From the NCBI GenBank assembly GCA_029392055.1, contig CP113928.1:1114501-1178500 (forward strand): DNA of 64,000 bases, given 5' to 3'. Position 1 is the stretch's first letter. Every line of letters begins with the position of its first letter. The notes below the pieces were generated by a model that was not told the origin of the DNA, made no database searches, and worked only from the letters and a program-made list of their open reading frames with translations. A program made the position numbers and the translations under genes. This document shows, piece by piece, positions 1 through 64,000 of the stretch. The stretch is from Leuconostocaceae bacterium ESL0723 (GTDB lineage: Bacteria > Bacillota > Bacilli > Lactobacillales > Lactobacillaceae).

Positions 1-629
1 TGCCGGTCGATATTTAATCGGATTAGCGGCAGTTGATCAACAACCGTGAAGGGCTGCTGGTTAACCACCTGACTGAATCGCAACCTTTGAAAGTCAGCTT
101 TTTCAAAGCCACCGCGGTGGACAAAGACCTGGCGGTCTGGCAGATAAAAGGTCAACTGATCCTGGTGCAAAAAGCGGAGCACCGTCCGGGTGCGTAACTG
201 TTTTTGAAAGTAGCGCGGCCCCAAAATCCAGATGACCTCGATCCCTGCCCGGGCGTAGCCGCGGTTACGCTCAGTTAACCTGGGATTAGTAATCGGGCTG
301 CACTGGTATTCCACCGCCAGCCGTTGCTGCCCGCGACAAAGCAACAAATCCGGCCGTTGGTTAATCGATGGTAAGACCGGTTCTAGGGTCACCGTCCCCC
401 ATTGGCTAAGATAGCGGAAAAGCTGGACCTTGCCGGCCAGGTGGGTCTGACTCTCCCCTTCACTAAAAGCGTGGCAGCTGGTCCCTGCCTGGTGGGCAAA
501 GTAGGACTGGATGACAGTTCCCTGCCGCAATTGGACCGGCTGCTGGCAGGCCGGACAGCGGTAATGGTCGCCGACCTGTGCCAGACGGGCCGGCGCGTAT
601 TCCTGTTGTGAATTAATGGCAATCAGCAC
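1..629 (-). CDS. coiA: Competence protein CoiA, 5' part (runs off the left edge)
   Basis: About 209 N-terminal residues of a CoiA-like protein are visible; the family is usually about 330-400 residues. CoiA helps natural transformation, probably in recombination or processing of incoming single-stranded DNA. The N-terminus has a small Cys-rich element (RCPACQQPV, followed by FAH and SCH), then a nuclease-like core with RPD, AVEYQCSP and ER..RGY..AG, the restriction-endonuclease-like signature of the family. I chose the GTG at 627-629 because GAGGTG lies 9 bases upstream. That SD sits inside the terminator hairpin of the upstream glutamine transporter genes. The frame is open to the window edge, so the gene is cut by the window, not broken. 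Confidence 0.85.
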   Translation of the reverse strand, partial: MLIAINSQQEYAPARLAQVGDHYRCPACQQPVQLRQGTVIQSYFAHQAGTSCHAFSEGESQTHLAGKVQLFRYLSQWGTVTLEPVLPSINQRPDLLLCRGQQRLAVEYQCSPITNPRLTERNRGYARAGIEVIWILGPRYFQKQLRTRTVLRFLHQDQLTFYLPDRQVFVHRGGFEKADFQRLRFSQVVNQQPFTVVDQLPLIRLNIDR

Positions 630-632
630 AGT

Positions 633-675
633 AAAAAACACCTCGCTGTCATAGTACGTTGACGAGGTGTTTTTA
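633..675 (-). terminator. Intrinsic terminator of the glutamine transporter genes
   Basis: ACACCTCG (638-645) pairs with CGAGGTGT (663-670). The stem is followed on the minus strand by a run of six T. It lies just after the stop of the 678-2129 gene. Its 3' arm supplies the GAGGTG ribosome binding site of coiA. Confidence 0.85.
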
Positions 676-677
676 AC

Positions 678-2129
678 TTACTTCATTTTCTTTTCAACCC
701 AGTTACTGAGCAGGGTCAGCAGGGTAATCACAATCAAGTAGATAACCGCCACTATTGCCCAAACCCTGAATCCTTGTGAATTCCGGGCGACAATCAGCGT
801 TCCAGTCTGGGTCAGTTCCATAATACCGATGGCGGACAGGATGGAGGTATCCTTCAAGGTAATGATGAACTGGTTAATGAAACTAGGCACCATAATCTTA
901 AGTCCCTGCGGCATCACGACCTTGCGCATCGACAGGCCGTAAGGCAGGCCCAGGCTCCGGGCGGCTTCCATCTGTCCCCGGTTCACGGCTTCAAAACCAC
1001 CGCGGACAAAGGCCCCGGTGTAGGCGCCTTCATTTAAAATCAGGGTCAGCAAGCCAGCTGTAAAGGCTGGAATCTTAGCACCCAACACCCCGGGCAGGCC
1101 AATGTAGATAAAGAAGGCCAGCACCATCAGTGGCAGTCCCCGGAAGATGTAAATAATGCCGGTTGAAAGGCCACGAATCACGCGGTTTTGACTAACGCCC
1201 ATGATGCCCAAAATGATTCCCCAGGCAGAAGCGAGGATAATGGCCAAGACCGTCAGGACTAAGGTCATGTAGAGACCGTTTAAGAAAGCCTGCTTGTTGG
1301 ATTTCAAAATACCCCAGGTTGTGTCATTGCTCTTGGCATCACCGACAAAGGTTGACTGCTTAGCACCTAAGTACTTGGCCACAATCTTGTCGTAGGTACC
1401 ATCTTTTTTGATGGATTCAAAGCCGCGGTTGAAAGCAGCCAGGAGTTCCTGGTTCTGCCCCTTCTTAACAAAGAAGGCGTAAGAACCAGCGTTACCCAAG
1501 TGGTTGGCGTTCATAACCTTTAACTTGAGCCCGTTTTTAATGGCGTACTGGATAACGGGCATGTCTTCAAAGGTCGCCGCCGAGTTACCATTGGCTACGT
1601 CATTGTACATAGTGTTGGTATCACTAAAGTACTTGACCTTAAAGCCGTACTTGTCCTGCAGGGACTTACCATACTCTGAGGCCGCGGTGCCAGTTTTCAG
1701 GGCGACGGTTTTACCCTTTAAATCACTGAGGGACTTGATCTTACTGCCATCTTTGACAATCCAGGCCACCCCGGTACCGTAGTAAGGCACCGAGTGGTCA
1801 TAGACGCTTTCACGTTCCTTGGTCACCGCCATTCCAGCGATAATCCCGTCCGCTTGACCGTTGGCTACCATCTGGGCGGCCGAATCAAAGCTCATGGGCT
1901 TTAAAGTGTAGGTGAAGCCTTCGCGCTTGGCGACTTCCTTTAAGATATCCTGGTCAATCCCAACATATTCACCGTTTTTATCCTGAAAATCAAAGGGTGG
2001 ATAAGTCGCGTCCGTTGAAATCACGTAGTTGGGTTCGGCCGCCTGGACATTGTGCGCCTCGACCAAAAAGCCCAAACCCAGGACTAAAATCAGGGCCGCC
2101 CAAACGAATTTTACCTGTTGTTTTACCAT
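678..2129 (-). CDS. Glutamine-type ABC transporter, fused substrate-binding/permease protein (copy 2)
   Basis: This 483-residue protein joins a signal peptide (about 1-31, ending VQAA), a family-3 solute-binding domain (about 33-255; [14 protein letters not shown], then [18 protein letters not shown]) and a HisM-type permease domain with about five membrane segments (about 280-480). The permease carries the EAA loop EAARSLGLPYG...MPQGLKIM, which contacts the ATPase. Such fusions (GlnP type) bring in glutamine, glutamate or related polar amino acids. It is a close paralogue of the 2925-4373 gene; both can share the single ATPase encoded between them. A hairpin with a T-run separates it from glnQ, so it may be expressed less than its partner. 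Substrate cannot be told from sequence. Confidence 0.9.
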   Translation of the reverse strand: MVKQQVKFVWAALILVLGLGFLVEAHNVQAAEPNYVISTDATYPPFDFQDKNGEYVGIDQDILKEVAKREGFTYTLKPMSFDSAAQMVANGQADGIIAGMAVTKERESVYDHSVPYYGTGVAWIVKDGSKIKSLSDLKGKTVALKTGTAASEYGKSLQDKYGFKVKYFSDTNTMYNDVANGNSAATFEDMPVIQYAIKNGLKLKVMNANHLGNAGSYAFFVKKGQNQELLAAFNRGFESIKKDGTYDKIVAKYLGAKQSTFVGDAKSNDTTWGILKSNKQAFLNGLYMTLVLTVLAIILASAWGIILGIMGVSQNRVIRGLSTGIIYIFRGLPLMVLAFFIYIGLPGVLGAKIPAFTAGLLTLILNEGAYTGAFVRGGFEAVNRGQMEAARSLGLPYGLSMRKVVMPQGLKIMVPSFINQFIITLKDTSILSAIGIMELTQTGTLIVARNSQGFRVWAIVAVIYLIVITLLTLLSNWVEKKMK

Positions 2130-2140
2130 CTTTTCCCCCT

Positions 2141-2167
2141 AAAAAAGGTGGCTTCCGCCACCTTTTT
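2141..2167 (-). terminator. Intergenic terminator or attenuator between glnQ and copy 2
   Basis: AAAGGTGGC and GCCACCTTT (2157-2165 and 2144-2152 on the plus strand) form a 9-bp stem with a 4-base loop, followed by T residues on the minus strand. It lies in the 46-base gap between glnQ and the downstream binding-protein/permease gene, just before an AGGGGG ribosome binding site. Confidence 0.75.
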
Positions 2168-2175
2168 ACTAGCCA

Positions 2176-2928
2176 TTAAGCCTGCATCACCTTACTCAAG
2201 AACTCCTGTAGACGGGCGTTCTTTGGTGCGTTAAAGATTTGTTCCGGTGCGCCTGATTCTTGAATCTTACCAGATTCAAAGAAGACAACCCGGTCAGCAA
2301 CCTGCTTGGCAAAGCCCATTTCGTGGGTCACGATAATCATGGTCATCCCGGACTTAGCCAGGTTCTTCATGACGTCCAAGACATCCCCAACCATTTCTGG
2401 ATCGAGAGCTGACGTTGGCTCATCAAAGAGCATGATATCGGGATTCATGGCCAGGGCCCGGGCAATGGCAACTCGTTGCTTTTGTCCACCAGACAGAGAG
2501 TTAACGGAAACGTTCGCCTTATCAGCCAATCCAACCGTGTCCAAGAGTTCCTTGGCCCGCTTCTCAGCGGCGGCCTTGTCCATCTTACCCAGCTGGGTAG
2601 GGGCTAAGGTAATGTTTTCAATCACCGTGTAGTTGTTAAAGAGATTGAAGTTTTGGAAAACCATGCCGATGTTTTCCCGGACCTTGTTAATGTCGGTCTT
2701 CTTGTCGGTTACGTCAAAGCCATCAACGATAATCGTACCCGTATCCTGGGTCTCTAACTGGTTAAGCATCCGCAAGAAAGTCGACTTACCAGAACCAGAA
2801 GGGCCAATCATGACCACCACTTCGTTGGCGTTGACGTCCAGTGAGATGTCCCGCAAGACGTGGTTGCTTCCATATGACTTGTTTACCTTGTCAACATGGA
2901 CTTTGACATTTTGCTTGCTATCACTCAT
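2176..2928 (-). CDS. glnQ: Polar amino acid ABC transporter ATP-binding protein
   Basis: A 250-residue ABC ATPase of the polar amino acid (GlnQ/HisP) family that powers uptake through the adjacent fused permeases. Visible motifs are Walker [10 protein letters not shown] (about 43-51), Q-loop NFNLFNN, signature LSGGQKQR, Walker [13 protein letters not shown] and the switch His in VTHEMGF. Its start overlaps the stop of the 2925-4373 gene by ATGA, so the two are translationally coupled. The SD is AGAGG inside the upstream gene. It is the only ATPase here and sits between two near-duplicate permease genes, so it probably serves both. The symbol follows the family; the exact amino acid is not proven. 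Confidence 0.92.
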
Positions 2929-4373
2929 GAATTAATCCTCTTATCTACCCAGTTACTCAACCAAGTCAGTAACGTAATTACAATCAAGTATATCACAGCG
3001 ATGATGGCCCAAACCCTGAATCCTTGTGAATTCCGGGCGACAATCAGGGTTCCAGTCTGCGTCAGCTCCAGGATACCAATAGCTGACAGGATGGAAGTAT
3101 CCTTCAAAGTAATGATGAACTGGTTGACGAAGCTAGGTACCATGATCCGAATACCCTGGGGCATGATGACCTTACGCATCGACATGTTGTAAGGCATGCC
3201 CAAACTGCGAGCCGCTTCCATTTGGCCCCGGTCAACGGCTTCAAAGCCACCTCGTACAAAGGCACCGGTATAGGCCCCTTCGTTTAGGACCAGAGTAATT
3301 ATTCCGGCAATGAAGGCTGGAATCTTAGCCCCGATAAAGCTTGGCAGACCAATGTAAATGAAGAAGGCCAAAACTAGCATAGGCAGACCACGGAAGATAT
3401 AGATAATGGTGGTCGAAATGCCCCGAATCAACTTACTCTGGCTGATACCCATCACGCCAAGGATGATTCCCCAGATGGAAGCCAGGAAAATACCAATCAA
3501 GGTCAGGGCGATGGTTTGCATCAAACCATCGATAAAGGCCTGCTTGTTGGCCTTCAAGATTCCCCAGGTCGTATCGTTGTTGCTCTGGTCACCGGTGAAG
3601 GTGCTAGCAGAGGCATCCAGGTACTTGTTAACAATCTTGTTGTAGGTACCATCCTTTTTGATGGATGCCAGGCCACGGTTAAAGGCTGCCAGCAGCTTAG
3701 CATTGGCACCCTTCTTAACGGCAAAGCCGTATTCACCAGCGTTAAATGGATCCTTAGGGTTCATCACCTTGAGCTTGGTACCGTTTTTAATACTGTACTG
3801 CAGCACTGGTAGGTCGCCAAAGGTGGCATCCGAGTTACCGTTGATTACGTCCCGGTAAAGGGTTTCAGAATCGTTAAAGTAGGTTACCTTAAAGCCGTAC
3901 TTGTCCTTGATGGACAGGGCGTAGTCAGCCCCGGAAGTTCCGGTCTTTAGGGCGACAGTCTTACCGCGCAGGTCATCTAATGACTTGATATTAGAACCCT
4001 GGCGGACCGCCCAGGCAATTCCGGAACGGTAGTATGGATCACTGAAGTCAAAGACCGCTTTACGCTCGTCAGTAATCGACATCCCAGCAATCACACCGTC
4101 GGCTTGGCTAGAACTAACTGACTGGGTCGCCGCGTTAAAGCTCATTGCTTTCAGGGTATAAGTGAAGCCTTCCCGCTTGGCGATTTCCTTTAGGATGTCC
4201 TGGTCAATACCCACATACTGATTGTTCTTATCCTGGAAATCAAAGGGTGGATAAGTTGCATCGGTGGTAATGACGTAATTAGGCTTACTGTCAGCCTGAG
4301 CAGATGGGAGCAGTCCCCCAGCCAATGGCAGGGCCATTAACAAAATTAGTAAAATTCTAGCTAGTTTTTTCAT
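2925..4373 (-). CDS. Glutamine-type ABC transporter, fused substrate-binding/permease protein (copy 1)
   Basis: This 482-residue paralogue of the 678-2129 product has the same order: signal peptide (about 1-27, ending AQA), family-3 binding domain (about 30-250) and HisM-type permease (about 280-480) with [11 protein letters not shown] in the EAA loop. The two differ mainly in the binding domain and are nearly identical in the last permease segments, where even the DNA matches over about 40 bases. It is the first gene of the operon and overlaps glnQ by four bases. No good SD precedes the ATG at 4373. A TAAAAT lies about 10 bases upstream of it, so a very short leader is possible. Confidence 0.9.
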
Positions 4374-4444
4374 AATAGTTTGATTTTAGCAAAAAAAGGC
4401 CCTTTTGGGTTATCTGTGTTAATTTTTCTGACACAAAGACCAAA

Positions 4445-4472
4445 TTAGTCCTCGAAATAACTTTGCTATAAT
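4445..4472 (+). promoter_or_regulatory. Extended -10 promoter running into the gtf3-like start codon
   Basis: TTAGTC (4445-4450), 16 bases, then TGC plus TATAAT (4464-4472). Transcription would be expected to begin near 4479-4480, which is the ATG of the next gene, so the message should be leaderless or nearly so. Confidence 0.75.
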
Positions 4473-4479
4473 GACGTTA

Positions 4480-5472
4480 ATGACCGAATGGCTGACCCAC
4501 ACAATCGAACCCTGGATGCCGCCCGGGGCCTTAAAGGCCAAGGACGACTACCAGCAAATCGCCCGCCAAAATGACTGGCAAATTTTGGATTTAATCCGGT
4601 ACAACGATGCCCGCTTTGACGACCAGGTTCGCCAGGGAAAAATCCAGGAATGGTTGGTCCCGGTGTCAGCTGGTGACCTAGTTTTGCACCAGTTCCCTTC
4701 CTATATGAGTGCCACCTTTGAACGGGAATTCCAGGCAGCCATCCAGGCCCGTGACGCCCAGGCCGCCATCCTGATCCATGACTTAGAACCCCTCCGAGTT
4801 GAAAAGGACCCAGCCTGGGAATATGACCTCCTTAAAAAAGCGGACCTAATTATCACCCACTCAGTGTACATGGACCAGGCCCTGGAGGCCCACGGAATTA
4901 GCGGACCTTTTATCCACCAGGAACTATTTGACTACCTGGGTAATCCAGCCAGCTGGGGCCAATTCCAACCAAGGGTTAACTTTGCCGGCACCTTCCAAAA
5001 ATCGCCCTGGCTCAAGCAGTACCAGGGACCAGACCTAGAGCTCTTTGGTTCCTTACCAAAAAAATGGCGCGAGGTAGACTGGCCCGCTGCCGTCCACTAT
5101 CAGGGCAATTGGTCACCGACTGAAATTCTCAGTCAATTTCAGGGTGGTTTTGGACTAGTGTGGGATAGTGACTTTGATGACCGCCACTACCAGGACTACA
5201 CCCGCTACAACGCCCCGCATAAGGCCAGCCTTTATTTGCGGGCTGGCCTGCCCCTGATTGCCTGGTCACAAAGTTACCTGGGCCAGCTAATTGAACAAAA
5301 TCATTGGGGCCTTACCATTGATGATTTGGTCGACTTGGATCAAATCAACCAGGTGACGTCTGGTCAATACCATGCTTTCCAGGAGAAGATTATCCCCGTT
5401 AGCCAGGCCCTAAAAGAAGGTCGCTACAGCCAACGCGTCCTCAATGCAATCAAAAAGCGCAACGCCCAGTGA
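4480..5472 (+). CDS. Gtf3-like glycosyltransferase (galactofuranosyl/glucosyltransferase type)
   Basis: About 330 residues resembling the Gtf3 / beta-1,6-galactofuranosyltransferase-like family, which adds sugars to surface glycans or serine-rich adhesins. Family-type features are the N-terminal WLTHTIEPW...KAKDDYQ, the central ILIHDLEPLR, LIITHS..M, FAGTFQKSPW and the late YNAPHKASLYLRAGLPLI block, which in this fold binds nucleotide sugar. There is no transmembrane segment, so it is cytosolic. An in-frame ATG at 4471 lies inside the promoter -10 box, so I prefer the ATG at 4480, next to the expected transcription start. No SD precedes either. The gene stands alone, with no adhesin or secretion genes beside it. 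The stop codon lies inside the terminator loop. The acceptor is unknown. Confidence 0.75.
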   Translation: MTEWLTHTIEPWMPPGALKAKDDYQQIARQNDWQILDLIRYNDARFDDQVRQGKIQEWLVPVSAGDLVLHQFPSYMSATFEREFQAAIQARDAQAAILIHDLEPLRVEKDPAWEYDLLKKADLIITHSVYMDQALEAHGISGPFIHQELFDYLGNPASWGQFQPRVNFAGTFQKSPWLKQYQGPDLELFGSLPKKWREVDWPAAVHYQGNWSPTEILSQFQGGFGLVWDSDFDDRHYQDYTRYNAPHKASLYLRAGLPLIAWSQSYLGQLIEQNHWGLTIDDLVDLDQINQVTSGQYHAFQEKIIPVSQALKEGRYSQRVLNAIKKRNAQ

Positions 5473-5492
5473 ACGGACGTTGCGCTTTTTTT
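5455..5492. terminator. Bidirectional terminator between convergent genes
   Basis: AGCGCAACG (5456-5464) pairs with CGTTGCGCT (5478-5486), flanked by A-rich and T-rich runs. It serves the plus-strand glycosyltransferase, whose TGA lies in the loop, and the minus-strand 5502-5942 gene. Confidence 0.88.
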
Positions 5493-5501
5493 CTATATAA
5501 A

Positions 5502-5942
5502 TTACAAACCACCAAAAATCTTACCGACGTTGGCTTGGACCTTGTTCATCGAAGTTTCCTGGTCCTTTTCTGACTGGCTAAATTCGGCTTCCTTGATTTT
5601 CTGGCCGTCTAAGACAACCGCATCAGCCATGGCCTCAGTGGCCTTGGCATAGTCAGCATAATTTTTAACCAGCAGCTTGTGGACACCCAGCCAGCGAACT
5701 GGGGGCTTGGCGTCCGCTAAAATCGTGGCATTCTTCTGATAAACGCCGACGGCATCATCAAACTCAGCCTTAATTTCGGCGAACTCGGCCTTGGGTAGGT
5801 CCCCTAATTTATCAGCCTGACGGGCTTCGTCTAACTTAACAAAGTATGGGGAAACCTGGTTAGCGGCCTCCTGGGTATCCCCCAGGACGGTCTGCAAGGT
5901 CTGCAAGTAAGTTTGAATTTGTTTGGGGTTAAATTTTGGCAC
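5502..5942 (-). CDS. Hypothetical helical protein co-transcribed with the P-type ATPase
   Basis: I do not recognise this 146-residue protein. It has no signal peptide or membrane segment, is rich in Ala, Lys, Glu and Asp, and reads as mostly alpha-helical, possibly a bundle or coiled coil, with one conserved-looking central patch (PPVRWLGVHKLLVKNY). It begins with GTG five bases after the ATPase stop codon. Its SD (AAAGGAT) overlaps that stop, so the two genes are translationally coupled and share the manganese riboswitch promoter. This suggests, without proof, a role tied to the exporter. A bidirectional terminator follows directly. Confidence 0.7.
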   Translation of the reverse strand: MPKFNPKQIQTYLQTLQTVLGDTQEAANQVSPYFVKLDEARQADKLGDLPKAEFAEIKAEFDDAVGVYQKNATILADAKPPVRWLGVHKLLVKNYADYAKATEAMADAVVLDGQKIKEAEFSQSEKDQETSMNKVQANVGKIFGGL

Positions 5943-5947
5943 GGTGC

Positions 5948-8611
5948 TTATCCTTTATGAAAAAATCGACGTTGGACCCATTTTACCAGTTCTACTAGCA
6001 CAATGATACTAAAGGCCGCAATCAGCACGGTAATCCACTGGTAAGTGTCTAAGTGGGTAACGTGGAAGATTGGGTTAAGCGGTTCGATGACCACCACGGC
6101 AGCCATGGCAACCAGGGAGCCAACTAGGGCCCAGTTGAAGAACTTGTTGGCAAAGGCTTGGGGACCAAACATAGAGCCGTAAACCGACTTCACGTTAATG
6201 GCATTAAACATCTGCATCAGTCCTAAGGTCATGAAGGCCATAGTCAGGGCATCACCGTGAACGGCGGCATCACCCGAGTGCACTGGGTGGGCCAGGGCAA
6301 AGCCGTAAACGCCAAGGACTAAGAGGGCCTGCAGGGTTCCCTGCCAGATAATGGCTGGGCCAACGCCGCCGGAAAGGAAGCTAGCCTGACGGCCACGCGG
6401 CTGACGTTGCATAATTCCCTTCTCAGCCGGCTCAACCCCCATGGCAATCGCTGGCAGCGTATCAGTCACCAGGTTAATCCACAGAATCATAATTGGTGCC
6501 AAAATATTCCAGCCCAGCAAGGTCATCACAAAGATTGAAATTACTTCGGCCAAGTTAGAAGCCAGCAAGTACTGGAGTGACTTCTGGATGTTACGGAAGA
6601 CCTTACGCCCTTCTTCAACGGCGTTAACAATCGTAGCAAAGTTGTCATCGGCCAGCACCATGTCCGAAGCACCCTTGGAAACTTCCGTTCCAGTGATACC
6701 CATGGCAATACCAATGTCAGCAGTCTTCAGAGCAGGGGCATCGTTAACCCCGTCCCCGGTCATGGCGACCACCTTACCGAGGTTCTGCCAGGCTTTAACA
6801 ATCTTAACCTTGTGTTCAGGGGCAACCCGGGCGTAAACGTTGTACTGGGTCACCTTGTCAGCGAACTCTTCGTCGCTCATTTTATCCAAGTCAGTTCCAG
6901 AAATAACGGCAGTTTCCTCGTCACCCGGGGCCAAAATACCCAAACGGGTGGCGATGGCTGCGGCCGTATCACGGTGGTCACCGGTAATCATAATTGGGCG
7001 AATACCAGCATCCTTGGCCTCGGCTACGGCCTGGGCAACTTCGGGACGCTCAGGGTCAATCATGCCGACAAAGCCGGTGAAGACCAGGTCCTTTTCGACT
7101 TGGTCACTGGTCATTTCAGCCGGAATTTCATTGACTGGCCGGTAGGCAAAGGCCAGGACTCGCAGGGCCTGCTTGGCCATTTGCGAGTTGAGGTCCAACA
7201 ACTTTTGGCGCATTCCCTCATCCAAGGATTCCACCTGGCCGTTGATTTCAATCTGAGTGGCCCGCTTCAACAATTCATCAGGCGCACCCTTAACCGTTAC
7301 CAGGTAGCCTTGAGGGGCCGGGTTAACTGTGGCCATCAGCTTCCGCTCTGAATCGAAAGGAATTTCCTCCTCACGGGGCATTTCCTTAAAGAGCTGGTCC
7401 AAGTCGCGGTGGTGGTTTTCATTAAAGGCAATCAGGGCCGTTTCGGTCGGATCACCAATCAAACCATCGCTGGTCCGTTTCGTATCATTATTCAAGGCCA
7501 TGATATCAGCCAGACGGGCAGCCGTACCGGTCAATTCACCAGTGTGAGCGGCGTCAACTAATTCACCGTTGACCACCAGCTTTTCAACCGTCATCTTGTT
7601 TTGGGTCAGGGTTCCAGTCTTATCGGAACCAATGATATCGGTTGAACCCAGGGTTTCAACCGCTGGCAGGCGGCGAACCAGGGCATGGCGGGCAGCCATC
7701 CGACTGGTTCCCAGGGCCAAGGTAACCGTAACGATGGCTGGCAATCCTTCCGGAATAGCAGCCACGGCCAGGGAGATTGAAGTCAACAACATGTCAACGA
7801 AGCTCTCTTGTCCCCGCAACATGCCGACCACGAAGGTAATAGCCGCGATGGCTAAGATCATGTAAGTCAAGACCTTACCCAGACGGATTAGGTTTTCTTG
7901 CAGTGGGGTCTTGTTTTGGTCGGTTTCTTCCAGAGCACCGGCGATATGACCAATTTCAGTGCTCATACCGGTCGCCACCACAACCCCGACCCCGCGACCG
8001 TAGGTCACGTTACTGTTCATGAAGGCCAGATTATGGCGGTCGCCCAGGGGCAGGTCCTGGTCAGAAATTGTCTCAGCCACCTTATCGACTGGCACAGATT
8101 CCCCAGTCAGTGATGACTCCTCAATCTGCAAGGAGGCCGATTGAATAATCCTTAGGTCGGCAGGCACCACGTCACCGGCTTCTAGGTAAACAATGTCACC
8201 AATGACCAAGTCACGGGATGAAACTTCGCGGTCCTGTCCGTTTCGCAGCACGTTAGCGCTGGGCGTTGACATTTCCTTTAGGGCATTGATGGCCCCTTCA
8301 GCCTTGGCCTCTTGGAAAACCCCAAAGAGGGCGTTGATAATCACGATGGCCAGGATAAAAATGGCATCGGTCAGCTCACCGGTAAAGGCCGCAATCAGGG
8401 CCGCTACCAGTAAAATGACAATCATCAAATCTTTAAACTGGTCAATGAACTTCTGCACCAGGCTGGTCGACTTGGCCTCGTTAAGCTGGTTGGGGCCGTT
8501 AGTTTCCAAGCGACGTTCAACTTCAGCATCACTGAGACCATTTTGCCGACTGGTGTCCAGATCCTTTAAGACCTGGTCGACATCCTGATTATAGAATGGC
8601 GGTGTGGACAT
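5948..8611 (-). CDS. P2A-type cation-transporting ATPase, probable Mn2+/Ca2+ exporter
   Basis: An 887-residue P-type ATPase with the full set of motifs: an actuator TGES (about 169-172), PEGLP in M4 (about 287-291), phosphorylation site DKTGTLTQ (about 330), KGAPDELL in the nucleotide domain, TGDGVNDAPALK in the hinge, and about ten membrane segments. The class is usually called Ca2+-transporting (PMR1/SERCA-like). The Mn2+-type riboswitch upstream points to Mn2+ export, as described for P2A enzymes of Lactococcus and Streptococcus. I start at the ATG at 8611, preceded by AAAGGAGA; the longer ORF back to 8668 would read through the riboswitch terminator. A small gene of unknown function follows in the same unit. 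Confidence 0.92.
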   Translation of the reverse strand: MSTPPFYNQDVDQVLKDLDTSRQNGLSDAEVERRLETNGPNQLNEAKSTSLVQKFIDQFKDLMIVILLVAALIAAFTGELTDAIFILAIVIINALFGVFQEAKAEGAINALKEMSTPSANVLRNGQDREVSSRDLVIGDIVYLEAGDVVPADLRIIQSASLQIEESSLTGESVPVDKVAETISDQDLPLGDRHNLAFMNSNVTYGRGVGVVVATGMSTEIGHIAGALEETDQNKTPLQENLIRLGKVLTYMILAIAAITFVVGMLRGQESFVDMLLTSISLAVAAIPEGLPAIVTVTLALGTSRMAARHALVRRLPAVETLGSTDIIGSDKTGTLTQNKMTVEKLVVNGELVDAAHTGELTGTAARLADIMALNNDTKRTSDGLIGDPTETALIAFNENHHRDLDQLFKEMPREEEIPFDSERKLMATVNPAPQGYLVTVKGAPDELLKRATQIEINGQVESLDEGMRQKLLDLNSQMAKQALRVLAFAYRPVNEIPAEMTSDQVEKDLVFTGFVGMIDPERPEVAQAVAEAKDAGIRPIMITGDHRDTAAAIATRLGILAPGDEETAVISGTDLDKMSDEEFADKVTQYNVYARVAPEHKVKIVKAWQNLGKVVAMTGDGVNDAPALKTADIGIAMGITGTEVSKGASDMVLADDNFATIVNAVEEGRKVFRNIQKSLQYLLASNLAEVISIFVMTLLGWNILAPIMILWINLVTDTLPAIAMGVEPAEKGIMQRQPRGRQASFLSGGVGPAIIWQGTLQALLVLGVYGFALAHPVHSGDAAVHGDALTMAFMTLGLMQMFNAINVKSVYGSMFGPQAFANKFFNWALVGSLVAMAAVVVIEPLNPIFHVTHLDTYQWITVLIAAFSIIVLVELVKWVQRRFFHKG

Positions 8612-8652
8612 ATTCTCTCCTTTATCTATCCTATTCCTAGGTCGATTTTGTA

Positions 8653-8803
8653 CGAAAAAAAGACCCATATCAAATGCTAAAAAGCACCAATATGAGTCTC
8701 ACTGTTTAATGCCAAACCGGCGCCAAGCGCGATATAAAACATTGCTGTTTTGCTTTGACGATTTGGCCACGAACATTTCGTCAGTTACTCCCTCAGAAAT
8801 TAA
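8653..8803 (-). ncRNA. yybP-ykoY (manganese) riboswitch with terminator
   Basis: On the minus strand the leader has GAGGGAGTAAC (8784-8794), AAATCGTCAAAGC, and GTGAGAC (8696-8702), matching the conserved GGGGAGUA, GUCGUCA and GUGAGAC elements of this class. The 3' arm then forms a terminator: AGACTCATAT pairs with ATATGGGTCT, followed by seven T (8654-8660). In this class Mn2+ binding lets transcription proceed. The ATPase SD lies about 40 bases further on. Confidence 0.82.
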
Positions 8804-8814
8804 CTTATGCAGTT

Positions 8815-8843
8815 ATTATATCAGAGAAAACCTGACCTGCCTA
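8815..8843 (-). promoter_or_regulatory. Promoter of the Mn riboswitch / ATPase unit
   Basis: On the minus strand TAGGCA (8838-8843) is followed by 17 bases and TATAAT (8815-8820) with an extended TGA just before it. Transcription would start near 8808, directly before the aptamer. I see no gene between 8844 and 8940. Confidence 0.7.
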
Positions 8844-8940
8844 GCTTTTTTATGGGCCGTTTATCAGGCGATACTTGGACCACTAATCCGACCAACCGGT
8901 GGCCTTAACACCCAAAAATTACAGGCAGATTAAAATCTAT

Positions 8941-8969
8941 TTGACAAGTTTCGGGTGGCCGGCTATGAT
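8941..8969 (+). promoter_or_regulatory. Promoter of the methionine T-box operon
   Basis: A perfect -35 TTGACA (8941-8946), a 17-base spacer and TATGAT (8964-8969). Confidence 0.85.
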
Positions 8970-8976
8970 AGTTTTA

Positions 8977-9280
8977 TTAACAAATTAAACAAGTTGAGCA
9001 GAAAAGTAAGTTACAAGCAAAGCCTAGAAAGTGGTTGGCTGATGGAAAGCCACGTGCGTGCGTAACTGAAAATGACCTGTGATTGGCGCATGCAAATCGG
9101 TTTACCGTTAAGTGTGCGACGGATTGGCCCTCGTTACCCGGCACACCATTCGGCTAGGATCATCTCCCGATGCCCGATGGTTAGTGAGCAGTCGTCAGGG
9201 TAATCTGACGACAAAAACTCAGAATGGTAACGCGCTAATAGCCGCTTCTGTATTTAATAAGAATACGGAAGCGGCTTTTT
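8977..9280 (+). ncRNA. T-box riboswitch, Met specifier
   Basis: Stem I has the specifier loop signature: AGTA, then AGTTAC paired with GTAACT, then GAA and the codon ATG at 9072-9074 followed by A. The distal stem I motif AGAAAG...GGCTGATGGAAAGCC is also present. The T-box AGAATGGTAACGCG lies at 9221-9234. The terminator follows at 9241-9280 (GCCGCTTC pairing with GAAGCGGC, then T6). Uncharged initiator or elongator tRNA-Met would stabilise the antiterminator and switch on the transporter genes. The specifier agrees with the MetQ/MetN/MetI content downstream. Confidence 0.92.
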
Positions 9281-9331
9281 TAGTCGTTACGATTCAAACA
9301 AACTGGTCGTAAGCGTCATAAGGAGAGAAAA

Positions 9332-10171
9332 ATGAGCAAGAAAAAGACCATCATCGGCATCATTGTCGTTATTGTAATTGCCCTCATCGGCTACTTCAGT
9401 TTCTTCCACCACAGTTCTGAAAAGGGACAGGTCGTAAAGATTGGGGTTATGTCCGGTGATAAGGGCGAGGACCAAATCTGGGATGAGGTCGCTAAGACTG
9501 CCAAGGAAAAGTATGGCATTACTTTGAAGACGGTTAAATTTAGTGATTACTCTCAGCCTAACAAGGCCTTGTCAGATGGTGACGTGGACTTGAACGCCTT
9601 CCAGAACTACCCATTCTTGAAGAACTGGAACAGCGCCCACAAGACTGACATCGTTTCCATCGGTGACACTTGGACCACGCCACTGCGTCTTTACTCTGAC
9701 AAGTACAAGAACAAGGATGACTTCAAGAACGGTGACCAAATCGCGGTGGCCAATGATGTGACCAACGAAAACCGTGGTCTGCACTTGCTCCAAGAAGCTG
9801 GCCTCATCAAGCTCAAGGACACTGATAAGGCAACCACCCAAGACATCACTGACAACCCTAAGAACCTTAAGATTGTCCCAGTTGATGCCTCACAAACGGC
9901 TAAGTCCCTTAAGGATCCTCAGTTTGCTGGTGCAGTTATCAACACTAACTTCGCCAAGTCAGCTGGCATCAACTTCGATTCAGCCATCTTCGTTGAAGGT
10001 TTGAACAAGAACACGACCCAGTTCTTCAACTTCATCGCGGCCAACAAGAAGGATGAAAACAAACAGGCTTACAAGGATGTTGTGAAGTCCTTGCAGACGC
10101 AAAAGACCAAGGATTTGGTCAAGAAGTTATACGGTGATGCCGAAATCACTGTTTGGGACTACAACAAGTAA
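9332..10171 (+). CDS. metQ: MetQ-type methionine substrate-binding protein
   Basis: A 279-residue NlpA/MetQ-family binding protein that captures methionine outside the cell for the MetN-MetI transporter. An N-terminal hydrophobic segment (about 6-24) is followed by the mature domain beginning VVKIGVMSGDKGEDQIWD, with the family features DVDLNAFQNYPFL and VANDVTNENRGLHLLQ. There is no lipobox cysteine after the hydrophobic segment, and the whole protein lacks cysteine, so it is probably held by an uncleaved membrane anchor and not by lipid, or is released. SD AAGGAGA at good spacing. It is the first gene of the T-box operon. Confidence 0.9.
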   Translation: MSKKKTIIGIIVVIVIALIGYFSFFHHSSEKGQVVKIGVMSGDKGEDQIWDEVAKTAKEKYGITLKTVKFSDYSQPNKALSDGDVDLNAFQNYPFLKNWNSAHKTDIVSIGDTWTTPLRLYSDKYKNKDDFKNGDQIAVANDVTNENRGLHLLQEAGLIKLKDTDKATTQDITDNPKNLKIVPVDASQTAKSLKDPQFAGAVINTNFAKSAGINFDSAIFVEGLNKNTTQFFNFIAANKKDENKQAYKDVVKSLQTQKTKDLVKKLYGDAEITVWDYNK

Positions 10172-10229
10172 TCCAATGCGGGCTTGCCCGCGTACATAGC
10201 ACCTCAACCCCGATTAGAAAGGAGTCTCT

Positions 10230-11600
10230 ATGACCACATTCCGTAAGCAATACCTTGAACTACTAAAGCAGCTGGTGGCCATCCCCAGCGTATCGGCTAA
10301 GCGCGAACACCTGCCTGAAACCGCCAAGATTTTGGGCCAGGCCCTGGCCGATTTGGGTGGTCAGGTTGAAATTGACGACCGCTACTTTGCGCCCTTGGTG
10401 ATTGCCCACTTTGACAGTCCCGACCCTGAGGCCAAGAACCTGGTCATCTACAATCATTACGATGTTCAGCCGGCCGAACCCTTTGACCTTTGGGACAGTG
10501 ACCCCTGGACCTTAACTGAAAAAGACGGTCATCTCATCGGCCGTGGGGTTGATGATGACAAAGGCAACATTACCGCCCGCTTGACGGCCTTAGCCGAGTA
10601 CCTCGACGAGCATCAAGACCAACTGCCGGTGAACATTACCTTCATTATTGAGGGTTCAGAAGAATCCGCCTCCCAGCACCTGGATGACTACTTTAACCGT
10701 CACCCTGAAATCGAGGCCGACCTAGTTATCTGGGAGTCCGGTGCTAAAGACGCCCACGACCGCATCCAGCTCGTTGGTGGGACCAAGGGCATTGTGACCT
10801 TTGATATCAGTTCCAAAACTGCGGCAGCTGACCTGCATTCTTCCCTGGCCACGGTGGTTAATTCAGCGGCCTGGCGGCTCAGCCAGGGGCTGGCCACCCT
10901 CTTTGATCAAGAGGGCCGGATCCAGGTCCCCCATTTCTACGATGAAGTACAAGAACCTAACCAGCGGGAAAAGGACCTAATCGCCCAACTCCCCATCGAC
11001 CGGGAGGCCTTCATCCGCGAATATGAAGTTGAAAGTCCCCTGCTGACCGATTTGCGGGGTGATGACTGGAAACAAGCCCTCTACTTTGAGCCGAGCTTGA
11101 GCATCGAAGGCATTAGCAGTGGTTATGAAGGTCCCGGTGTAAAAACCGTACTACCCGCCCAGGCCAGCGCTAAGTTAGAAGCCCGCCTGGTCCCCGGCAT
11201 GGACCCCGATGTCACTTTACAGCGGATTAAGGACTACCTTGAAGCTCAGGGCTTTGAAGACCTAGAAGTTACTAAAACCCTGGGTCAGGGCGGCTACCGC
11301 AGCGACATGTCCGACCCTGCCATCCAGCAAATCATTGATACGGCGTCAAACTTCTACCCAGGGCAGCCAGTGGTTTCTCCCACTTCGGCTGGAACAGGTC
11401 CAATGAACTACGCCTACCAGGCCCTTGGTGCCCCAATCGTTGGCTTTGGCGTGGGCTATCCTGACACCTACGACCATGCGCCAAATGAAAACATCCGCCT
11501 GGTGGACTATTACGAAAACATCGATTTTACCAAGGCGGTCATTGCTAGCTTTGCTAACCAGCCGGTGAAACCCAGAAAGGAAAGTGCAGTAGCACGCTAA
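10230..11600 (+). CDS. M20 family metallopeptidase (dipeptidase / ArgE-DapE-CPG2 type)
   Basis: A 456-residue di-zinc M20 hydrolase. Metal-site motifs are YNHYDVQP (about 78-85), GRGVDDDKGN, EGSEESAS, and a late histidine in YDHAPNENIR. A dimerisation domain lies in the middle (about 180-330). Cytosolic, with no signal peptide. SD AAAGGAG. It sits between metQ and metN in a methionine T-box operon; this arrangement suggests cleavage of Met-containing dipeptides or N-acyl-methionine to free methionine. The specificity is inferred from context only. The stop is six bases before metN. Confidence 0.88.
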   Translation: MTTFRKQYLELLKQLVAIPSVSAKREHLPETAKILGQALADLGGQVEIDDRYFAPLVIAHFDSPDPEAKNLVIYNHYDVQPAEPFDLWDSDPWTLTEKDGHLIGRGVDDDKGNITARLTALAEYLDEHQDQLPVNITFIIEGSEESASQHLDDYFNRHPEIEADLVIWESGAKDAHDRIQLVGGTKGIVTFDISSKTAAADLHSSLATVVNSAAWRLSQGLATLFDQEGRIQVPHFYDEVQEPNQREKDLIAQLPIDREAFIREYEVESPLLTDLRGDDWKQALYFEPSLSIEGISSGYEGPGVKTVLPAQASAKLEARLVPGMDPDVTLQRIKDYLEAQGFEDLEVTKTLGQGGYRSDMSDPAIQQIIDTASNFYPGQPVVSPTSAGTGPMNYAYQALGAPIVGFGVGYPDTYDHAPNENIRLVDYYENIDFTKAVIASFANQPVKPRKESAVAR

Positions 11601-11606
11601 GCGACT

Positions 11607-12695
11607 ATGAGCGAACCTATTATTTCATTACAAAACATCAACGTCACCTTCAAGCAAAAGAAGAAGACCATCGAGGCCGTTAAAAACGTGTCCCTGGAGG
11701 TCGAAAAGGGTGATGTCTACGGAATCGTTGGTTATTCCGGGGCCGGTAAGTCAACTCTGGTCCGGGTCATTAACCTGCTGCAAATTCCAACCAGTGGTAC
11801 GGTCGTGGTTAATGGAACCACCTTCTTTAAGGCCAACAACCCCAGTGCCCACCGGGTCCAAATCGGTGCTAAGGAGCTACGGGACAAGCGTCGTAAGATT
11901 GGTATGATTTTCCAACACTTTAACCTGCTTAACGAGCGAACTGTGTCAGAAAACGTGGCCTTCGCCCTGCAAAACAGTAAGCTTTCCAAGGAAGAAAAAG
12001 ATGCTAAGGTTACTGAGCTCTTGGAGTTGGTTGATTTGACCGACCGTAAGGACCAGTACCCTTCCCAGCTATCTGGTGGTCAAAAGCAGCGGGTGGCGAT
12101 TGCTCGTGCCCTGGCCAATGATCCTGAGATCTTAATTTCTGATGAGGCTACCTCAGCTTTGGACCCCAAGACGACCAATCAGATTTTGGCCCTGCTGAAA
12201 AAGCTTAACGAAGAGTATGGCCTGACCATCGTTTTGATTACCCACGAAATGCAGGCCGTTAAGGAAGTCGCCAACAAGGTGGCGGTCATGCAGGATGGCC
12301 AAATCATTGAGCGCGGTTCTCTGTTGGAAATTTTTGCCCAACCAGAAGAGCAACTGACTCGGGAGTTTATTGAAACGGCCACTAACATTGACCGGGCCAT
12401 TGACGTTATCAGCCAGCAACCAGTTGTTCAGAACTTGAACGAAGGACAGCAGGTCTTTGCCCGCCTGACCTACTCCGGTAACAACGCTGATGAACCATTA
12501 ATTACCAGCCTCTATGACAAGTTCAACGTGGTTGCTAATATTCTGTATGGAAACGTGGAAGTGCTCCAGGGTGAAGAAGTCGGTTCCCTCCTGGTTATCC
12601 TGGGTGGTGAGCCAAGTAGCCTGGAGCAGGCCCTGGCCTACCTAGCTGATCAAGGCGTGGCAGTAGAAGTCTTGAAAGGAACGCAAACAGTATGA
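11607..12695 (+). CDS. metN: Methionine ABC transporter ATP-binding protein
   Basis: A 362-residue ATPase of the methionine uptake family. Walker [10 protein letters not shown] (about 42-50), signature LSGGQKQR, Walker [12 protein letters not shown] and switch LITHEM are intact. The C-terminal about 75 residues form a NIL/ACT-like domain which in relatives binds methionine and inhibits transport (trans-inhibition). The start lies six bases after the peptidase stop with only a weak SD, so coupling is likely. The stop overlaps metI by ATGA. Confidence 0.93.
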
Positions 12696-13387
12696 GTAAT
12701 TGGATTCAACAAACCTTTCCCAATGTGATTTACCAAGGCTGGGGTGGCGATACTGGTTGGTGGACAGCCATTGTCCAGACCCTGTACATGACCTTCTGGT
12801 CAGCCATCTTTGGTGGTATTTTGGGCCTGATTTTTGGTTTTGGCCTGATTGTGACTAGCCCCCGCGGAATTACGCCTAACCGGGTCCTCTTTTGGATCTT
12901 TGATAAGGTTGTTTCGGTCTTTCGTGCCATTCCTTTCATTATCTTGCTGGCCTTCATCGCGCCTTTCACTAAGTTGATTGTCGGGACTCAGATTGGTTCT
13001 ACCGCCGCCCTGGTACCCCTTTCCTTAGGGGTCTTCCCCTTCTATGCCCGCCAGATTCAGGTCGCTTTGAGCGAAGTTGATTCGGGTATTGTGGAAGCCG
13101 CCCAGGCCGTCGGTTCAACCTTTAATGAAATCGTCTTCGGCGTTTACCTGCGCGAGGGTCGTTCGGAAATTATCCGAGTGTCAACCGTGACCCTGATTAG
13201 TCTGATTGGTTTGACCGCCATGGCCGGTGCCATTGGTGCCGGCGGTTTAGGTAACATGGCCATCGCTTATGGTTATAACCGTTTCGCCAATGATACGACC
13301 GTCGTGGCCACCTTCCTGGTGCTAATCTTTGTTTTGATTGTCCAGTTAGTTGGTGACTACCTGGCCAAGCGCCTCAATCACAAATAA
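12692..13387 (+). CDS. metI: Methionine ABC transporter permease
   Basis: A 231-residue membrane permease with about five membrane segments and the EAA-type loop [15 protein letters not shown] that docks on MetN. Length is close to the 215-230 residue norm of MetI. It overlaps metN by four bases and is the last gene of the T-box operon; an intrinsic terminator follows within a few bases. Confidence 0.93.
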
Positions 13388-13416
13388 AAAAGACCGGCAT
13401 AAGCCGGTCTTTTTTA
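13386..13416. terminator. Bidirectional terminator, metI / gntR
   Basis: AGACCGGC (13391-13398) pairs with GCCGGTCT (13403-13410), with A and T runs on either side. It serves both convergent units. Confidence 0.9.
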
Positions 13417-14112
13417 ACGGATTAATTTAAATTCGAAGCGTTCACCCACGTAGAAGGATTGAACGTATTCAAAAGGTACGTTGTTTTGGTCATAGGAGAC
13501 CTGACGAACGGACAGGATTGGGTCACCACGTTTGATGTCTAGCAGGTCAGCCAACCGCTCCGTAGCCAGGGTGGCCGTCACAGTCTGTTCGGCTCGACCA
13601 GGTTGGATACCAGCCTCAATTAGGGTCGCATACAGGGACTCAGTCAAACTCGAACGAGTGAAGTTTTCGACCAACTTGACTGGCAAGGTGGTTTGTTCCA
13701 GGAGGATCGGTTCGTCATCACCCAGGCGCAACCGCTCCATGACCAGAACTTCATCATCAGGCTTTAACTGGAGGTGTTCCAACTGGGAAACCGAGGGCGT
13801 GGTCACCTTATAACTAATGGTGACCGTCTGCGGCTGGTGACCAGTCTTTTCCAGCAGTTCGGTAAAGCTGGTCATTCCAAGAGCTCGCTCGGAAATCTTT
13901 TTCTTGGCCACGTAAGTTCCGGAACCAACCTTACGCTCCAGGATACCCTCATCAACCAAGGTCTGGATGGCCTGGCGCAGTGTCATCCGTGATACCTTGA
14001 AATCTTCAGCCAAGTCTCGCTCAGCCGGTAGGCGCTGGTTGGTCTTCCACTCTCCTGCCGCAATCCGCTCGCGAATCTCGTTATGAATTTGAATATAACG
14101 TGGTATTGCCAT
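13414..14112 (-). CDS. GntR family regulator, HutC/UTRA subfamily
   Basis: A 232-residue repressor: an N-terminal winged helix-turn-helix (about 1-70; QRLPAERDLAEDFKVSRMTLRQAI) and a C-terminal UTRA effector domain (about 90-230; MERLRLGDDEPILLE, VPFEYVQSFYVGERFEF). Relatives such as NagR/YvoA and TreR sense sugar phosphates or small metabolites. The gene is alone and convergent with metI, and its target is unknown. Its promoter spacer carries a GntR-like half palindrome, so autoregulation is likely. Confidence 0.88.
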   Translation of the reverse strand: MAIPRYIQIHNEIRERIAAGEWKTNQRLPAERDLAEDFKVSRMTLRQAIQTLVDEGILERKVGSGTYVAKKKISERALGMTSFTELLEKTGHQPQTVTISYKVTTPSVSQLEHLQLKPDDEVLVMERLRLGDDEPILLEQTTLPVKLVENFTRSSLTESLYATLIEAGIQPGRAEQTVTATLATERLADLLDIKRGDPILSVRQVSYDQNNVPFEYVQSFYVGERFEFKLIR

Positions 14113-14190
14113 CCTGAAAACTTCCTAACATCTGATTCACAAATAGGTCCGTATCAAAATCAGGGCCAATCACTGTCTCTACTTGACTCG

Positions 14191-14219
14191 ATTATAATTG
14201 GTCTAGCTATGATTTTCAA
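14191..14219 (-). promoter_or_regulatory. Promoter of the gntR gene with candidate operator
   Basis: On the minus strand TTGAAA (14214-14219), 17 bases, TATAAT (14191-14196). The spacer contains CTAGACCA next to the -10, resembling half of the TGGTCTAGACCA-type GntR/HutC operator. Confidence 0.75.
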
Positions 14220-14328
14220 GTTAGATAAGCCGACACACCCTAGTGGCCTGGATTTAGCTAAAATTCCAAGATTTCTAAGAAATGGGCTTGCAAAATAGAA
14301 TACTTTTCTGTAACATATATTGAGTACT

Positions 14329-14400
14329 TGCCCCTTAGCCAAGCGGTAAGGCGGTGGCTTCTGGTGCCATTATGCGCTGGTTCGAATCCAGCAGGGGCAA
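14329..14400 (+). tRNA. tRNA-Gln (anticodon CUG)
   Basis: A 72-base cloverleaf. The acceptor TGCCCCT pairs with AGGGGCA, the D arm is TAGCCAAGCGGTAAGGC (typical of tRNA-Gln), the anticodon loop is TTCTGGT (anticodon CTG), and the T arm is GCTGGTTCGAATCCAGC. CCA is not encoded. A terminator follows. Confidence 0.93.
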
Positions 14401-14403
14401 CTA

Positions 14404-14435
14404 AAAAAGCAGTTCGCTAATGCGAACTGCTTTTT
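14404..14435. terminator. Terminator after tRNA-Gln (also suits dapB)
   Basis: AGCAGTTCGC pairs with GCGAACTGCT around a short loop, with A6 before and T5 after, so it can work on both strands. Confidence 0.88.
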
Positions 14436-14439
14436 CTAT

Positions 14440-15219
14440 TTACAAGACATTTTCTAAACCAACCACGAGCTGATCTAGGTCTGAAATCTTGGTCAAGGCG
14501 ACCTGGACCCCCTTCATGAAGGAAGCCCGGTCAAAGGAGTCCTGCCGGATGGTCAGGGCTTCACCAGGACCACCGAAGAGGACTTCCTCATGGGCCACAT
14601 AACCGGGCAGGCGGACCGCGTGAATCCGAATACCTTCATAGTCACCGCCGCGGGCCCCAGGCAGGGTTTCCTTGCTGTCTGGACTGCTCTGTTCATGGGG
14701 TGGGCGTACCTTACTGATGAGCTTAGCCGTATTTAAGGCCGTACCCGAAGGGGCATCCTTCTTATCGGCGTGATGGAGCTCAATGATTTCCACGTCAGGG
14801 AAGTAGGCTGCCGCTTCCTGGGCGAACTTCATCAACAAGACCGCTGATAGGCCAAAGTTAGGCACAATCAGGCCACCAAGATGGTGTTCCTGGGCGAGCT
14901 GTTTTAATTCGGCAACCTGGTCATCAGTTAGACCAGTCGTCCCAATCAGGGGACGCATGTCGTGTTCAATGGCGAATTTAGCATTTTGATAAACGGCATC
15001 TGGCAGGGTGAAATCCAACCAGACATCGGCCGGCGTGTCGACCTGGTCGGTCTGGTCATACACGGCCACCGACGCATCTAAGCCATAGCTTTTAGGATCC
15101 TTGTCCTGGGCACTGGGTGCCACTACTGCGACTAGTTGAACGCCGTCCATGTGCTCAATGAGCTTAACGGCCTGCTGCCCCATGGCACCAGTAAAGCCCG
15201 CCAATACAACCTTTAACAT
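14440..15219 (-). CDS. dapB: 4-hydroxy-tetrahydrodipicolinate reductase
   Basis: A 259-residue DapB that reduces the DapA product with NAD(P)H in the diaminopimelate/lysine pathway. Motifs are the nucleotide-binding GFTGAMGQ (about 8-15), GTTGLTDDQ, and the catalytic block ELHHADKKDAPSGTA (about 148-162) that holds the active-site His and Lys. The start overlaps the dapA stop as TAATG. It is the last gene of the lysine-riboswitch operon and ends at a terminator. Confidence 0.95.
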   Translation of the reverse strand: MLKVVLAGFTGAMGQQAVKLIEHMDGVQLVAVVAPSAQDKDPKSYGLDASVAVYDQTDQVDTPADVWLDFTLPDAVYQNAKFAIEHDMRPLIGTTGLTDDQVAELKQLAQEHHLGGLIVPNFGLSAVLLMKFAQEAAAYFPDVEIIELHHADKKDAPSGTALNTAKLISKVRPPHEQSSPDSKETLPGARGGDYEGIRIHAVRLPGYVAHEEVLFGGPGEALTIRQDSFDRASFMKGVQVALTKISDLDQLVVGLENVL

Positions 15220-16133
15220 TAAACCGTAACCTCCCGACTCAAGTGTCCCTGACTAACCGCCTCATTTAGGCCTAAGTGCTCCAGCAAGTTCTGAGTCTCA
15301 CCAGCAGTCAGTGGCAAGATTGGCAGGCGGGGGTTACCAACCTGGTAACCTTGCAGGGTCATGATGGCCTTCACCGGTGAAGGTGATGGGTACATGAACA
15401 AAGCAGCCATCTTAGGCGTGAGCGCCCGTTGGTACTGACCAGCCTGCTGGTAGTTGCCCTCATTTAAGGCATCGTACATATTACGCATGTCCTGGCAGTA
15501 AATATGACTGGCCACCGAGATAATACCGCGGGCACCCATCACCTTGGCTGACAGGGCCTGGGCATCTTCACCACTGTAAATGGCAAAGTCTGCTGGTGCA
15601 TGGTCAACTAAGAACTCCAAGTCTTCGATGCTGGTGCACTGCTTTACCCCAACGATATAAGGGTTTTCAGCCAGCTTCAACACCGTGTCGTTGTTCATGG
15701 TTACACCAGTCCGACCCGGAATGTTATAAATCACCAAGGGGAACTTGGCCATTTCCGCAATTGCCTCATAGTGGGCAATCATGCCGCGCTGGTTAGGCTT
15801 GTTGTAGTATGGCACCACAATCAAGGCTGCATCCACGCCTGGAATCTGAGCAACTTCCTTGGTAAACTCAGCGGTTTCTAAGGTGTTATTGCTGCCGGCG
15901 CCGGCAATCACCGGTGCCCGGCCCGCTACCATTTCAGCGAACTTAGTGTACAATTCAATCTTTTCAGCATGGGTTAACGTTGGCGTTTCCCCAGTGGTCC
16001 CCCCGATGACAAAGCCGCGATTACCCTTGGCTAAAAGCATCTCGGTAATCTCAGCCAGGGCCTCATAATCAATGGCACCCTGGTCATCAAAGGGGGTAAT
16101 AATGGCAGTCATTAAATCAGCATTTTCAAACAT
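15219..16133 (-). CDS. dapA: 4-hydroxy-tetrahydrodipicolinate synthase
   Basis: A 304-residue TIM-barrel lyase that condenses pyruvate with aspartate semialdehyde, the committed step to diaminopimelate. [10 protein letters not shown], the catalytic tyrosine in YNIPGRTGV and the Schiff-base lysine in VGVKQCTS are present. The ATG at 16131-16133 is preferred over an upstream TTG because AAGGAAG lies six bases before it. It follows the deacetylase gene by 17 bases. Confidence 0.95.
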
Positions 16134-16150
16134 AAGCAACTTCCTTTCGC

Positions 16151-17302
16151 TTACCGGGCCATCCGATGGTCCAAAAAGGCTTTAATCGCGTTAACACCAC
16201 GGCTAATGGCCGCTTCCTTCGGGCTCAACTTAGCGGAGTGCAGGGGTTCGTTGTCCTCGACCCCTAACCAAAACATGGTGCCGGGAATCTTAGAAAGCAG
16301 GTAACCGAAATCTTCTCCAGTCATAGCCGGTTGGGTTTCGATAAAGTCCACGTCGGGATCGGCCTTCATGAAGTCAATGAAATCAGTAGTGAGTTCGGGA
16401 TTGTTGACGACTGGCAGGTAGCAACCCTGGTCAAAGGCCATGTCGACCTGACAGTTATAACTGCGGGCCACGCCCTCACCTAAGTCCTTAAGACGGGCGG
16501 TGATGGTTTCTAGGACCGGCTGCTTCAAGCCGCGAATCGTCCCTTCAATCCGGGCCTTACCAGCAATAACGTTGCGGACCGTACCGGCTTCAATCTTACC
16601 CAGGGTGACGACCCCGCTCTCAATTGGATTCAGACTACGAGAAACAATCGTTTGCGCCTGGGTTACAAAGCTAGCGGCCGCCACGACCATGTCGTTGGCA
16701 TCCTGGGGATAAGCAGCATGTCCACCCTTACCGGTAAAGTCGATATCAACTTCGCTAGTACCAGCAAACAAGGTCCCCTGCCGGCAACCAATGGCTCCTG
16801 CTGGTAACTGGGGGTTATCGTGGAGGGCGTAAAATTCGTCTGGCCGGTACTCCCCCTCAAAGGCCCCCAATTCGTAAGCAATCAAGCCACCAGACTCGCT
16901 TTCTTCGGCTGGTTGGAAGAAGAAAACCATGTCATCGTTGGGCTGGTTTTCGGCATAGTAACTCAGCAAGCCCAAGGCAACGGTCATGTGAATGTCATGG
17001 CCACAGGCGTGCATCCGGCCGGGGTGCTTAGAGGCAAAGGGTAACCCAGTTTCTTCGGTGACTGGCAGGGCATCAATGTCAGAGCGGTAGCCAATCGTCT
17101 TGTGGCTGTCACTACCCTTAATGTGAATCAAGAGGGCCGTGGGTAACTTATCCAACTTCTTGATGGTCAGGTAATCCTGGCGGAAACCAGCAATTACCTT
17201 TTCCAAGTAGGCCTGGGTTTCAACCTCATGGAGGGCCAGTTCTGGAATCGTGTGCAGGTGGCGCCGAATATCAATTAAATCCTGTTCGTTTAATTCTGCC
17301 AT
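16151..17302 (-). CDS. N-acetyldiaminopimelate deacetylase (YkuR type, M20D)
   Basis: A 383-residue M20D amidohydrolase. The zinc motif [15 protein letters not shown] (about 98-112), the acidic PAEESESGG and the C-terminal [10 protein letters not shown] fit the family that removes acetate from N-acetyl-LL-diaminopimelate. Its place directly after dapH (one base between stop and start) shows that this organism uses the acetylase branch of lysine synthesis. On sequence alone it could be another aminoacylase; context makes the assignment strong. Confidence 0.9.
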
Positions 17303-17303
17303 C

Positions 17304-18014
17304 TTATAACCTTCTCAAATCCTCTTCCAAACTCGTCTTAGACTGGGTCTGGGCATCAACATCCTTAATCTTACGGGCTGGCGTGCCAGCAACCATCGTG
17401 TAAGGTTCAACGTCTGAGGTGACAATGGCCCCCGCGGCAACCACGGCGCCCTTACCAACGTGCACGCCTTCGATAATCACGGCATTGGCCCCAACTAGAA
17501 CTTCGTCATCAACAATGACTGGCTGGGCTGAAGCAGGTTCCACCACACCGGCCAAAACGGCACCAGCCCCGATGTGACTGTTCTTACCAACCTGGGCGCG
17601 GCCACCCAGAACAGCACCCATATCAATCATGGAACCTTCGCCAATCTCAGCCCCAATGTTAATCACAGCCCCCATCATCACGATGGCGTGGTCGCCAATT
17701 TCAACCTGGTCACGGATGATAGCACCCGGTTCGATGCGGGCATTGAGTTCCTTCAAGTCCAACAATGGGACCGCTGAGTTTCGCTGGTTATTTTCTAAGA
17801 CGAAGTCTTCAATCAAGGCGTCGTTGTCGTTCAAGAAAGGCTTAACCTCTGACCAGTCCCCAAAGATTACCGCGCTGTCGCCGGCCGGGAAGGTCTTGAT
17901 TGCTGGTGGAAAGTCAATCTGATCAATCTTCCCCTTTAGGTAAACCTTAACTGGGGTCTTCTTATCGGCCTCGGCCAGGAACTTAATGATTGATTGTGCG
18001 TCTAATTTTGCCAT
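17304..18014 (-). CDS. dapH: 2,3,4,5-tetrahydropyridine-2,6-dicarboxylate N-acetyltransferase
   Basis: A 236-residue acetyltransferase of the left-handed beta-helix family. Hexapeptide repeats run from about 90 to 215 ([20 protein letters not shown], then [20 protein letters not shown]). An N-terminal alpha/beta part (about 1-80) is typical of DapH. It acetylates tetrahydrodipicolinate. I start at the ATG at 18012-18014 because AGAGGAG lies five bases upstream; the longer ORF has no SD. It lies 45 bases after lysA. Confidence 0.94.
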
Positions 18015-18059
18015 AGTCTCCTCTTTCAACTTAATTGTTTCTACTTATTAATACGGATT

Positions 18060-19367
18060 TCACTGTAAATTGTTATCCAAGCTAGCCAAATCAGCTAGGG
18101 TCTGCCGCCGGGTCACGACCTGGGCCTGACCCTTGGCCGCAAAGACAACCGCCGGCTTTAGGTTCAGGTTATAGTTAGAAGCCATTGAGTACCCATAGGC
18201 CCCGGTGTCCAAAACGGCGACAATGTCGCCAGGCTTGGTGGCTGGGACTGGCAAATCCTGGATTAGGATATCGCCAGACTCACAGTACTTACCGGCCAGG
18301 CGAACCCGCTCAGTAATTTCTGCCCGGGGATCATTGGCTAAGACCGCCTCGTAGTCAGCTTCGTACAGGGCCGGACGGATGTTATCGCCCATACCGCCGT
18401 CCACAGCTAGGTAAGACTCGATACCAGGCACGTCCTTGCGGGAACCAACCGTATACAGGTTATAACCGGCCGGTCCAACAATCGAACGTCCCGGTTCAAT
18501 CCAAACTGCTGGCATGGGCAGGCCCTTTTCAGCCGTTGTCTTCTGGATGGTCTTAACAATGGCATCGACGAAGTCTTCAGGATGGAGGGGGTGATCCTCT
18601 TCAGTGTAGCGAATTCCAAAACCACCGCCAACGTTGATGACCCGACTAGTAAAGTCAAAGCGCTTCTGCCAGTCGGCCGCCAGGTCAACTAATTTCTCAG
18701 CAGCGGCTTCAAAACCGGTTAGCTCAAAAATCTGGGAACCGATGTGGGCGTGCATCCCCAACAAATCCATGGCTGGATTGGCCAAGACCTTTTGTAGGGC
18801 CTCATCGGCCTGACCGCTGGCTAAATCAAAGCCAAACTTACTGTCCACCTGCCCGGTCTGAATAAATTCGTGGGTGTGGGCCGAAATACCAGGCGTAATC
18901 CGCAGCATGACCTGGGCCTTGGCCTGGTGTTGCTGCAAAATGTCTGCCAGCAAATCAATCTCGTGGAAGTTGTCCAAAACAATGGTGCCAACCTTGTTTT
19001 CCACCGCCATGACCAACTCCTGGTAACTCTTGTTGTTTCCATGGAAGCTAAGGCGCTCGGCTGGCATGCCGGCCTGCAAGGCCACATGCATCTCACCAGC
19101 CGAAACTACGTCAGCCCCGATGCCCGCCTGGGCTAGCAACTGGTACATGGCCGTGTTAGCAAAGGCCTTGCTGGCATATGAGATTTCGTAGTCAACCTGG
19201 TCATCTTCAAAGACCTGCTTGAAACGCTGAATCTGGTCCTTAATTTGATCCGTGTCATAAACTACCAAGGGTGTGCCATACTCGTGGGCTAAATCAACCG
19301 CATCGCAACCACCGATGGTCAAATGGCCGGCCGCGTTAATGTCGCCTGGCTGAATCTGTTCGTTCAT
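18060..19367 (-). CDS. lysA: Diaminopimelate decarboxylase
   Basis: A 435-residue PLP enzyme (ornithine/DAP decarboxylase fold) that makes L-lysine from meso-diaminopimelate. The PLP lysine lies in SYASKAF (about 63-69). HIGSQIF, GGGFGIRY, EPGRSIVGPAG and the substrate-binding CESGDIL are present. It is the first gene of the operon, behind a lysine riboswitch. That makes sense because lysA is the step specific to lysine, while upstream intermediates also feed the cell wall. SD AGGAGG/GGGAG. Confidence 0.95.
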   Translation of the reverse strand: MNEQIQPGDINAAGHLTIGGCDAVDLAHEYGTPLVVYDTDQIKDQIQRFKQVFEDDQVDYEISYASKAFANTAMYQLLAQAGIGADVVSAGEMHVALQAGMPAERLSFHGNNKSYQELVMAVENKVGTIVLDNFHEIDLLADILQQHQAKAQVMLRITPGISAHTHEFIQTGQVDSKFGFDLASGQADEALQKVLANPAMDLLGMHAHIGSQIFELTGFEAAAEKLVDLAADWQKRFDFTSRVINVGGGFGIRYTEEDHPLHPEDFVDAIVKTIQKTTAEKGLPMPAVWIEPGRSIVGPAGYNLYTVGSRKDVPGIESYLAVDGGMGDNIRPALYEADYEAVLANDPRAEITERVRLAGKYCESGDILIQDLPVPATKPGDIVAVLDTGAYGYSMASNYNLNLKPAVVFAAKGQAQVVTRRQTLADLASLDNNLQ

Positions 19368-19402
19368 CTGCTCCCTGCCTCCTCAGCTGGTCCTGCTATT
19401 AC

Positions 19403-19490
19403 TAAAATAAAAGGGACTTCCTTGCACTCACTGCTAGCAGCTATACAAAAAAGTCCCAAAACGTGGAAACCGTAGTTTACGTTCCACCTA
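19403..19490 (-). terminator. Expression platform of the lysine riboswitch
   Basis: On the minus strand two hairpins follow the aptamer. The first is GTGGAA/TTCCAC. The second is GGGACTT (19451-19457) pairing with AAGTCCC (19413-19419), followed by TTTTATTTT, which fits an intrinsic terminator with a long, internally palindromic loop. Confidence 0.75.
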
Positions 19491-19494
19491 GGTA

Positions 19495-19672
19495 TTGTCT
19501 AAAGCGCCCCACAGGAAGATTCCCATGACAGTCTACCATTGCTTAAATGATAGCCCAGGAAAGGTGGCTGAACATCCGCCTCTCCTTCGGCAACCGCACC
19601 TTTCAACTAGCTTCATCACCCGTTCCGGGGCTCCCCTAGTCTACTCATCTTGGCCGCAACCTCTTATATTTA
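19495..19672 (-). ncRNA. Lysine riboswitch (L box)
   Basis: On the minus strand the conserved L-box elements occur in order: AAGAGGTTGCGGCC, GATGAGTAG, GGGGAGCCCC, TGAAGC, GTTGAAAGGTGCGG, TGCCGAAGG, TGGGCT, GACTGTCATGGG and CCTGTGGGGCGCTT. Lysine binding should favour the downstream terminator and shut off lysA-dapH-deacetylase-dapA-dapB. Confidence 0.94.
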
Positions 19673-19681
19673 TGTGACTTT

Positions 19682-19710
19682 ATTCTACCTGGAATGCTAG
19701 GGAGAGTCAA
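19682..19710 (-). promoter_or_regulatory. Promoter of the lysine operon
   Basis: TTGACT (19705-19710), 17 bases, TAGAAT (19682-19687) on the minus strand, just upstream of the aptamer. Confidence 0.87.
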
Positions 19711-19728
19711 GGCGCCATTTGGGCCAGC

Positions 19729-19756
19729 TTGCAGATTGGAGCAACCGTGGTACAAT
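19729..19756 (+). promoter_or_regulatory. Promoter of dapF
   Basis: TTGCAG (19729-19734), 16 bases, TACAAT (19751-19756), about 40 bases before the dapF start. It is divergent from the lysine operon promoter and has no riboswitch of its own. Confidence 0.75.
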
Positions 19757-19797
19757 CAAGGGTGCAAAACCTGTATTTTTAAAAAGGAGTGTGGACC

Positions 19798-20793
19798 ATG
19801 GCAAAGTTATATAAGGTACATGGATCTGGTAACCAGTTTTTTCTATTAGACCAGACCGAACTAAAGCAGCCACTGACAGATGCTGAGTTGGTGACCTTGG
19901 GTAAGTTTGTCAGTGATCCAGACCATCAAATTCTGGACGGTGCTGACGGGTTGTTGGCGGTTAACAGCAGCGACCACCCCGATACCCTCGGCGAAATGCG
20001 GGTCATCAACAGCGATGGCAGTGAAGCTTCCATGTGTGGTAATGGCTTGCGGACCGTCGCCCGCTACCTTTCTGACAAATTTGATAAGGACGAGTTCAAG
20101 GTTGCCACGATGTACGCTGACCTGCAGGTTAGCCGTCAGCCTGACTTGGCCCCCGACGTACCCGCTTTCAGCGTTCAGATTTCACCAATTAAGTTCGATA
20201 AAGCGGCCTTCCCTTTTGATAACCTTGGTCATGACGAGATTATCAATGAATTCCTGCCAGAGTTAGATGATCACTTGCTTTTCACCGCTATTGCAGTGCC
20301 AAATCCTCATCTGATTGCCTTTGTAAAGGACGAAAACGACTTAAATGAAACTCTGGGTAAGTTGGGTAAAGCGTTAAACGAGCCTAATCCTTACTTCCCT
20401 GACGGCGTAAACGTCAACTTCGGTAAAATTTTGGGTGATAATCAACTCTTCGTCCGTACCTATGAACGTGGTGTTGGCTTCACCAACGCTTGTGGAACTG
20501 GTATGTCAGCCACTTCCCTGGCCTTTGCCATCAATTATCCAGACCACGTGGACACGGACAAGGATATCGTAATTTCCAACCCAGGTGGCATGGTTAAGAC
20601 CCATCTCCATCCTGATGCCAATCAACCTTGGATTGATTTGATCGGTAATGCCACGGTTACGGAAGTGATTGATGTTGACGAACAGGCTCTCCATCAAGGT
20701 AGCTTCACGGCGGCCGACCTGGCCATCCAGGTTACTGGTGAGCAGGTCGCCTACCAGAAGTTCGTGGAAGGTATTGTCAGTCAGGCCCAATAA
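19798..20793 (+). CDS. dapF: Diaminopimelate epimerase
   Basis: A 331-residue epimerase that converts LL- to meso-diaminopimelate, needed for both lysine and peptidoglycan. The two catalytic cysteines lie in SMCGNGLR (about 78) and NACGTGMSA (about 228). The length is somewhat above the 275-residue norm, through longer loops and tail. The ATG at 19798 is chosen because AAAAGGAG lies eight bases before it. It is transcribed away from the riboswitch operon, so lysine excess would spare meso-DAP for the cell wall. Confidence 0.94.
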   Translation: MAKLYKVHGSGNQFFLLDQTELKQPLTDAELVTLGKFVSDPDHQILDGADGLLAVNSSDHPDTLGEMRVINSDGSEASMCGNGLRTVARYLSDKFDKDEFKVATMYADLQVSRQPDLAPDVPAFSVQISPIKFDKAAFPFDNLGHDEIINEFLPELDDHLLFTAIAVPNPHLIAFVKDENDLNETLGKLGKALNEPNPYFPDGVNVNFGKILGDNQLFVRTYERGVGFTNACGTGMSATSLAFAINYPDHVDTDKDIVISNPGGMVKTHLHPDANQPWIDLIGNATVTEVIDVDEQALHQGSFTAADLAIQVTGEQVAYQKFVEGIVSQAQ

Positions 20794-20802
20794 CAAATAA
20801 TA

Positions 20803-20838
20803 AAAAAGGCGCCGGTTATAAAACCGGTGCCTTTTTTA
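20803..20838. terminator. Bidirectional terminator, dapF / DUF1304 gene
   Basis: AAGGCGCCGGTT pairs with AACCGGTGCCTT around a short loop, with A and T runs on both sides. It overlaps the stop of the minus-strand gene. Confidence 0.9.
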
Positions 20839-21198
20839 TATTCTTAACCACAGGGCAAGAATCGCCAACAAAGCTGGCAACCCCTGTACTAGGATTATCT
20901 TACGAGTGGCAGTCAAAGAACCGTAAACGGCAGCGAAGAAGACAAAAGCCATCTCCAACAGCCAAATCCAGTGAAGCGAACTTCCCGACAAGCCAAGGCC
21001 GCTCAGTAATATTAGCAAACCAAGGAGCCCATTATAAACACCCTGGTTAGCCAATAAAACCCGAACTTCTTTAAGCGCTAAAACTTTAGCGTTTAAATCA
21101 AAGGCCCGGGCTTGCATGGAAACTGAACCAAACATTTCAATTCCCATAATTGTCAGCGCTTCAACAGCCACTACAATTACTATAATACTTGCAACCAT
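20836..21198 (-). CDS. DUF1304 family membrane protein
   Basis: A 120-residue integral membrane protein with four membrane segments. The family signature LANQGVYNGLLG and YGSLTATRKIILVQGLPALLAI is clear. The biochemical role of DUF1304 is unknown. The ATG at 21198 follows GAGGTAAG by about seven bases. A 17-codon ORF with a strong ribosome binding site and a palindrome lie upstream on the same message. Confidence 0.88.
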   Translation of the reverse strand: MVASIIVIVVAVEALTIMGIEMFGSVSMQARAFDLNAKVLALKEVRVLLANQGVYNGLLGLLILLSGLGLSGSSLHWIWLLEMAFVFFAAVYGSLTATRKIILVQGLPALLAILALWLRI

Positions 21199-21268
21199 CA
21201 ATCTACTTACCTCTATGGTACCTAGCTGACAGTTTATACAAAATCAACTAACAACACGGACGTGCCAC

Positions 21269-21322
21269 TTAGGCAACACCCTGAGAATTACGGTAATAGC
21301 TGAAAATATCAAAAAAGAACAT
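21269..21322 (-). CDS. Candidate 17-residue leader or small protein
   Basis: ATG at 21322, preceded by GAGAGGAGG at ideal spacing, reads MFFFDIFSYYRNSQGVA and stops 70 bases before the DUF1304 start. The SD is among the best in the window, which argues for translation. It is aromatic-rich and could be a small membrane peptide or a leader peptide controlling the next gene. It lies on the leader made from the TATAAT at 21356-21361. Confidence 0.5.
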   Translation of the reverse strand: MFFFDIFSYYRNSQGVA

Positions 21323-21355
21323 TTTCTGTACCTCCTCTCAACTATTCGTACCTCT

Positions 21356-21400
21356 ATTATACCTCATTTTTTTAAAAATGTTATAAAATTGAAACATTTT
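21356..21400 (-). promoter_or_regulatory. Promoter with operator-like palindrome
   Basis: TATAAT (21356-21361, minus strand) lies behind a perfect inverted repeat, AAAATGTT-N10-AACATTTT (21375-21400), covering the -35 region. The ATGT...ACAT core is the type bound by PadR proteins, and a padR gene starts 560 bases away. No further gene is visible in 21401-21446. Confidence 0.55.
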
Positions 21401-21446
21401 CCTGATTTTTTTACGTTATGATGACAAATCACAAATAATCCCCAAA

Positions 21447-21965
21447 TTAAGGCTTAAATGTGGCCAAGGTTTCGGCAAGTTGTTGGAGCTCACCGGAATA
21501 GTGCCGAATGCCATATTCATAGGTGTAGATTTGACCAGCAGACATCCCCTGCTGCCGCCATTCTGGTCCCCGCTTTTCCAGATCAGCCAACTTGGCTTGA
21601 ACCAGACCCATTTGTACTTCAGTAAATTTTTTCAGAGTCGATTCATCAAGAAACTCACCAAAATACATCCGCATCAAATAATCATTTTTGGTCAGGTCAG
21701 GGTTTATATCAGCTCGAACGGCCTGCTCAAAAACTGTCCGACCGCTGTCCGTGATGGTGAAAACATTTTTGTTGGGTTTGTCAGTTTGAGTAATGACCTG
21801 CCCAACCACCAAACCTTTTTGTTCCAGTTTTTTGAGGGTTGGATAAATCATGCCGTAGCCACCGCCGTAAAAGTGGTTTAAGCGACTGGTGATGATTTCT
21901 TTAATTTGATAACCGGTTAAGCTGCTTTTCATCAGCAAACCTAGAATAATTGCCTGCCCTGTCAA
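21447..21965 (-). CDS. PadR family transcriptional regulator
   Basis: A 172-residue PadR repressor. The winged helix domain (about 1-85) has GLLMKSSLTGYQIKEII, GGYGMIYPTLKKLEQKGLV and a beta-wing; the C-terminal helical dimerisation part follows. Translation starts at TTG (21963-21965) after AAGGAG. It lies 40 bases downstream of an MFS efflux gene in the same direction. The natural reading is that it represses its own operon and releases on a toxic ligand. Confidence 0.88.
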   Translation of the reverse strand: MTGQAIILGLLMKSSLTGYQIKEIITSRLNHFYGGGYGMIYPTLKKLEQKGLVVGQVITQTDKPNKNVFTITDSGRTVFEQAVRADINPDLTKNDYLMRMYFGEFLDESTLKKFTEVQMGLVQAKLADLEKRGPEWRQQGMSAGQIYTYEYGIRHYSGELQQLAETLATFKP

Positions 21966-22005
21966 TCTGTCGCTCCTTGTTTGTCCTTATTTCTATTGTA
22001 ACGAA

Positions 22006-23571
22006 TTATTGATGATTAGACTGCGGCCTTTTCTTAAATAAGAAGACCGAAAACAGCGATAGGCCTAAGGCCGGAGTGGCGTAACGATATAACCGGACAT
22101 ATGCCAGGCGGTAACGAGTTTTTGAGTAAGTAACCAAATCACCAATATTATTCTGTAACCAATGCGTTAGCGGAGGGAAAGCCACTGGTGCCTGGTCTTG
22201 GGTTTGCTTTTGCTGGTTACCACCGGTCAGCTGACGCTGCAACTTGGGCAAAACCTGGTCTTGGACTGGTTGCGGTACGCCTGATTGCTTGACGCTCTCT
22301 TGGACATGGTGGCCAACATCACTTTTAGCAGTGCTTACATTGGCCGTTAATAGACTCACGAAAACCGCGACCGAAATGACCACGCCGATTTGACGCAAAA
22401 CCCCAGCAACGCTTTGAGAAGCACTCAACAAAGTACCGGTAAAATTAGCTGAAGCTAAAACGGTGGTCGGTCCGACAATCAAACCATAGCCTGCACCAAT
22501 CAAGGCCCCTGCAATCATCGCCGAACCTGAATGGCTGAGCGCATTGGTGAAACCATAGCCATAATAACCCAGCAACATCAGAATAAAACCGGTGGCCAAC
22601 AAAGTGCGGGGTCCAAGTTTCTCTAAGGAAAATCCAGATACTGGTGACAAAAAGAAAATCATGGCCGTAATCGGGGTAATCATTAATGATGCCTCAAAGG
22701 TTGTCTGCCCCATCACGTTGACGTAGTAGTTAGGCAAAATGACCGTGGTGGCAACCAGAAAGAAGCTGCTGAGGACAATCACGATGGCCGCGCCCACAAA
22801 TTGACGATTCTTAAAGAGATTCAGCGGAATCATAGGATCAGGCTGGTGCCTTTCGCAATAGAGGAAAAGTCCAGAGGCAATGATACTCAAGCTAGCAAAC
22901 CCCAGAGTAGGCCAGGACTGCCATCCCCAAGTCCGACCCTGGACCAACATTGTGGTCAGTGAAGCCAGCGTGATAATTGACAAGAACGAACCAGTTAAAT
23001 CTAGGTGTAAATCGGTCACTCTGGGCTGCTTAGCCAATGACTTGGCAGCAATTACCACAATCAACACCACTAAAGGAACGTTAATAAAGAAAAGCCAGTG
23101 CCAGCTTAGCCATTGGGTGATAATTCCACCCAGAGAAGGGCCCAAGGCCGCTGGCAGCCCCTGCATCAGACCCAGTAAGGCAATCATCTTGGTCCGTCGC
23201 TGACTATCAACCTGGTTAATCCCCAGCACCATGGCGAGTGGGAAAATCGTGGCCGCCCCGACACTTTGAATGATTCTACCTAGTATTAGGATGCTCAATT
23301 GTCCAGCCATCCCCGAAACAATCGAGCCCATTCCAAATATAAGCGCACCTGCGATAAAGAACCGCTTTTGGCCGAAAAGTTCGGCAAAACGGGTAATGGG
23401 AATGGTCAAACTGGCAAAGGCTATCGTGTAGGCATTTAGCGCCCATGATAGTTGATCTAGACTCACACCCAAATTTTCTGATATCGCCGGCAGGGCAATG
23501 TTTAAAATCGTTGTGTCCAACATGCAAATAAAAATACTTAGCATGAAGGCCAAACTTAACCACTTTTTCAT
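22006..23571 (-). CDS. MFS multidrug efflux transporter, DHA2 (EmrB/QacA) type
   Basis: A 521-residue protein with about 14 membrane segments. Motif C-like GLMQGLPAALGPSLGGII and the N-terminal MLDTTILNIALPAI are typical of DHA2 drug:H+ antiporters. A hydrophilic loop of about 70 residues rich in Gln lies before the last segment. The gene precedes padR in a two-gene unit. It also lies directly downstream, same strand, of the second bacteriocin locus, with a large palindrome in the gap and no clear terminator. Confidence 0.9.
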   Translation of the reverse strand: MKKWLSLAFMLSIFICMLDTTILNIALPAISENLGVSLDQLSWALNAYTIAFASLTIPITRFAELFGQKRFFIAGALIFGMGSIVSGMAGQLSILILGRIIQSVGAATIFPLAMVLGINQVDSQRRTKMIALLGLMQGLPAALGPSLGGIITQWLSWHWLFFINVPLVVLIVVIAAKSLAKQPRVTDLHLDLTGSFLSIITLASLTTMLVQGRTWGWQSWPTLGFASLSIIASGLFLYCERHQPDPMIPLNLFKNRQFVGAAIVIVLSSFFLVATTVILPNYYVNVMGQTTFEASLMITPITAMIFFLSPVSGFSLEKLGPRTLLATGFILMLLGYYGYGFTNALSHSGSAMIAGALIGAGYGLIVGPTTVLASANFTGTLLSASQSVAGVLRQIGVVISVAVFVSLLTANVSTAKSDVGHHVQESVKQSGVPQPVQDQVLPKLQRQLTGGNQQKQTQDQAPVAFPPLTHWLQNNIGDLVTYSKTRYRLAYVRLYRYATPALGLSLFSVFLFKKRPQSNHQ

Positions 23572-23584
23572 TCTCTGTAACCTC

Positions 23585-23624
23585 TTTATATTTATATTAT
23601 TAATATTAACAATATAAATATAAA
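23585..23624. promoter_or_regulatory. 14-bp perfect inverted repeat upstream of the MFS/padR unit
   Basis: TTTATATTTATATT (23585-23598) and AATATAAATATAAA (23611-23624), separated by 12 bases, sit just before the SD of the MFS gene. Pure A/T, so it could combine -10-like elements with an operator, probably for PadR. Confidence 0.55.
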
Positions 23625-23653
23625 ACAGGCGGAATAGTTTCGCAAGCCGGTAA

Positions 23654-23821
23654 TTATTTTTTAAGTAGGTGAATTAAAAAATGAGTCAAGGCTGCTCCCA
23701 AAAGCGCTATCAATATTGAAATGCCAATGCTCATCCAAAAAGAATGATGACTAATCACCAAGGCGTATGACAGGGCAAAAACGGCCGCAAAAACTGTCAT
23801 ATATGGGTTAAATGATTTCAT
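23654..23821 (-). CDS. Candidate bacteriocin immunity peptide (locus 2)
   Basis: A 55-residue protein, MKSFNPYMTVFAAV... ending HLLKK. It has two hydrophobic helices separated by HHSFW and a Lys pair at the end. Small hydrophobic proteins of about 50 residues, often cationic, placed right after the ABC ATPase are the usual immunity proteins of circular bacteriocin loci. The start overlaps the last 14 bases of the ATPase gene and has AGAGG upstream. It is the last gene of locus 2. The assignment rests on size, hydropathy and position; no sequence match was recognised. Confidence 0.68.
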   Translation of the reverse strand: MKSFNPYMTVFAAVFALSYALVISHHSFWMSIGISILIALLGAALTHFLIHLLKK

Positions 23822-24479
23822 GAATGGTCATCCTCTCTTCAACAAAGGCTGCGATCTCAACTTCATCAGCGAAATTGGTACATAATTGCCGACCCGTAAC
23901 CCCACCATTGGCTAAAACTAAAACTTCATCTGCATACTGCCAGGCTAAACTCGGTGTGTGCGTTGTGAAAACCATGGTGGGTATCACCTTTGGCAGCAAC
24001 CCACTTAGAATTTGATTAGTGGTTAAATCTAATTCAGTAAAGGGTTCGTCAAGTAAGAGAAGGTCTGGCCGCACCAATAAGGCAATGAGCATTAGCACCT
24101 TAAAACCCATCCCCTTGGAATAAGTCTTCAGAATCTGAGTACTTAAAACAGTTGGATCCAAGCTCAAGCGTCGCGCTAGCTTATGCAACTCTCTAATATC
24201 CAGTCCAACTCTTTTGATTCTTAGGGTCAGGGCAACGAACTCTTCCCCAGTCAGATAGCCTAGTGGCAACAGCGGTAAATCGATTAACATCCGATTATCA
24301 GGACAACCACTCATCTCTCCCCGCACCGACAGGTCCTGGTTCATAATTTTAAGCAGGGTGGTTTTACCTACCCCGTTAGCCCCAAAAATTGCATAGCGGC
24401 GTCCCGAATGAATGGTTAAATTCAAATCGGTAAAAATTTGCTCTGCACCATAGGCAAAATCCACGTGTGTCAGTTGCAT
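23808..24479 (-). CDS. ABC transporter ATP-binding protein of bacteriocin locus 2
   Basis: A 223-residue ABC ATPase: Walker A GANGVGKTT (33-41), Walker B LLLLDEPF, switch THTP. The signature is degenerate (TYSKGM in place of LSGGQ). In circular bacteriocin loci this protein energises export and/or helps immunity together with the SpoIIM-like and large membrane proteins. The start overlaps the stop of the upstream gene as TAATG, and the end overlaps the 55-codon immunity candidate. Confidence 0.87.
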   Translation of the reverse strand: MQLTHVDFAYGAEQIFTDLNLTIHSGRRYAIFGANGVGKTTLLKIMNQDLSVRGEMSGCPDNRMLIDLPLLPLGYLTGEEFVALTLRIKRVGLDIRELHKLARRLSLDPTVLSTQILKTYSKGMGFKVLMLIALLVRPDLLLLDEPFTELDLTTNQILSGLLPKVIPTMVFTTHTPSLAWQYADEVLVLANGGVTGRQLCTNFADEVEIAAFVEERMTIHEII

Positions 24480-24940
24480 TACTTCAATACCCCCTCTTCA
24501 ATCACGGCTGCTACTACCAGCAAAACCAGGGCACCCGCCAGCAGGACCCATTGAATTCGAGTAAATGGCCGATGCTGATCACTAATGATTGCCACCCCAA
24601 TCGCCATCGCCAGTACTTCCAGTGGCCCAAAAAGCATCAGGCGTCCCAAGATTAAGGGGATGCCGTTGATGGACAGGGAGACAGCATACAAGAGCAGAAA
24701 ACGAACTAAGTTAAACCAGTAAACCCCCTGCCCTAAACGGTGCCAAAAGTACCCCAGTCCAACCATCGTCAACAAAACCACCGCATTATTTAGGAAAATA
24801 AAACCAGCTGCTGGCGCCATTACCGGCGTGGGATGGCGGCTAATCGATTCCGGAAACAGGACAAAAAAGACGGTTACCAGGCCCACGCCACCAAGAAAGG
24901 CGAGCCAGTAATAGACCATCAAACAGAGTATTTTTTTCAT
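24479..24940 (-). CDS. SpoIIM/DUF95-like membrane protein of bacteriocin locus 2
   Basis: A 153-residue protein with about four or five membrane segments. By position (between the large membrane protein and the ATPase) and size it is the counterpart of the locus 1 SpoIIM-like protein, but the family hallmark HGxFE is reduced to FGPLEVLA. The ATG at 24940 overlaps the upstream stop as ATGA; a 69-codon N-terminal extension of the open frame is not coding. It probably forms the membrane part of the ABC complex. Confidence 0.7.
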   Translation of the reverse strand: MKKILCLMVYYWLAFLGGVGLVTVFFVLFPESISRHPTPVMAPAAGFIFLNNAVVLLTMVGLGYFWHRLGQGVYWFNLVRFLLLYAVSLSINGIPLILGRLMLFGPLEVLAMAIGVAIISDQHRPFTRIQWVLLAGALVLLVVAAVIEEGVLK

Positions 24941-26169
24941 AGTATCAGTCCCCAATACATGCCCAAAATCAAGGGTCCTAAGGTCGATAGTCCCGAAAGC
25001 AATTCCAAGGCCTGGTGATAGACCGGGTTCAGATAACGGTAAAGTCCGTACTGCCAGGCAAACATCACGGCTAGTAATCCTGCTGCAATCAATAGTTGAC
25101 CAAAGTCCCATTTGCCTGACCAAGAGGCTACGACAGCAACTACACAAGCTGGAAAAGTCAACAAGGCGAAAAGCACTGGTATCTGTCGGCTAAAGAAACG
25201 AGAGCAATCATCGCCCAGCAACCCTAAATAGTCATAAATTGCCTGGTTCAACCAGTAGCGGTTATTAAAGGGCGTGTACAGAAAGATCAGCAGGGCCACT
25301 AAGATAAGCATCAGCGGCAGGGCTTTTTGGGGCCAGACCCAGGCCAATAAAATCAAATAGGGCAGGAAAGGTAGGTGGGGGATAAATTCTCGTTGTACAA
25401 AGTCACGGTAAGGACTGGCTAGGCGTCGCTCCCAGCTATCCTCTAACACGCTGGGTCTTGAAAGTTTCTGCATCACCCAGCTAAGGGCTGGCCAAACTAT
25501 CAAAATCAGGATCAAAACATAGGTGGCCTCCTGCCAAAGGGTGTCCACACGCCACCAAGTCACTATCAGTATTCCACCCGCTAAAATTCCCGCCACCATA
25601 GTGTGGGCAAGTAGCCGGTAAACGACCGATTTTTGTCCGCAATCCTGATTGGTCAGTCGACTACCCCACCGTTCAAAACGAACCCGCAACCAAACCGGCA
25701 AACTCGCAGCCAAAGCTGCGACCAATGTTACCAGGCCCTTATCGTGCAACTTCAAAGCCAAAATAAACAGCAACAGTGAGGTCGCCAACACAAATGCAAG
25801 TACCGGCCACTGGTAATACTGCCGGAGCTTCCGCTGCCAGTTAATCTGCTGGGCCGTCGTAAAGAGGCCACTAGTAAAGTAGTCAGCTAAACCCAATTGC
25901 TGCCAATCCTGTTGTAACTGGGCAGTGGTGCCAACCAGTCCTAAACCAATTAAGCCGGCTAAAATCAGGACCAACAGCTCTTTGGACCAGGGCCAGAGAC
26001 CATTAATACCGGCCAGAGCCAAGCTAAACATTCCCGCCATCATGGCTAAACGCAGGGCCCGATAAACCATTAAAAAACGACCAATCGCTGGTTTAGACAG
26101 GATCTGTTGATAATGGTCAGCATAGTAGGCAGTTTTTAACAGTCGCAATTTTCGGTACCAACTCAACAT
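24937..26169 (-). CDS. Large polytopic membrane protein of bacteriocin locus 2
   Basis: A 410-residue protein with about ten or eleven membrane segments and no recognised enzyme motif. Similar large membrane proteins follow the precursor gene in circular bacteriocin loci and are needed for production (maturation/cyclisation or export), though the mechanism is unknown. I start at the ATG at 26169, which has GGGAGG six bases upstream; the ORF's earlier start lies inside the previous gene. The Trp- and Leu-rich composition resembles the locus 1 counterpart, but I see little direct identity. Confidence 0.72.
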   Translation of the reverse strand: MLSWYRKLRLLKTAYYADHYQQILSKPAIGRFLMVYRALRLAMMAGMFSLALAGINGLWPWSKELLVLILAGLIGLGLVGTTAQLQQDWQQLGLADYFTSGLFTTAQQINWQRKLRQYYQWPVLAFVLATSLLLFILALKLHDKGLVTLVAALAASLPVWLRVRFERWGSRLTNQDCGQKSVVYRLLAHTMVAGILAGGILIVTWWRVDTLWQEATYVLILILIVWPALSWVMQKLSRPSVLEDSWERRLASPYRDFVQREFIPHLPFLPYLILLAWVWPQKALPLMLILVALLIFLYTPFNNRYWLNQAIYDYLGLLGDDCSRFFSRQIPVLFALLTFPACVVAVVASWSGKWDFGQLLIAAGLLAVMFAWQYGLYRYLNPVYHQALELLSGLSTLGPLILGMYWGLIL

Positions 26170-26170
26170 C

Positions 26171-26641
26171 CTAGCCTCCCTGCATAACGGTCGCAACAAC
26201 CGTACTAAAAACGGTCCCCAGGACCAATATTGCGACAGTCACTGTATTTTTAGACCACGTCAGGCCCAACTGTTCAAGGTGACTAGCCACCCAGAGTTGG
26301 TAGGCCACAAAGATTAGACCACTACCTAACCAAAGTACCCAGCGTTCTTGCCAGCCAAGCAAGAGCGACAAGTAAGTCCAAGCCACTAAGACCAGACCCT
26401 GACTGCCATACACTTGCTTCAAAACTGCAACCTGACAAGTCATCCCGTTAACGAGTTTGGTGATGTAGGTAAATAGAAAGCGATAAACCCCATACGTCCC
26501 AGCAATGGTGACGAGGAGCGCCAGCGTTCCAACCACCATGAAAATACCGCCATAGTCTTGCTGACGAGCACGGCTCCACAAATAAACCACTCCCAAGACT
26601 AAGTCGAGGGTGGCAAGCAAGCGATTAACATATTTACGCAC
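26171..26641 (-). CDS. Accessory membrane protein of bacteriocin locus 2
   Basis: A 156-residue protein with about four membrane segments, no known domain. GTG at 26641 is the likely start: GGAGG lies eight bases before it, whereas the upstream in-frame ATG (26656) has no SD and contains that GGAGG itself. Small membrane proteins of this size are frequent in circular bacteriocin loci. It could assist maturation or immunity. It follows the precursor gene across a hairpin. Confidence 0.65.
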   Translation of the reverse strand: MRKYVNRLLATLDLVLGVVYLWSRARQQDYGGIFMVVGTLALLVTIAGTYGVYRFLFTYITKLVNGMTCQVAVLKQVYGSQGLVLVAWTYLSLLLGWQERWVLWLGSGLIFVAYQLWVASHLEQLGLTWSKNTVTVAILVLGTVFSTVVATVMQGG

Positions 26642-26668
26642 AAAACAAACCTCCATGAACTTGAAAGA

Positions 26669-26694
26669 GGGCCCTGTGTTACCACAGGAACCCC
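26669..26694 (-). promoter_or_regulatory. Hairpin between precursor 2 and its processing genes
   Basis: CCTGTG (26673-26678) pairs with CACAGG (26683-26688), extended by GGG/CCC across an internal loop. There is no long T-run, so it is more likely an mRNA stabiliser or partial terminator that raises the precursor:processing ratio. Confidence 0.5.
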
Positions 26695-26702
26695 AGAAAA
26701 GA

Positions 26703-27044
26703 TTACAGGTTGCGGACCCAGTTAGAGTTGAGCGCCTGCTGAATACCGAATGAGAAGATGATGTTCAAAGCCATTTCAACTAAGAAGCCGGGACCCGTAA
26801 TGGCTGAGACAGCCGCGGCCATGCTGGAACCAGCCTTATAGGCACGGTAAACCGCGGTAATAATTGACGATGCCTTGGCAGCACTAATACCCAGGGTAGA
26901 TGCCAAGAGTGGCATGTGTAAGAAGGCCAGGAAAATACCGGTAAAGACCAACCCCAGGGCTAGTTCCCACTTCATGTTCGCCTTAATACCATTCGCCCGC
27001 TTCAACAGGGCCAGGCCCCACAATCGATCCATTGTTGCTTGCAT
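26703..27044 (-). CDS. Circular-bacteriocin-type precursor, locus 2
   Basis: A 113-residue precursor. A long leader (about 1-46, with a basic patch KRANGIKANMK and a hydrophobic stretch) is followed by a small helical, hydrophobic domain starting LASTLGISAAKASS (47 on). The LASTLGIS start resembles amylocyclicin-type circular bacteriocins. The candidate mature region (47-113, 67 residues) has four basic residues and one acidic. Its end, NSNWVRNL, lacks the usual small/aromatic hydrophobic tail. I start at the ATG at 27044, with GGAGG five bases upstream, and not at the GTG at 27107. It is the first gene of the locus. Confidence 0.72.
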   Translation of the reverse strand: MQATMDRLWGLALLKRANGIKANMKWELALGLVFTGIFLAFLHMPLLASTLGISAAKASSIITAVYRAYKAGSSMAAAVSAITGPGFLVEMALNIIFSFGIQQALNSNWVRNL

Positions 27045-27075
27045 AAAATCCTCCAAATGATTGACTAAGTTCTGG

Positions 27076-27109
27076 CAGTGGTATTCCATCCGACCAAGTC
27101 TTACCACTG
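27076..27109 (-). promoter_or_regulatory. 5' leader stem-loop and 4-codon mini-ORF of precursor 2
   Basis: CAGTGGTA (27076-27083) and TACCACTG (27102-27109) form a perfect 8-bp stem with an 18-base loop, 32 bases before the precursor start. Just upstream on the minus strand AAAGGAGG is followed at eight bases by GTG CAG CAG TGG TAA, a possible 4-codon leader overlapping the stem. Confidence 0.5.
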
Positions 27110-27186
27110 CTGCACCTCTTTAACCTCCTTTTGGCCGGCTACTTTAATATACGAAGGGCATCATTGAAATTTGGTGACAAACATGC

Positions 27187-27220
27187 AAAAAACAGGGCAG
27201 TTATTCCTAAAACTGCCCTG
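27187..27220 (-). terminator. Strong terminator upstream of bacteriocin locus 2
   Basis: CAGGGCAGTT (27193-27202) pairs perfectly with AACTGCCCTG (27211-27220), and on the minus strand is followed by TTTTTT (27187-27192). It lies between divergent genes, pointing into the bacteriocin leader, where no upstream minus-strand gene needs it. Confidence 0.75.
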
Positions 27221-27263
27221 CTCTGTGCTAAACTGACCGAATAACGCTATCAGGAGAAAAACC

Positions 27264-27842
27264 GTGCCTAACAGCCCTAAATACCAGCAAACTGACCAAA
27301 AAATCCAAAACGTTTTCCTGCAACTAGTCAAAAAGTACGGCTACCAGAAAACATCGGTCCGGATGATTATCGCTGAATGTCAGATTAACCGATCTACTTT
27401 TTACGCCCACTACCTGGATAAGCCGGATTTAATGGAAAAAATCCAAGACCAGCTCCTCGACCGCCTACTAAACGACCTGCCTCCATTAGATTTCCAGCTT
27501 TACCAAAAAGCCAACATGGCCCACCAACGGATTGCAGCTATGGCAGACCGGGTTTATGCCGAGCGAAAACTCTTTTCCCTCCTCTTAAGTGATCGGGCCG
27601 ACGGGCTTTTCGCCCAACACCTCCTGCAAAGGGCCGAGCAGGAATTTGATGCCTCTCCCCTGACTGACCACCTGGCCATCCCTAAGCCCTACTTGTTAGC
27701 CACCACTTCTAGTTTGATTATTAATCTCTTTGTCACCTGGATTCGCCGCGACTTTGCTGAAAGTCCGGCCGAATTTACGAAAATTGCCCAAAGAGTTTCG
27801 GTGACCACCGTACGAGAACTAGTTGCCAACACTGGTGATTAA
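27264..27842 (+). CDS. TetR/AcrR family transcriptional regulator
   Basis: A 192-residue TetR-type repressor. The N-terminal helix-turn-helix (about 10-55) reads KYGYQKTSVRMIIAECQINR then STFYAHYLDKPDL; the C-terminal ligand domain is not classifiable. Start GTG after CAGGAG. It is divergent from bacteriocin precursor 2 and lies 84 bases before a YhgE-like membrane gene whose promoter has a palindrome, so that gene is the most likely target. It could also affect the bacteriocin promoter. Confidence 0.88.
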   Translation: MPNSPKYQQTDQKIQNVFLQLVKKYGYQKTSVRMIIAECQINRSTFYAHYLDKPDLMEKIQDQLLDRLLNDLPPLDFQLYQKANMAHQRIAAMADRVYAERKLFSLLLSDRADGLFAQHLLQRAEQEFDASPLTDHLAIPKPYLLATTSSLIINLFVTWIRRDFAESPAEFTKIAQRVSVTTVRELVANTGD

Positions 27843-27869
27843 AATCCAACACTTGATGGTTTTTAATGG

Positions 27870-27909
27870 TTTCCCTTTCTGCCAACCAATCCTATACTTG
27901 ATTTATCAA
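27870..27909 (+). promoter_or_regulatory. Promoter and TetR-type operator of the YhgE-like gene
   Basis: TTTCCC (27870-27875), 17 bases, TATACT (27893-27898), overlapped by the palindrome TTGAT-TT-ATCAA (27898-27909). A repressor here would block the start site. Confidence 0.6.
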
Positions 27910-27926
27910 TTCAAGACATAGGAGAT

Positions 27927-28973
27927 ATGAAAATGAAGTCGACATGGAAATTCATTCTAGGCCTCGTAGTTGGCCTTACGGCCCTCTTGGCCGTATTGAT
28001 GACTGCCTTCTCACTACCCGCCGTTAATTCCGGCGTCCACCAGGTGCCCATCGCCCTGGTAACTAGTGACCAGGCAACCTACGACAAGTTAGCTAAGCCT
28101 TTGGAAGACAAGGGCTTCAAGGTTGAAAAGTATACCAGCGAAAAGAGCCTGACTGAAGGTGTTAACGAGCGTAAGATTTACGGTGGGATTGAACTCTCCC
28201 AGGCCGGAGACGTCACTGTTTACCAGGCCACTGCTGCCTCCTCAGCTGTCGCCCAGGCCCTGAGCCAAATTGGAACCGGTATGGTAACCCAGCAAAAGGC
28301 CGCGGCCACTACGCAAATCCAAACCACGCTGCAGCAGGCCACTGATTCAACCATGATTAAGACTCTGAGTGCTAAGCTTGCCGCAGTCAATGCTAAGCAG
28401 GTTAAGGTCGTTGAACTCAAGGCCTTTCCTAAGGCCGACCCTAAGGGAACTGGTCTAGCCGCCGGTGCTCTCCCAATTGCCCTAGGTGGCTGGATTGGCG
28501 CCGTAGCGATTGCGACCATGGTCAAGGGTAAGCGCCAAAAGATTTACGCCATCCTTAGCTTCGCGGTTATTGGTGGCCTGGGTCTGATTGCCGTTATCCA
28601 GTACGGTATCGGTACCTTCGATGGTAACTACTTCTACACTTCCCTGGGTGCTATGCTTGGCATCGCTGCTACTGGCTTCTTCGTCCTCGGACTCTTGGAA
28701 GTTATGGGCAACGCCGGCCTTGGTGTCGCTGCCGTCCTCTTAATCCTGCTAGGTAACCCCCTATCAGGACTGAGCTCCGCCCCTGAAATGCTTCCTTCTG
28801 GTTGGGGTGCCTTTGGACAACTCCTCCCACCTGGTGCCACTGGAACCCTGCTACGCAACATCGCCTTCTTCAATGGGAATGCCATTGCGGAACCGGTTAT
28901 CGTGCTTTCCTGCTACGTCGTAGTTGGTGCCCTGCTCTACTGGTTTGGCAAGCGTTCAAACCAACCCGCTTAA
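27927..28973 (+). CDS. YhgE/Pip-like membrane protein (ABC-2 type)
   Basis: A 348-residue protein: one membrane segment (about 8-30), an extracytoplasmic domain (about 35-170; VPIALVTSDQATYDKL, then a helical Ala/Gln/Thr-rich part), then four or five membrane segments (about 180-340). This is a short version of the YhgE/DUF3533 layout, related to ABC-2 permeases and often next to TetR regulators. Such proteins are linked to export or envelope stress, but the substrate is unknown. SD AGGAGAT. Set between two bacteriocin loci, it may help self-protection; that is inference. Confidence 0.75.
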   Translation: MKMKSTWKFILGLVVGLTALLAVLMTAFSLPAVNSGVHQVPIALVTSDQATYDKLAKPLEDKGFKVEKYTSEKSLTEGVNERKIYGGIELSQAGDVTVYQATAASSAVAQALSQIGTGMVTQQKAAATTQIQTTLQQATDSTMIKTLSAKLAAVNAKQVKVVELKAFPKADPKGTGLAAGALPIALGGWIGAVAIATMVKGKRQKIYAILSFAVIGGLGLIAVIQYGIGTFDGNYFYTSLGAMLGIAATGFFVLGLLEVMGNAGLGVAAVLLILLGNPLSGLSSAPEMLPSGWGAFGQLLPPGATGTLLRNIAFFNGNAIAEPVIVLSCYVVVGALLYWFGKRSNQPA

Positions 28974-28981
28974 TCACAAAT

Positions 28982-29013
28982 AAAAAAAGACCTGACAATG
29001 TCAGGTCTTTTTT
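28982..29013. terminator. Bidirectional terminator between YhgE-like gene and locus 1
   Basis: AAAGACCTGACA pairs with TGTCAGGTCTTT around a small loop, with A7 before and T6 after. Confidence 0.9.
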
Positions 29014-29019
29014 CATATC

Positions 29020-29496
29020 TTATATAAAGGTCAAACCGACATTCATAACCAGGGCGACGACAACTAAAATCACCGTTCCCCGGTAGTCCTTGCTCAGAGT
29101 GGCGTAAACCACGGCTAAAAGAATGGTTTGCAAAATACCGGTTGCCCAACTGGGCGCAACCCAGTTCAAAACATTTCCCAAAGCCACTAGGAGATAGGTC
29201 AGGGACAAGGCGCCAGTCAGGGCCCGATAGAGCGCGCCGTATTGATGCTTAGACGATAGTTTCAGTACCAGCCAGTAGACGACAAACATTAGCCCTAGTA
29301 AAGTCCAGGCCACCAAAATAACAATCAAAACTTCAAAGGTTACCAGTTGGGCTGAACTAAGGTTCAAAGATGCCTGCAAATTAGACAGGGCTGACCAGGT
29401 ACTGCTATCATCAGGCAAAGTGAAAAATAACAACAGGTAGGCCAAAGGCACCGCCAGTAACAGGAGCCAGTTTACAACTTTATGATTCTGGTTCAT
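29020..29496 (-). CDS. Membrane protein at the end of bacteriocin locus 1
   Basis: A 158-residue protein with four or five membrane segments and no recognised domain. It overlaps the end of the ATPase gene by 17 bases and starts after AGGTGG. As the last gene of locus 1, in the place held by immunity genes, it is the best immunity candidate there, although it is three times the usual size. It is also similar in size to the accessory membrane protein of locus 2. Confidence 0.65.
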   Translation of the reverse strand: MNQNHKVVNWLLLLAVPLAYLLLFFTLPDDSSTWSALSNLQASLNLSSAQLVTFEVLIVILVAWTLLGLMFVVYWLVLKLSSKHQYGALYRALTGALSLTYLLVALGNVLNWVAPSWATGILQTILLAVVYATLSKDYRGTVILVVVALVMNVGLTFI

Positions 29497-30097
29497 TGGG
29501 TCGCCACCTTTCTAAGGCAATTTTTTCCACTGGGAAATCGCGTTGACTGAAATCTTCGGCATGGGAAACCAGGATAATTGGCCCCTGCCCAGCTTCGGCC
29601 CGTTCAGTCAATCGGTACCAAATCCAGTCCAGACTATTTTGGTCAATCCCATTTAAGGCCTCGTCCAATATCGTCAGGCCATAGGCCTGCTGACAAGCTA
29701 AGAGGGCCAAGCCGACCTTGTTTTGGTTTCCCAGTGAGCTGTCCTGGTAATCTTGGTTTAGCAAGTGCTGGTCCCCACCAAAGAGCAGAGATGCCCGAGA
29801 CATATCAATGGTCCCACCCAAAATGTCGGCACTGAGCCGGATATTATCGGCAATGCTTAAGTACGGCAAACCAATCCCACTATCGGTTAAGAACAGGGTC
29901 GTTTTAGGATCCCGGTCATTTTTAATCTCACCCTGGTAATGGCGGTCGAGACCACCAATCATCCGCAGCAAAACGGATTTCCCCCAGCCATTTGGCGCCT
30001 GAAACTGGTAAATATGACCATCCGCCAAGGTCAAATCAATCCCCTCGAACAAAGGACGACCATCAATTGTTTTACTTACATTTTCTAAACGAATCAT
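29480..30097 (-). CDS. ABC transporter ATP-binding protein of bacteriocin locus 1
   Basis: A 205-residue ABC ATPase. Walker A is APNGWGKS (34-41), with Ala in place of the first Gly. The signature is SLGNQNK instead of LSGGQ. Walker B LTILDEA and switch VSHAEDF are recognisable. The same degenerate-signature type occurs in locus 2, suggesting a specialised subfamily. The gene starts immediately after the TAG of the SpoIIM-like gene. Confidence 0.87.
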   Translation of the reverse strand: MIRLENVSKTIDGRPLFEGIDLTLADGHIYQFQAPNGWGKSVLLRMIGGLDRHYQGEIKNDRDPKTTLFLTDSGIGLPYLSIADNIRLSADILGGTIDMSRASLLFGGDQHLLNQDYQDSSLGNQNKVGLALLACQQAYGLTILDEALNGIDQNSLDWIWYRLTERAEAGQGPIILVSHAEDFSQRDFPVEKIALERWRPNEPES

Positions 30098-30589
30098 CTA
30101 CCATCCCTCAATAACCGCCGCGACCGCCAGAAATCCGACCGGGACCAGGTACCAGACCCAGTTAACCCGAACAAAGCGTCCTACCATCAACCAGCTGCGG
30201 GTCTTCACTAAAACCCGTAGCATTTTGGCTGATAAATACTGAAACAAAAAAATTGCGGGAATCTCAAAAATCCCATGGGGCCATAAATCCTGCCAAGTTG
30301 CGCGCCAGCCTACCAAACGTATATTTAACCCTAGTGCCAAGGATTGGCCCAGCCAGTTCCAAATAATCAACAAGGGACTAATGACAAAGAGGACTAGGTT
30401 AACCAACATCACTAGGAGATTATGCCAAAAAATTTCCCAGATGCGGGGCCAGCCGTGACCAACTGGTGCCGGGGTTCCCGGAACGAAGGCATGAGCAAAG
30501 AGTAGCCAGTATAGGCCAGCCACTAGCCCTGCTAGCAAAAATAAGTCAATTAATTGCCAGACTAAAACCCGCTGCCAACGTACTTTCAT
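30098..30589 (-). CDS. SpoIIM/DUF95 family membrane protein of bacteriocin locus 1
   Basis: A 163-residue membrane protein with about five segments and the SpoIIM/DUF95 hallmark WPHGIFEIPAIFLFQYLSAK (about 101-120). DUF95 proteins form the membrane partner of the ATPase in circular bacteriocin loci (AS-48 C1, CirC/D-like) and take part in production and immunity. This signature is the strongest family link for the whole island. The SD (AGAGG) overlaps the stop of the upstream gene. Confidence 0.85.
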   Translation of the reverse strand: MKVRWQRVLVWQLIDLFLLAGLVAGLYWLLFAHAFVPGTPAPVGHGWPRIWEIFWHNLLVMLVNLVLFVISPLLIIWNWLGQSLALGLNIRLVGWRATWQDLWPHGIFEIPAIFLFQYLSAKMLRVLVKTRSWLMVGRFVRVNWVWYLVPVGFLAVAAVIEGW

Positions 30590-30599
30590 CCGATTTCCT

Positions 30600-31736
30600 C
30601 TACATGATATCTACCCAGGCCAAGCCGATTAGTACCAGCACCAGGAGATATTCCTCCCAAAATTTTGGCCGCTTCTCCCGCTTAACCACCAGCTGGCGAC
30701 CAACAATGGCCGTGTAAAACTGGAGGGCAATCAGAACAACCAGGGCTAGAATCCACTGCAGCAAGACCCACAAATTGCCACCAGCAACTAGTGGCCAGGC
30801 CAAAAGCCCAACAAAGACTACTTGTTGCTGACCGGTACGGGCCAGGCTACCATAACGGACCTGCTGCCACAAAGACTGATTAGCCAGGAAGGTAATCCGG
30901 GCAATCAGGTGCCGGTTCCCGTTGAGTATGGCCTGACAGTAAATTTCTAAAGTAACAACGTAAAATAAGACCGGAATGGTCAGAACCGGGATGGGCCAGT
31001 GCCAGACCTCCCGAGCGAATAGGCCAGCTATAATCAACACCAGTTCTCCCAAACTGCCCCAACCAAAGCGGCCGGCCAACCAGCGGTTAAACCCACGGCC
31101 GACCCGACCATTAATGACCCGCTTAACGGCTAGGTCATCCTGGTCATACCAGTGGTAGAGCACGTGACCCCAGGCTGCTAACAAAAAGGCCAGGGTTGCC
31201 AAAGACACCCAGGGCCAGTGGCCGTCCAATAATGACAAGCAGCCAGCAATTAAGACGGCCAGCGACAACCAGCGCAACGGGAAGGCCCAAACCGAGGGCC
31301 AATTCTTGGCACTGAGATAGACCAGGGCAAAGGCTACCAAGTTTAACCAGGCTAACAACAACCCCCAACGACCACTCAGTGGCCCTAAGATCCACAAAAT
31401 CACCGAAAAGGCGACGAAGGCATAGGTTAATGGATTCAGCCGCAGCCAAATCCAAAGCCGGTACCGCATTTGGGCTGGCCAACCGGCGACCCGGTATACT
31501 GGCGGAATGTTCGCCCACCGGCGCAGAATAGTCTGGTGCTGGAAGGCCAGGGTTAGGTAGGTGAAGACCAGTAGGATTACAAGGCCAGTTGGCTGATTAA
31601 GTACAGTAGCCAACCAGGCCACCAAAATACCCACCAAGGCATTGATTAAGATTAGGGCTGGATAAAGTGGTAAACTTTGTGCTTCTGGACCCAGCTTCAG
31701 CTGCTTAGCCCAGGATTTTTGAAGTAGGGCAAACAT
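30600..31736 (-). CDS. Large polytopic membrane protein of bacteriocin locus 1
   Basis: A 378-residue protein with about ten membrane segments, Trp- and Leu-rich, no recognised enzyme motif. It is positional counterpart of the 24937-26169 product and of the large membrane proteins (B-type) in known circular bacteriocin loci. I start at the ATG at 31736, with AGGAG six bases upstream; the GTG at 31766 lies within a hairpin. A polar loop (YHWYDQDDLAVKRVINGR) separates the two membrane halves. Confidence 0.74.
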   Translation of the reverse strand: MFALLQKSWAKQLKLGPEAQSLPLYPALILINALVGILVAWLATVLNQPTGLVILLVFTYLTLAFQHQTILRRWANIPPVYRVAGWPAQMRYRLWIWLRLNPLTYAFVAFSVILWILGPLSGRWGLLLAWLNLVAFALVYLSAKNWPSVWAFPLRWLSLAVLIAGCLSLLDGHWPWVSLATLAFLLAAWGHVLYHWYDQDDLAVKRVINGRVGRGFNRWLAGRFGWGSLGELVLIIAGLFAREVWHWPIPVLTIPVLFYVVTLEIYCQAILNGNRHLIARITFLANQSLWQQVRYGSLARTGQQQVVFVGLLAWPLVAGGNLWVLLQWILALVVLIALQFYTAIVGRQLVVKREKRPKFWEEYLLVLVLIGLAWVDIM

Positions 31737-31762
31737 GGCCAACTCCTGTCCAAAAGAAAGGA

Positions 31763-31785
31763 GCACTTAATATTTCACTAAGTGC
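31763..31785 (-). promoter_or_regulatory. Hairpin between precursor 1 and its processing genes
   Basis: GCACTTA (31763-31769) pairs with TAAGTGC (31779-31785), followed on the minus strand by CTCCTTTCTTTT. It is placed exactly like the hairpin after precursor 2 and may act as a leaky terminator favouring the precursor. Confidence 0.55.
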
Positions 31786-31808
31786 CCGCCTTCTATTTTT
31801 AGCTTATT

Positions 31809-32093
31809 TTACCAGTTGGCAGCGGCATCGTGACCGTAACGGCCCCATGCCCACTTAGCTGCCGCCAACAGGCTGGCACCAAAGCCGGCCGTGCCGCCGA
31901 CCACCGTCAAAACAGCGACAACCGTACCAATCGTTTCAGCGACTGAAACAACGGTCTGCGCAACCTCGTGTGACAGGCCAAACTGAGCAGCCAACATGGA
32001 CTGGCTGTGAGCCAAGGCCCATGAAATGGCAATCACTGCCAAAGCTGCCATAGCAACCATTACTAAGACGTTAATTTGCTTGCGCTTCATCAT
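31809..32093 (-). CDS. Circular bacteriocin precursor, locus 1 (uberolysin/leucocyclicin-like)
   Basis: A 94-residue precursor. The leader (1-33) is hydrophobic with a basic start (MMKRKQ). The candidate mature peptide (34-94, 61 residues) begins LAAQFGLSHEVAQTVVSVAE, has a Gly-rich turn VVGGTAGFGAS, then AAAKWAWGRYG and ends AANW. Leu first, an aromatic last residue, about 60 residues and this helix-turn-helix pattern fit subgroup I circular bacteriocins, in which residue 1 is joined to the last to make a membrane-active ring. Unusually it has three acidic and two Lys/Arg residues. SD GGGAGG. First gene of locus 1. Confidence 0.85.
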   Translation of the reverse strand: MMKRKQINVLVMVAMAALAVIAISWALAHSQSMLAAQFGLSHEVAQTVVSVAETIGTVVAVLTVVGGTAGFGASLLAAAKWAWGRYGHDAAANW

Positions 32094-32115
32094 ATTCCTA
32101 CCTCCCCAAATGTGA

Positions 32116-32129
32116 CAGCCATGCGGCTG
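32116..32129. promoter_or_regulatory. Small hairpin in the leader of precursor 1
   Basis: CAGCC (32116-32120) and GGCTG (32125-32129) around ATGC, just upstream of the GGGAGG ribosome binding site. No confident promoter is visible between it and the gpx terminator. Confidence 0.35.
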
Positions 32130-32227
32130 CGGTTCTATATGACAATTTCATCTTATCACCTGATTAATACCCCGCCAATAGCTGTCACCAACCTGTAAAT
32201 CAACTTTAACCAACGTAACTTTTGATA

Positions 32228-32264
32228 CAAAAAAGCCCCAAAAATATAATATTTTGGGACTTGA
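32228..32264 (-). terminator. Terminator of the gpx gene
   Basis: On the minus strand CCCAAAATATTATATTTTTGGG, an almost perfect A/T-rich stem, runs into GCTTTTTT. It separates gpx from the bacteriocin island. Confidence 0.75.
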
Positions 32265-32270
32265 TTTTCG

Positions 32271-32741
32271 TTAGGCCTCCAGGGCCTTAACGATGTCTGG
32301 TTCAATTTTATCCGGGGTGGTCATCGGTGCGTAACGGTGAATAAATTCGCCGTTGCGACCAATCAAAAACTTGGTGTAGTTCCACTTAATCGTGCCACTA
32401 CCAGATTCTTTTTTCAGGTAGACAAAGAGTGGGTCGGTTTCCTTGCCGTTGACGTGGATTCGCTCAGTCATGGGGAAGGTCACGCCGTAGTGCATCTGGC
32501 AGTACTCGCTAGCCTCTTCGCCAGTGTCTAATTCCTGCTTAAACTGGTTGGAAGGCAGGCCGAGGACTTCTAAGCCGTCCTCGTGGTACTTCTTATATAG
32601 TTCTTCCAGTCCTTCAAGCTGAGGGGCCAGACCACATTTAGATGCGGTGTTAACGATGAGAACCACCTTGCCCTCATAGTCTTTGAGATCAAGTTTCTGG
32701 CCACTTACCTCAGTTTCAGTAAAGTCGTAAATGCTGGTCAT
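32271..32741 (-). CDS. Glutathione peroxidase-like thiol peroxidase
   Basis: A 156-residue thioredoxin-fold peroxidase. The catalytic cysteine lies in NTASKCGLAPQ (about 36) in place of selenocysteine, with the Gln of SNQF and the Trp of IKWNYTKFL completing the triad. It reduces peroxides, in bacteria usually with thioredoxin. Cytosolic. SD AAAGGAGG. It lies 72 bases after the 32814-33170 gene on the same strand, with its own TAGAAT-type promoter possible. Confidence 0.92.
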   Translation of the reverse strand: MTSIYDFTETEVSGQKLDLKDYEGKVVLIVNTASKCGLAPQLEGLEELYKKYHEDGLEVLGLPSNQFKQELDTGEEASEYCQMHYGVTFPMTERIHVNGKETDPLFVYLKKESGSGTIKWNYTKFLIGRNGEFIHRYAPMTTPDKIEPDIVKALEA

Positions 32742-32813
32742 ATGAGCCTCCTTTAAATGTACCAGTATTCTAGCACTTTTAAAGCCAAAAGAAAGACTGA
32801 TTTCTATTGAAAA

Positions 32814-33170
32814 TTAACCCTTTTCGTCTTCCTTAGCAACCCGGCTGGCATAGTCCTGGATGAGGCGCTTGTCGCTGTCGTTTAACCAGAGCAGGTCGTC
32901 ATGGTTAACGGCCCGGTCCACATCACTAAAGCGGAACCAAACTTCCAAATCATCCAAAGGATAAGCGGTCACCTGAGAATCCTGGGCAATTTGCTTGTCC
33001 AAGAAAGACTTGCTAGTGTCTTCATCCCCATCATCGAGGAAGTAAGCTACGGCAGCGTAATACTTTCCCAGCTCACTAGCTTCGTCAAAGTCCTTTTCAT
33101 CCCCCTTGATCAACTCGGCCAAACGGTCGCTGATGGCTGAATCATAGGTTTTTTCCATAACAAATCGCAT
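32814..33170 (-). CDS. Hypothetical small acidic protein
   Basis: A 118-residue soluble protein, rich in Asp, Glu and Lys, without a domain I recognise. The features visible are a helical N-terminal half (ISDRLAELIKGDEKDFDEA) and the segment LEVWFRFSDVDRAVNHDDL. I start at the ATG at 33170, with AAAGGA upstream; a good promoter (TTGGCA/TATAAT) lies at 33233-33261. It may be cotranscribed with gpx. Confidence 0.65.
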   Translation of the reverse strand: MRFVMEKTYDSAISDRLAELIKGDEKDFDEASELGKYYAAVAYFLDDGDEDTSKSFLDKQIAQDSQVTAYPLDDLEVWFRFSDVDRAVNHDDLLWLNDSDKRLIQDYASRVAKEDEKG

Positions 33171-33232
33171 ACTATATTTTCCTTTCACTGGCAGGCGCAG
33201 TGCGAACCCTGCCCTGCTCACTAGTCGTGACT

Positions 33233-33261
33233 ATTATACCGATTTGAATGGTGGTTGCCAA
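33233..33261 (-). promoter_or_regulatory. Promoter of the 118-residue gene
   Basis: TTGGCA (33256-33261), 17 bases, TATAAT (33233-33238) on the minus strand. Confidence 0.78.
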
Positions 33262-33309
33262 TGCATCCCTCAAGCGCGGACTGGTAATCCGGCATTCCAA
33301 GGACTACCG

Positions 33310-33339
33310 TTGACGCTCAGCGCTTCACAAAATTATATA
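33310..33339 (+). promoter_or_regulatory. Promoter of the DUF5067 gene
   Basis: TTGACG (33310-33315), 18 bases, TATATA (33334-33339) running into TAATATTAT, about 55 bases before the start codon. Confidence 0.6.
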
Positions 33340-33394
33340 TAATATTATGCATGTGCAGCACTGAACCACACTAAAAGCTGAGGGAGAGAATTTT

Positions 33395-34123
33395 ATGGAA
33401 AACGGAGAACGTAAAGTACTAGGAATCCTGGCAATCGTTTTCGGCGGTGTCGGGCTACTCTTTTCGTGGGTACCAATCATCAACAATTTGTCCTTTATCT
33501 TGGGCTTGGTTGGCTTAGTACTTGGTATAATTGCCCTGTTTATTAACAAGCGTAATCGTAAGGTCTTAGCAATTATTGGTACAGTGCTGTCAGCGCTGAC
33601 AATGGTCATTGTTTTAGCCGTCCAATCATCATATTCAAAGACAATTGAAAATTCCATCGGTACCAATAGCACTAAGAGCTCAGGCAATCAAAAAGCTACA
33701 TCGATCCTGAACAAGGACATTGATGTGGACAATGGCAATGCCACAATAAAGGTCACGGAATACAAAATTATTCAGCCAGGTCAGCCTGGTAATCAGTACG
33801 GTAAAAAGCCAGTTATTGCTTTCTGGTATACGACTACCAACCACACTGATAAAGACCTGACGCCAATGAATGCTTGGATTGTCTCTGCTTCACCAAAGGT
33901 AATTCAAGATAACGATAAGAACAAAGAAAACACCCTCAAGATGGGCAGTCTTCCTGACGATAAGTTCTTAGAATCCCAGTCTCAAAACATTAAAAAAGAT
34001 GGTACTGTTGAAGATGCCATGGCATACGAGTTGACTGACGACCACACCCCGGTTAAAATGATTTTCGAAAAATCAGTAACCGACAAAACTCCAATAGCTG
34101 AACAAACGTTTGACGTTAAGTAA
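33395..34123 (+). CDS. DUF5067-type membrane-anchored protein
   Basis: A 242-residue protein: three hydrophobic segments in the N-terminal about 72 residues (LGLVGLVLGIIALFINKR is the clearest), then a Ser/Asn-rich linker and a C-terminal extracellular beta domain (about 105-240; ATIKVTEYKIIQPG, then PVIAFWYTTTNHTDKDLTP) of the DUF5067 type seen in many lactobacilli, often in putative lipoproteins. Function unknown. SD GAGGGAGAG. Stands alone. Confidence 0.78.
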   Translation: MENGERKVLGILAIVFGGVGLLFSWVPIINNLSFILGLVGLVLGIIALFINKRNRKVLAIIGTVLSALTMVIVLAVQSSYSKTIENSIGTNSTKSSGNQKATSILNKDIDVDNGNATIKVTEYKIIQPGQPGNQYGKKPVIAFWYTTTNHTDKDLTPMNAWIVSASPKVIQDNDKNKENTLKMGSLPDDKFLESQSQNIKKDGTVEDAMAYELTDDHTPVKMIFEKSVTDKTPIAEQTFDVK

Positions 34124-34165
34124 AATTAACAAAAGTACATTTACTCCTAGTCGTGAATAAAGCAA

Positions 34166-34200
34166 AAGAGCACCTACAACTGCAGGTGCTCTTTCATTTT
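34166..34200. terminator. Terminator after the DUF5067 gene
   Basis: AAGAGCACCT pairs with AGGTGCTCTT, followed by TCATTTTT; A-rich on the other side. The rest of the gap to 34288 has nothing I can assign. Confidence 0.82.
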
Positions 34201-34288
34201 TACAAATAGTCAACTTAGTTTTCGGACTACATCTTAAGATGCCTGTCTTCTAGATGCTAAAACACCCACCTGGTAAAATCGTAGCTCA

Positions 34289-35077
34289 TCAATCACTAAC
34301 TATTTGGAAAATGGCTTGCTTAGTCGCATCCCACGCCTTGGCATCTTTGTTCGTCAAATCAAAATGACCCGCACCAGGAATCTCAATCAGTTGAACATCC
34401 TCACCGCTTTGAAGCGCCTTTTCATAATATGATTTACTCAATTCGACCGGGACCCGGTCGTCGTTATCACCATGAACTAAGTACGTTTTAACCCCCAGTG
34501 GTAGCAAGTCAATGGGCGAGGCCAGCAGGTACCGATTAGGCAGCTGTTCAGGTGTGCCGCCCATGAAATTCGATACTGTATCAGCCATATCTGTATTTTG
34601 TTGATCCAGCCACATCTCTTGTAAATCAGTGACCCCAGCCATACTAACAACCCCAATAAACTTAATATTAATTGGCTCGCCCAGCTCATCATGCTCATGA
34701 TGGTAGCGCGATGCTGACCAAAGTGCTAAATGTCCGCCGGCTGAATGCCCGATTACCACCACTTGATTCAAATCAATCGGATACTGCTCCGCAATAGTTG
34801 CTAAGTAGTTGATTGCTAGGCTGACATCTTGAAAGGTTTGTGGGTAACCGCCGCCAGATTGACCGACCCGGCGATATTCAATGTTCCAGGTTGCAAATCC
34901 GGCTTCAACTAATTGCTCGTCTAGCGGATAGAAATCGGATAAATTAAATTTATCCTTCCAAAAACCACCATGGATGGATACCACCACCGGCACTTTTTCA
35001 TTATTGCCTTGATCAGGTAAACTCAACTCGCCAAATTGATCTCTTTGTGAACCGTAACTTAGCGTAACCTTTTTCAT
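34289..35077 (-). CDS. Alpha/beta hydrolase (carboxylesterase/acetyl esterase type)
   Basis: A 262-residue alpha/beta hydrolase. Oxyanion motif HGGFW (about 38), nucleophile VIGHSAGGHLALW (Ser about 117), acid in HGDNDDRVP and the final His in GAGHFDL complete the triad. No signal peptide. It resembles the BD-FAE/kynurenine formamidase-like esterases; the substrate cannot be told. The ATG at 35077, with AGGAGAA upstream, is preferred over earlier ones. Confidence 0.86.
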   Translation of the reverse strand: MKKVTLSYGSQRDQFGELSLPDQGNNEKVPVVVSIHGGFWKDKFNLSDFYPLDEQLVEAGFATWNIEYRRVGQSGGGYPQTFQDVSLAINYLATIAEQYPIDLNQVVVIGHSAGGHLALWSASRYHHEHDELGEPINIKFIGVVSMAGVTDLQEMWLDQQNTDMADTVSNFMGGTPEQLPNRYLLASPIDLLPLGVKTYLVHGDNDDRVPVELSKSYYEKALQSGEDVQLIEIPGAGHFDLTNKDAKAWDATKQAIFQIVSD

Positions 35078-35218
35078 GTCCATTTCTCCTAAAATCATCA
35101 TTCAAGACCAATTGTATTACATACCTCAAGCAACTCAACTATAATAATTAAACAAAAACCTGACCCGTCATTTAAGAATTGTAATGCAAGTGTCATCCCT
35201 TCAAATAACAAAAACAAA

Positions 35219-35254
35219 AAACGGTTACAAACGTTAGCTTGTAACCGTTTTTTA
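35219..35254 (-). terminator. Terminator of tRNA-Thr
   Basis: AACGGTTACAA pairs with TTGTAACCGTT, with A and T runs on each side, directly after the tRNA on the minus strand. Confidence 0.88.
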
Positions 35255-35257
35255 TCA

Positions 35258-35330
35258 TGCCGACGAAAGGATTCGAACCTTCGACCCCAGGTTTACGATA
35301 CCCGTGCTCTACCAACTGAGCTACGTCGGC
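35258..35330 (-). tRNA. tRNA-Thr (anticodon CGU)
   Basis: A 73-base cloverleaf: acceptor GCCGACG/CGTCGGC, D arm GCTCAGTTGGTAGAGC, anticodon loop ATCGTAA (anticodon CGT), T arm GAAGGTTCGAATCCTTT. CCA is not encoded. Confidence 0.92.
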
Positions 35331-35478
35331 TTGACGTATCTGATCTTGAGCTGTCTCAAGACAACTATTACATTATCCCATCTAGGCCCTACCCTGTCAA
35401 TGACTTTCCCCCTACCTAAATTAAATATCCACCCGGCACAAACTGTGAAATAATAGTCCTATTGTTGGGAGGTCTACC

Positions 35479-36132
35479 ATGAATAAAAAATCAATCGCCC
35501 TCTTTATCCTCTTTGTAGTCGGGCTCAACGTCTTGTCACTAGGTACGGTCGTCTTCACCACCGCCAAATTAGGGGTCAGCTCCCTAGTCTCCCTGCCCCT
35601 GGTCCTATCCCACATCTTACCGCTAACCCTGGGCCAGGCCACCAGCCTGATATTCGTTATTTTTGTTTCGCTGGAAATCATCCTACAGAAAAGCTTCCGC
35701 TTAAAAACCCTGCTCCAACTCATCCTAGCCTTTGCCTTTGGCTGGCTAGTTGATTTCTATGGCCTAACTGTTGGGCTCGAACGTCTCCACGTCAGCCAGC
35801 TGGGTCCTCAAATCATGCTGACCCTGCTAGCCATCCTGCTAACGGCCCTGGGAATCTTCATGATGGTCCAGGCCGACTTTGTCCTAATTCCACCCGATGG
35901 CCTGGTCAATGTCCTGAGTCAAAAGACCGGACACTCCTTTGGCCAAACCAAGTTTCTCTTTGACGCCACCATGATTGTGCTGTCTCTGGCACTAGGGCTG
36001 ACCTTTCTTCATCGACCAGAAGGAATCGGCATTGGTACCCTACTAGCCGTGCTCATGGTTGGCCAACTGATCCGCCTCTTTGATTTCATTCTCTTCAAAT
36101 TCTTCCTCAAAGAAGAGCACAGCGCGGCATAA
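35479..36132 (+). CDS. YczE-like (YitT/DUF6198-type) membrane protein
   Basis: A 217-residue protein with five or six membrane segments. The start FVVGLNVLSLGTVVFTTAKL, the FGWLVDFYGL motif and the late LIPPDGLVNVLS and GIGTLLAVLMVGQLIRLF fit the YczE family of Firmicute membrane proteins, whose function is unknown. SD GGGAGG. It lies between tRNA-Thr and tRNA-Asn, both on the other strand, and ends at a terminator shared with the tRNA-Asn side. Confidence 0.82.
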   Translation: MNKKSIALFILFVVGLNVLSLGTVVFTTAKLGVSSLVSLPLVLSHILPLTLGQATSLIFVIFVSLEIILQKSFRLKTLLQLILAFAFGWLVDFYGLTVGLERLHVSQLGPQIMLTLLAILLTALGIFMMVQADFVLIPPDGLVNVLSQKTGHSFGQTKFLFDATMIVLSLALGLTFLHRPEGIGIGTLLAVLMVGQLIRLFDFILFKFFLKEEHSAA

Positions 36133-36134
36133 AT

Positions 36135-36169
36135 AAAAGCACCTGAATCTTTTCGATTCAGGTGCTTTT
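36135..36169. terminator. Bidirectional terminator, YczE-like gene / tRNA-Asn
   Basis: AAAGCACCTGAATC pairs with GATTCAGGTGCTTT around TTTTC. It suits both convergent transcripts. Confidence 0.9.
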
Positions 36170-36172
36170 TGA

Positions 36173-36245
36173 CTCCGACTGCCGGGCTCGAACCGGCGAC
36201 AACCTGATTAACAGTCAGGTGCTCTACCAACTGAGCTAAGTCGGA
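36173..36245 (-). tRNA. tRNA-Asn (anticodon GUU), copy 1
   Basis: A 73-base cloverleaf: acceptor TCCGACT/AGTCGGA, D arm GCTCAGTTGGTAGAGC, anticodon loop CTGTTAA (GTT), T arm GCCGGTTCGAGCCCGGC. Identical to the copy at 37750-37822. Confidence 0.95.
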
Positions 36246-36330
36246 ATAGTTCTTTTTGCTTAAGCCACTGGCTTAAGACAACTATTATATTATCCCATCC
36301 AGCCCGAGCCCTGTCAATTATTTTCTAACT

Positions 36331-37587
36331 TTAAAGCTTAATCCGACGCAGTGCTGGTATCAACAACATCACCACCAGAGAAAAGAGGTAAATCGAAGAA
36401 AAGAACATCATGACCACGGCCAGAGAAGTCTTGTCCATCATCAGGCCGATAACGGCTGGCAGGAAACCACCCAGCAGCTTGCCAAAGCAGGAAACCACCG
36501 CATTAGCCGTAACCCGGATATCAACACCGTACAGGCGGGAAACCACCACGCCATAGCCACCGTACATACCGTTCGAGAAGAAACCGACCATCATCATGAT
36601 TAGTAGCAGGGACCAGGCATTGTGGGCTAGCAGGAGTAGGTAAACCGAGGCCGCGGCCACCAGCAAAAAGATGCCAAAGGCCCAGCGGGGACCGAAGTGG
36701 TCCAGGATGGCCCCAAAAGCGTACATCCCCAACGACATCCCCACGATGGTCGCAATCATCCACAGTGACGAAGATGAAATCGAGAGACCCAGCTGCTTTT
36801 GGATAATCTTGGGTAGCCAGTTCATCAGGCCGTAGTAACCACCAGTCTGAACCATCATCATTAGAATCAGTCCCAGGGTTTGCAAGGCCAGGGCTGGCAT
36901 CTTAAAGACGGCCAGAATTGGTACCTTTTTCGTAACGGTCTTAGGGGCTTGCTGCCGCTGCCTTTTAGCAGTCTCGAATTCTTCGCTATCTTTGAGGTGA
37001 ATCCGGACCAGGAAGGCAAAGACCACCGGTACCAGGCCGACCAAAAAAAGGGCGTTCCAGCCAAAGCGGGGAATAATCAGGGCGGCCGCAAGCGCGGCTA
37101 GGATGGATCCGCCCTGGCCGCCGATTTGAACTAGCGACATCAGGCGGCCAATTTTATGACCAGCAAAGGCCTCAGCCACCATGGTCACGCCGGCGCCGTA
37201 CTCGGCCCCGGTACCCATGCCGACAATAAAGCGGAGCACATAAATCGTGCCAATGTCGTGGGCAAAGTACATGCCGGCCGTGGCCAGGGCGACAATTACC
37301 AGGGTAGCGGTAAAGACCCGGGCCCGTCCCAGGCGGTCAGCCAGCATGCCAAAACTCAGGCCCCCGACCAGGGTTCCCATTGAGAAGACGGTCGCAATCA
37401 AGCCCCCAGCAAAGTTAGAAATGTGCAGGGAGGCAATGATTGACGACAGGGCGAAGGAAATGAACATCACGTCCATGTTTTCTAAGCCAAAGCCCGCCGT
37501 GGTCGACCACAGGGTCAACTTCTGGTTGCGGGTAACGGGTTTGCGACCCTGGACGGACTTGTCCTGGGCCAAAGAAAGATCTGCCAT
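36331..37587 (-). CDS. MFS transporter (aromatic acid/H+ symporter-like)
   Basis: A 418-residue protein with 12 membrane segments. MFS motif A GMLADRLGRARVF (about 74-86) and, in the second half, GAILDHFGPRWAF are clear, with the central loop EEFETAKRQRQQAPK between halves. The layout resembles AAHS-type carriers of benzoate-like acids and the sugar/metabolite carriers near them; the substrate is uncertain. ATG at 37587 after AAAGGAA. It lies alone between two identical tRNA-Asn genes on the same strand. Confidence 0.85.
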   Translation of the reverse strand: MADLSLAQDKSVQGRKPVTRNQKLTLWSTTAGFGLENMDVMFISFALSSIIASLHISNFAGGLIATVFSMGTLVGGLSFGMLADRLGRARVFTATLVIVALATAGMYFAHDIGTIYVLRFIVGMGTGAEYGAGVTMVAEAFAGHKIGRLMSLVQIGGQGGSILAALAAALIIPRFGWNALFLVGLVPVVFAFLVRIHLKDSEEFETAKRQRQQAPKTVTKKVPILAVFKMPALALQTLGLILMMMVQTGGYYGLMNWLPKIIQKQLGLSISSSSLWMIATIVGMSLGMYAFGAILDHFGPRWAFGIFLLVAAASVYLLLLAHNAWSLLLIMMMVGFFSNGMYGGYGVVVSRLYGVDIRVTANAVVSCFGKLLGGFLPAVIGLMMDKTSLAVVMMFFSSIYLFSLVVMLLIPALRRIKL

Positions 37588-37715
37588 CTTAAATATTCCT
37601 TTCAAAATGAACGCTCACAGACGTTCTTTATTTCTCCAGTGCTGCATTTACGGCAAAACACCATTAATTATCATACGGCAATTAGCCACCTGACACAAGA
37701 ATCCTTTTTCACACA

Positions 37716-37745
37716 AAAAAGCCCGCGGATAATCCGCGGGCTTGA
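37716..37745 (-). terminator. Terminator of tRNA-Asn copy 2
   Basis: AAGCCCGCGG pairs with CCGCGGGCTT and is followed on the minus strand by TTTTTT. It isolates the tRNA from the MFS gene. Confidence 0.9.
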
Positions 37746-37749
37746 TGAA

Positions 37750-37822
37750 CTCCGACTGCCGGGCTCGAACCGGCGACAACCTGATTAACAGTCAGGTGCT
37801 CTACCAACTGAGCTAAGTCGGA
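37750..37822 (-). tRNA. tRNA-Asn (anticodon GUU), copy 2
   Basis: Identical in all 73 bases to the copy at 36173-36245. It lies 63 bases after lysS on the same strand with no clear terminator between, so it may be read partly from the lysS transcript. Confidence 0.95.
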
Positions 37823-37885
37823 ATAATGTTGCTTAACCAACTTCAATAGTATAGAAAAAGTTAAGCAATCTGTCAATTTATCGAT

Positions 37886-39412
<1,527 letters not shown>

Positions 39413-39457
39413 TCAACGCTACTATCATACCAAATCCCCGGCAGGGCAGCAATTGCC

Positions 39458-40411
39458 TTAGTCCTGCTTGGGTTGGTCCTGATCTGGACCGTCTTTTTGG
39501 TCTTGGTCCTTGGCCTGCTTAGCTTCTTTAGCTTCGATCTGTTTGATAATGTCGTTTAGTTCGGCCTCATCGAAGTAGTAGCGCTTACCAGAAAACTTAC
39601 CCACAATTTCAGCCCCTTGATCTTCATCAATCATGGTCTGAATTTCCTTGGCAGGCAGGGTGGCCAGCATTTCAGCATAGGCCTCCTTGGATGGTTCGGC
39701 CGCTAGTCCGACTGGCATGACCTCCAGAGTCTCCACTTGGCCAGCCCCAAAAATATTTTCCAAAATCTCTAAGGGCGTGGCGCCATCCTTAACCATTTCA
39801 CTCAGGGGCTTCATCTGCTTCAAGTCATCTTCTAACTTCGTTAACTGCGCATCAGTCACCCCTGGCAGGGCCTGAATTAGAAAGCCAACCGCCCCTTGGA
39901 CCTGGTCGTCATCATCCATCCGAACGGTTACCCCAATCACGGAAGGAATCTGTTCGGACTGAGCCAGGTAATAAGTAAAGTCATCACCGATTTCACCTGA
40001 AACTAGCTGGCTCTGGCCCAGGTAAGGTTCCGAATAAGGTGCCAACTTGGTGATTTGGAGGGCCCCGTTATTGCCAACGGCCTGACCAACATCCAACTGG
40101 CCCTTGTCATCAAAGACATTTTCCAGTTGGGGGTTGGTCACATAACCACGGACACTGCCCTTGGCATCGGCCTCAGTGACCACGTTTCCGGCTGGTCCCC
40201 GGCCGGCAATCTTGGCCGCCATCCGTTCGTCACCTTTGATAGTGGCCTGGGCAGTCAGCGTCGTCGCCAGCAGCGCCCGTCCCAGAATAACCGAGGCAAT
40301 GCGGGATGTGTGATGGGCAGCAGCCGCGTCGCGAACCAGGTCGGTCCCATCCAGGGCAAAGGCCCGAAAGGCCCGGTCCTTGGTCACGGTTTTAATCAAT
40401 TGGTTGCTCAT
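39458..40411 (-). CDS. hslO: Hsp33 chaperone lacking all redox cysteines
   Basis: A 317-residue Hsp33. The N-terminal substrate-binding domain (about 5-180) has RAFALDGTDLVRDAAAAHHT and GEIGDDFTYYLAQSEQIPS. The linker and C-terminal redox domain (about 228-290) keep the fold residues (MIDEDQGAEIV, YYFDEAEL), but the zinc CxC and CxxC sites are replaced: VGLAAEPSKEAY at 234-245 and GKFS at 271-274. The whole protein has no cysteine. Classical Hsp33 is turned on by oxidation of these cysteines, so this one cannot use that switch and may be permanently active or triggered by unfolding alone. An acidic Gln/Asp/Lys-rich tail follows. ATG at 40411 after AGGAGG. Confidence 0.92.
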   Translation of the reverse strand: MSNQLIKTVTKDRAFRAFALDGTDLVRDAAAAHHTSRIASVILGRALLATTLTAQATIKGDERMAAKIAGRGPAGNVVTEADAKGSVRGYVTNPQLENVFDDKGQLDVGQAVGNNGALQITKLAPYSEPYLGQSQLVSGEIGDDFTYYLAQSEQIPSVIGVTVRMDDDDQVQGAVGFLIQALPGVTDAQLTKLEDDLKQMKPLSEMVKDGATPLEILENIFGAGQVETLEVMPVGLAAEPSKEAYAEMLATLPAKEIQTMIDEDQGAEIVGKFSGKRYYFDEAELNDIIKQIEAKEAKQAKDQDQKDGPDQDQPKQD

Positions 40412-40470
40412 TACGTTGACCTCCTCACTGGTCGATTTCAAGTAAAAAAGCCGGCACAAGGCCAACTTTC

Positions 40471-42576
40471 TTACTTATCTTCGTCATCATTTTCTTCGTC
40501 GTCTGGCGCATCATCAGGTTTCTCTGGTTGATCTGGGTCTTCCAGGGATTGATCCGCCTTAGGATCATGATGGTCGTAGCGCTTGTCGAATTCAGATTCC
40601 TTGGCATCTAAGTCAGCCTTGGTTTCTTCGAAGGACTTAGCGCCTTCATCGTTGTTGTTCGTTTCCTTAGGCGTAAAGGTGCCAGTTTCGTAGATATCCT
40701 TAATCTGCTTTTCATCCAAGGTCTCAACCTTAAGCAGGGCCTTGGCGATGGCTTCCAGCTTATCGCGGTGCTCTTCGATGATTGCCGTGGCATCTTCAAA
40801 GGCTTCCTTGGTAAAGCGACGAACTTCCTCATCAATTAAGTGGGCCGTTTCATCAGAGTAAGCCCGGTCACCAGCCTGTTCGCTGTAGCCAACACTGGCA
40901 TTACCCTCTAATTGGACCATGCCCAACTTAGGGGACATACCATAGGCCGTCACCATTTGACGGGCCAAGCCAGTAGCCTGCTGGAAATCGTTGGCAGCGC
41001 CGGAACTGGCTTCGTGGAAGATGGCCATTTCAGCGGCGCGTCCACCCATCAAACCAGCCAACTGCTCCTTGGCTTCCGAATAACGGACGTTGTAACGATC
41101 AGTCTTAGGCGTCATCAGGGCGTAACCACCAATGCGGCCACGAGGAACGATGGTAACCTTACGGACGACCGAAGCATCGGAACGAACCAAACCAACCAAG
41201 GCGTGGCCGGCTTCGTGGTAAGCCGTCGTTTCACGTTCCGTATCCGACATGCTGCGGTTGGTCTTAGCTGGGCCTTGGAAAATCCGGTCCTCGGCCTCAT
41301 CCAAATCAGCAGCATCAACCTGCTTCTTGTTACGACGGGCAGCCAGCAAGGCCGCTTCGTTCAACAGGTTTTCCAGGTCGGCACCAACATAACCAGGGGT
41401 TTGCTGGGCAATCGCCTTCAAATCCACGTCTGGTGCCAAAGGCTTGTTCTTAGCGTGGACCTTCAAGATAGCCTCACGACCATTAACGTCGGGCGCACCA
41501 ACCATGATCTTACGGTCAAAACGGCCAGAACGGAGCAAGGCGGGATCCAAGACATCAGAACGGTTGGTAGAAGCCAGGATGATAACACCTTCAGAGCCTT
41601 CGAACCCATCCATCTCAATCAGGATTTGGTTCAAAGTCTGTTCACGCTCATCGTTTCCACCACCGATACCAGAACCACGACGGCGACCAACGGCATCAAT
41701 TTCATCAATGAAGATGATGGCTGGCGCAGTCTTCTTAGCCTGTTCAAAGAGGTCACGGACACGGGAAGCACCGACACCTACAAACATCTCGACGAAATCA
41801 GAACCTGAAATCGAGAAGAACGGCACACTGGCTTCACCGGCAACCGCCTTGGCGAGCAAAGTTTTACCAGTTCCGGGAGGTCCCTCAAGCAAAACACCCT
41901 TTGGGATGCGGGCCCCTAAGTTCACAAACTTCTTAGGTGACTTCAGGAACTCAACAACTTCAACCAGTTCTTCCTTCTCTTCGTCAGCACCGGCCACGTT
42001 ATCAAAGCGGACCTTGTTGTCCTTCGGGTCAGATGGCTTAGCCTTGGACTTACCAAAGGCGCCCATCATACCACCCTGGCCGCCCTTACCAGATGATTGA
42101 CTCATCATGATATAGAAGAAGGCAAAGAGCAGGATGATTGGCACAATCAGGGAAAGGATGTTAATCCAGAAACCAGATGAAGGTGCTGCTTTGGTAACCA
42201 TGTCCGTGTCAGTACTCTTGGCCAAAGAACTAATGTCCTTCAGGGAAGAATCGTTAGGCAAGACATTAGTCGTAAACTTAGTGGCCTTGGACTGGCTCTG
42301 CAATAAGGACTGCAGGTTAGAACTGCTACTTGAAGAACTAGAACTTGAACCAGACTGGCGGTAAGTTCCGGTAACCGTATAAACGTCGTTACCTGGCTGG
42401 ACACTAAAGGACTTAACGTCCTTATCACTCAAGGCCTTGACGAACTCACTAGAGCTAATGGTCTTGGTCGTGCCGCGGTCCCCACCCAGCAAGGAATAAA
42501 TTCCAACAATAATTGCTAGGAAGATAAGGACATAGAAAATGCTGCTTCGGAAAAAGCCGCCATTATTGTTTCTCAT
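40471..42576 (-). CDS. ftsH: ATP-dependent zinc metalloprotease FtsH
   Basis: A 701-residue membrane AAA+ protease. Two membrane segments (about 12-30 and 136-157) flank an extracytoplasmic domain with an odd Ser run (about 76-85). The AAA module has Walker A GPPGTGKT (231-238), Walker [12 protein letters not shown] and the SRH region. The zinc site is HEAGH (about 455). The acidic tail ([14 protein letters not shown]) is longer than usual. It removes misfolded membrane proteins and short-lived regulators. Placed between hprT and hslO as in most lactobacilli. Confidence 0.96.
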
Positions 42577-42625
42577 TAGTTATCCTCAATTCTTAACTGT
42601 TTAGTAAACATGTAAATGATAATCA

Positions 42626-43165
42626 TTATTTAGCATAGACGCTAGGCTTTAAGACGCCTACGTAAGGCAGGTTACGATAGCTCTCAGCATAGTCGAGACC
42701 ATAGCCAACTACGAACTCATTGCGGACATCAAAGCCCACGTAGTCGGCGGTTACATCAACCTTACGACCACCCTTTTTGTCGAGGAGGCAGGCCACTTGA
42801 ATCGACCGCGCTCCCCGCTGTGCTAGCAAGTCCTTTAGGAACAAAAGAGACTGGCCGGTATCCACGATGTCCTCTAGGATAATCACGTCCCGGTCGGCCA
42901 CTTCCCGGCGAATGTCAGTAACTAACTCAATCTCGTCAGAACTTTCCACGCCGCCGTGGTAACTAGAAATCTTAATGAATTCCAGGTCGGCGTACAAGTC
43001 AACCTGGCGTAAGACATCAGCAGTCCAGAGGTAAGCCCCCTTTAAAACTGATAAAAACAGGGGTCGTTGACCATCAAAATCCCGGGTTATCTGCTGGCCG
43101 ATGCGGGCCGCCGCCTGACGGATTTGATCCTGATCAAACAATACTTCTTCAATGTCGTTATTCAC
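42626..43165 (-). CDS. hprT: Hypoxanthine phosphoribosyltransferase
   Basis: A 179-residue type I phosphoribosyltransferase for purine salvage, making IMP and GMP from hypoxanthine and guanine. The PRPP loop VIILEDIVDTGQSL (about 94-107) and the base-binding FVVGYGLDYAESYRNLPYV near the end are clear. Start GTG after AAGGAG. It follows tilS by about 15 bases and precedes ftsH, the standard arrangement. Confidence 0.95.
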   Translation of the reverse strand: MNNDIEEVLFDQDQIRQAAARIGQQITRDFDGQRPLFLSVLKGAYLWTADVLRQVDLYADLEFIKISSYHGGVESSDEIELVTDIRREVADRDVIILEDIVDTGQSLLFLKDLLAQRGARSIQVACLLDKKGGRKVDVTADYVGFDVRNEFVVGYGLDYAESYRNLPYVGVLKPSVYAK

Positions 43166-43180
43166 CGATTGCTCCTTGGG

Positions 43181-44485
43181 TTACCATACTAGCCATTGCT
43201 GTTCTGGGTCGACTTGGTCGGCTAATTCACTACTAAAACGCCACTTGCCACTAGGCAAACCCAGGGCAATCAATTGGTCTTGGTCCTCTTGGGTCAAAAC
43301 CCATACCTGGTTTCTAAGTTGAGCAGGTACCTTCTCGTTAATAAGTAAGCGTCTTAGCGACTGGTGCCCACCGGCAAAAGGCAGGTAGTCATCGGGTCGG
43401 CCGTAGCGCAATGTTAAAGATTTTTCGGGTGAGAGACCCTTAATTGCAATAGCTTTTTTGCCGGTCTGAGGCCGCTGGTCCGTCCAAATAATTGGGTGGC
43501 CCGCAAAAACTTCTTGCTCGTTCAATTTTAACATAACTGCCTGGCTATCTTGGCTTTTCTTTGTAAAGTTTTTACCACGATTTAGGGTGATTTTTTGATA
43601 GCTTTTAACCAACTGGTAACCCCGGCCCAAATCGTAGTAGCCATTGGGTCGCTCCGAGTTATCTAAGAAATTTAGCAGGGCTTTTAATTGGGTTTCTTTG
43701 AGCTGGTAAAAACCGGCCTGGTTAAGCCAGGCTTTTAAGGTGGCTGGCCGCCAAATCACTGGGATTTGGTCCCAGTGATTGGCTACCAAGGGTAGGTAAG
43801 GTTTGACCGCTGCGTCAATCACGGCCTGTTGGTCGGCAACCTGCCGGGCAAAGTCGTTGATATGGTCAACTGCCCCGGCGTTTAATTCTGCCAGGACTGG
43901 CAGAATGGACAGGCGCAGCCGGTTTCTAGCCGTATAATCGGGGTCCTGGTTGGTCACATCCTCCCGCCAACTCAGTTGGTGTTCTCGGGCAAAGGCCAAA
44001 ATTTCAGCCCGCGAAAAATTCAGCAGCGGCCGGCGGATTAAGGGTCGGGGACGAATCATCCCCGCCAGCTGATCCAACTGCCCGCCGCGGATTAGGTTCA
44101 ACAAGACCGTTTCAGCCTGGTCATCGGCCTGGTGGGCAACCAAAATCGCCCCGGCTCCTTGCGCTTGAGCCAAATCGGAAAAGAACTGGTAGCGAAAATC
44201 ACGGGCCCGCCCTTCTAAGCCGGCCGCACCATCCTCTGTTTTAGGGTCATAGTCAATTTGCTGGAAGTTCACGCCTAGCTGCCGGGCTAAATCGGCCACA
44301 AAGGCGGCATCCTGGTCACTTTCCGGCCGAAAATGATAATTCACATGGGCCACGGTGACTTGGACGCCCGGTTGAGCCATGCAAAAGGCCGTCAAGAGCA
44401 CCACCGAATCAACCCCGCCGGAGACACCGATAATCACCCGCTCAGGCCAGTTGTCTTGCTTAATTGTCCTTAAAATATCTGTCAT
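43181..44485 (-). CDS. tilS: tRNA(Ile)-lysidine synthase
   Basis: A 434-residue enzyme that changes C34 of the AUA-reading tRNA-Ile to lysidine. The ATP pyrophosphatase PP-loop VSGGVDSVV (about 21-29) and VAHQADDQAETVLLNLIRGG are intact. TilS-type middle and C-terminal domains follow (LSLRYGRPDDYLPF-like block near 360). It is essential in most bacteria. A terminator separates it from divIC, so it probably has its own promoter; it runs into hprT. Confidence 0.93.
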   Translation of the reverse strand: MTDILRTIKQDNWPERVIIGVSGGVDSVVLLTAFCMAQPGVQVTVAHVNYHFRPESDQDAAFVADLARQLGVNFQQIDYDPKTEDGAAGLEGRARDFRYQFFSDLAQAQGAGAILVAHQADDQAETVLLNLIRGGQLDQLAGMIRPRPLIRRPLLNFSRAEILAFAREHQLSWREDVTNQDPDYTARNRLRLSILPVLAELNAGAVDHINDFARQVADQQAVIDAAVKPYLPLVANHWDQIPVIWRPATLKAWLNQAGFYQLKETQLKALLNFLDNSERPNGYYDLGRGYQLVKSYQKITLNRGKNFTKKSQDSQAVMLKLNEQEVFAGHPIIWTDQRPQTGKKAIAIKGLSPEKSLTLRYGRPDDYLPFAGGHQSLRRLLINEKVPAQLRNQVWVLTQEDQDQLIALGLPSGKWRFSSELADQVDPEQQWLVW

Positions 44486-44495
44486 CTAATTGGAT

Positions 44496-44523
44496 AAAAA
44501 AGCACCCGAACCGGGTGCTTTTA
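44496..44523 (-). terminator. Terminator between divIC and tilS
   Basis: AAAGCACCCG pairs with CGGGTGCTTT around a two-base loop, followed on the minus strand by more T residues. Confidence 0.85.
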
Positions 44524-44543
44524 ATATTACGAAAATAATCACT

Positions 44544-44942
44544 TTAATTGCGGGTATTTTCAGGGAGATTGTAAATCAACTCCCCCTCCTTGGTGTAACC
44601 GTACTTTTCCCGCAAAATTTGTTGCAGGTAGGCCGGGTCCTTGGTCCGCTTCAAGTCGGCCTGTAGACCCGAACGGGTCTTTTGGGCCGTGGCCAACTTC
44701 TGCTGGGAAGCAGTCAGCGTCTTGCTGGCCGCATGCAAACGCACCTGAGCCATCAATAGCTGCACCAGGAATAGCAAAATCAGGGCAAAGCCGACAACTT
44801 TAATCCGCTTAACCCGCCGGGCATGGGCCTTTTGGTAGTGGCGCTGGGCCGCTGACCGCCGGTCCTCAGTCCGAGCAATTTGCTGGGCAATGTTGGCATT
44901 TAGCGGGGTAATATTCGGTTGTATGCTGTTGTAACTAGGCAT
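44544..44942 (-). CDS. divIC: Septum formation protein DivIC/FtsB
   Basis: A 132-residue bitopic membrane protein: a basic cytosolic N-terminus (KAHARRVKRIKV), one membrane segment (about 50-70; VGFALILLFLVQLLMAQV), and a coiled coil (about 70-105) ending in YGYTKEGELIYNLPE. It forms the FtsL-DivIC-DivIB complex that activates septal cell-wall synthesis. Start at the ATG at 44942, which follows AGGAG. Located between rqcP and tilS as usual. Confidence 0.9.
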   Translation of the reverse strand: MPSYNSIQPNITPLNANIAQQIARTEDRRSAAQRHYQKAHARRVKRIKVVGFALILLFLVQLLMAQVRLHAASKTLTASQQKLATAQKTRSGLQADLKRTKDPAYLQQILREKYGYTKEGELIYNLPENTRN

Positions 44943-45020
44943 AGCAACTCCTATCAATCTGTAACCATTCTGTCACATTCTTTAACCCCGTGCAATAAAG
45001 TTTATATTTTCTTATACAAT

Positions 45021-45299
45021 TTAGTCATTTTCATGCCGAAAATCACGTTCATATTCCTCGGAAACGACCTCATACAGGTCATTAGCCTCATCCTTTTTCA
45101 CGATTTCAGCTAACTTCAAGACCTTCACGGTCAGGGTCTTGTTCCCAAAATGAATGGTAATGGTGTCACCGGTGCCAACGTTGGCCGATGACTTGGCTAC
45201 CTTGCCATTAATTTCGATGCGACCCTGGTCGGCGATTTCCTTGGCAATTGTCCGCCGCTTGACTAGGCGGGATAACTTCAAATACTTATCTAGGCGCAT
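45021..45299 (-). CDS. rqcP: RqcP/YabO-type S4 domain RNA-binding protein
   Basis: A 92-residue S4-domain protein (MRLDKYLKLSRLVKRRTIAK at the N-terminus) of the RqcP/Hsp15 type, which works with RqcH in alanine tailing of stalled nascent chains on 50S subunits. The C-terminal ERDFRHEND tail is acidic/polar. SD AGGAGG. It follows mfd by eight bases and precedes divIC, its normal neighbours. Confidence 0.92.
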   Translation of the reverse strand: MRLDKYLKLSRLVKRRTIAKEIADQGRIEINGKVAKSSANVGTGDTITIHFGNKTLTVKVLKLAEIVKKDEANDLYEVVSEEYERDFRHEND

Positions 45300-45307
45300 A
45301 GGGCCTC

Positions 45308-48300
45308 CTATTTTTCTTCTAATTGGGCAATAACGGCTAGAAGGAAGTTTCTGAGCAGGTTGAGCCAGATACTACTTTCCCCAACCTCGTCAACGGTTAA
45401 TACCACTTGTAACTGGTCCCCATCAGCCTTAACAGAGGCCTTAAGCGGGATATCTTTGAGGGCTGCGAGGACCTTTTCACCCGGTACTGACTGGGTAAAT
45501 TCGGGACTAAAGCTAATCGTCACCTGGTTCTTTTGGCGGCGAATCTGGCTAACCTGGGCCTGGTCGGCCAGGCTCTTAATCCGACCAACCAGGAGCAGGC
45601 GGGCAACCGCATCCGGCATTTCACCATAGCGGTCCAGCAAGTCTTCCTCTACCTGCTCGAAATCTTCATCGGTCTGCGCCGCCCGAATTTGGGCATAGAG
45701 ATCAACCTTTTGACTGCTGTCAGCGACATAGTCATCTGGCAGATAAGCCAAAACCCCGAGGAGCAGTTCTGCATCCGTATGGGGCTGATCATCAGCATTG
45801 GTCTTCCCCTGCTTTTTAGCGACGGCATCCTTTAACATCCGGGTGTAAAGGTCATAACCGACCGAATCAATAAAGCCGTGCTGCTGCTTGCCTAGCAGGT
45901 CGCCGGCCCCACGAATACTCAAATCCCGCATAGCAATCCGGAAACCAGATCCCAGTTCAGTAAAGTCACGAATGGCCTCCAGGCGCTTTTCGGCTTCTGG
46001 ATTTGGCGTCCGGGCAAAGGGATAAGTGAAGTAGGCGTAGGCCAACCGGGCCGAACGACCCACCCGACCCCGCAGCTGATAGAGCTGGGAAAGACCCATG
46101 TGATCAGCGTTTTCCACAATCAGGGTGTTGGCGTTCGGGATATCAACCCCGGTTTCAATAATGGTGGTTGTCACCAAGACATCGTACTCGTGGTTCAAAA
46201 AGTCATAGAGAATACCCTCTAGCTGGGTTTCACTCATCCGACCGTGAATCACGGCCACCCGGGCGTCGGGCACCAGGTCCTGGATTTGACTGGCAATCCG
46301 CTCCAGGTCGGCCACCCGGTTGTGGAGGTAGAAGACCTGACCATCACGGGCAATTTCCTTTTCAATCGCATCCCGGACCACCAGCCAGTCAGCTTCCAAG
46401 ACATAGGTTTGAATTGGGAAGCGGTTGGCCGGTGGTGTTTCAATCACCGACAGGTCACGGGCGCCGACCATGGCCATGTTTAAAGTCCGTGGGATTGGGG
46501 TGGCAGTCAAGGTCAAAACATCAACATCGGCGCGTAAACGCTTGAGGCGTTCCTTGTCCTTAACCCCAAAGCGCTGCTCTTCATCAATGATTAGGAGTCC
46601 TAAGTCAGCAAAAGCGACGTCCTTACTAAGCAGGCGGTGGGTACCCACCACGATATCAAGTTCGTGTTTTTTAAGCTGGTTAACGACCTTGCGGTTCTGG
46701 GCAGCGGTCTGGAAACGGCTTAAAATCCCAATCCGAATCTCTGGGAAATCAGCAAAGCGGGCCATGATGGTCTCGTAGTGCTGCTGGACCAGGATGGTGG
46801 TTGGGGCCAGGAAGGCCGCCTGCTTACCAGCATGCACGGCCTTAAAGACTGCTCGCAGAGCCACTTCAGTCTTGCCAAAGCCCACATCGCCGACTAAGAG
46901 TCGGTCCATCGGCCTTAGCTTTTCCATATCACCCTTAATTTCGGCGATACTCCGGATTTGATCCGGCGTTTCGGGATAACCAAAGCTGTTATCAAACTTC
47001 ACCTGGGCTAAATCATCTGGTGGGAAGGCGAAGCCCTGCTTGGCTTCCCGCTGGGCGTAAAGATCCAATAAATCATCAGCGATGTCTTCAATTTTAGCGG
47101 CAACCTGACGCTTGGTTTGCTGCCACTCACTGCCACCCAACTTATTCAGGCGGGGCGCCTTAGCGGCATCGGAGGCGCCGACATATTTTTGAATCAGGTT
47201 TAGCTGAGTCACCGGCAGGAAAATCTTGGCGTTTTTCTGGTAGGCAATCGTCAGGTAATCCTGCTTACCGCCGTCAACATCCAGGGTTTGCAGGCCTTCG
47301 TAGCGGCCAATTCCGTGGTTAACGTGAACGACGTAATCACCAACCGATAACTCGTTATAACTTTTAATTCGTTCCGCGTTGGGCAGGTTATGGGTCTGAC
47401 GGCGGACCGGCCGACGGGCGTGCTTAAAGAGTTCCCGCTCGGTGAGGACGGTCAGCTGTTCCCGGGGCCACTCAAAGCCAGCCGACAGGTCGGCAATTAG
47501 GAGCTGGACCTGGTGGGGCACAATCTCCGCCTGAATATCAACTTTCAAGCCAAAATTATCCAAGGACTGCTGCAGGTTCTCGGCCCACTCACGGTCTGAA
47601 ACTAAGATAACCACCGTAGTCCCCTGCCCCTGGGCATGGTCCAAATCGGTTTTAAGCGCAGGCAGCTGACCGTAGTACTGGTTGGCCGGCCGGGTGGTCA
47701 CCTCTTCAATCTGGGTAAACCTAATCCGGTTTAAGCCGCGCTGGAAGTTGGCCAGGTACAACTGAGGGGCTGCCAACTCAGTTAAGCGGGTCGCCAAATC
47801 AGCCCGCAGGGAGAGCTTGGGTAGCAGCTGGTAGGTTTTGACCTGCTGGTCAAACCATTCCTGGTTACGCTGACCCTGCTCTAGGTTCGCCTCGGTCAAG
47901 CGAGACCACTCGTCTAAGACAACCAGGGCTGGGGCTTTAAAGTAGTCCCACAGGGTCGTGGTCTTTTGGAAAAAGTAAGGCGCATAGGGCCAGACAGTGT
48001 TATCGCGGCGGTGTTCGGCCAGGGCCGTCTGAGTCGGTGCAAAGCCTTCAGTCGCGTGCTTTTTCTCGACGCCAGCAAGCTGCTTACGAAAATCAACAAA
48101 GTCGGCTTCGATTGCTTCTTGGCCCCGCTGGTAATCATCGTTAGTGACCACAAAGTCGGTAGCCGGACCAAATTGAATTTTTTCGACCTTTTCCACACTG
48201 GTCTGACTCAGTGGATCAAAAACCTTGATCTGGTCTAACTCATCATCAAAGAAATCCAGGCGCCAGGGCTGGTCAGCCAGGGGCGCATAGATATCAATGA

Positions 48301-48829
48301 TGGAACCACGCTGGGAAAATTGGCCGGGGGTATCAACCAACTTGGTGGGCTGGTAGCCCATGGCGACCAGCTTCTGTTTCAGTTCATTAAAGTCGTAGGT
48401 CTGGCCGACTGCCAAAGTTAACTGGGCCTGATCAAAGTCAGTTACCTGGGGCAGGTAGCGGGTAAAACCAGCAATGTCGGTGACAACCACCGGATTATCA
48501 ACTTGACGCAAAGCCGTCAGGGTTTGGAGCCGCTGCAACCGAAAGTCAGCCGAACTGACCGCCAGCTCGGTCGCCAGGGCCTCTTCGGCCGGAAAGGCAT
48601 AGACTGGGTCCCCGAGTAGGTTTTGCAAATCCTGGTAGAGGGCATCGGCATGTGCCTGGGTATCAGTTAAAAGCAGCATTGGCTGGGGCTTAGCCTGATA
48701 AAGGGCTGCCACGGCGGCCGGCTTGGCCGTCCCGTTTATCCCCAGTAGGAGCTGGTGACTATCGGTCCCTTCCTGGTCCTTTAGATTTTGAATTGTGGGG
48801 GTTTGCTTTAAGAAATCAACTAGGGTCAT
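45308..48829 (-). CDS. mfd: Transcription-repair coupling factor
   Basis: A 1173-residue SF2 translocase that removes RNA polymerase stalled at DNA damage and recruits UvrA. Domains in order are the UvrB-like module (about 20-330), the CarD-like RNA polymerase-interacting domain (about 490-570; LSVGDYVVHVNHGIGRYEGL), the motor with Walker A GDVGFGKTE (about 650) and DEEQRFG, the TRG motif region, and the C-terminal UvrA-masking domain. Length is normal. It lies between pth and rqcP. Confidence 0.96.
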   Translation of the reverse strand: MTLVDFLKQTPTIQNLKDQEGTDSHQLLLGINGTAKPAAVAALYQAKPQPMLLLTDTQAHADALYQDLQNLLGDPVYAFPAEEALATELAVSSADFRLQRLQTLTALRQVDNPVVVTDIAGFTRYLPQVTDFDQAQLTLAVGQTYDFNELKQKLVAMGYQPTKLVDTPGQFSQRGSIIDIYAPLADQPWRLDFFDDELDQIKVFDPLSQTSVEKVEKIQFGPATDFVVTNDDYQRGQEAIEADFVDFRKQLAGVEKKHATEGFAPTQTALAEHRRDNTVWPYAPYFFQKTTTLWDYFKAPALVVLDEWSRLTEANLEQGQRNQEWFDQQVKTYQLLPKLSLRADLATRLTELAAPQLYLANFQRGLNRIRFTQIEEVTTRPANQYYGQLPALKTDLDHAQGQGTTVVILVSDREWAENLQQSLDNFGLKVDIQAEIVPHQVQLLIADLSAGFEWPREQLTVLTERELFKHARRPVRRQTHNLPNAERIKSYNELSVGDYVVHVNHGIGRYEGLQTLDVDGGKQDYLTIAYQKNAKIFLPVTQLNLIQKYVGASDAAKAPRLNKLGGSEWQQTKRQVAAKIEDIADDLLDLYAQREAKQGFAFPPDDLAQVKFDNSFGYPETPDQIRSIAEIKGDMEKLRPMDRLLVGDVGFGKTEVALRAVFKAVHAGKQAAFLAPTTILVQQHYETIMARFADFPEIRIGILSRFQTAAQNRKVVNQLKKHELDIVVGTHRLLSKDVAFADLGLLIIDEEQRFGVKDKERLKRLRADVDVLTLTATPIPRTLNMAMVGARDLSVIETPPANRFPIQTYVLEADWLVVRDAIEKEIARDGQVFYLHNRVADLERIASQIQDLVPDARVAVIHGRMSETQLEGILYDFLNHEYDVLVTTTIIETGVDIPNANTLIVENADHMGLSQLYQLRGRVGRSARLAYAYFTYPFARTPNPEAEKRLEAIRDFTELGSGFRIAMRDLSIRGAGDLLGKQQHGFIDSVGYDLYTRMLKDAVAKKQGKTNADDQPHTDAELLLGVLAYLPDDYVADSSQKVDLYAQIRAAQTDEDFEQVEEDLLDRYGEMPDAVARLLLVGRIKSLADQAQVSQIRRQKNQVTISFSPEFTQSVPGEKVLAALKDIPLKASVKADGDQLQVVLTVDEVGESSIWLNLLRNFLLAVIAQLEEK

Positions 48830-48831
48830 GA

Positions 48832-49398
48832 CTATCCATTATAACGGTTACTCAAATCAGCCACATCAGCTCCGGCAATCCAGGCATCAATGGCCTCATC
48901 ACTGCGGGTTAGCATGTCATCGACCAATTTCATTTCAGCCGGGCTAAACTTGCCTAAAACATAGTTAATGACGGCCTGCTTTTCGTGTTGGGGATGACCA
49001 ACGCCAAACTTCAGGCGCAAAAAGGCCTGGGTATTGGTATGGGCCATAATACTCTTTAAGCCGTTGTGGCCACCAGCGGATCCTCGCTGGCGGAACCGGA
49101 GCTTGCCCAGGGGCAGGTCCATGTCATCAACCAAAACCAGGACATCATCAATGTGGGCCCCGTAAAAGTCCAAAAAGGCCCGCACGGCCTGACCAGAATC
49201 GTTCATGTAGGTCGTTGGCTTAACCAAAAAGACCCGTTCCCCATCGACCACAGTGTCGGCTGCCTGGCCATAGAGCTTGGTGCCGGTAAAACTAAGTTGG
49301 TGGGTCTGGGCGTAGTGATCCAGGGCCATGAAGCCGATGTTATGCCGGGTGCCGTCATATTTGACCCCGATATTACCTAAACCAAAAATAAATTTCAC
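48832..49398 (-). CDS. pth: Peptidyl-tRNA hydrolase
   Basis: A 188-residue hydrolase that recycles peptidyl-tRNA. Motifs are the nucleophilic His in TRHNIGF (about 18-24), TYMNDSGQAV, and DDMDLPLGKLRFR, followed by GGHNGLKSI. The likely start is GTG at 49396-49398, with GGGAGG six bases before it; the two ATGs further up come before that SD. It heads the pth-mfd-rqcP-divIC run. Confidence 0.95.
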   Translation of the reverse strand: MKFIFGLGNIGVKYDGTRHNIGFMALDHYAQTHQLSFTGTKLYGQAADTVVDGERVFLVKPTTYMNDSGQAVRAFLDFYGAHIDDVLVLVDDMDLPLGKLRFRQRGSAGGHNGLKSIMAHTNTQAFLRLKFGVGHPQHEKQAVINYVLGKFSPAEMKLVDDMLTRSDEAIDAWIAGADVADLSNRYNG

Positions 49399-49441
49399 AA
49401 TTTGCCTCCCACTCATCACGAATTATTAATGTAGACAACAC

Positions 49442-49447
49442 ATTATA
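49442..49447 (-). promoter_or_regulatory. -10 element of the pth-mfd promoter
   Basis: TGT followed by TATAAT on the minus strand: an extended -10. No strong -35 was recognised. Confidence 0.6.
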
Positions 49448-49469
49448 ACACGCCACCTTTGGCCCTTTG

Positions 49470-49478
49470 TGCTATTAT
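49470..49478 (+). promoter_or_regulatory. Extended -10 of the CBS protein gene
   Basis: TGC followed by TATTAT (49473-49478), about 50 bases upstream of the start. It is divergent from the pth promoter, 30 bases away. Confidence 0.55.
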
Positions 49479-49526
49479 GAAACTAAGTGTTTTTCACTTT
49501 TTATGATAAAAAAATTAGAGGTTCCC

Positions 49527-50174
49527 ATGTTTCCGAAATCCCTGGTCATCCCCAAAGCGCAACTCACCACCATTACCGAAGATACGACAATCCAAGAAGT
49601 TTATGAAATCTTCAACCGGCCCGAAGAAGCGCACAGCCGGACCATCCCCATCCTAGACCAATCTGGTCAATTATTCCGGGGTAATGTTTATAAGCAGCAC
49701 GTCTTTGAAGCCGTGGCCAACGGGGAAGATTTATCCCAGCCGGCAACCGCCATCATGCGTAACTCGACCAAGTTCATTTTTACCAACAGTAAATTCTACG
49801 AGGTCTTTTTCGCCATCCGAGATCTCCCCTTCATCGCCGTTTTGGATGAGGACCACCATTTTTACGGGATTTTCACCCACAGTACCCTGATGGACTTGCT
49901 TTCCCAGAGCTGGTCTTTGGAAAAGGGCGGCGTGGCCCTCTCAGTTCGAACACACGAGATGCGGGGGGACTTGGAAAAAATTTCTAAGACGATTACCCGC
50001 TACACCAACATTGAGTCAGTCCTGTCCATCCAGGCCGATGAGACGACCAGCCTGACCCTGATGTTCACCCTCCCCCTGACGATCGAGGACCCGCAGTTAG
50101 ACAAGCTGATTCAAAAGCTGAACAAAAAACATTTCCAGGTTACCAATGTCGAAAACCTGAGCCAGTTTAAGTAA
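49527..50174 (+). CDS. CBS domain protein (candidate c-di-AMP-binding, CbpB/DarB-like)
   Basis: A 215-residue cytosolic protein with a pair of CBS motifs (about 5-130; TTIQEVYEIFNRPEEAHSRT, then PFIAVLDEDHHFYGIFTHSTL) and a C-terminal ACT-like segment (about 145-215). Stand-alone CBS proteins of this type in Firmicutes (YkuL/DarB, CbpB) bind cyclic di-AMP and signal to Rel or pyruvate carboxylase. The ligand is inferred from family resemblance. ATG at 49527 follows AGAGG by five or six bases; the ORF start at 49467 has none. Confidence 0.75.
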   Translation: MFPKSLVIPKAQLTTITEDTTIQEVYEIFNRPEEAHSRTIPILDQSGQLFRGNVYKQHVFEAVANGEDLSQPATAIMRNSTKFIFTNSKFYEVFFAIRDLPFIAVLDEDHHFYGIFTHSTLMDLLSQSWSLEKGGVALSVRTHEMRGDLEKISKTITRYTNIESVLSIQADETTSLTLMFTLPLTIEDPQLDKLIQKLNKKHFQVTNVENLSQFK

Positions 50175-50175
50175 A

Positions 50176-50204
50176 CTAAAAGCCCCTTCCGGGCTTTTTT
50201 GCCT
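50176..50204 (+). terminator. Terminator of the CBS protein gene
   Basis: AAAAGCCC pairs with GGGCTTTT around CTTCC, followed by TTG. Confidence 0.85.
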
Positions 50205-50267
50205 AAATTGGATCGGCAACGTGCTAACGCTCAGCGATTTACTTGGGAGACTTTTGGGTACTAAACC

Positions 50268-52244
50268 ATGCAAACCTCACAGAAGCACTCTATCTTAGCG
50301 CTGATTTTGGGCAGCTCCCTGCTGTTTGGCGTACTAGTTAACCTTAAGGTGCCAAATGGTACCCTGATGACCTTAGGTGGCCTGGTCGGTCTCCTACTGG
50401 TTTTTTTATTGCGGAAAACCTTGGCCGGTATCAGCCCTAAAATGGCTAAACGGTTGGTTTATCTGCTTTTTGCCCTGATGATTGTGGGGCAAATACTGGT
50501 CCTCCACTATATGCCCGTTACAATTTTCCGTGACCCCTACCGGATCCTGTCTCAGGCCGGCCAGATGGTAGCAGGCGATTTTTCTTGGCATACGACCTAC
50601 TTCTGGCGCTATCCCAACAACATCCCAATCACCTACCTGCTCTACGGCTGGTTTAGCCTCACCAATTTATTCCACTTAGACAACAACGTGGCGATCAGCC
50701 TGCTATCACTGTTGATGCTGGATGGTTTCATCGCCCTGATGCTTAGAACCATCTGGCAGATTAGCAAACGCACCACCCTTTTGTTAGGCGCGGCGGCTTT
50801 CTTCATGTTGACGCCCTTTGCCTATACCTACTACCTGCAGGTCTTTTACAGTGACTTGCCCAGCATGCTCTTTTTGCTGCTGATTTTCCGGGCAGTTTAC
50901 TTCTGGCAGGAAGGCTCGCGGGCAGTTAAAATCAACCGGGCGCTTGGCCTAGTCATTGTCTCCCTACTGGCCTTCCTAATTAAGTCCAACGTTGTCGTCC
51001 TGGCACCAGCCTTCCTGCTGGTGATTGTCATTGTCGCTATCCGGCAGAGGCGCTTGGTCAGCTACCTGGCGGTACCCTTCGTTTTAATCTGCCTAGGCTT
51101 TGGGCTGTCGCTGCCAGTTACCGGTGCTATTTACCAGGCTAGCCACTACCAAAAACAGGACCGCTATGAATTTCCGCCTAGTCACTGGATTGTGATGGGC
51201 TACAACGAAAAAGAAGCCGGCAAGTACTCCGACAGCGACGTTGATAAGGATGCTAATTTACCGTCCGTCGCCGAGCGGCAGCGATACGATATCCAGGCAG
51301 TCCGGCACCGCTTTAGCACTTATGGCTGGAAACGGTTGATTAAACTCTGGTCGGTTAAGTTAGCGGTTTTGCTGGACGTGCGTGATATCCAAAGCTGGTA
51401 TAACGCCGGCTTCCGCCAGGCCCCCGCCTGGTACCAGCAGCACGGCCACTTTTACGACCGCCTGCAGTCCATGCTTTACTACCTGGCCAACATGGCCCTC
51501 TTTATTTTGCTTGGCCTGCGCCTCTTATCCTGGAAAATAAATCTCAGCAGCCGCCGTGACCAGGTCGCGCTCTTACTCATCACCACTGTTCTGGGCTATC
51601 TATCTTTTCATGTTCTCCTTTGGGAAGTTGAAAACCGCTATGGCCAGCTAATTTTGCCGATTTTATGGCTGATTTTAGCCTTCTTGCCAAGCCGGCAGAA
51701 TGGCTGGCAAATCAGGCAGCGCTGGTTGAAACCAGTTCTATTTGCGGGCGTTACTGCCGTCGGGGCAATTGGATTAGTCACCCTGACCGATGCGGTTGAA
51801 AAGGGCGAGCCGGAAGACTTCGTGGTGGCCGCCCAGCGCAGCCAGCTCTCTTCGATGTACAACAGTAAACCCGACAAGATTAAGGCCGGCAGCACGATTT
51901 CACAGGGCATTTATTTCCACCGGCCCGTGAACCTGTTTTACACGCAGATTTACTTTAATTCCCCGCTGGAAACCGTCCTCCAAAATGATGACACCAAACA
52001 GGTTTATCAGCTACGTCCCACCAAAAACGATGATATCTTTTGGACCAGGACCAAGTTGCCGGTCGGCCACTACCACCTGATTGTTCACAATCAGACGGAC
52101 CGGACCCATGACATCGAGATTGTAAAGACTACCCGTTACAAGGTTGCTGGCCAACCATTAGAAATTGACGGCCAGGCCCAGCCTGATCAATCCTTCATTT
52201 ACACGGCTCTCGACCGAGTAAAAAAGCCTCAACCAAAACGTTGA
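50268..52244 (+). CDS. GT-C fold membrane glycosyltransferase
   Basis: A 658-residue protein with about 12-13 membrane segments in the first 530 residues and an extracytoplasmic beta domain of about 125 residues at the end. Acidic residues in the first external loop (IFRDPYRI, about 87) and the block WEVENRYGQLILPILWLI fit polyprenyl-phosphate-sugar dependent GT-C enzymes such as those glycosylating teichoic or wall polymers. No SD at usable spacing was found before the ATG at 50268, so translation may be weak or start elsewhere. The stop codon lies in the terminator stem. Acceptor unknown. Confidence 0.78.
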   Translation: MQTSQKHSILALILGSSLLFGVLVNLKVPNGTLMTLGGLVGLLLVFLLRKTLAGISPKMAKRLVYLLFALMIVGQILVLHYMPVTIFRDPYRILSQAGQMVAGDFSWHTTYFWRYPNNIPITYLLYGWFSLTNLFHLDNNVAISLLSLLMLDGFIALMLRTIWQISKRTTLLLGAAAFFMLTPFAYTYYLQVFYSDLPSMLFLLLIFRAVYFWQEGSRAVKINRALGLVIVSLLAFLIKSNVVVLAPAFLLVIVIVAIRQRRLVSYLAVPFVLICLGFGLSLPVTGAIYQASHYQKQDRYEFPPSHWIVMGYNEKEAGKYSDSDVDKDANLPSVAERQRYDIQAVRHRFSTYGWKRLIKLWSVKLAVLLDVRDIQSWYNAGFRQAPAWYQQHGHFYDRLQSMLYYLANMALFILLGLRLLSWKINLSSRRDQVALLLITTVLGYLSFHVLLWEVENRYGQLILPILWLILAFLPSRQNGWQIRQRWLKPVLFAGVTAVGAIGLVTLTDAVEKGEPEDFVVAAQRSQLSSMYNSKPDKIKAGSTISQGIYFHRPVNLFYTQIYFNSPLETVLQNDDTKQVYQLRPTKNDDIFWTRTKLPVGHYHLIVHNQTDRTHDIEIVKTTRYKVAGQPLEIDGQAQPDQSFIYTALDRVKKPQPKR

Positions 52245-52256
52245 GGCTTTTTATTT
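52220..52256. terminator. Bidirectional terminator, GT-C gene / ubiA-like gene
   Basis: AAAAGCCTCAAC pairs with GTTGAGGCTTTT around CAAAAC. Shared by two convergent units and overlapping both coding ends. Confidence 0.88.
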
Positions 52257-53149
52257 TAAATCAAGGCTAACAGCAGGCAAACAGCCCAACTGAGCATGAC
52301 AATGATTAGGTTTTTAATGATTAGGATAAAGTGCTTTTCCTTAATCGGTTCCCGGTTAAAGCGGTTAATATTCATCACTACCAGAGGCAGGAGGGCCCAG
52401 GTACCCAGGCAAAGCCAGGGTAACCAGCCCACTAATACCAAGACCGCTAGCTCAACATAGGCAATCACAGCCCAGGCCAAGAGCATCCGCTTGGCATTAA
52501 TGGTACCTAAATAATAAACAATGGTGTGGCGACCGTTTTCAATATCCTCGTAAATGTCAGCGATGTTGTTGGCCAACATGATACTACCAATCATTAGCAC
52601 CAGGGGCAGACTGACTAAGAACCACTGGAGCAGAATGGCGCCAGTCAGTTGAATGCCAGTGTTTACGTAGAGCTGAGCCACCAGGATAAAGTAACCCATG
52701 GTCACCCCTGAGACCAGCTCCCCAAAGGGCGTATTGGTGATTGGCTTAGGACCGGCCGAGTACAAATAACCAATGGCAAAGCTGAGTAGGCCAATTACCC
52801 AGGTTACCAGCCCGGTTCTCAGGGCCACTAGAATGCCAGCCAAGGCCGCAACGATACCCAAAGCCAGGGCGACCTTCAAGACGGTTTTTTCCGTCACTGC
52901 CGGACCATCGGTTGGCGTACCGCTTTCGCGGATAAACTCGTTGCTAACCTGGCGCTTATTATCCTCATACCGGTTAAAGGTATTGACCGCCAGGTGGGCG
53001 CCCACGGCGGCCACCGTCAGTAAGATGGTATTGGGCCAATTGACCAGGTGATAGCGCCAAAGGCTGTACAGTAATCCGATTAGGAGTGGCGCCAGACTGG
53101 GAATTACCACCCGGATTTCAATCAGGTCAAAGAATTGTTTGATACGCAC
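52256..53149 (-). CDS. UbiA family prenyltransferase (MenA-like)
   Basis: A 297-residue membrane protein with about nine segments. The first Mg-diphosphate motif region NTFNRYEDNKRQ and the second NNIADIYEDIENGRHTI match the UbiA/MenA family, which attaches a polyprenyl chain to an aromatic ring (dihydroxynaphthoate for menaquinone). The first motif has NRYED where NDYFD-like is usual. No other menaquinone gene is near, so it may make a demethylmenaquinone for extracellular electron transfer or partial respiration. Start GTG after GAGG, 10 bases after the DUF421 stop. Confidence 0.86.
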   Translation of the reverse strand: MRIKQFFDLIEIRVVIPSLAPLLIGLLYSLWRYHLVNWPNTILLTVAAVGAHLAVNTFNRYEDNKRQVSNEFIRESGTPTDGPAVTEKTVLKVALALGIVAALAGILVALRTGLVTWVIGLLSFAIGYLYSAGPKPITNTPFGELVSGVTMGYFILVAQLYVNTGIQLTGAILLQWFLVSLPLVLMIGSIMLANNIADIYEDIENGRHTIVYYLGTINAKRMLLAWAVIAYVELAVLVLVGWLPWLCLGTWALLPLVVMNINRFNREPIKEKHFILIIKNLIIVMLSWAVCLLLALI

Positions 53150-53158
53150 GGGGTAGCC

Positions 53159-53833
53159 TCACTTCGTCGCCTTTACTTCGGCCTTAACCTGCTTTTGATT
53201 GGGGTCATAAGGGGTGAAGCGAATCTTGCCACCCAGGTACTCGGCCACATAGATGTCGCGGACGTTCTCGTAACCAGCATCCTCAACCTGCTTTTCCAAC
53301 CAATCCTCGTCCTTACCAATGGCATCCAGGACATCGTCGTTGGCCTGGCCATCGTAGATAATCGGGTACTTAGGGTTTTGATCACCGTAGTTGATGACCG
53401 TCAGCTGGCCGTTTTGTTCCAGCACTGCCCGCTTAACCTTGGAAACATCATAAACGTCTTGTTCACGGAGCTTAAACATCAAATCTGAAGCTGACATCCC
53501 GGCCTTTAAGACCGTGTCAATCATAATATGACCATTTTCAATGATGGCCCGGGGTTCCCCATCAATAATGATTTTAGCCAGGTGGTTGTGTTCCTTTAAG
53601 AACTTCAAACTCATCACCAGCAGGGTCCAGATAATCAGGACCACCACGAATTCAAAGACCGTCACGTTATCGGAGTAAATCGTACCACCGATAATACCAC
53701 CAAGGACATAGTTTTGAACCTGATCCAGGGCGTTGGAAGGGGCCAGGTTCCCCTTTCCCATGATATTAATTTGGATAATTAAACCAATTAAGCCAATGCC
53801 AAGCTTGTAGATAATCGGTAAGTAGACACTCAT
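53159..53833 (-). CDS. DUF421 family membrane protein (YetF/YrbG type)
   Basis: A 224-residue protein with three membrane segments (first about 80 residues) and a C-terminal cytosolic domain (about 85-224) carrying the family block PRAIIENGHIM, SDLMFKLREQDVYDVSKVKRA and YPIIYDGQAN. The function of DUF421 is unknown. It overlaps the DUF3290 gene by ATGA, a pairing common in lactobacilli that suggests a two-protein complex. Confidence 0.9.
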   Translation of the reverse strand: MSVYLPIIYKLGIGLIGLIIQINIMGKGNLAPSNALDQVQNYVLGGIIGGTIYSDNVTVFEFVVVLIIWTLLVMSLKFLKEHNHLAKIIIDGEPRAIIENGHIMIDTVLKAGMSASDLMFKLREQDVYDVSKVKRAVLEQNGQLTVINYGDQNPKYPIIYDGQANDDVLDAIGKDEDWLEKQVEDAGYENVRDIYVAEYLGGKIRFTPYDPNQKQVKAEVKATK

Positions 53834-54273
53834 TGCACGACCTCCACGTTGTCATTTAACAGGTAAACCCGCTGCAAACTATAGGACTGCTTGTCCTTGC
53901 TGAGGTTCATGCTGTAATACTTGTTGCCAATTTTAACCAGTAGGCCGTCGGTAAAGGCCGTCGTGTTGAAGTAAATTTTACTGGTTTTGACGTTTTGATC
54001 CTTAGCCACCTGTTTGGCAAAGGCCCCCATCTGAGACTGCTGGGAACTTTTCGCCTGGGCCTGCTGGTAGTCGGTGTACTGAACACTGGCCAAAAGCAAG
54101 AAGAGCAACAGGGCAATAATCGTCAAATCCCGGTAACGGGTATTTAACCGGTGGGTAAATGATGCAAAGACGCCCACGGCTAAGAGAATAAAGGTAATCC
54201 CAAGTAGGATAAACCCGACTGTATTGGTCAGGTTATTTTGTTTAGACAGATAATCTGCACTATAAAATGTCAT
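53830..54273 (-). CDS. DUF3290 family membrane protein
   Basis: A 147-residue protein: an N-terminal membrane anchor pair (about 17-60) and a small C-terminal domain (QVAKDQNVKTSKIYFNTTAF, then ALLVKIGNKYYSMNL-like). DUF3290 proteins occur with DUF421 in Lactobacillales; function unknown. First gene of a DUF3290-DUF421-ubiA unit. SD GGAGG. Confidence 0.87.
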   Translation of the reverse strand: MTFYSADYLSKQNNLTNTVGFILLGITFILLAVGVFASFTHRLNTRYRDLTIIALLLFLLLASVQYTDYQQAQAKSSQQSQMGAFAKQVAKDQNVKTSKIYFNTTAFTDGLLVKIGNKYYSMNLSKDKQSYSLQRVYLLNDNVEVVQ

Positions 54274-54365
54274 CTTTTCCGTGCCTCCATAGCAACCATT
54301 TTAGCATAGAATCTTACTACCCGGGCGTGCCAGCCAAGGCCGGGACCGCCTCAATTTCAGGGCAT

Positions 54366-54394
54366 AAAAAAAGCAGCCTCGCAGCTGCTTTTTT
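54366..54394. terminator. Terminator of groES-groEL
   Basis: AAAAGCAGC pairs with GCTGCTTTT around CTCGCA, with T residues following on the minus strand. Confidence 0.88.
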
Positions 54395-54397
54395 CAA

Positions 54398-56047
<1,650 letters not shown>

Positions 56048-56117
56048 TTATCTAATAAAAAAACTAGTGGTAATTAATGGTCGCCACTGTTAGTAATGCA
56101 TTCCGTCTTAGAAATGA

Positions 56118-56402
56118 TTACTCAACAATCGCAACGAGGTCTTTTTCGTGAAGGGCCAGATACTTCTGTCCTTCGTAAGAAACCTCTTGGCCAGCGTACT
56201 TATCGAAGAGAACCTGGTCACCAGGCTTAACGGTTAATTCGTGCTTGTTACCATCGGCAGTCAGCAGGCCGTCACCAACGGCTAAGACCTTACCCGTTAC
56301 GGGCTTTTCATCGGCACTACCTGCAATGACAATGCCACCAACGGTCTTTTCACCTTCTTCAGCAACTTCAATAATTACGCGATCACCCAAGGGCTTTAAC
56401 AT
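56118..56402 (-). CDS. groES: Co-chaperonin GroES
   Basis: A 94-residue GroES that caps Gro[14 protein letters not shown] at the N-terminus and the mobile-loop region [18 protein letters not shown] (about 23-40) are typical. The ATG at 56402 has GGAGG eight bases upstream; the earlier ATG precedes that SD. Confidence 0.97.
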
Positions 56403-56443
56403 TACCTGTACCTCCATTAATGGTTAAAATCATTTTTCATCAG

Positions 56444-56470
56444 TTAGCACTCTGCAACATCGAGTGCTAA
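56444..56470 (-). promoter_or_regulatory. CIRCE operator (HrcA binding site)
   Basis: Perfect TTAGCACTC (56444-56452), nine bases, GAGTGCTAA (56462-56470), between the promoter and groES. HrcA would repress groESL until heat or unfolded protein occupies GroEL. Confidence 0.96.
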
Positions 56471-56482
56471 CTTTCACCTATA

Positions 56483-56510
56483 AGTATACCACAGCTGCAA
56501 GAATTGTCAA
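56483..56510 (-). promoter_or_regulatory. groESL promoter
   Basis: TTGACA (56505-56510), 16 bases, TATACT (56483-56488) on the minus strand. Confidence 0.85.
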
Positions 56511-56535
56511 AAAATTCACTTAAAATTTGGCCAAA

Positions 56536-57276
56536 TTACTTCAAGTTGAAACCCTTACGCTGGGCGTACTCTGTCAGCTCAGACGAGGGGTTGGCTTTCT
56601 CAAAAAGACCCAGGTTGTGCTCGGTCCAATCCTTGTCCATCCCCCGTGTCTTATAATACGAGCGCATGGTCTGATTGTATTCATCAACCGCACTTTCCAT
56701 TTGGGCCTGGTCGTAGTGACCTTCCATTAGGCTGCCAGCCAGGGGCAACTTTGGCTTAATACCAGGGTTTTGGTCCGGATAACCGAGTGAGAAGCCCATT
56801 ACTGGCTTAACTAACTGTGGCAAATCGAGCTCACGCTCGTATACTTCATAAGCGCGCATCACGCCAGCCATGGTCACCGTTCCTAATCCAAGAGCTTCGG
56901 CCGCAATTTGGGCCCGGCCCAGAGCGATGGCCGCACTAACGACCCCACCCTCTAGCATCTGGTAGTGACTGATCTTTTCAATGGCCATCTTCCGCTGGTC
57001 CTCATCTAGACCAATTAGGTCCTTGTTAAAGTCAACTGTGACTACAAAGAAGCGGGTCGCGGTCTCGATGTATTTCATGCCGACAATTTTGCTAATCTCA
57101 GCCTTGATTTTTTGGTCAGTGATTTCAATGAAGGTGACCGGTTGGTAGTTTTGAAAATTCGGACCGGCCGTGGCTGCCGTGATAATCTCAGCCACCTGTT
57201 CATCAGTGACTGGCTGGTCAGTGAAGGCCCGGATTGACTGGTGGGCGCGTAAGTGATTTAGAATGTGGTTGTCCAT
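56536..57276 (-). CDS. NADPH-dependent nitroreductase / flavin oxidoreductase (NfsA type)
   Basis: A 246-residue FMN-dependent oxidoreductase. The N-terminal HQSIRAFTDQPV and ITAATAGPNFQNYQPV flavin-binding pattern and the central GVVSAAIALGRAQIAAEALGLGT fit the NfsA/FRP group, which reduces nitro compounds, quinones or flavins. Cytosolic. SD GGAG. It is divergent from an aromatic-acid-exporter-like gene; a perfect palindrome lies between them, so both may answer to the same aromatic stress. Confidence 0.88.
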   Translation of the reverse strand: MDNHILNHLRAHQSIRAFTDQPVTDEQVAEIITAATAGPNFQNYQPVTFIEITDQKIKAEISKIVGMKYIETATRFFVVTVDFNKDLIGLDEDQRKMAIEKISHYQMLEGGVVSAAIALGRAQIAAEALGLGTVTMAGVMRAYEVYERELDLPQLVKPVMGFSLGYPDQNPGIKPKLPLAGSLMEGHYDQAQMESAVDEYNQTMRSYYKTRGMDKDWTEHNLGLFEKANPSSELTEYAQRKGFNLK

Positions 57277-57301
57277 AGCGTTAACTCCAATTTTTAAAAT
57301 T

Positions 57302-57329
57302 TTGCTTGGGTAATATGTTACCCTATTTG
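57302..57329 (+). promoter_or_regulatory. Promoter with spacer-filling palindrome between nitroreductase and exporter genes
   Basis: TTGCTT (57302-57307) and TATTTG (57324-57329) are separated by exactly 16 bases that form the perfect inverted repeat GGGTAA-TATG-TTACCC (57308-57323). A repressor bound here would block the exporter promoter and perhaps the divergent nitroreductase promoter. Confidence 0.6.
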
Positions 57330-57350
57330 TATCTACAAAGGGAGGAAGAC

Positions 57351-57845
57351 ATGGAATTCAGTGCGCCGCGGGTTGGCCTGCGGACTTTAAAAACCGGCCT
57401 ATGCGTCATGGTTATTATTATTGCCTTCCACTTCCTCCACAGGCCACCCTTCGTGGCCTGTCTGGCAGCGGTTTTTGCCATGCGGGAAAGCTGGGAAAAC
57501 ACCCTGCATTATTCCAAAATCCGCCTGATGTCTAACAGTGTTGGCGGTTCCCTCGCCCTGGTTTACTTTCTTATCCGCCAGGAGGGCCACAACGCCCCCT
57601 GGGTCTCGATGGTTGTCTTACCTATCCTAGTAATTATCACCATCGTGGTCTTAGACAGTATCAACTACAACAACGGCGTGATTGGTGGCTTAGCCGCCCT
57701 ACTCATGATTTCGCTGACCATCCCACTGGGGGCTACGATTGACTATGTCTTTGAGCGAATTGTGGACACCTTTATCGGGGTCCTAATTGCCATTGCCATT
57801 AACGCTCCCGGGGCTCCCCGAGACGTAGAAAAAGCAGACGATTAA
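57351..57845 (+). CDS. Aromatic acid exporter family (FUSC/DUF939-like) membrane protein
   Basis: A 164-residue protein with about four or five membrane segments. RVGLRTLKTGLCVMVII at the start, ACLAAVFAMRESWENTL, and the ending YVFERIVDTFIGVLIAIAIN are typical of the N-terminal membrane half of ArAE/FUSC proteins; the cytosolic half of longer members is absent, which is common in Firmicutes. Likely exports aromatic or weak acids. ATG at 57351 after GGGAGG; the ORF start at 57306 lies in the promoter. Confidence 0.82.
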   Translation: MEFSAPRVGLRTLKTGLCVMVIIIAFHFLHRPPFVACLAAVFAMRESWENTLHYSKIRLMSNSVGGSLALVYFLIRQEGHNAPWVSMVVLPILVIITIVVLDSINYNNGVIGGLAALLMISLTIPLGATIDYVFERIVDTFIGVLIAIAINAPGAPRDVEKADD

Positions 57846-57859
57846 GTCTGCTTTTTTAG
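57829..57859. terminator. Bidirectional terminator, exporter / HAD gene
   Basis: AAAAGCAGAC pairs with GTCTGCTTTT around the loop that contains the exporter's TAA stop region. Confidence 0.87.
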
Positions 57860-58677
57860 TTTAAATTCAATTTAGTTTCGATGGTTTTTAAGACCCCATC
57901 TTCAGTGTTGCTGGCCAACGCCTCAGTCAATCCCTCATCCTTCAAACTGGGCAGGGCGTTTGGCATCAAGTAGGCATTGGGGTATTTCTTCAGCATTTCA
58001 AAGTCATTGGCATTATCACCAAAGACCATCACCTCGTCATTTTTAACATCGTAGAGATCCTGGAGAACCTGCAGGCCGGTTCCCTTGTCAACGCCCTTGG
58101 GCAAGATATCGACGGAGCCAAAGCCAGAACCAGTGGCATGGAGCTGGTCGCCAAAGGTGTCCTGGATTTCTTGGACGTGTTCTTGGACCTCGTCATGGGG
58201 CCAAACAAAGGTCACCCCAAGAATGGGATCATCGACCTCAACAAACTTTTCCACCTGGTGAACCTCAGGGTAAAACTCAGCCACCATCTTGCGGACGCTG
58301 TCGCTGGCATGGTTGGACACGTAGGTACCATGGTCCCCACTTAAAATCACCAGGTTGTCTGAAGATGAGGGGTTGTTAGCGTTCCAGAAAATCACATCCT
58401 GGACCTGCTGAGGGGTCAGGTGGACGCTGAACAAGTTCTGATCACCGGTAGCGACCACGGAACCGTTAGCGCCAACATAGTTAATCTTGCCACCCTTTTT
58501 AGCGACCGGCGCAAAAATCTCCCGCAGGTTAGCAACCTGTCGGCCAGAAGCTGCCACAAACTCAATCTTTTTTTCAGTTAATTGGGCCAGCACCCTTTCA
58601 AAACGGGCCACATCGTAGTGGTCATTGTCTCGGAGAAAGGTACCGTCCATGTCGGTGGCAATCATTTTGATCGTCAT
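57856..58677 (-). CDS. Cof-type HAD-IIB phosphatase
   Basis: A 273-residue HAD hydrolase. Nucleophile DMDGTFL (about 8-14), motif II ASGR, motif III lysine in GVDKGTGL, and motif IV FGDNANDFEML are all present, with a type IIB cap in the middle. Such enzymes dephosphorylate sugar phosphates or flavin/PLP precursors; the substrate is unknown. SD AAAGGAG. Monocistronic. Confidence 0.92.
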   Translation of the reverse strand: MTIKMIATDMDGTFLRDNDHYDVARFERVLAQLTEKKIEFVAASGRQVANLREIFAPVAKKGGKINYVGANGSVVATGDQNLFSVHLTPQQVQDVIFWNANNPSSSDNLVILSGDHGTYVSNHASDSVRKMVAEFYPEVHQVEKFVEVDDPILGVTFVWPHDEVQEHVQEIQDTFGDQLHATGSGFGSVDILPKGVDKGTGLQVLQDLYDVKNDEVMVFGDNANDFEMLKKYPNAYLMPNALPSLKDEGLTEALASNTEDGVLKTIETKLNLN

Positions 58678-58754
58678 TTTTGCACTCCTTTACTGGATTA
58701 GTCAGCGGTCTATGGCCGAGTATAGTTTGATAATTATAGCACAAGACCGTTATA

Positions 58755-58781
58755 AATAAAAAACGGCAAACGCCGTTTTAT
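58755..58781 (-). terminator. Terminator of the rex-femX unit
   Basis: AACGGC (58762-58767) and GCCGTT (58772-58777) around AAAC, followed on the minus strand by TTTTTTA; it overlaps the last codons of the FemX-like gene. Confidence 0.8.
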
Positions 58782-59815
58782 TGAAACTGTTTCAAATATT
58801 CGTCATAGCCGGCCTGGTCAATCACCCAGTCCAACTCACCGATGTATTCGGCGTGGGGATCATGGTAGGCAAAGCCGTGCTTAAACTTATACAGACCATC
58901 ACTAGGGTCAAAATCGCCGACTCCACCAAAGTCGTACTCCACCTTGCCCAGGGAAAGACCCCACTTGAGCATCTCCCACTGGACGGCATAAGGGGCATAG
59001 TGCTTGGCATAACGGCGGTCGGAACCGGCATACATGTACCAGATCTCATCGCCATAGCTAAAGCCAATCCCACTAGCAATCACCCGGCCTTCAAAATGGG
59101 CCAAGAAGACCTTGAAGTAACCGGTCCCCTGCCAGAGTTCCTGCATCCGCAGGAAATAATCGATGGGCCGGTGGGTGATGTGCTGAGAAGCCGCCATCAT
59201 CGTGTAGGTTTCAAAGAAGGCCTCGATATCGGCCCGACTATCACCACTAGTGACCGTGACGCCATCCTTGGCGGCCCGGCGAATTTGGTTACGATAGTCG
59301 CGCTTGAAGTGGTGCATCAGACTGTCTTCATCGGTGATAACCTCGGCACCATCTCCGCGGCCATCGTAGTAGAGAACCATGTTCTTACGAGGCTGAATGT
59401 TACCGTGCATCTTGGTAATCTGCCGGTTACGGGTCTGAAAGCCAGCATCCCGGTAAGCCTGGTCCAGTTCATCGGAATAAGGCATCTCCGGGTCTAAGCG
59501 GATCAAAAAGACATTATCCGGTAGGTTAGCCTGGGCTTCTTGGACTAAGTCCTTGACCAGGGCCACGTTATCCACATCAGCAATCGGACCCCGACCAGCA
59601 TAGGCCAGGAGCTTACCCGGCACGGCCTCAATCGTCAGGACCGACAGGACCGCATCAATCTTGCCATCCTGTTCGTGGTAGATATAGAGATGACCCCAGT
59701 TATTTTTCAGCTGACCCCACAGTGGGTCCTGAGTTACCTGACCACGTGGGTCTTGACGGACAAATTCTTGGTATGCGGCAACCTTCTGGCTGTCATTTAA
59801 ATCTAGAACCGGCAT
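58778..59815 (-). CDS. FemX/FemAB-type peptidoglycan bridge aminoacyltransferase
   Basis: A 345-residue FemABX protein with twin GNAT-like domains. DPLWGQLKNNWG near the N-terminus, LIRLDPEMPY, RDYRNQIRRAAKDGV (about 174-188) and the C-terminal KHYAPYAVQWEMLKWGLSLG, YDFGGV, KFKHGFA match the family that adds amino acids from aminoacyl-tRNA to the lipid II lysine or meso-DAP. It lacks a long coiled-coil insertion. SD GAGGAG; seven bases after rex on the same strand. Confidence 0.9.
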   Translation of the reverse strand: MPVLDLNDSQKVAAYQEFVRQDPRGQVTQDPLWGQLKNNWGHLYIYHEQDGKIDAVLSVLTIEAVPGKLLAYAGRGPIADVDNVALVKDLVQEAQANLPDNVFLIRLDPEMPYSDELDQAYRDAGFQTRNRQITKMHGNIQPRKNMVLYYDGRGDGAEVITDEDSLMHHFKRDYRNQIRRAAKDGVTVTSGDSRADIEAFFETYTMMAASQHITHRPIDYFLRMQELWQGTGYFKVFLAHFEGRVIASGIGFSYGDEIWYMYAGSDRRYAKHYAPYAVQWEMLKWGLSLGKVEYDFGGVGDFDPSDGLYKFKHGFAYHDPHAEYIGELDWVIDQAGYDEYLKQFQ

Positions 59816-59822
59816 GCTCTCC

Positions 59823-60473
59823 TCAGTTCCCGGTCGTGATTGAACCGTAGTTATCGATGAAGTAAATCAAAGTTTGCAATTCGTTGGTCAAGTCGACGTT
59901 TTGCACGCGGACACCAGCGGGCACGGTCACCCGGACGGGGGTGAAGTTCAAGATACCCTTAATACCAGCCTTAATCAGCTCGTCAGTGATATCCTGGGCC
60001 ACTTCCTGGGGCACCGTCAAAATTGCAATGTTAATCCGCTGAACCCGGATTTGTTCCTGAAGATCGTCCATGCTGTAAATAGGGACACCGGACAGGACAT
60101 GACCAATCCGTTCTGGGTTCACATCAAAGGCGGCTGCAATCCGCATATTTGATGACTGGTGGAAGTTGAAGTTCAACAGGGCCTGACCCAGGTGACCGAC
60201 ACCAATCAGGGCCACGTTAATCAGACTATCCTGGTCCAAAACCTTAGAGAAGAAGTCCAACAAGGCCTTCACATCATAACCATAGCCACGTTTACCCAGG
60301 GCACCAAAGTATGAAAAATCGCGCCGGATTGTAGCGGCATCAAACTTAATTGCATCGCTTAATTCTGAGGACGAAATCCGTTCAGTGCCGGCGTCGTTTA
60401 AGAAGGTCAGATAGCGAAAATAAATTGGCAGCCGCTTAGCGGTCGCTCGAGGAATCTTGGGTTGTTCGGTCAT
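59823..60473 (-). CDS. rex: Redox-sensing transcriptional repressor Rex
   Basis: A 216-residue Rex. A winged helix domain (about 1-80; [20 protein letters not shown] then [15 protein letters not shown]) is followed by a Rossmann NAD(H) domain with [12 protein letters not shown] (about 90-101) and the swapped C-terminal helix. It senses the NADH/NAD+ ratio and represses fermentation and redox genes. SD GGAG. It heads a unit with the FemX-like gene. Rex-type half sites flank its promoter. Confidence 0.95.
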
Positions 60474-60507
60474 AATAACACTCCAGAATTTTTAGTAAAA
60501 ATTTACT

Positions 60508-60580
60508 TTGTGAATTTTTCCATCTCTCATTATACCATAAGAATAGGAATGATGAGGTAATAACCTGATAAAATTCACAA
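60508..60580 (-). promoter_or_regulatory. rex promoter flanked by inverted Rex-type half sites
   Basis: TTGTGAATTTT (60508-60518) and AAAATTCACAA (60570-60580) form an 11-base inverted pair, 51 bases apart, around an extended -10 (TGG then TATAAT, 60529-60534, minus strand). TTGTGAA is the half site of the Rex operator, so looping or dual half-site autoregulation is possible. Confidence 0.5.
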
Positions 60581-60590
60581 GCCAAAGTGC

Positions 60591-61601
60591 TTAAGACCGC
60601 TCAAAATCTAGGCCTGGTTCGGTATTCAAAGTTAAATCAGCAAAGCGATTTTCCTTATAATTCCAGTAACCCGCTGCCCCAATCATAGCGGCATTATCAC
60701 CGGTATAAGCCAGTGGTACTGGAATAAATTTAGTTTGCGGGAATTGCTTGAGTAAGTCGGTTAAGGCGGCCCGCAACTGATGGTTGGCTGCCACCCCGCC
60801 GGCCAGGATAAAGCTACGGACTGGATAGTTTTCCAGGGCCCGCTTGGTCCGACCGAGCAGGGCGGTCACCACTGCATTTTGAAAGGCGGTCGCCACATCA
60901 TCGGCGTTAATGGATTCGTGCTTTTGCTCGGCATGGTGGACATAGTTAATCACGGCACTCTTTAAGCCGGAAAAGCTAAAGTCATAGTTGTCCTCGTGGG
61001 CCATGGCTGTGGGAAAGGAAAAGTCAGGCTGGCCGCGCTGGGCCATTTCATCAATGGCCTTACCAGCCGGATAATCCAGGTGTAAGAGCCGGCCCACCTT
61101 GTCAAAACTCTCCCCCGCAGCATCATCCCGGGTTTCGCCGAGGACTTCAAACTGGTTTTCCTTGGGCATCAGCACCAGTTCGGTGTGGCCACCGGAGACC
61201 ATCAAGGCCAGAGCCGGATATTCAATCGGCTGGTTAAAGTTGGCCGCAGCAATGTGGCCGGCCAGGTGGTTAACCCCAATCAGGGGCAGGTCATGGGCCA
61301 TGGCAAAGGTTTTAGCGCCCATCAAGCCCACCAGTAGGGAACCAACCAGGCCGGGTCCGTAAGTCACCGCCACCGCGTCGATGTCGGCCGGGGTCAGCTG
61401 AGCCTGCTCAAGGGCGTCATCTAGGACCCGGGTAATCCACTCCAGGTGGTGCCGGCTAGCGACTTCGGGCACAATCCCGCCAAAGCGTTGGTGGGAGTTG
61501 ATCTGGGTAGCCACGCTGTTACTGAGAACTTTATGGCCATCCTGGACGATGGCCACGCTAGTTTCGTCAGCGCTCGATTCAAAGGCAATAATGTTTGTCA
61601 T
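60591..61601 (-). CDS. tsaD: tRNA threonylcarbamoyladenosine (t6A) transferase subunit TsaD
   Basis: A 336-residue ASKHA-fold protein that, with TsaB, moves threonylcarbamoyl to A37 of ANN-reading tRNAs. HLAGH metal site (about 112-116), [17 protein letters not shown] and the late GDNAAMIG are present. The N-terminal signature reads [10 protein letters not shown] where ET-S-C-DETS is usual, so the common cysteine is Ala. The ATG at 61601 overlaps the rimI stop by ATGA and has GGAG upstream; the longer ORF reads back through rimI. Confidence 0.95.
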
Positions 61602-62008
61602 CCCGTTTTCTCCATTAAAAGGGCGTCTTGCCCATTCCGATAGTAACGTTTGCGCCGGTGGTAAGTCGAAAAGCCCAATTGTTGATACAGACATTGGGCT
61701 GGCAGGTTATCAGCCGCAACTTCTAGTAAGAAACGGGCCCCTGGATAGTACGCCATGACGGTTTCCATTAAAAGCCGGCCCTCTCCCCGGCCTTGATGGC
61801 TTGGATCAACCGCCAAACAACCAATCTCAACCTCGTCTAGAATCTGGGTCGTGCCTACAAAACCGGCCTCACTAAGCCAATAGGTGCTCCGGGGGCTCTT
61901 TAACTCATGGACAAAGACCCGCTTGGGCCAGGGACTGGGATTAAAGGCTGCCTGAGCAATTTCAAAAATCTTGTCAGCATCTTCAATTGTTGCTTGGCGG
62001 ATTTTCAA
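61598..62008 (-). CDS. rimI: RimI-like GNAT acetyltransferase
   Basis: A 136-residue GNAT enzyme, in other bacteria the N-alpha-acetyltransferase of ribosomal protein S18. The acetyl-CoA loop [15 protein letters not shown] (about 71-85), then [18 protein letters not shown] are clear. Start TTG after GAGG. It overlaps the upstream GNAT gene by 26 bases and tsaD by four, inside the tsaB-GNAT-rimI-tsaD unit. Confidence 0.9.
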
Positions 62009-62543
62009 GGGTTAACCTCATCGACAGAGCATCTTCCTGGTTATCCAGGTAGTAAGCCACCACAAGTTCAGTCATTTCAAAGCCTTGGCGTCGGTATAGG
62101 CGCTGAGCGTCTTCATTAGAACGACGCACTTCCAAGGAAACGCGGTCAAGATTGGCCGACTGGGCTAACCGCTGAGCAGCTAGCAAAAGCTCACTACCAA
62201 TCCCCTGCCCCTGCCAGACCGGCAAGACGGCCAGGTTACTAATATGTAGGTCTTCCTCCTGGGAACGGAAAACAATCCCGATAAAGGCCACCAGTTGTCC
62301 GTCAATGGCCACCACCAGGTAAATGCGATCCCGGGGCGAAGAAAGTTCACGCAAAAAATCCTGGGAAAGCCAGGGGGCATAACCGTCATAGACGGCTTCC
62401 TGGATTTTCACCAGGTCGGGAATATCAGCCAAGAGGGCCCGACGAATTAAGAGCCGGTGCTCACCAGCCTCAATCGGGTAAGGTTCAAAGGCCTCAAAGG
62501 CTTGCCGGGGCCGCCGGCGCGGATGTTTAAACTTCGAAAACAT
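61983..62543 (-). CDS. Second GNAT acetyltransferase in the tsa unit
   Basis: A 186-residue GNAT protein, paralogous in fold to the next gene. A basic start (KHPRRRPRQAFEAF, about 5-18) precedes the domain; acetyl-CoA loop VLPVWQGQGIGSELLLAAQ, then EVRRSNEDAQRLYRRQGFEM. ATG at 62543 lies 17 bases inside the end of tsaB, with only a weak SD, so translation is probably coupled. Target unknown: either it or its neighbour could be the true S18 acetylase. Confidence 0.87.
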   Translation of the reverse strand: MFSKFKHPRRRPRQAFEAFEPYPIEAGEHRLLIRRALLADIPDLVKIQEAVYDGYAPWLSQDFLRELSSPRDRIYLVVAIDGQLVAFIGIVFRSQEEDLHISNLAVLPVWQGQGIGSELLLAAQRLAQSANLDRVSLEVRRSNEDAQRLYRRQGFEMTELVVAYYLDNQEDALSMRLTLENPPSNN

Positions 62544-63240
62544 AATTTTCCGGGTGGTCCTCATCAGGATGCTGGGCTAACCAGTTCATTTCGGCCTGGG
62601 TTTTACGCAGGTAGTTCGGGGTGAAATCAGCCAAGTCGGCCACCGGCTGCCCCTGGTAACCCAGGGTGACAATCCCCTGCCCATTGGGGAGACTATCTTC
62701 GGGACTTAAAATTACTGGGTCTGGCTTCAGGCCGGCCTGCTCAAAACGTTCTTTGAAGTTCTGGCCATCACCAATCACGGTGACCTGGCCAGGATGGGCA
62801 TGTAACCAGCTCAAAATCTGAGCAATGGGATAGTGCTCGTCAGGCAGCTTTGCCTGACCGTCCTGGTAAATCCCAGCAAAGACATTGTTGTTCCGGGCGT
62901 CAAAGAGGGGCAGGACATAGCCGTCCCCTGGGACCTGCTCGGCTAAGATGGCCAGGCTAGAAACATCTACCAAGGGAACTTTTAAGGTGTCGGCTAAGAC
63001 CTTAGCCACCGTCAGGCCAATCCGCAGGCCGGTAAAAGAACCGGGACCTTCAGCTACCACCAATCGGTCCAGGTCCTTTAACTGCCAACCCTGCCGCTTT
63101 AAAACTTCCTGAATCGCGGGTAGGAGCTCAACGGAGTGATTGCGGGCCACGTTGGTTTGATAAGTTTGGACCAGGTGCTGGTCTTCGGCCAGACTGACAG
63201 TCATCGCCTGGTTACTGGTATCAAAAGCAAGAATCTTCAT
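62527..63240 (-). CDS. tsaB: t6A biosynthesis dimerisation protein TsaB
   Basis: A 237-residue TsaB, the partner of TsaD and TsaE in t6A synthesis. MKILAFDTSNQAMTVSL at the start, the HSVELLPAI stretch and VAEGPGSFTGLRIGLTVAK (about 69-87) are the family signature. I start at the ATG at 63240; upstream in-frame codons have no better SD. First gene of the tsaB-GNAT-rimI-tsaD unit. Confidence 0.93.
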   Translation of the reverse strand: MKILAFDTSNQAMTVSLAEDQHLVQTYQTNVARNHSVELLPAIQEVLKRQGWQLKDLDRLVVAEGPGSFTGLRIGLTVAKVLADTLKVPLVDVSSLAILAEQVPGDGYVLPLFDARNNNVFAGIYQDGQAKLPDEHYPIAQILSWLHAHPGQVTVIGDGQNFKERFEQAGLKPDPVILSPEDSLPNGQGIVTLGYQGQPVADLADFTPNYLRKTQAEMNWLAQHPDEDHPENYVFEV

Positions 63241-63282
63241 AATTTCCATTCTACCACAGGGGTTTTGGCCCTCTGGGTCCAA

Positions 63283-63303
63283 TAAAAAAAGCCGTTAAAC
63301 GGC
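63283..63303 (-). terminator. Terminator of ptsH
   Basis: GCCGTT (63291-63296) and AACGGC (63298-63303) with a one-base loop centre, followed on the minus strand by seven T. It ends the ptsH transcript before tsaB. Confidence 0.82.
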
Positions 63304-63316
63304 ATTTAATTTAAGT

Positions 63317-63586
63317 TTACTTGGCCAGACCTTCGTCTTGCATCACCTTGGTGATGGCATCGATGGCTTCCTTCTCGTCCTTGCCATCGGCCTTGATTGT
63401 CACTTCGGCACCGTGGCCGACACCCAGTGACATCACACCCATGATGGACTTCAGGTTAACTTCTTTACCCTGGTATGACAGGGTTACATCAGAAACAAAT
63501 TTGGAAGCGGCCTGGACCAGCAAAGTTGCAGGGCGGGCATGGATACCCGTTTCAGCGATAATTTTAAATTCCTTCGTTTCCGCCAT
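63317..63586 (-). CDS. ptsH: Phosphocarrier protein HPr
   Basis: An 89-residue HPr. The phosphotransfer histidine lies in [12 protein letters not shown] (His about 16) and the regulatory serine in [12 protein letters not shown] (Ser about 47), which HPr kinase modifies for CcpA-dependent catabolite control. SD AAGGAG. Normally ptsI (enzyme I) follows directly; here a terminator and tsaB follow, so the gene is monocistronic. Both phosphorylation sites are intact, so it is functional HPr. Confidence 0.96.
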
Positions 63587-63625
63587 GGATATAATCTCCT
63601 TAGATGAGTACTATTTACAATTCTT

Positions 63626-63654
63626 AGTTTATCAAAGCGCTTACAAAATATCAA
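63626..63654 (-). promoter_or_regulatory. ptsH promoter with cre-like site filling the spacer
   Basis: TTGATA (63649-63654), 17 bases, TAAACT (63626-63631) on the minus strand. The spacer holds TTGTAAGCGCTTTGA (63632-63646), one mismatch from the cre consensus WTGNAANCGNWNNCW. CcpA bound here would repress initiation. Confidence 0.7.
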
Positions 63655-63698
63655 ATATAAATCTGGACTAGCCCCATCATATCAAGGAAAACCGGGCC

Positions 63699-63998
63699 TT
63701 AATCCGCCTGAAAAAATTGGTTACCGCTCGCCTTGGCTAACCGGTTATTATAGGCCCTACCCAGACCGATTTCCGGCAGGCGTTCGACATAAATTCGCTG
63801 CACATCACCCTGATCATCAAAGTAACGCAGGCCGGCAAAAAGTTGCTCACTGGCACTTTGATAGTCCTTACCCAGTGACCAGGTTTTTGTCTGGCCAGCC
63901 GGTAGCTGGGCCAGGGTGTCGTCTAGGGCCATGACGGCATCACTGCCCTGCAAAGCCTTGGCCAGTTCGCCGGCATCTAGTGGATCAAACATCACGAC
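63699..63998 (-). CDS. Probable threonylcarbamoyl-AMP synthase (TsaC/Sua5), C-terminal end
   Basis: The last about 100 residues of a gene that enters from the right edge; the frame is open to the window end. SASEQLFAGLRYFDDQGDVQ, RIYVERLPEIGLGRAYNNRL and the AKASG end resemble the C-terminal regulatory domain of Sua5/YwlC, which makes threonylcarbamoyl-AMP, the donor used by TsaD/TsaB. Nearness to tsaB and tsaD supports this. The catalytic YrdC domain is outside the window, so the call cannot be checked here. Confidence 0.65.
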   Translation of the reverse strand, partial: VVMFDPLDAGELAKALQGSDAVMALDDTLAQLPAGQTKTWSLGKDYQSASEQLFAGLRYFDDQGDVQRIYVERLPEIGLGRAYNNRLAKASGNQFFQAD

Positions 63999-64000
63999 CG

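What the first reader, a model, noticed from the sequence alone, without database searches (positions are those of the whole stretch)
23654..32093. Two dissimilar circular-bacteriocin-type loci in tandem
Seen: two minus-strand operons with the same order (precursor of 94 or 113 residues, large polytopic protein, SpoIIM/DUF95-like protein, ABC ATPase with a degenerate signature, small membrane protein). Known: this is the gene set of circular bacteriocins such as AS-48, carnocyclin and uberolysin. Inference: one cell makes two unrelated head-to-tail cyclised peptides. The loci share architecture but little sequence, so they look like separate acquisitions or an old divergence, not a recent duplication.
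Basis: partly seen in the sequence, partly recalled or inferred. Interest (0 to 1): 0.88.

Follow-up and report, generated by a model that had tools for sequence, protein, structure and literature searches.

The report
Two neighbouring circular-bacteriocin gene clusters
A small-genome lactic acid bacterium carries, side by side, two complete but separately derived gene clusters that each appear to make a ring-shaped antibacterial peptide; the class is known, but one cluster belongs to a little-described branch and the side-by-side pairing looks unusual.

Summary
Locus A (29020-32093, minus) matches the five-gene enterocin NKR-5-3B cluster in gene order and, for four of five genes, in sequence: precursor 30%, SpoIIM/DUF95 34%, ATPase 34%, last gene 26% identity. 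Locus B (23654-27044, minus) is not the "same order": it has an extra 156-aa membrane gene after the precursor and a different last gene. B still looks like a divergent circular-bacteriocin operon: no shuffle of 5000 reaches its core's score against other cores, its DUF95 protein matches A's at profile level, and a related operon in another genus passes Pfam's SpoIIM cut-off. A sister species keeps both loci; precursor dN/dS is 0.018 in each. An ATPase tree that holds A and B together is rejected (p 0.0003), against a recent duplication. Two circular bacteriocins in one strain are in print for Bacillus. Less known are the B type and the adjacency, which of 6 multi-locus genomes among 281 is seen only in this genus (two of the six unresolved). 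Cyclisation and activity are untested.

The parts
31809..32093 (-). locus A precursor, 94 aa
   Evidence: TIGR03651 28.7 bits (cut-off 30.7) and PF09221 22.4 (cut-off 23.6); phmmer to AS-48 E 0.0034 and NKR-5-3B E 0.038; 30% identity, E 3.7e-7 in a small set, to the NKR-5-3B precursor; dN/dS 0.018
31812..31994 (-). predicted locus A core L34-W94, 61 aa, cyclic mass about 6107.8 Da, calculated pI 6.0
   Evidence: NKR-5-3B residues 2-64 on query 35-94 and AS-48 2-46 on 35-79; mass and pI (printed before that script stopped); boundary inferred
30600..31736 (-). locus A large polytopic protein, 378 aa from ATG 31736
   Evidence: same place as the 394-aa gene of the NKR-5-3B cluster, but no BLASTP similarity to it (E 0.68)
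31761..31787 (-). hairpin with T-rich tail between precursor A and the polytopic gene
   Evidence: 12-pair stem; consensus match only, and the region as a whole holds no more such sites than shuffles (18 against 15.8, sd 4.1)
30098..30589 (-). locus A SpoIIM/DUF95 protein, 163 aa
   Evidence: PF01944 29.4 bits, cut-off 26.9; 34% to the NKR-5-3B cluster's protein, E 5e-14
29480..30097 (-). locus A ABC ATPase, 205 aa
   Evidence: PF00005 37.6 bits; 34% over 186 aa to the NKR-5-3B cluster's ATPase; tree
29020..29496 (-). locus A 158-aa membrane protein in the place of the last gene of the NKR-5-3B cluster; possible immunity protein
   Evidence: 26-28% over about 85 aa to that gene, E 1e-5 to 2e-4; 27% to the Lacticaseibacillus zeae counterpart
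28980..29016 (-). terminator-like hairpin after locus A
   Evidence: 17-pair stem with T run; see the control there
26703..27044 (-). locus B precursor, 113 aa
   Evidence: PF09221 17.8 bits, below cut-off 23.6 (read there as 134 aa); 32% to the NKR-5-3B precursor, E 8e-6 in a small set; relatives in G116 (E 2.8e-13) and G206 (E 5.4e-6); dN/dS 0.018
26706..26906 (-). predicted locus B core L47-L113, 67 aa, cyclic mass about 6887.9 Da, calculated pI 10.0
   Evidence: alignment in register with other cores; mass; boundary inferred (L46 also possible); no amino-acid difference in the sister species
26171..26641 (-). locus B extra membrane protein, 156 aa
   Evidence: counterpart in the same place in G116 and G206, 21% and 15% identical; no Pfam match at a cut-off
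24937..26169 (-). locus B large polytopic protein, 410 aa
   Evidence: 31% over 251-418 to the G116 counterpart, E 2.6e-9; no profile match to locus A's
24479..24940 (-). locus B SpoIIM/DUF95-like protein, 153 aa
   Evidence: hhalign to locus A DUF95 profile 90.5%, E 1.4e-6; G116 counterpart PF01944 28.5 bits, over cut-off, G206 counterpart no hit; shares the four columns invariant in 11 aligned proteins
23808..24479 (-). locus B ABC ATPase, 223 aa
   Evidence: PF00005 58.9 bits; 40% to G116 and 29% to G206 counterparts; tree
23654..23821 (-). locus B small basic membrane protein, 55 aa; possible immunity protein
   Evidence: two hydrophobic segments, pI 9.8; fast-changing, dN/dS 0.60 on about 11 changes

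Best explanation
The stretch is a two-cluster bacteriocin island in a small-genome Lactobacillaceae bacterium. Each operon makes a precursor of leader plus core (predicted 33+61 aa for A, 46+67 aa for B). Inferred steps: the leader is removed, the core folds into a helical bundle, and a membrane complex of the operon's polytopic protein, SpoIIM/DUF95 protein and ATPase joins the core's ends and exports the ring, which then permeabilises competing Gram-positive cells; the last small membrane protein (158 aa in A, 55 aa in B), with the ABC parts, protects the producer. A has the enterocin NKR-5-3B-type arrangement. B is a divergent type with an extra membrane gene after the precursor. They came together from separate sources and both are kept under selection. 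Shown: genes, order, homology, conservation, separate ancestry of the ATPases. Inferred: core boundaries, cyclisation, export, immunity, killing.
For: A: SpoIIM over Pfam cut-off; near-cut-off match to TIGR03651 and PF09221; register with NKR-5-3B over query 35-94; order of the NKR-5-3B cluster and similarity of four of its five genes. That cluster (L083) is recognised by its core, identical to the solved chain as printed and of the published 64 aa and 6316 Da. B: same operon set in G116 and in G206, taken to be MAG Nm470_bin23 by equal contig length; SpoIIM over cut-off in G116; DUF95 profiles match, E 1.4e-6; core 18.4 bits against a 7-core profile with 0 of 5000 shuffles and 0 of 451 segments of the other operon proteins (best 7.3) as high. 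Both: conserved in the sister species; precursor dN/dS 0.018 each; ATPase tree.
Against: Both precursors fall below the curated cut-offs of PF09221 and TIGR03651. B's PF09221 match (E 0.0039) is no stronger than a plainly chance one to LacY_symp (E 0.0049), and at E up to 1 PF09221 also rings in 2 of 14 control genomes. B finds no circular bacteriocin among solved structures at E up to 10. B's relatives fit the core profile poorly: 36 of 5000 shuffles reach the G116 core's 6.5 bits and 1407 of 5000 the G206 core's 1.7, and one of the 451 control segments scores 7.3. B's DUF95 protein and its G206 counterpart give no SpoIIM hit. B's core does not end in an aromatic residue, which circularin A needs (abstract of PMC10028692). 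A's core is slightly acidic (pI 6.0), unlike basic NKR-5-3B. Polytopic proteins of A and B, and of A and the NKR-5-3B cluster, do not match. Structure models of B's precursor and DUF95 protein were poor (pLDDT 52 and 50).
Confidence: 0.74

Rival explanations
1. Locus A makes a circular bacteriocin, but locus B, though descended from the same kind of operon, exports a peptide that stays linear or has a role other than killing, such as signalling.
For: B-type cores lack an aromatic last residue in 2 of 3 distinct cores (L, M, F). B fails the curated precursor models and finds no solved circular bacteriocin. Two of three B-type cores fit the core profile little or no better than shuffles.
Against: B keeps the set tied to cyclisation (DUF95, ATPase, polytopic). 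Its core is unchanged in the sister species and its precursor matches the NKR-5-3B precursor. Carnocyclin A, a proven ring, also ends in L (recalled, no call).
Confidence: 0.15
2. The two peptides work as one two-component agent, or the two clusters share maturation and immunity, so they are one system rather than two.
For: The pair is adjacent in both genomes of the genus. Of 13 of 281 family genomes with a DUF95 match, 6 have two or more; these two are adjacent, two others are not, and two have them on different contigs, so unresolved.
Against: Each operon has its own full set. G116 has a B-type operon and no A-type precursor at E up to 0.05. The NKR-5-3B cluster suffices alone (gene-set statement in passages). 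The two genes between run on the opposite strand and a terminator-like hairpin follows A.
Confidence: 0.06
3. One or both clusters are decaying remnants.
For: Low scores to curated models; the 55-aa gene of B changes fast, dN/dS 0.60 on few sites.
Against: All eleven genes are open in both genomes, and precursor dN/dS is 0.018 in both loci.
Confidence: 0.03
4. The two clusters arose by tandem duplication within this lineage.
For: Adjacency and partly shared gene content.
Against: ATPase tree puts A with NKR-5-3B (89/91) and B with G116 (96/90); the joined tree is rejected, p-AU 0.0003. Gene order and last genes differ.
Confidence: 0.02

Closest known systems
Enterocin NKR-5-3B (cluster enkBB1B2B3B4)
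   Same: Locus A: same five-gene order; 34% core identity (21 of 61), 34% DUF95, 34% ATPase, 26% last gene; long leader; core starts with L and ends with W.
   Different: A's core is 61 aa, not 64, with pI 6.0, not 9.9; leader 33 aa predicted, not 23 (table); the large polytopic protein shows no BLASTP similarity.
A-type operons in Lacticaseibacillus zeae DSM 20178 (L030/L040) and MAG Nm470_bin23 (L029/L037)
   Same: Same order precursor, polytopic, DUF95, ATPase as locus A; same ATPase clade, 94/99.
   Different: DUF95 identity 24-26%. Products unknown to me; the passages of PMC5471241 name only a two-peptide bacteriocin for L. zeae DSM 20178, and I made no search for this strain.
B-type operons in G116 (unnamed Lactobacillaceae) and MAG Nm470_bin23 contig C47; more loosely Pseudalkalibacillus hwajinpoensis plasmid NZ_CP156675.1
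   Same: G116 and Nm470_bin23: order precursor, 154-171 aa membrane protein, polytopic, DUF95, ATPase as in locus B; core identity 42% and 41%. Pseudalkalibacillus: precursor-like ORF with AYKAG (42% over 33 aa, E 0.002), SpoIIM and ATPase.
   Different: In the place of B's 55-aa gene G116 has a 64-aa ORF, not compared, and Nm470_bin23 a 114-aa ORF 62 bases on. In Pseudalkalibacillus a 178-aa gene stands before the precursor; its kinship to B's extra gene was not tested.
Garvicin ML (cluster garAXBCDE)
   Same: By gene names, an extra gene X after the precursor, as in locus B; a garX mutant made only precursor and linear forms (passages of PMC6131525).
   Different: No sequence of this cluster was compared here; the likeness is in the order of names only.
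Bacillus strains with two circular bacteriocins: B. altitudinis MG75 and ECC22, B. safensis C3 and APC 4099
   Same: Two dissimilar circular-bacteriocin clusters in one strain (passages); masses of both products were seen for ECC22 and APC 4099.
   Different: In ECC22 the clusters lie at separate sites; adjacency is not mentioned in the passages seen for the others.

Membership tests
Head-to-tail cyclised (circular) bacteriocins | Peptide bond between first and last core residue | not testable with these tools
   Needs mass spectrometry; predicted cyclic masses 6107.8 Da (A) and 6887.9 Da (B)
Head-to-tail cyclised (circular) bacteriocins | Cluster with precursor, DUF95 protein and ATP-binding protein (common minimum stated in the section of PMC8534725 read) | tested here: met
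   A. B: ATPase; DUF95 by profile and by the G116 counterpart; precursor, with the contrary results noted
Head-to-tail cyclised (circular) bacteriocins | Hydrophobic residues at both ends of the core | tested here: met
   Last residues W (A) and L (B) are the ends of the reading frames; first residues L rest on aligned, not proven, boundaries
Head-to-tail cyclised (circular) bacteriocins | Saposin-like bundle of four or five helices | tested here: inconclusive
   B precursor model is helical but poor, pLDDT 52; A not modelled; no fold search run
PF09221 Bacteriocin_IId | Score over the curated cut-off of 23.6 bits | tested here: not met
   A 22.4, B 17.8; six-frame 22.6 and 19.1. The sister species' A gave 24.9 six-frame but 22.5 as a protein
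TIGR03651 circularin A/uberolysin family | Score over the curated cut-off of 30.7 bits | tested here: not met
   A 28.7, B 14.0
Enterocin NKR-5-3B-type cluster (locus A) | Order precursor, membrane protein, DUF95, ATPase, small membrane protein | tested here: met
   Order the same
Enterocin NKR-5-3B-type cluster (locus A) | Sequence similarity of all five genes | tested here: inconclusive
   Four of five similar, E 3.7e-7, 5e-14, 8e-25 and 2e-4 in a small set; the polytopic protein not
Enterocin NKR-5-3B-type cluster (locus B) | Same order and grouping | tested here: not met
   Extra gene and different last gene; ATPase outside the A-type clade

The most novel reading that the evidence does not exclude
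Locus B founds an undescribed subgroup of circular bacteriocins, marked by Y-x-x-[YW]-[KR]-A-G-[SQ] in the core and a Trp four residues before an L, M or F end (three distinct cores), with a dedicated extra membrane gene. In this genus it has been joined to an NKR-5-3B-type cluster from another source in a stable side-by-side pair that gives one slightly acidic and one basic ring, and Lactobacillaceae such as the source of MAG Nm470_bin23 have gone further and stacked four or more such clusters.
Probability: 0.45. Interest if true: 0.6.

Novelty: new variant of a known kind. Interest (0 to 1): 0.45.

Why it matters
Cyclisation of these peptides has no assigned enzyme (passages). Two complete clusters of different ancestry in one cell allow gene-swap tests of which proteins are specific to a core and which are shared. 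The B type widens the set for finding the conserved machinery: across 11 DUF95 proteins of the two window loci and relatives only four columns are invariant (N57, E109, A158, E161 of locus A's protein), which are candidates for mutation. Genomes with two to perhaps four or more such loci also suggest that stacking ring bacteriocins is a habit of some Lactobacillaceae.

Tried and rejected
Plasmid and viral collections: both precursors and both polytopic proteins gave no match in plasmids or viral contigs; the G116 precursor gave none in plasmids; the DUF95 and B-precursor alignments gave none in viral contigs; PHROGs gave none for four proteins. The phage record collection was not searched. A mobile origin was therefore not supported, nor excluded.

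Structure: AlphaFold models of B's precursor and DUF95 protein came out at pLDDT 52 and 50, so no fold search was run. The jobs went in before the wider B alignment existed; that was a poor use of the cap.

Two-row B profiles gave weak results (hhalign 7% and 27%); they rose to 90.5% and 51% with four rows. The small membrane proteins of A and B showed no likeness.

Of 20 of 397 family genomes with a PF09221 match, wider stretches were fetched for nine. L033 showed no bacteriocin set in the ORF list; L034 gave only an ATPase hit and its ORFs were not listed; both were dropped. The other six outside the genus went into alignment A5. The remaining ten genomes, besides the window's own (loci L014, L016-L018, L020-L026), were not examined. 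Of 54 of 397 genomes with a B-precursor match at E up to 0.1 (own genus included), only G116 and G206 were followed, G013 being in hand. Of 6 of 395 order genomes with a B-profile match, G621 was followed and four weak ones were not. Of ten plasmid ATPase matches three were looked at; in the ORF lists of the Enterococcus and Aerococcus ones I saw no precursor-like or SpoIIM gene.
Full report
OBSERVATION. On the minus strand, locus A runs 32093 to 29020 and locus B 27044 to 23654. Between them, on the plus strand, stand a TetR regulator and an ABC-2-type permease. Refined starts: A polytopic ATG 31736, B extra gene GTG 26641, B polytopic ATG 26169. Behind the precursors (72 and 61 bases to the next gene) the genes lie within 10 bases of each other or overlap.

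LOCUS A. The 94-aa precursor scores 28.7 bits to TIGR03651 (cut-off 30.7) and 22.4 to PF09221 (cut-off 23.6). Among solved structures it finds AS-48 (E 0.0034) and NKR-5-3B (E 0.038), the latter over query residues 35-94 and chain residues 2-64. G621 (L083) holds a precursor whose core equals that chain; its calculated cyclic mass, 6316.4 Da, agrees with the published 6316.46 Da and 64 aa (table in PMC6131525). Its genes follow the order of locus A: precursor, 394, 149, 196 and 165 aa. Similarity is 30% (E 3.7e-7) for the precursor, 34% for DUF95 (5e-14), 34% for the ATPase (8e-25) and 26% for the last gene (2e-4); these E-values are for the ORFs of one 14-kb stretch. The polytopic proteins do not match by BLASTP. 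None of 5000 shuffles reaches the core's 37.9 bits against a profile of seven other cores (best 16.0).

LOCUS B. The 113-aa precursor is below the curated cut-offs (17.8 bits PF09221, 14.0 TIGR03651), its PF09221 match is no stronger than one to LacY_symp, and it finds no circular bacteriocin among solved structures. A search of 397 family genomes found full relatives in G116 (E 2.8e-13) and in G206 (E 5.4e-6); G206 is MAG Nm470_bin23 by equal contig length. Both carry the order precursor, 154-171 aa membrane protein, polytopic, DUF95-like, ATPase. The G116 DUF95 protein passes Pfam's SpoIIM cut-off (28.5 against 26.9); the G206 one gives no SpoIIM hit. The DUF95 profiles of the A and B types match with 90.5% probability, E 1.4e-6; precursor profiles 51%, E 1.5e-4, in register at the core's start. 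The B precursor matches the NKR-5-3B precursor (32%, E 8e-6 in a small set), and the B profile found that same gene in a search of 395 genomes of the order (E 5.7e-5). Control: the window's B core scores 18.4 bits against the seven-core profile; none of 5000 shuffles (best 12.7) and none of 451 segments of the other operon proteins (best 7.3) reaches it. For the G116 core (6.5 bits) 36 of 5000 and for the G206 core (1.7 bits) 1407 of 5000 shuffles do. So membership of the B branch rests on the window's member, the operon and the DUF95 protein more than on each precursor.

SELECTION. Between G000 and G001 (codon comparison) both precursors show dN/dS 0.018: A 15 synonymous and 1 non-synonymous difference, B 16 and 1. 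B's single change lies in the leader, A's in the core. The other operon genes range 0.03-0.31, except the 55-aa gene at 0.60 on 11 changes. Five neighbouring genes range from 0 to 0.12, so the precursors are not unique in their constraint; two further neighbours had no match.

ORIGIN. In a 16-row ATPase tree, A joins NKR-5-3B (89/91) within an A-type clade (94/99) and B joins G116 (96/90). Forcing the window's and sister's A and B together costs 37.9 log units, p-AU 0.0003. Deep branches are weak, the G206 B-type ATPase is not placed firmly with the other B rows, and L031 is long, so only the local points are used. Core identity A to B is 12 of 59 (20%), z 2.1; A to NKR-5-3B 21 of 61 (34%), z 8.8; B to NKR-5-3B 19 of 60 (32%), z 5.1; the other two B-type cores to NKR-5-3B z 2.4 and 1.6.

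HOW UNUSUAL. With an 11-row DUF95 profile at E 1e-12, 13 of 281 Lactobacillaceae genomes match, and 6 of the 13 have two or more: G000 2, G001 2, G133 2, G159 3, G183 2, G206 6. In G000 and G001 they are neighbours, about 5.2 kb apart. In G159 and G133 they are over 160 kb apart. In G183 and G206 they lie on different contigs, so adjacency there is unresolved. Caveats: the profile holds two rows of the window and four of G206, and a DUF95 match alone is not a bacteriocin locus. L. zeae (G328) has three DUF95 matches; two have precursor and ATPase beside them, and beside the third I saw none. G206 (65% complete) shows precursor, DUF95, polytopic and ATPase sets on four contigs and partial sets on three more.

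LITERATURE. Seen as passages: B. altitudinis ECC22 makes two circular bacteriocins from clusters at separate sites and is called, to its authors' knowledge, the first report of simultaneous production (PMC10888436); B. safensis APC 4099 (PMC7617318), B. altitudinis MG75 (PMC7017464) and B. safensis C3 (PMC8503640) carry two. Several similar precursor genes within one cluster are known (PMC7132975, section read). Surveys list 28 groups (PMC8534725, abstract and one section) and twelve groups plus twelve singletons (PMC8659200, passages); their supplementary lists could not be opened here, so B's group may already be listed there. Searches showed 20 of 5,811, 15 of 150, 15 of 35 and 13 of 15 papers; among the listings and passages seen I recognised none that describes two adjacent dissimilar clusters. 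That is a limited look, not proof of absence.

MECHANISM. That the products of the cluster together mature and export the peptide, with no enzyme assigned, is taken from passages of PMC6131525 and PMC10028692. A garX mutant of garvicin ML made only precursor and linear forms, which makes B's extra membrane gene, in the like place by gene name, a candidate for the same role; no sequence was compared.

VERDICT. Ordinary in kind, uncommon in arrangement: one new member of a known cluster type and one divergent variant, joined in one place and both under selection.

Noticed in passing
L029 (G206 C22), L074 (G206 C47), L088 8727-12210, L089 1945-4806; partial sets L096, L097, L098: MAG Lactobacillaceae Nm470_bin23 (65% complete) carries four different circular-bacteriocin-type operons on four contigs and partial sets on three more. 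Binning is unchecked.
   Followed up: partly
L099 3541-6436: Lacticaseibacillus zeae DSM 20178 holds a second circular-bacteriocin-type locus (93-aa precursor, SpoIIM, polytopic, ATPase) besides its A-type one; by eye the precursor resembles that of G206 C4.
   Followed up: partly
window 27264-28973, plus strand: A TetR regulator and an ABC-2-type permease with no ATPase gene directly beside it sit between the two clusters, conserved in the sister species. They might regulate or assist either cluster; no evidence.
   Followed up: no
window 21447-23571, minus strand: An MFS transporter starts 82 bases after locus B's last gene on the same strand, followed by a PadR regulator. The gap holds no terminator-like and two weak promoter-like sites, so read-through is possible.
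   Followed up: no
L082 1513-5157: Pseudalkalibacillus hwajinpoensis plasmid NZ_CP156675.1 has a B-like set with SpoIIM, ATPase and a precursor-like ORF with AYKAG, outside Lactobacillales.
   Followed up: partly
window 33324-35207 and 35258-37823: The sister genome's DNA match breaks between 33324 and 35207 (1.9 kb here, about 0.5 kb there), just before a tRNA-Thr and two tRNA-Asn genes on the minus strand.
   Followed up: no
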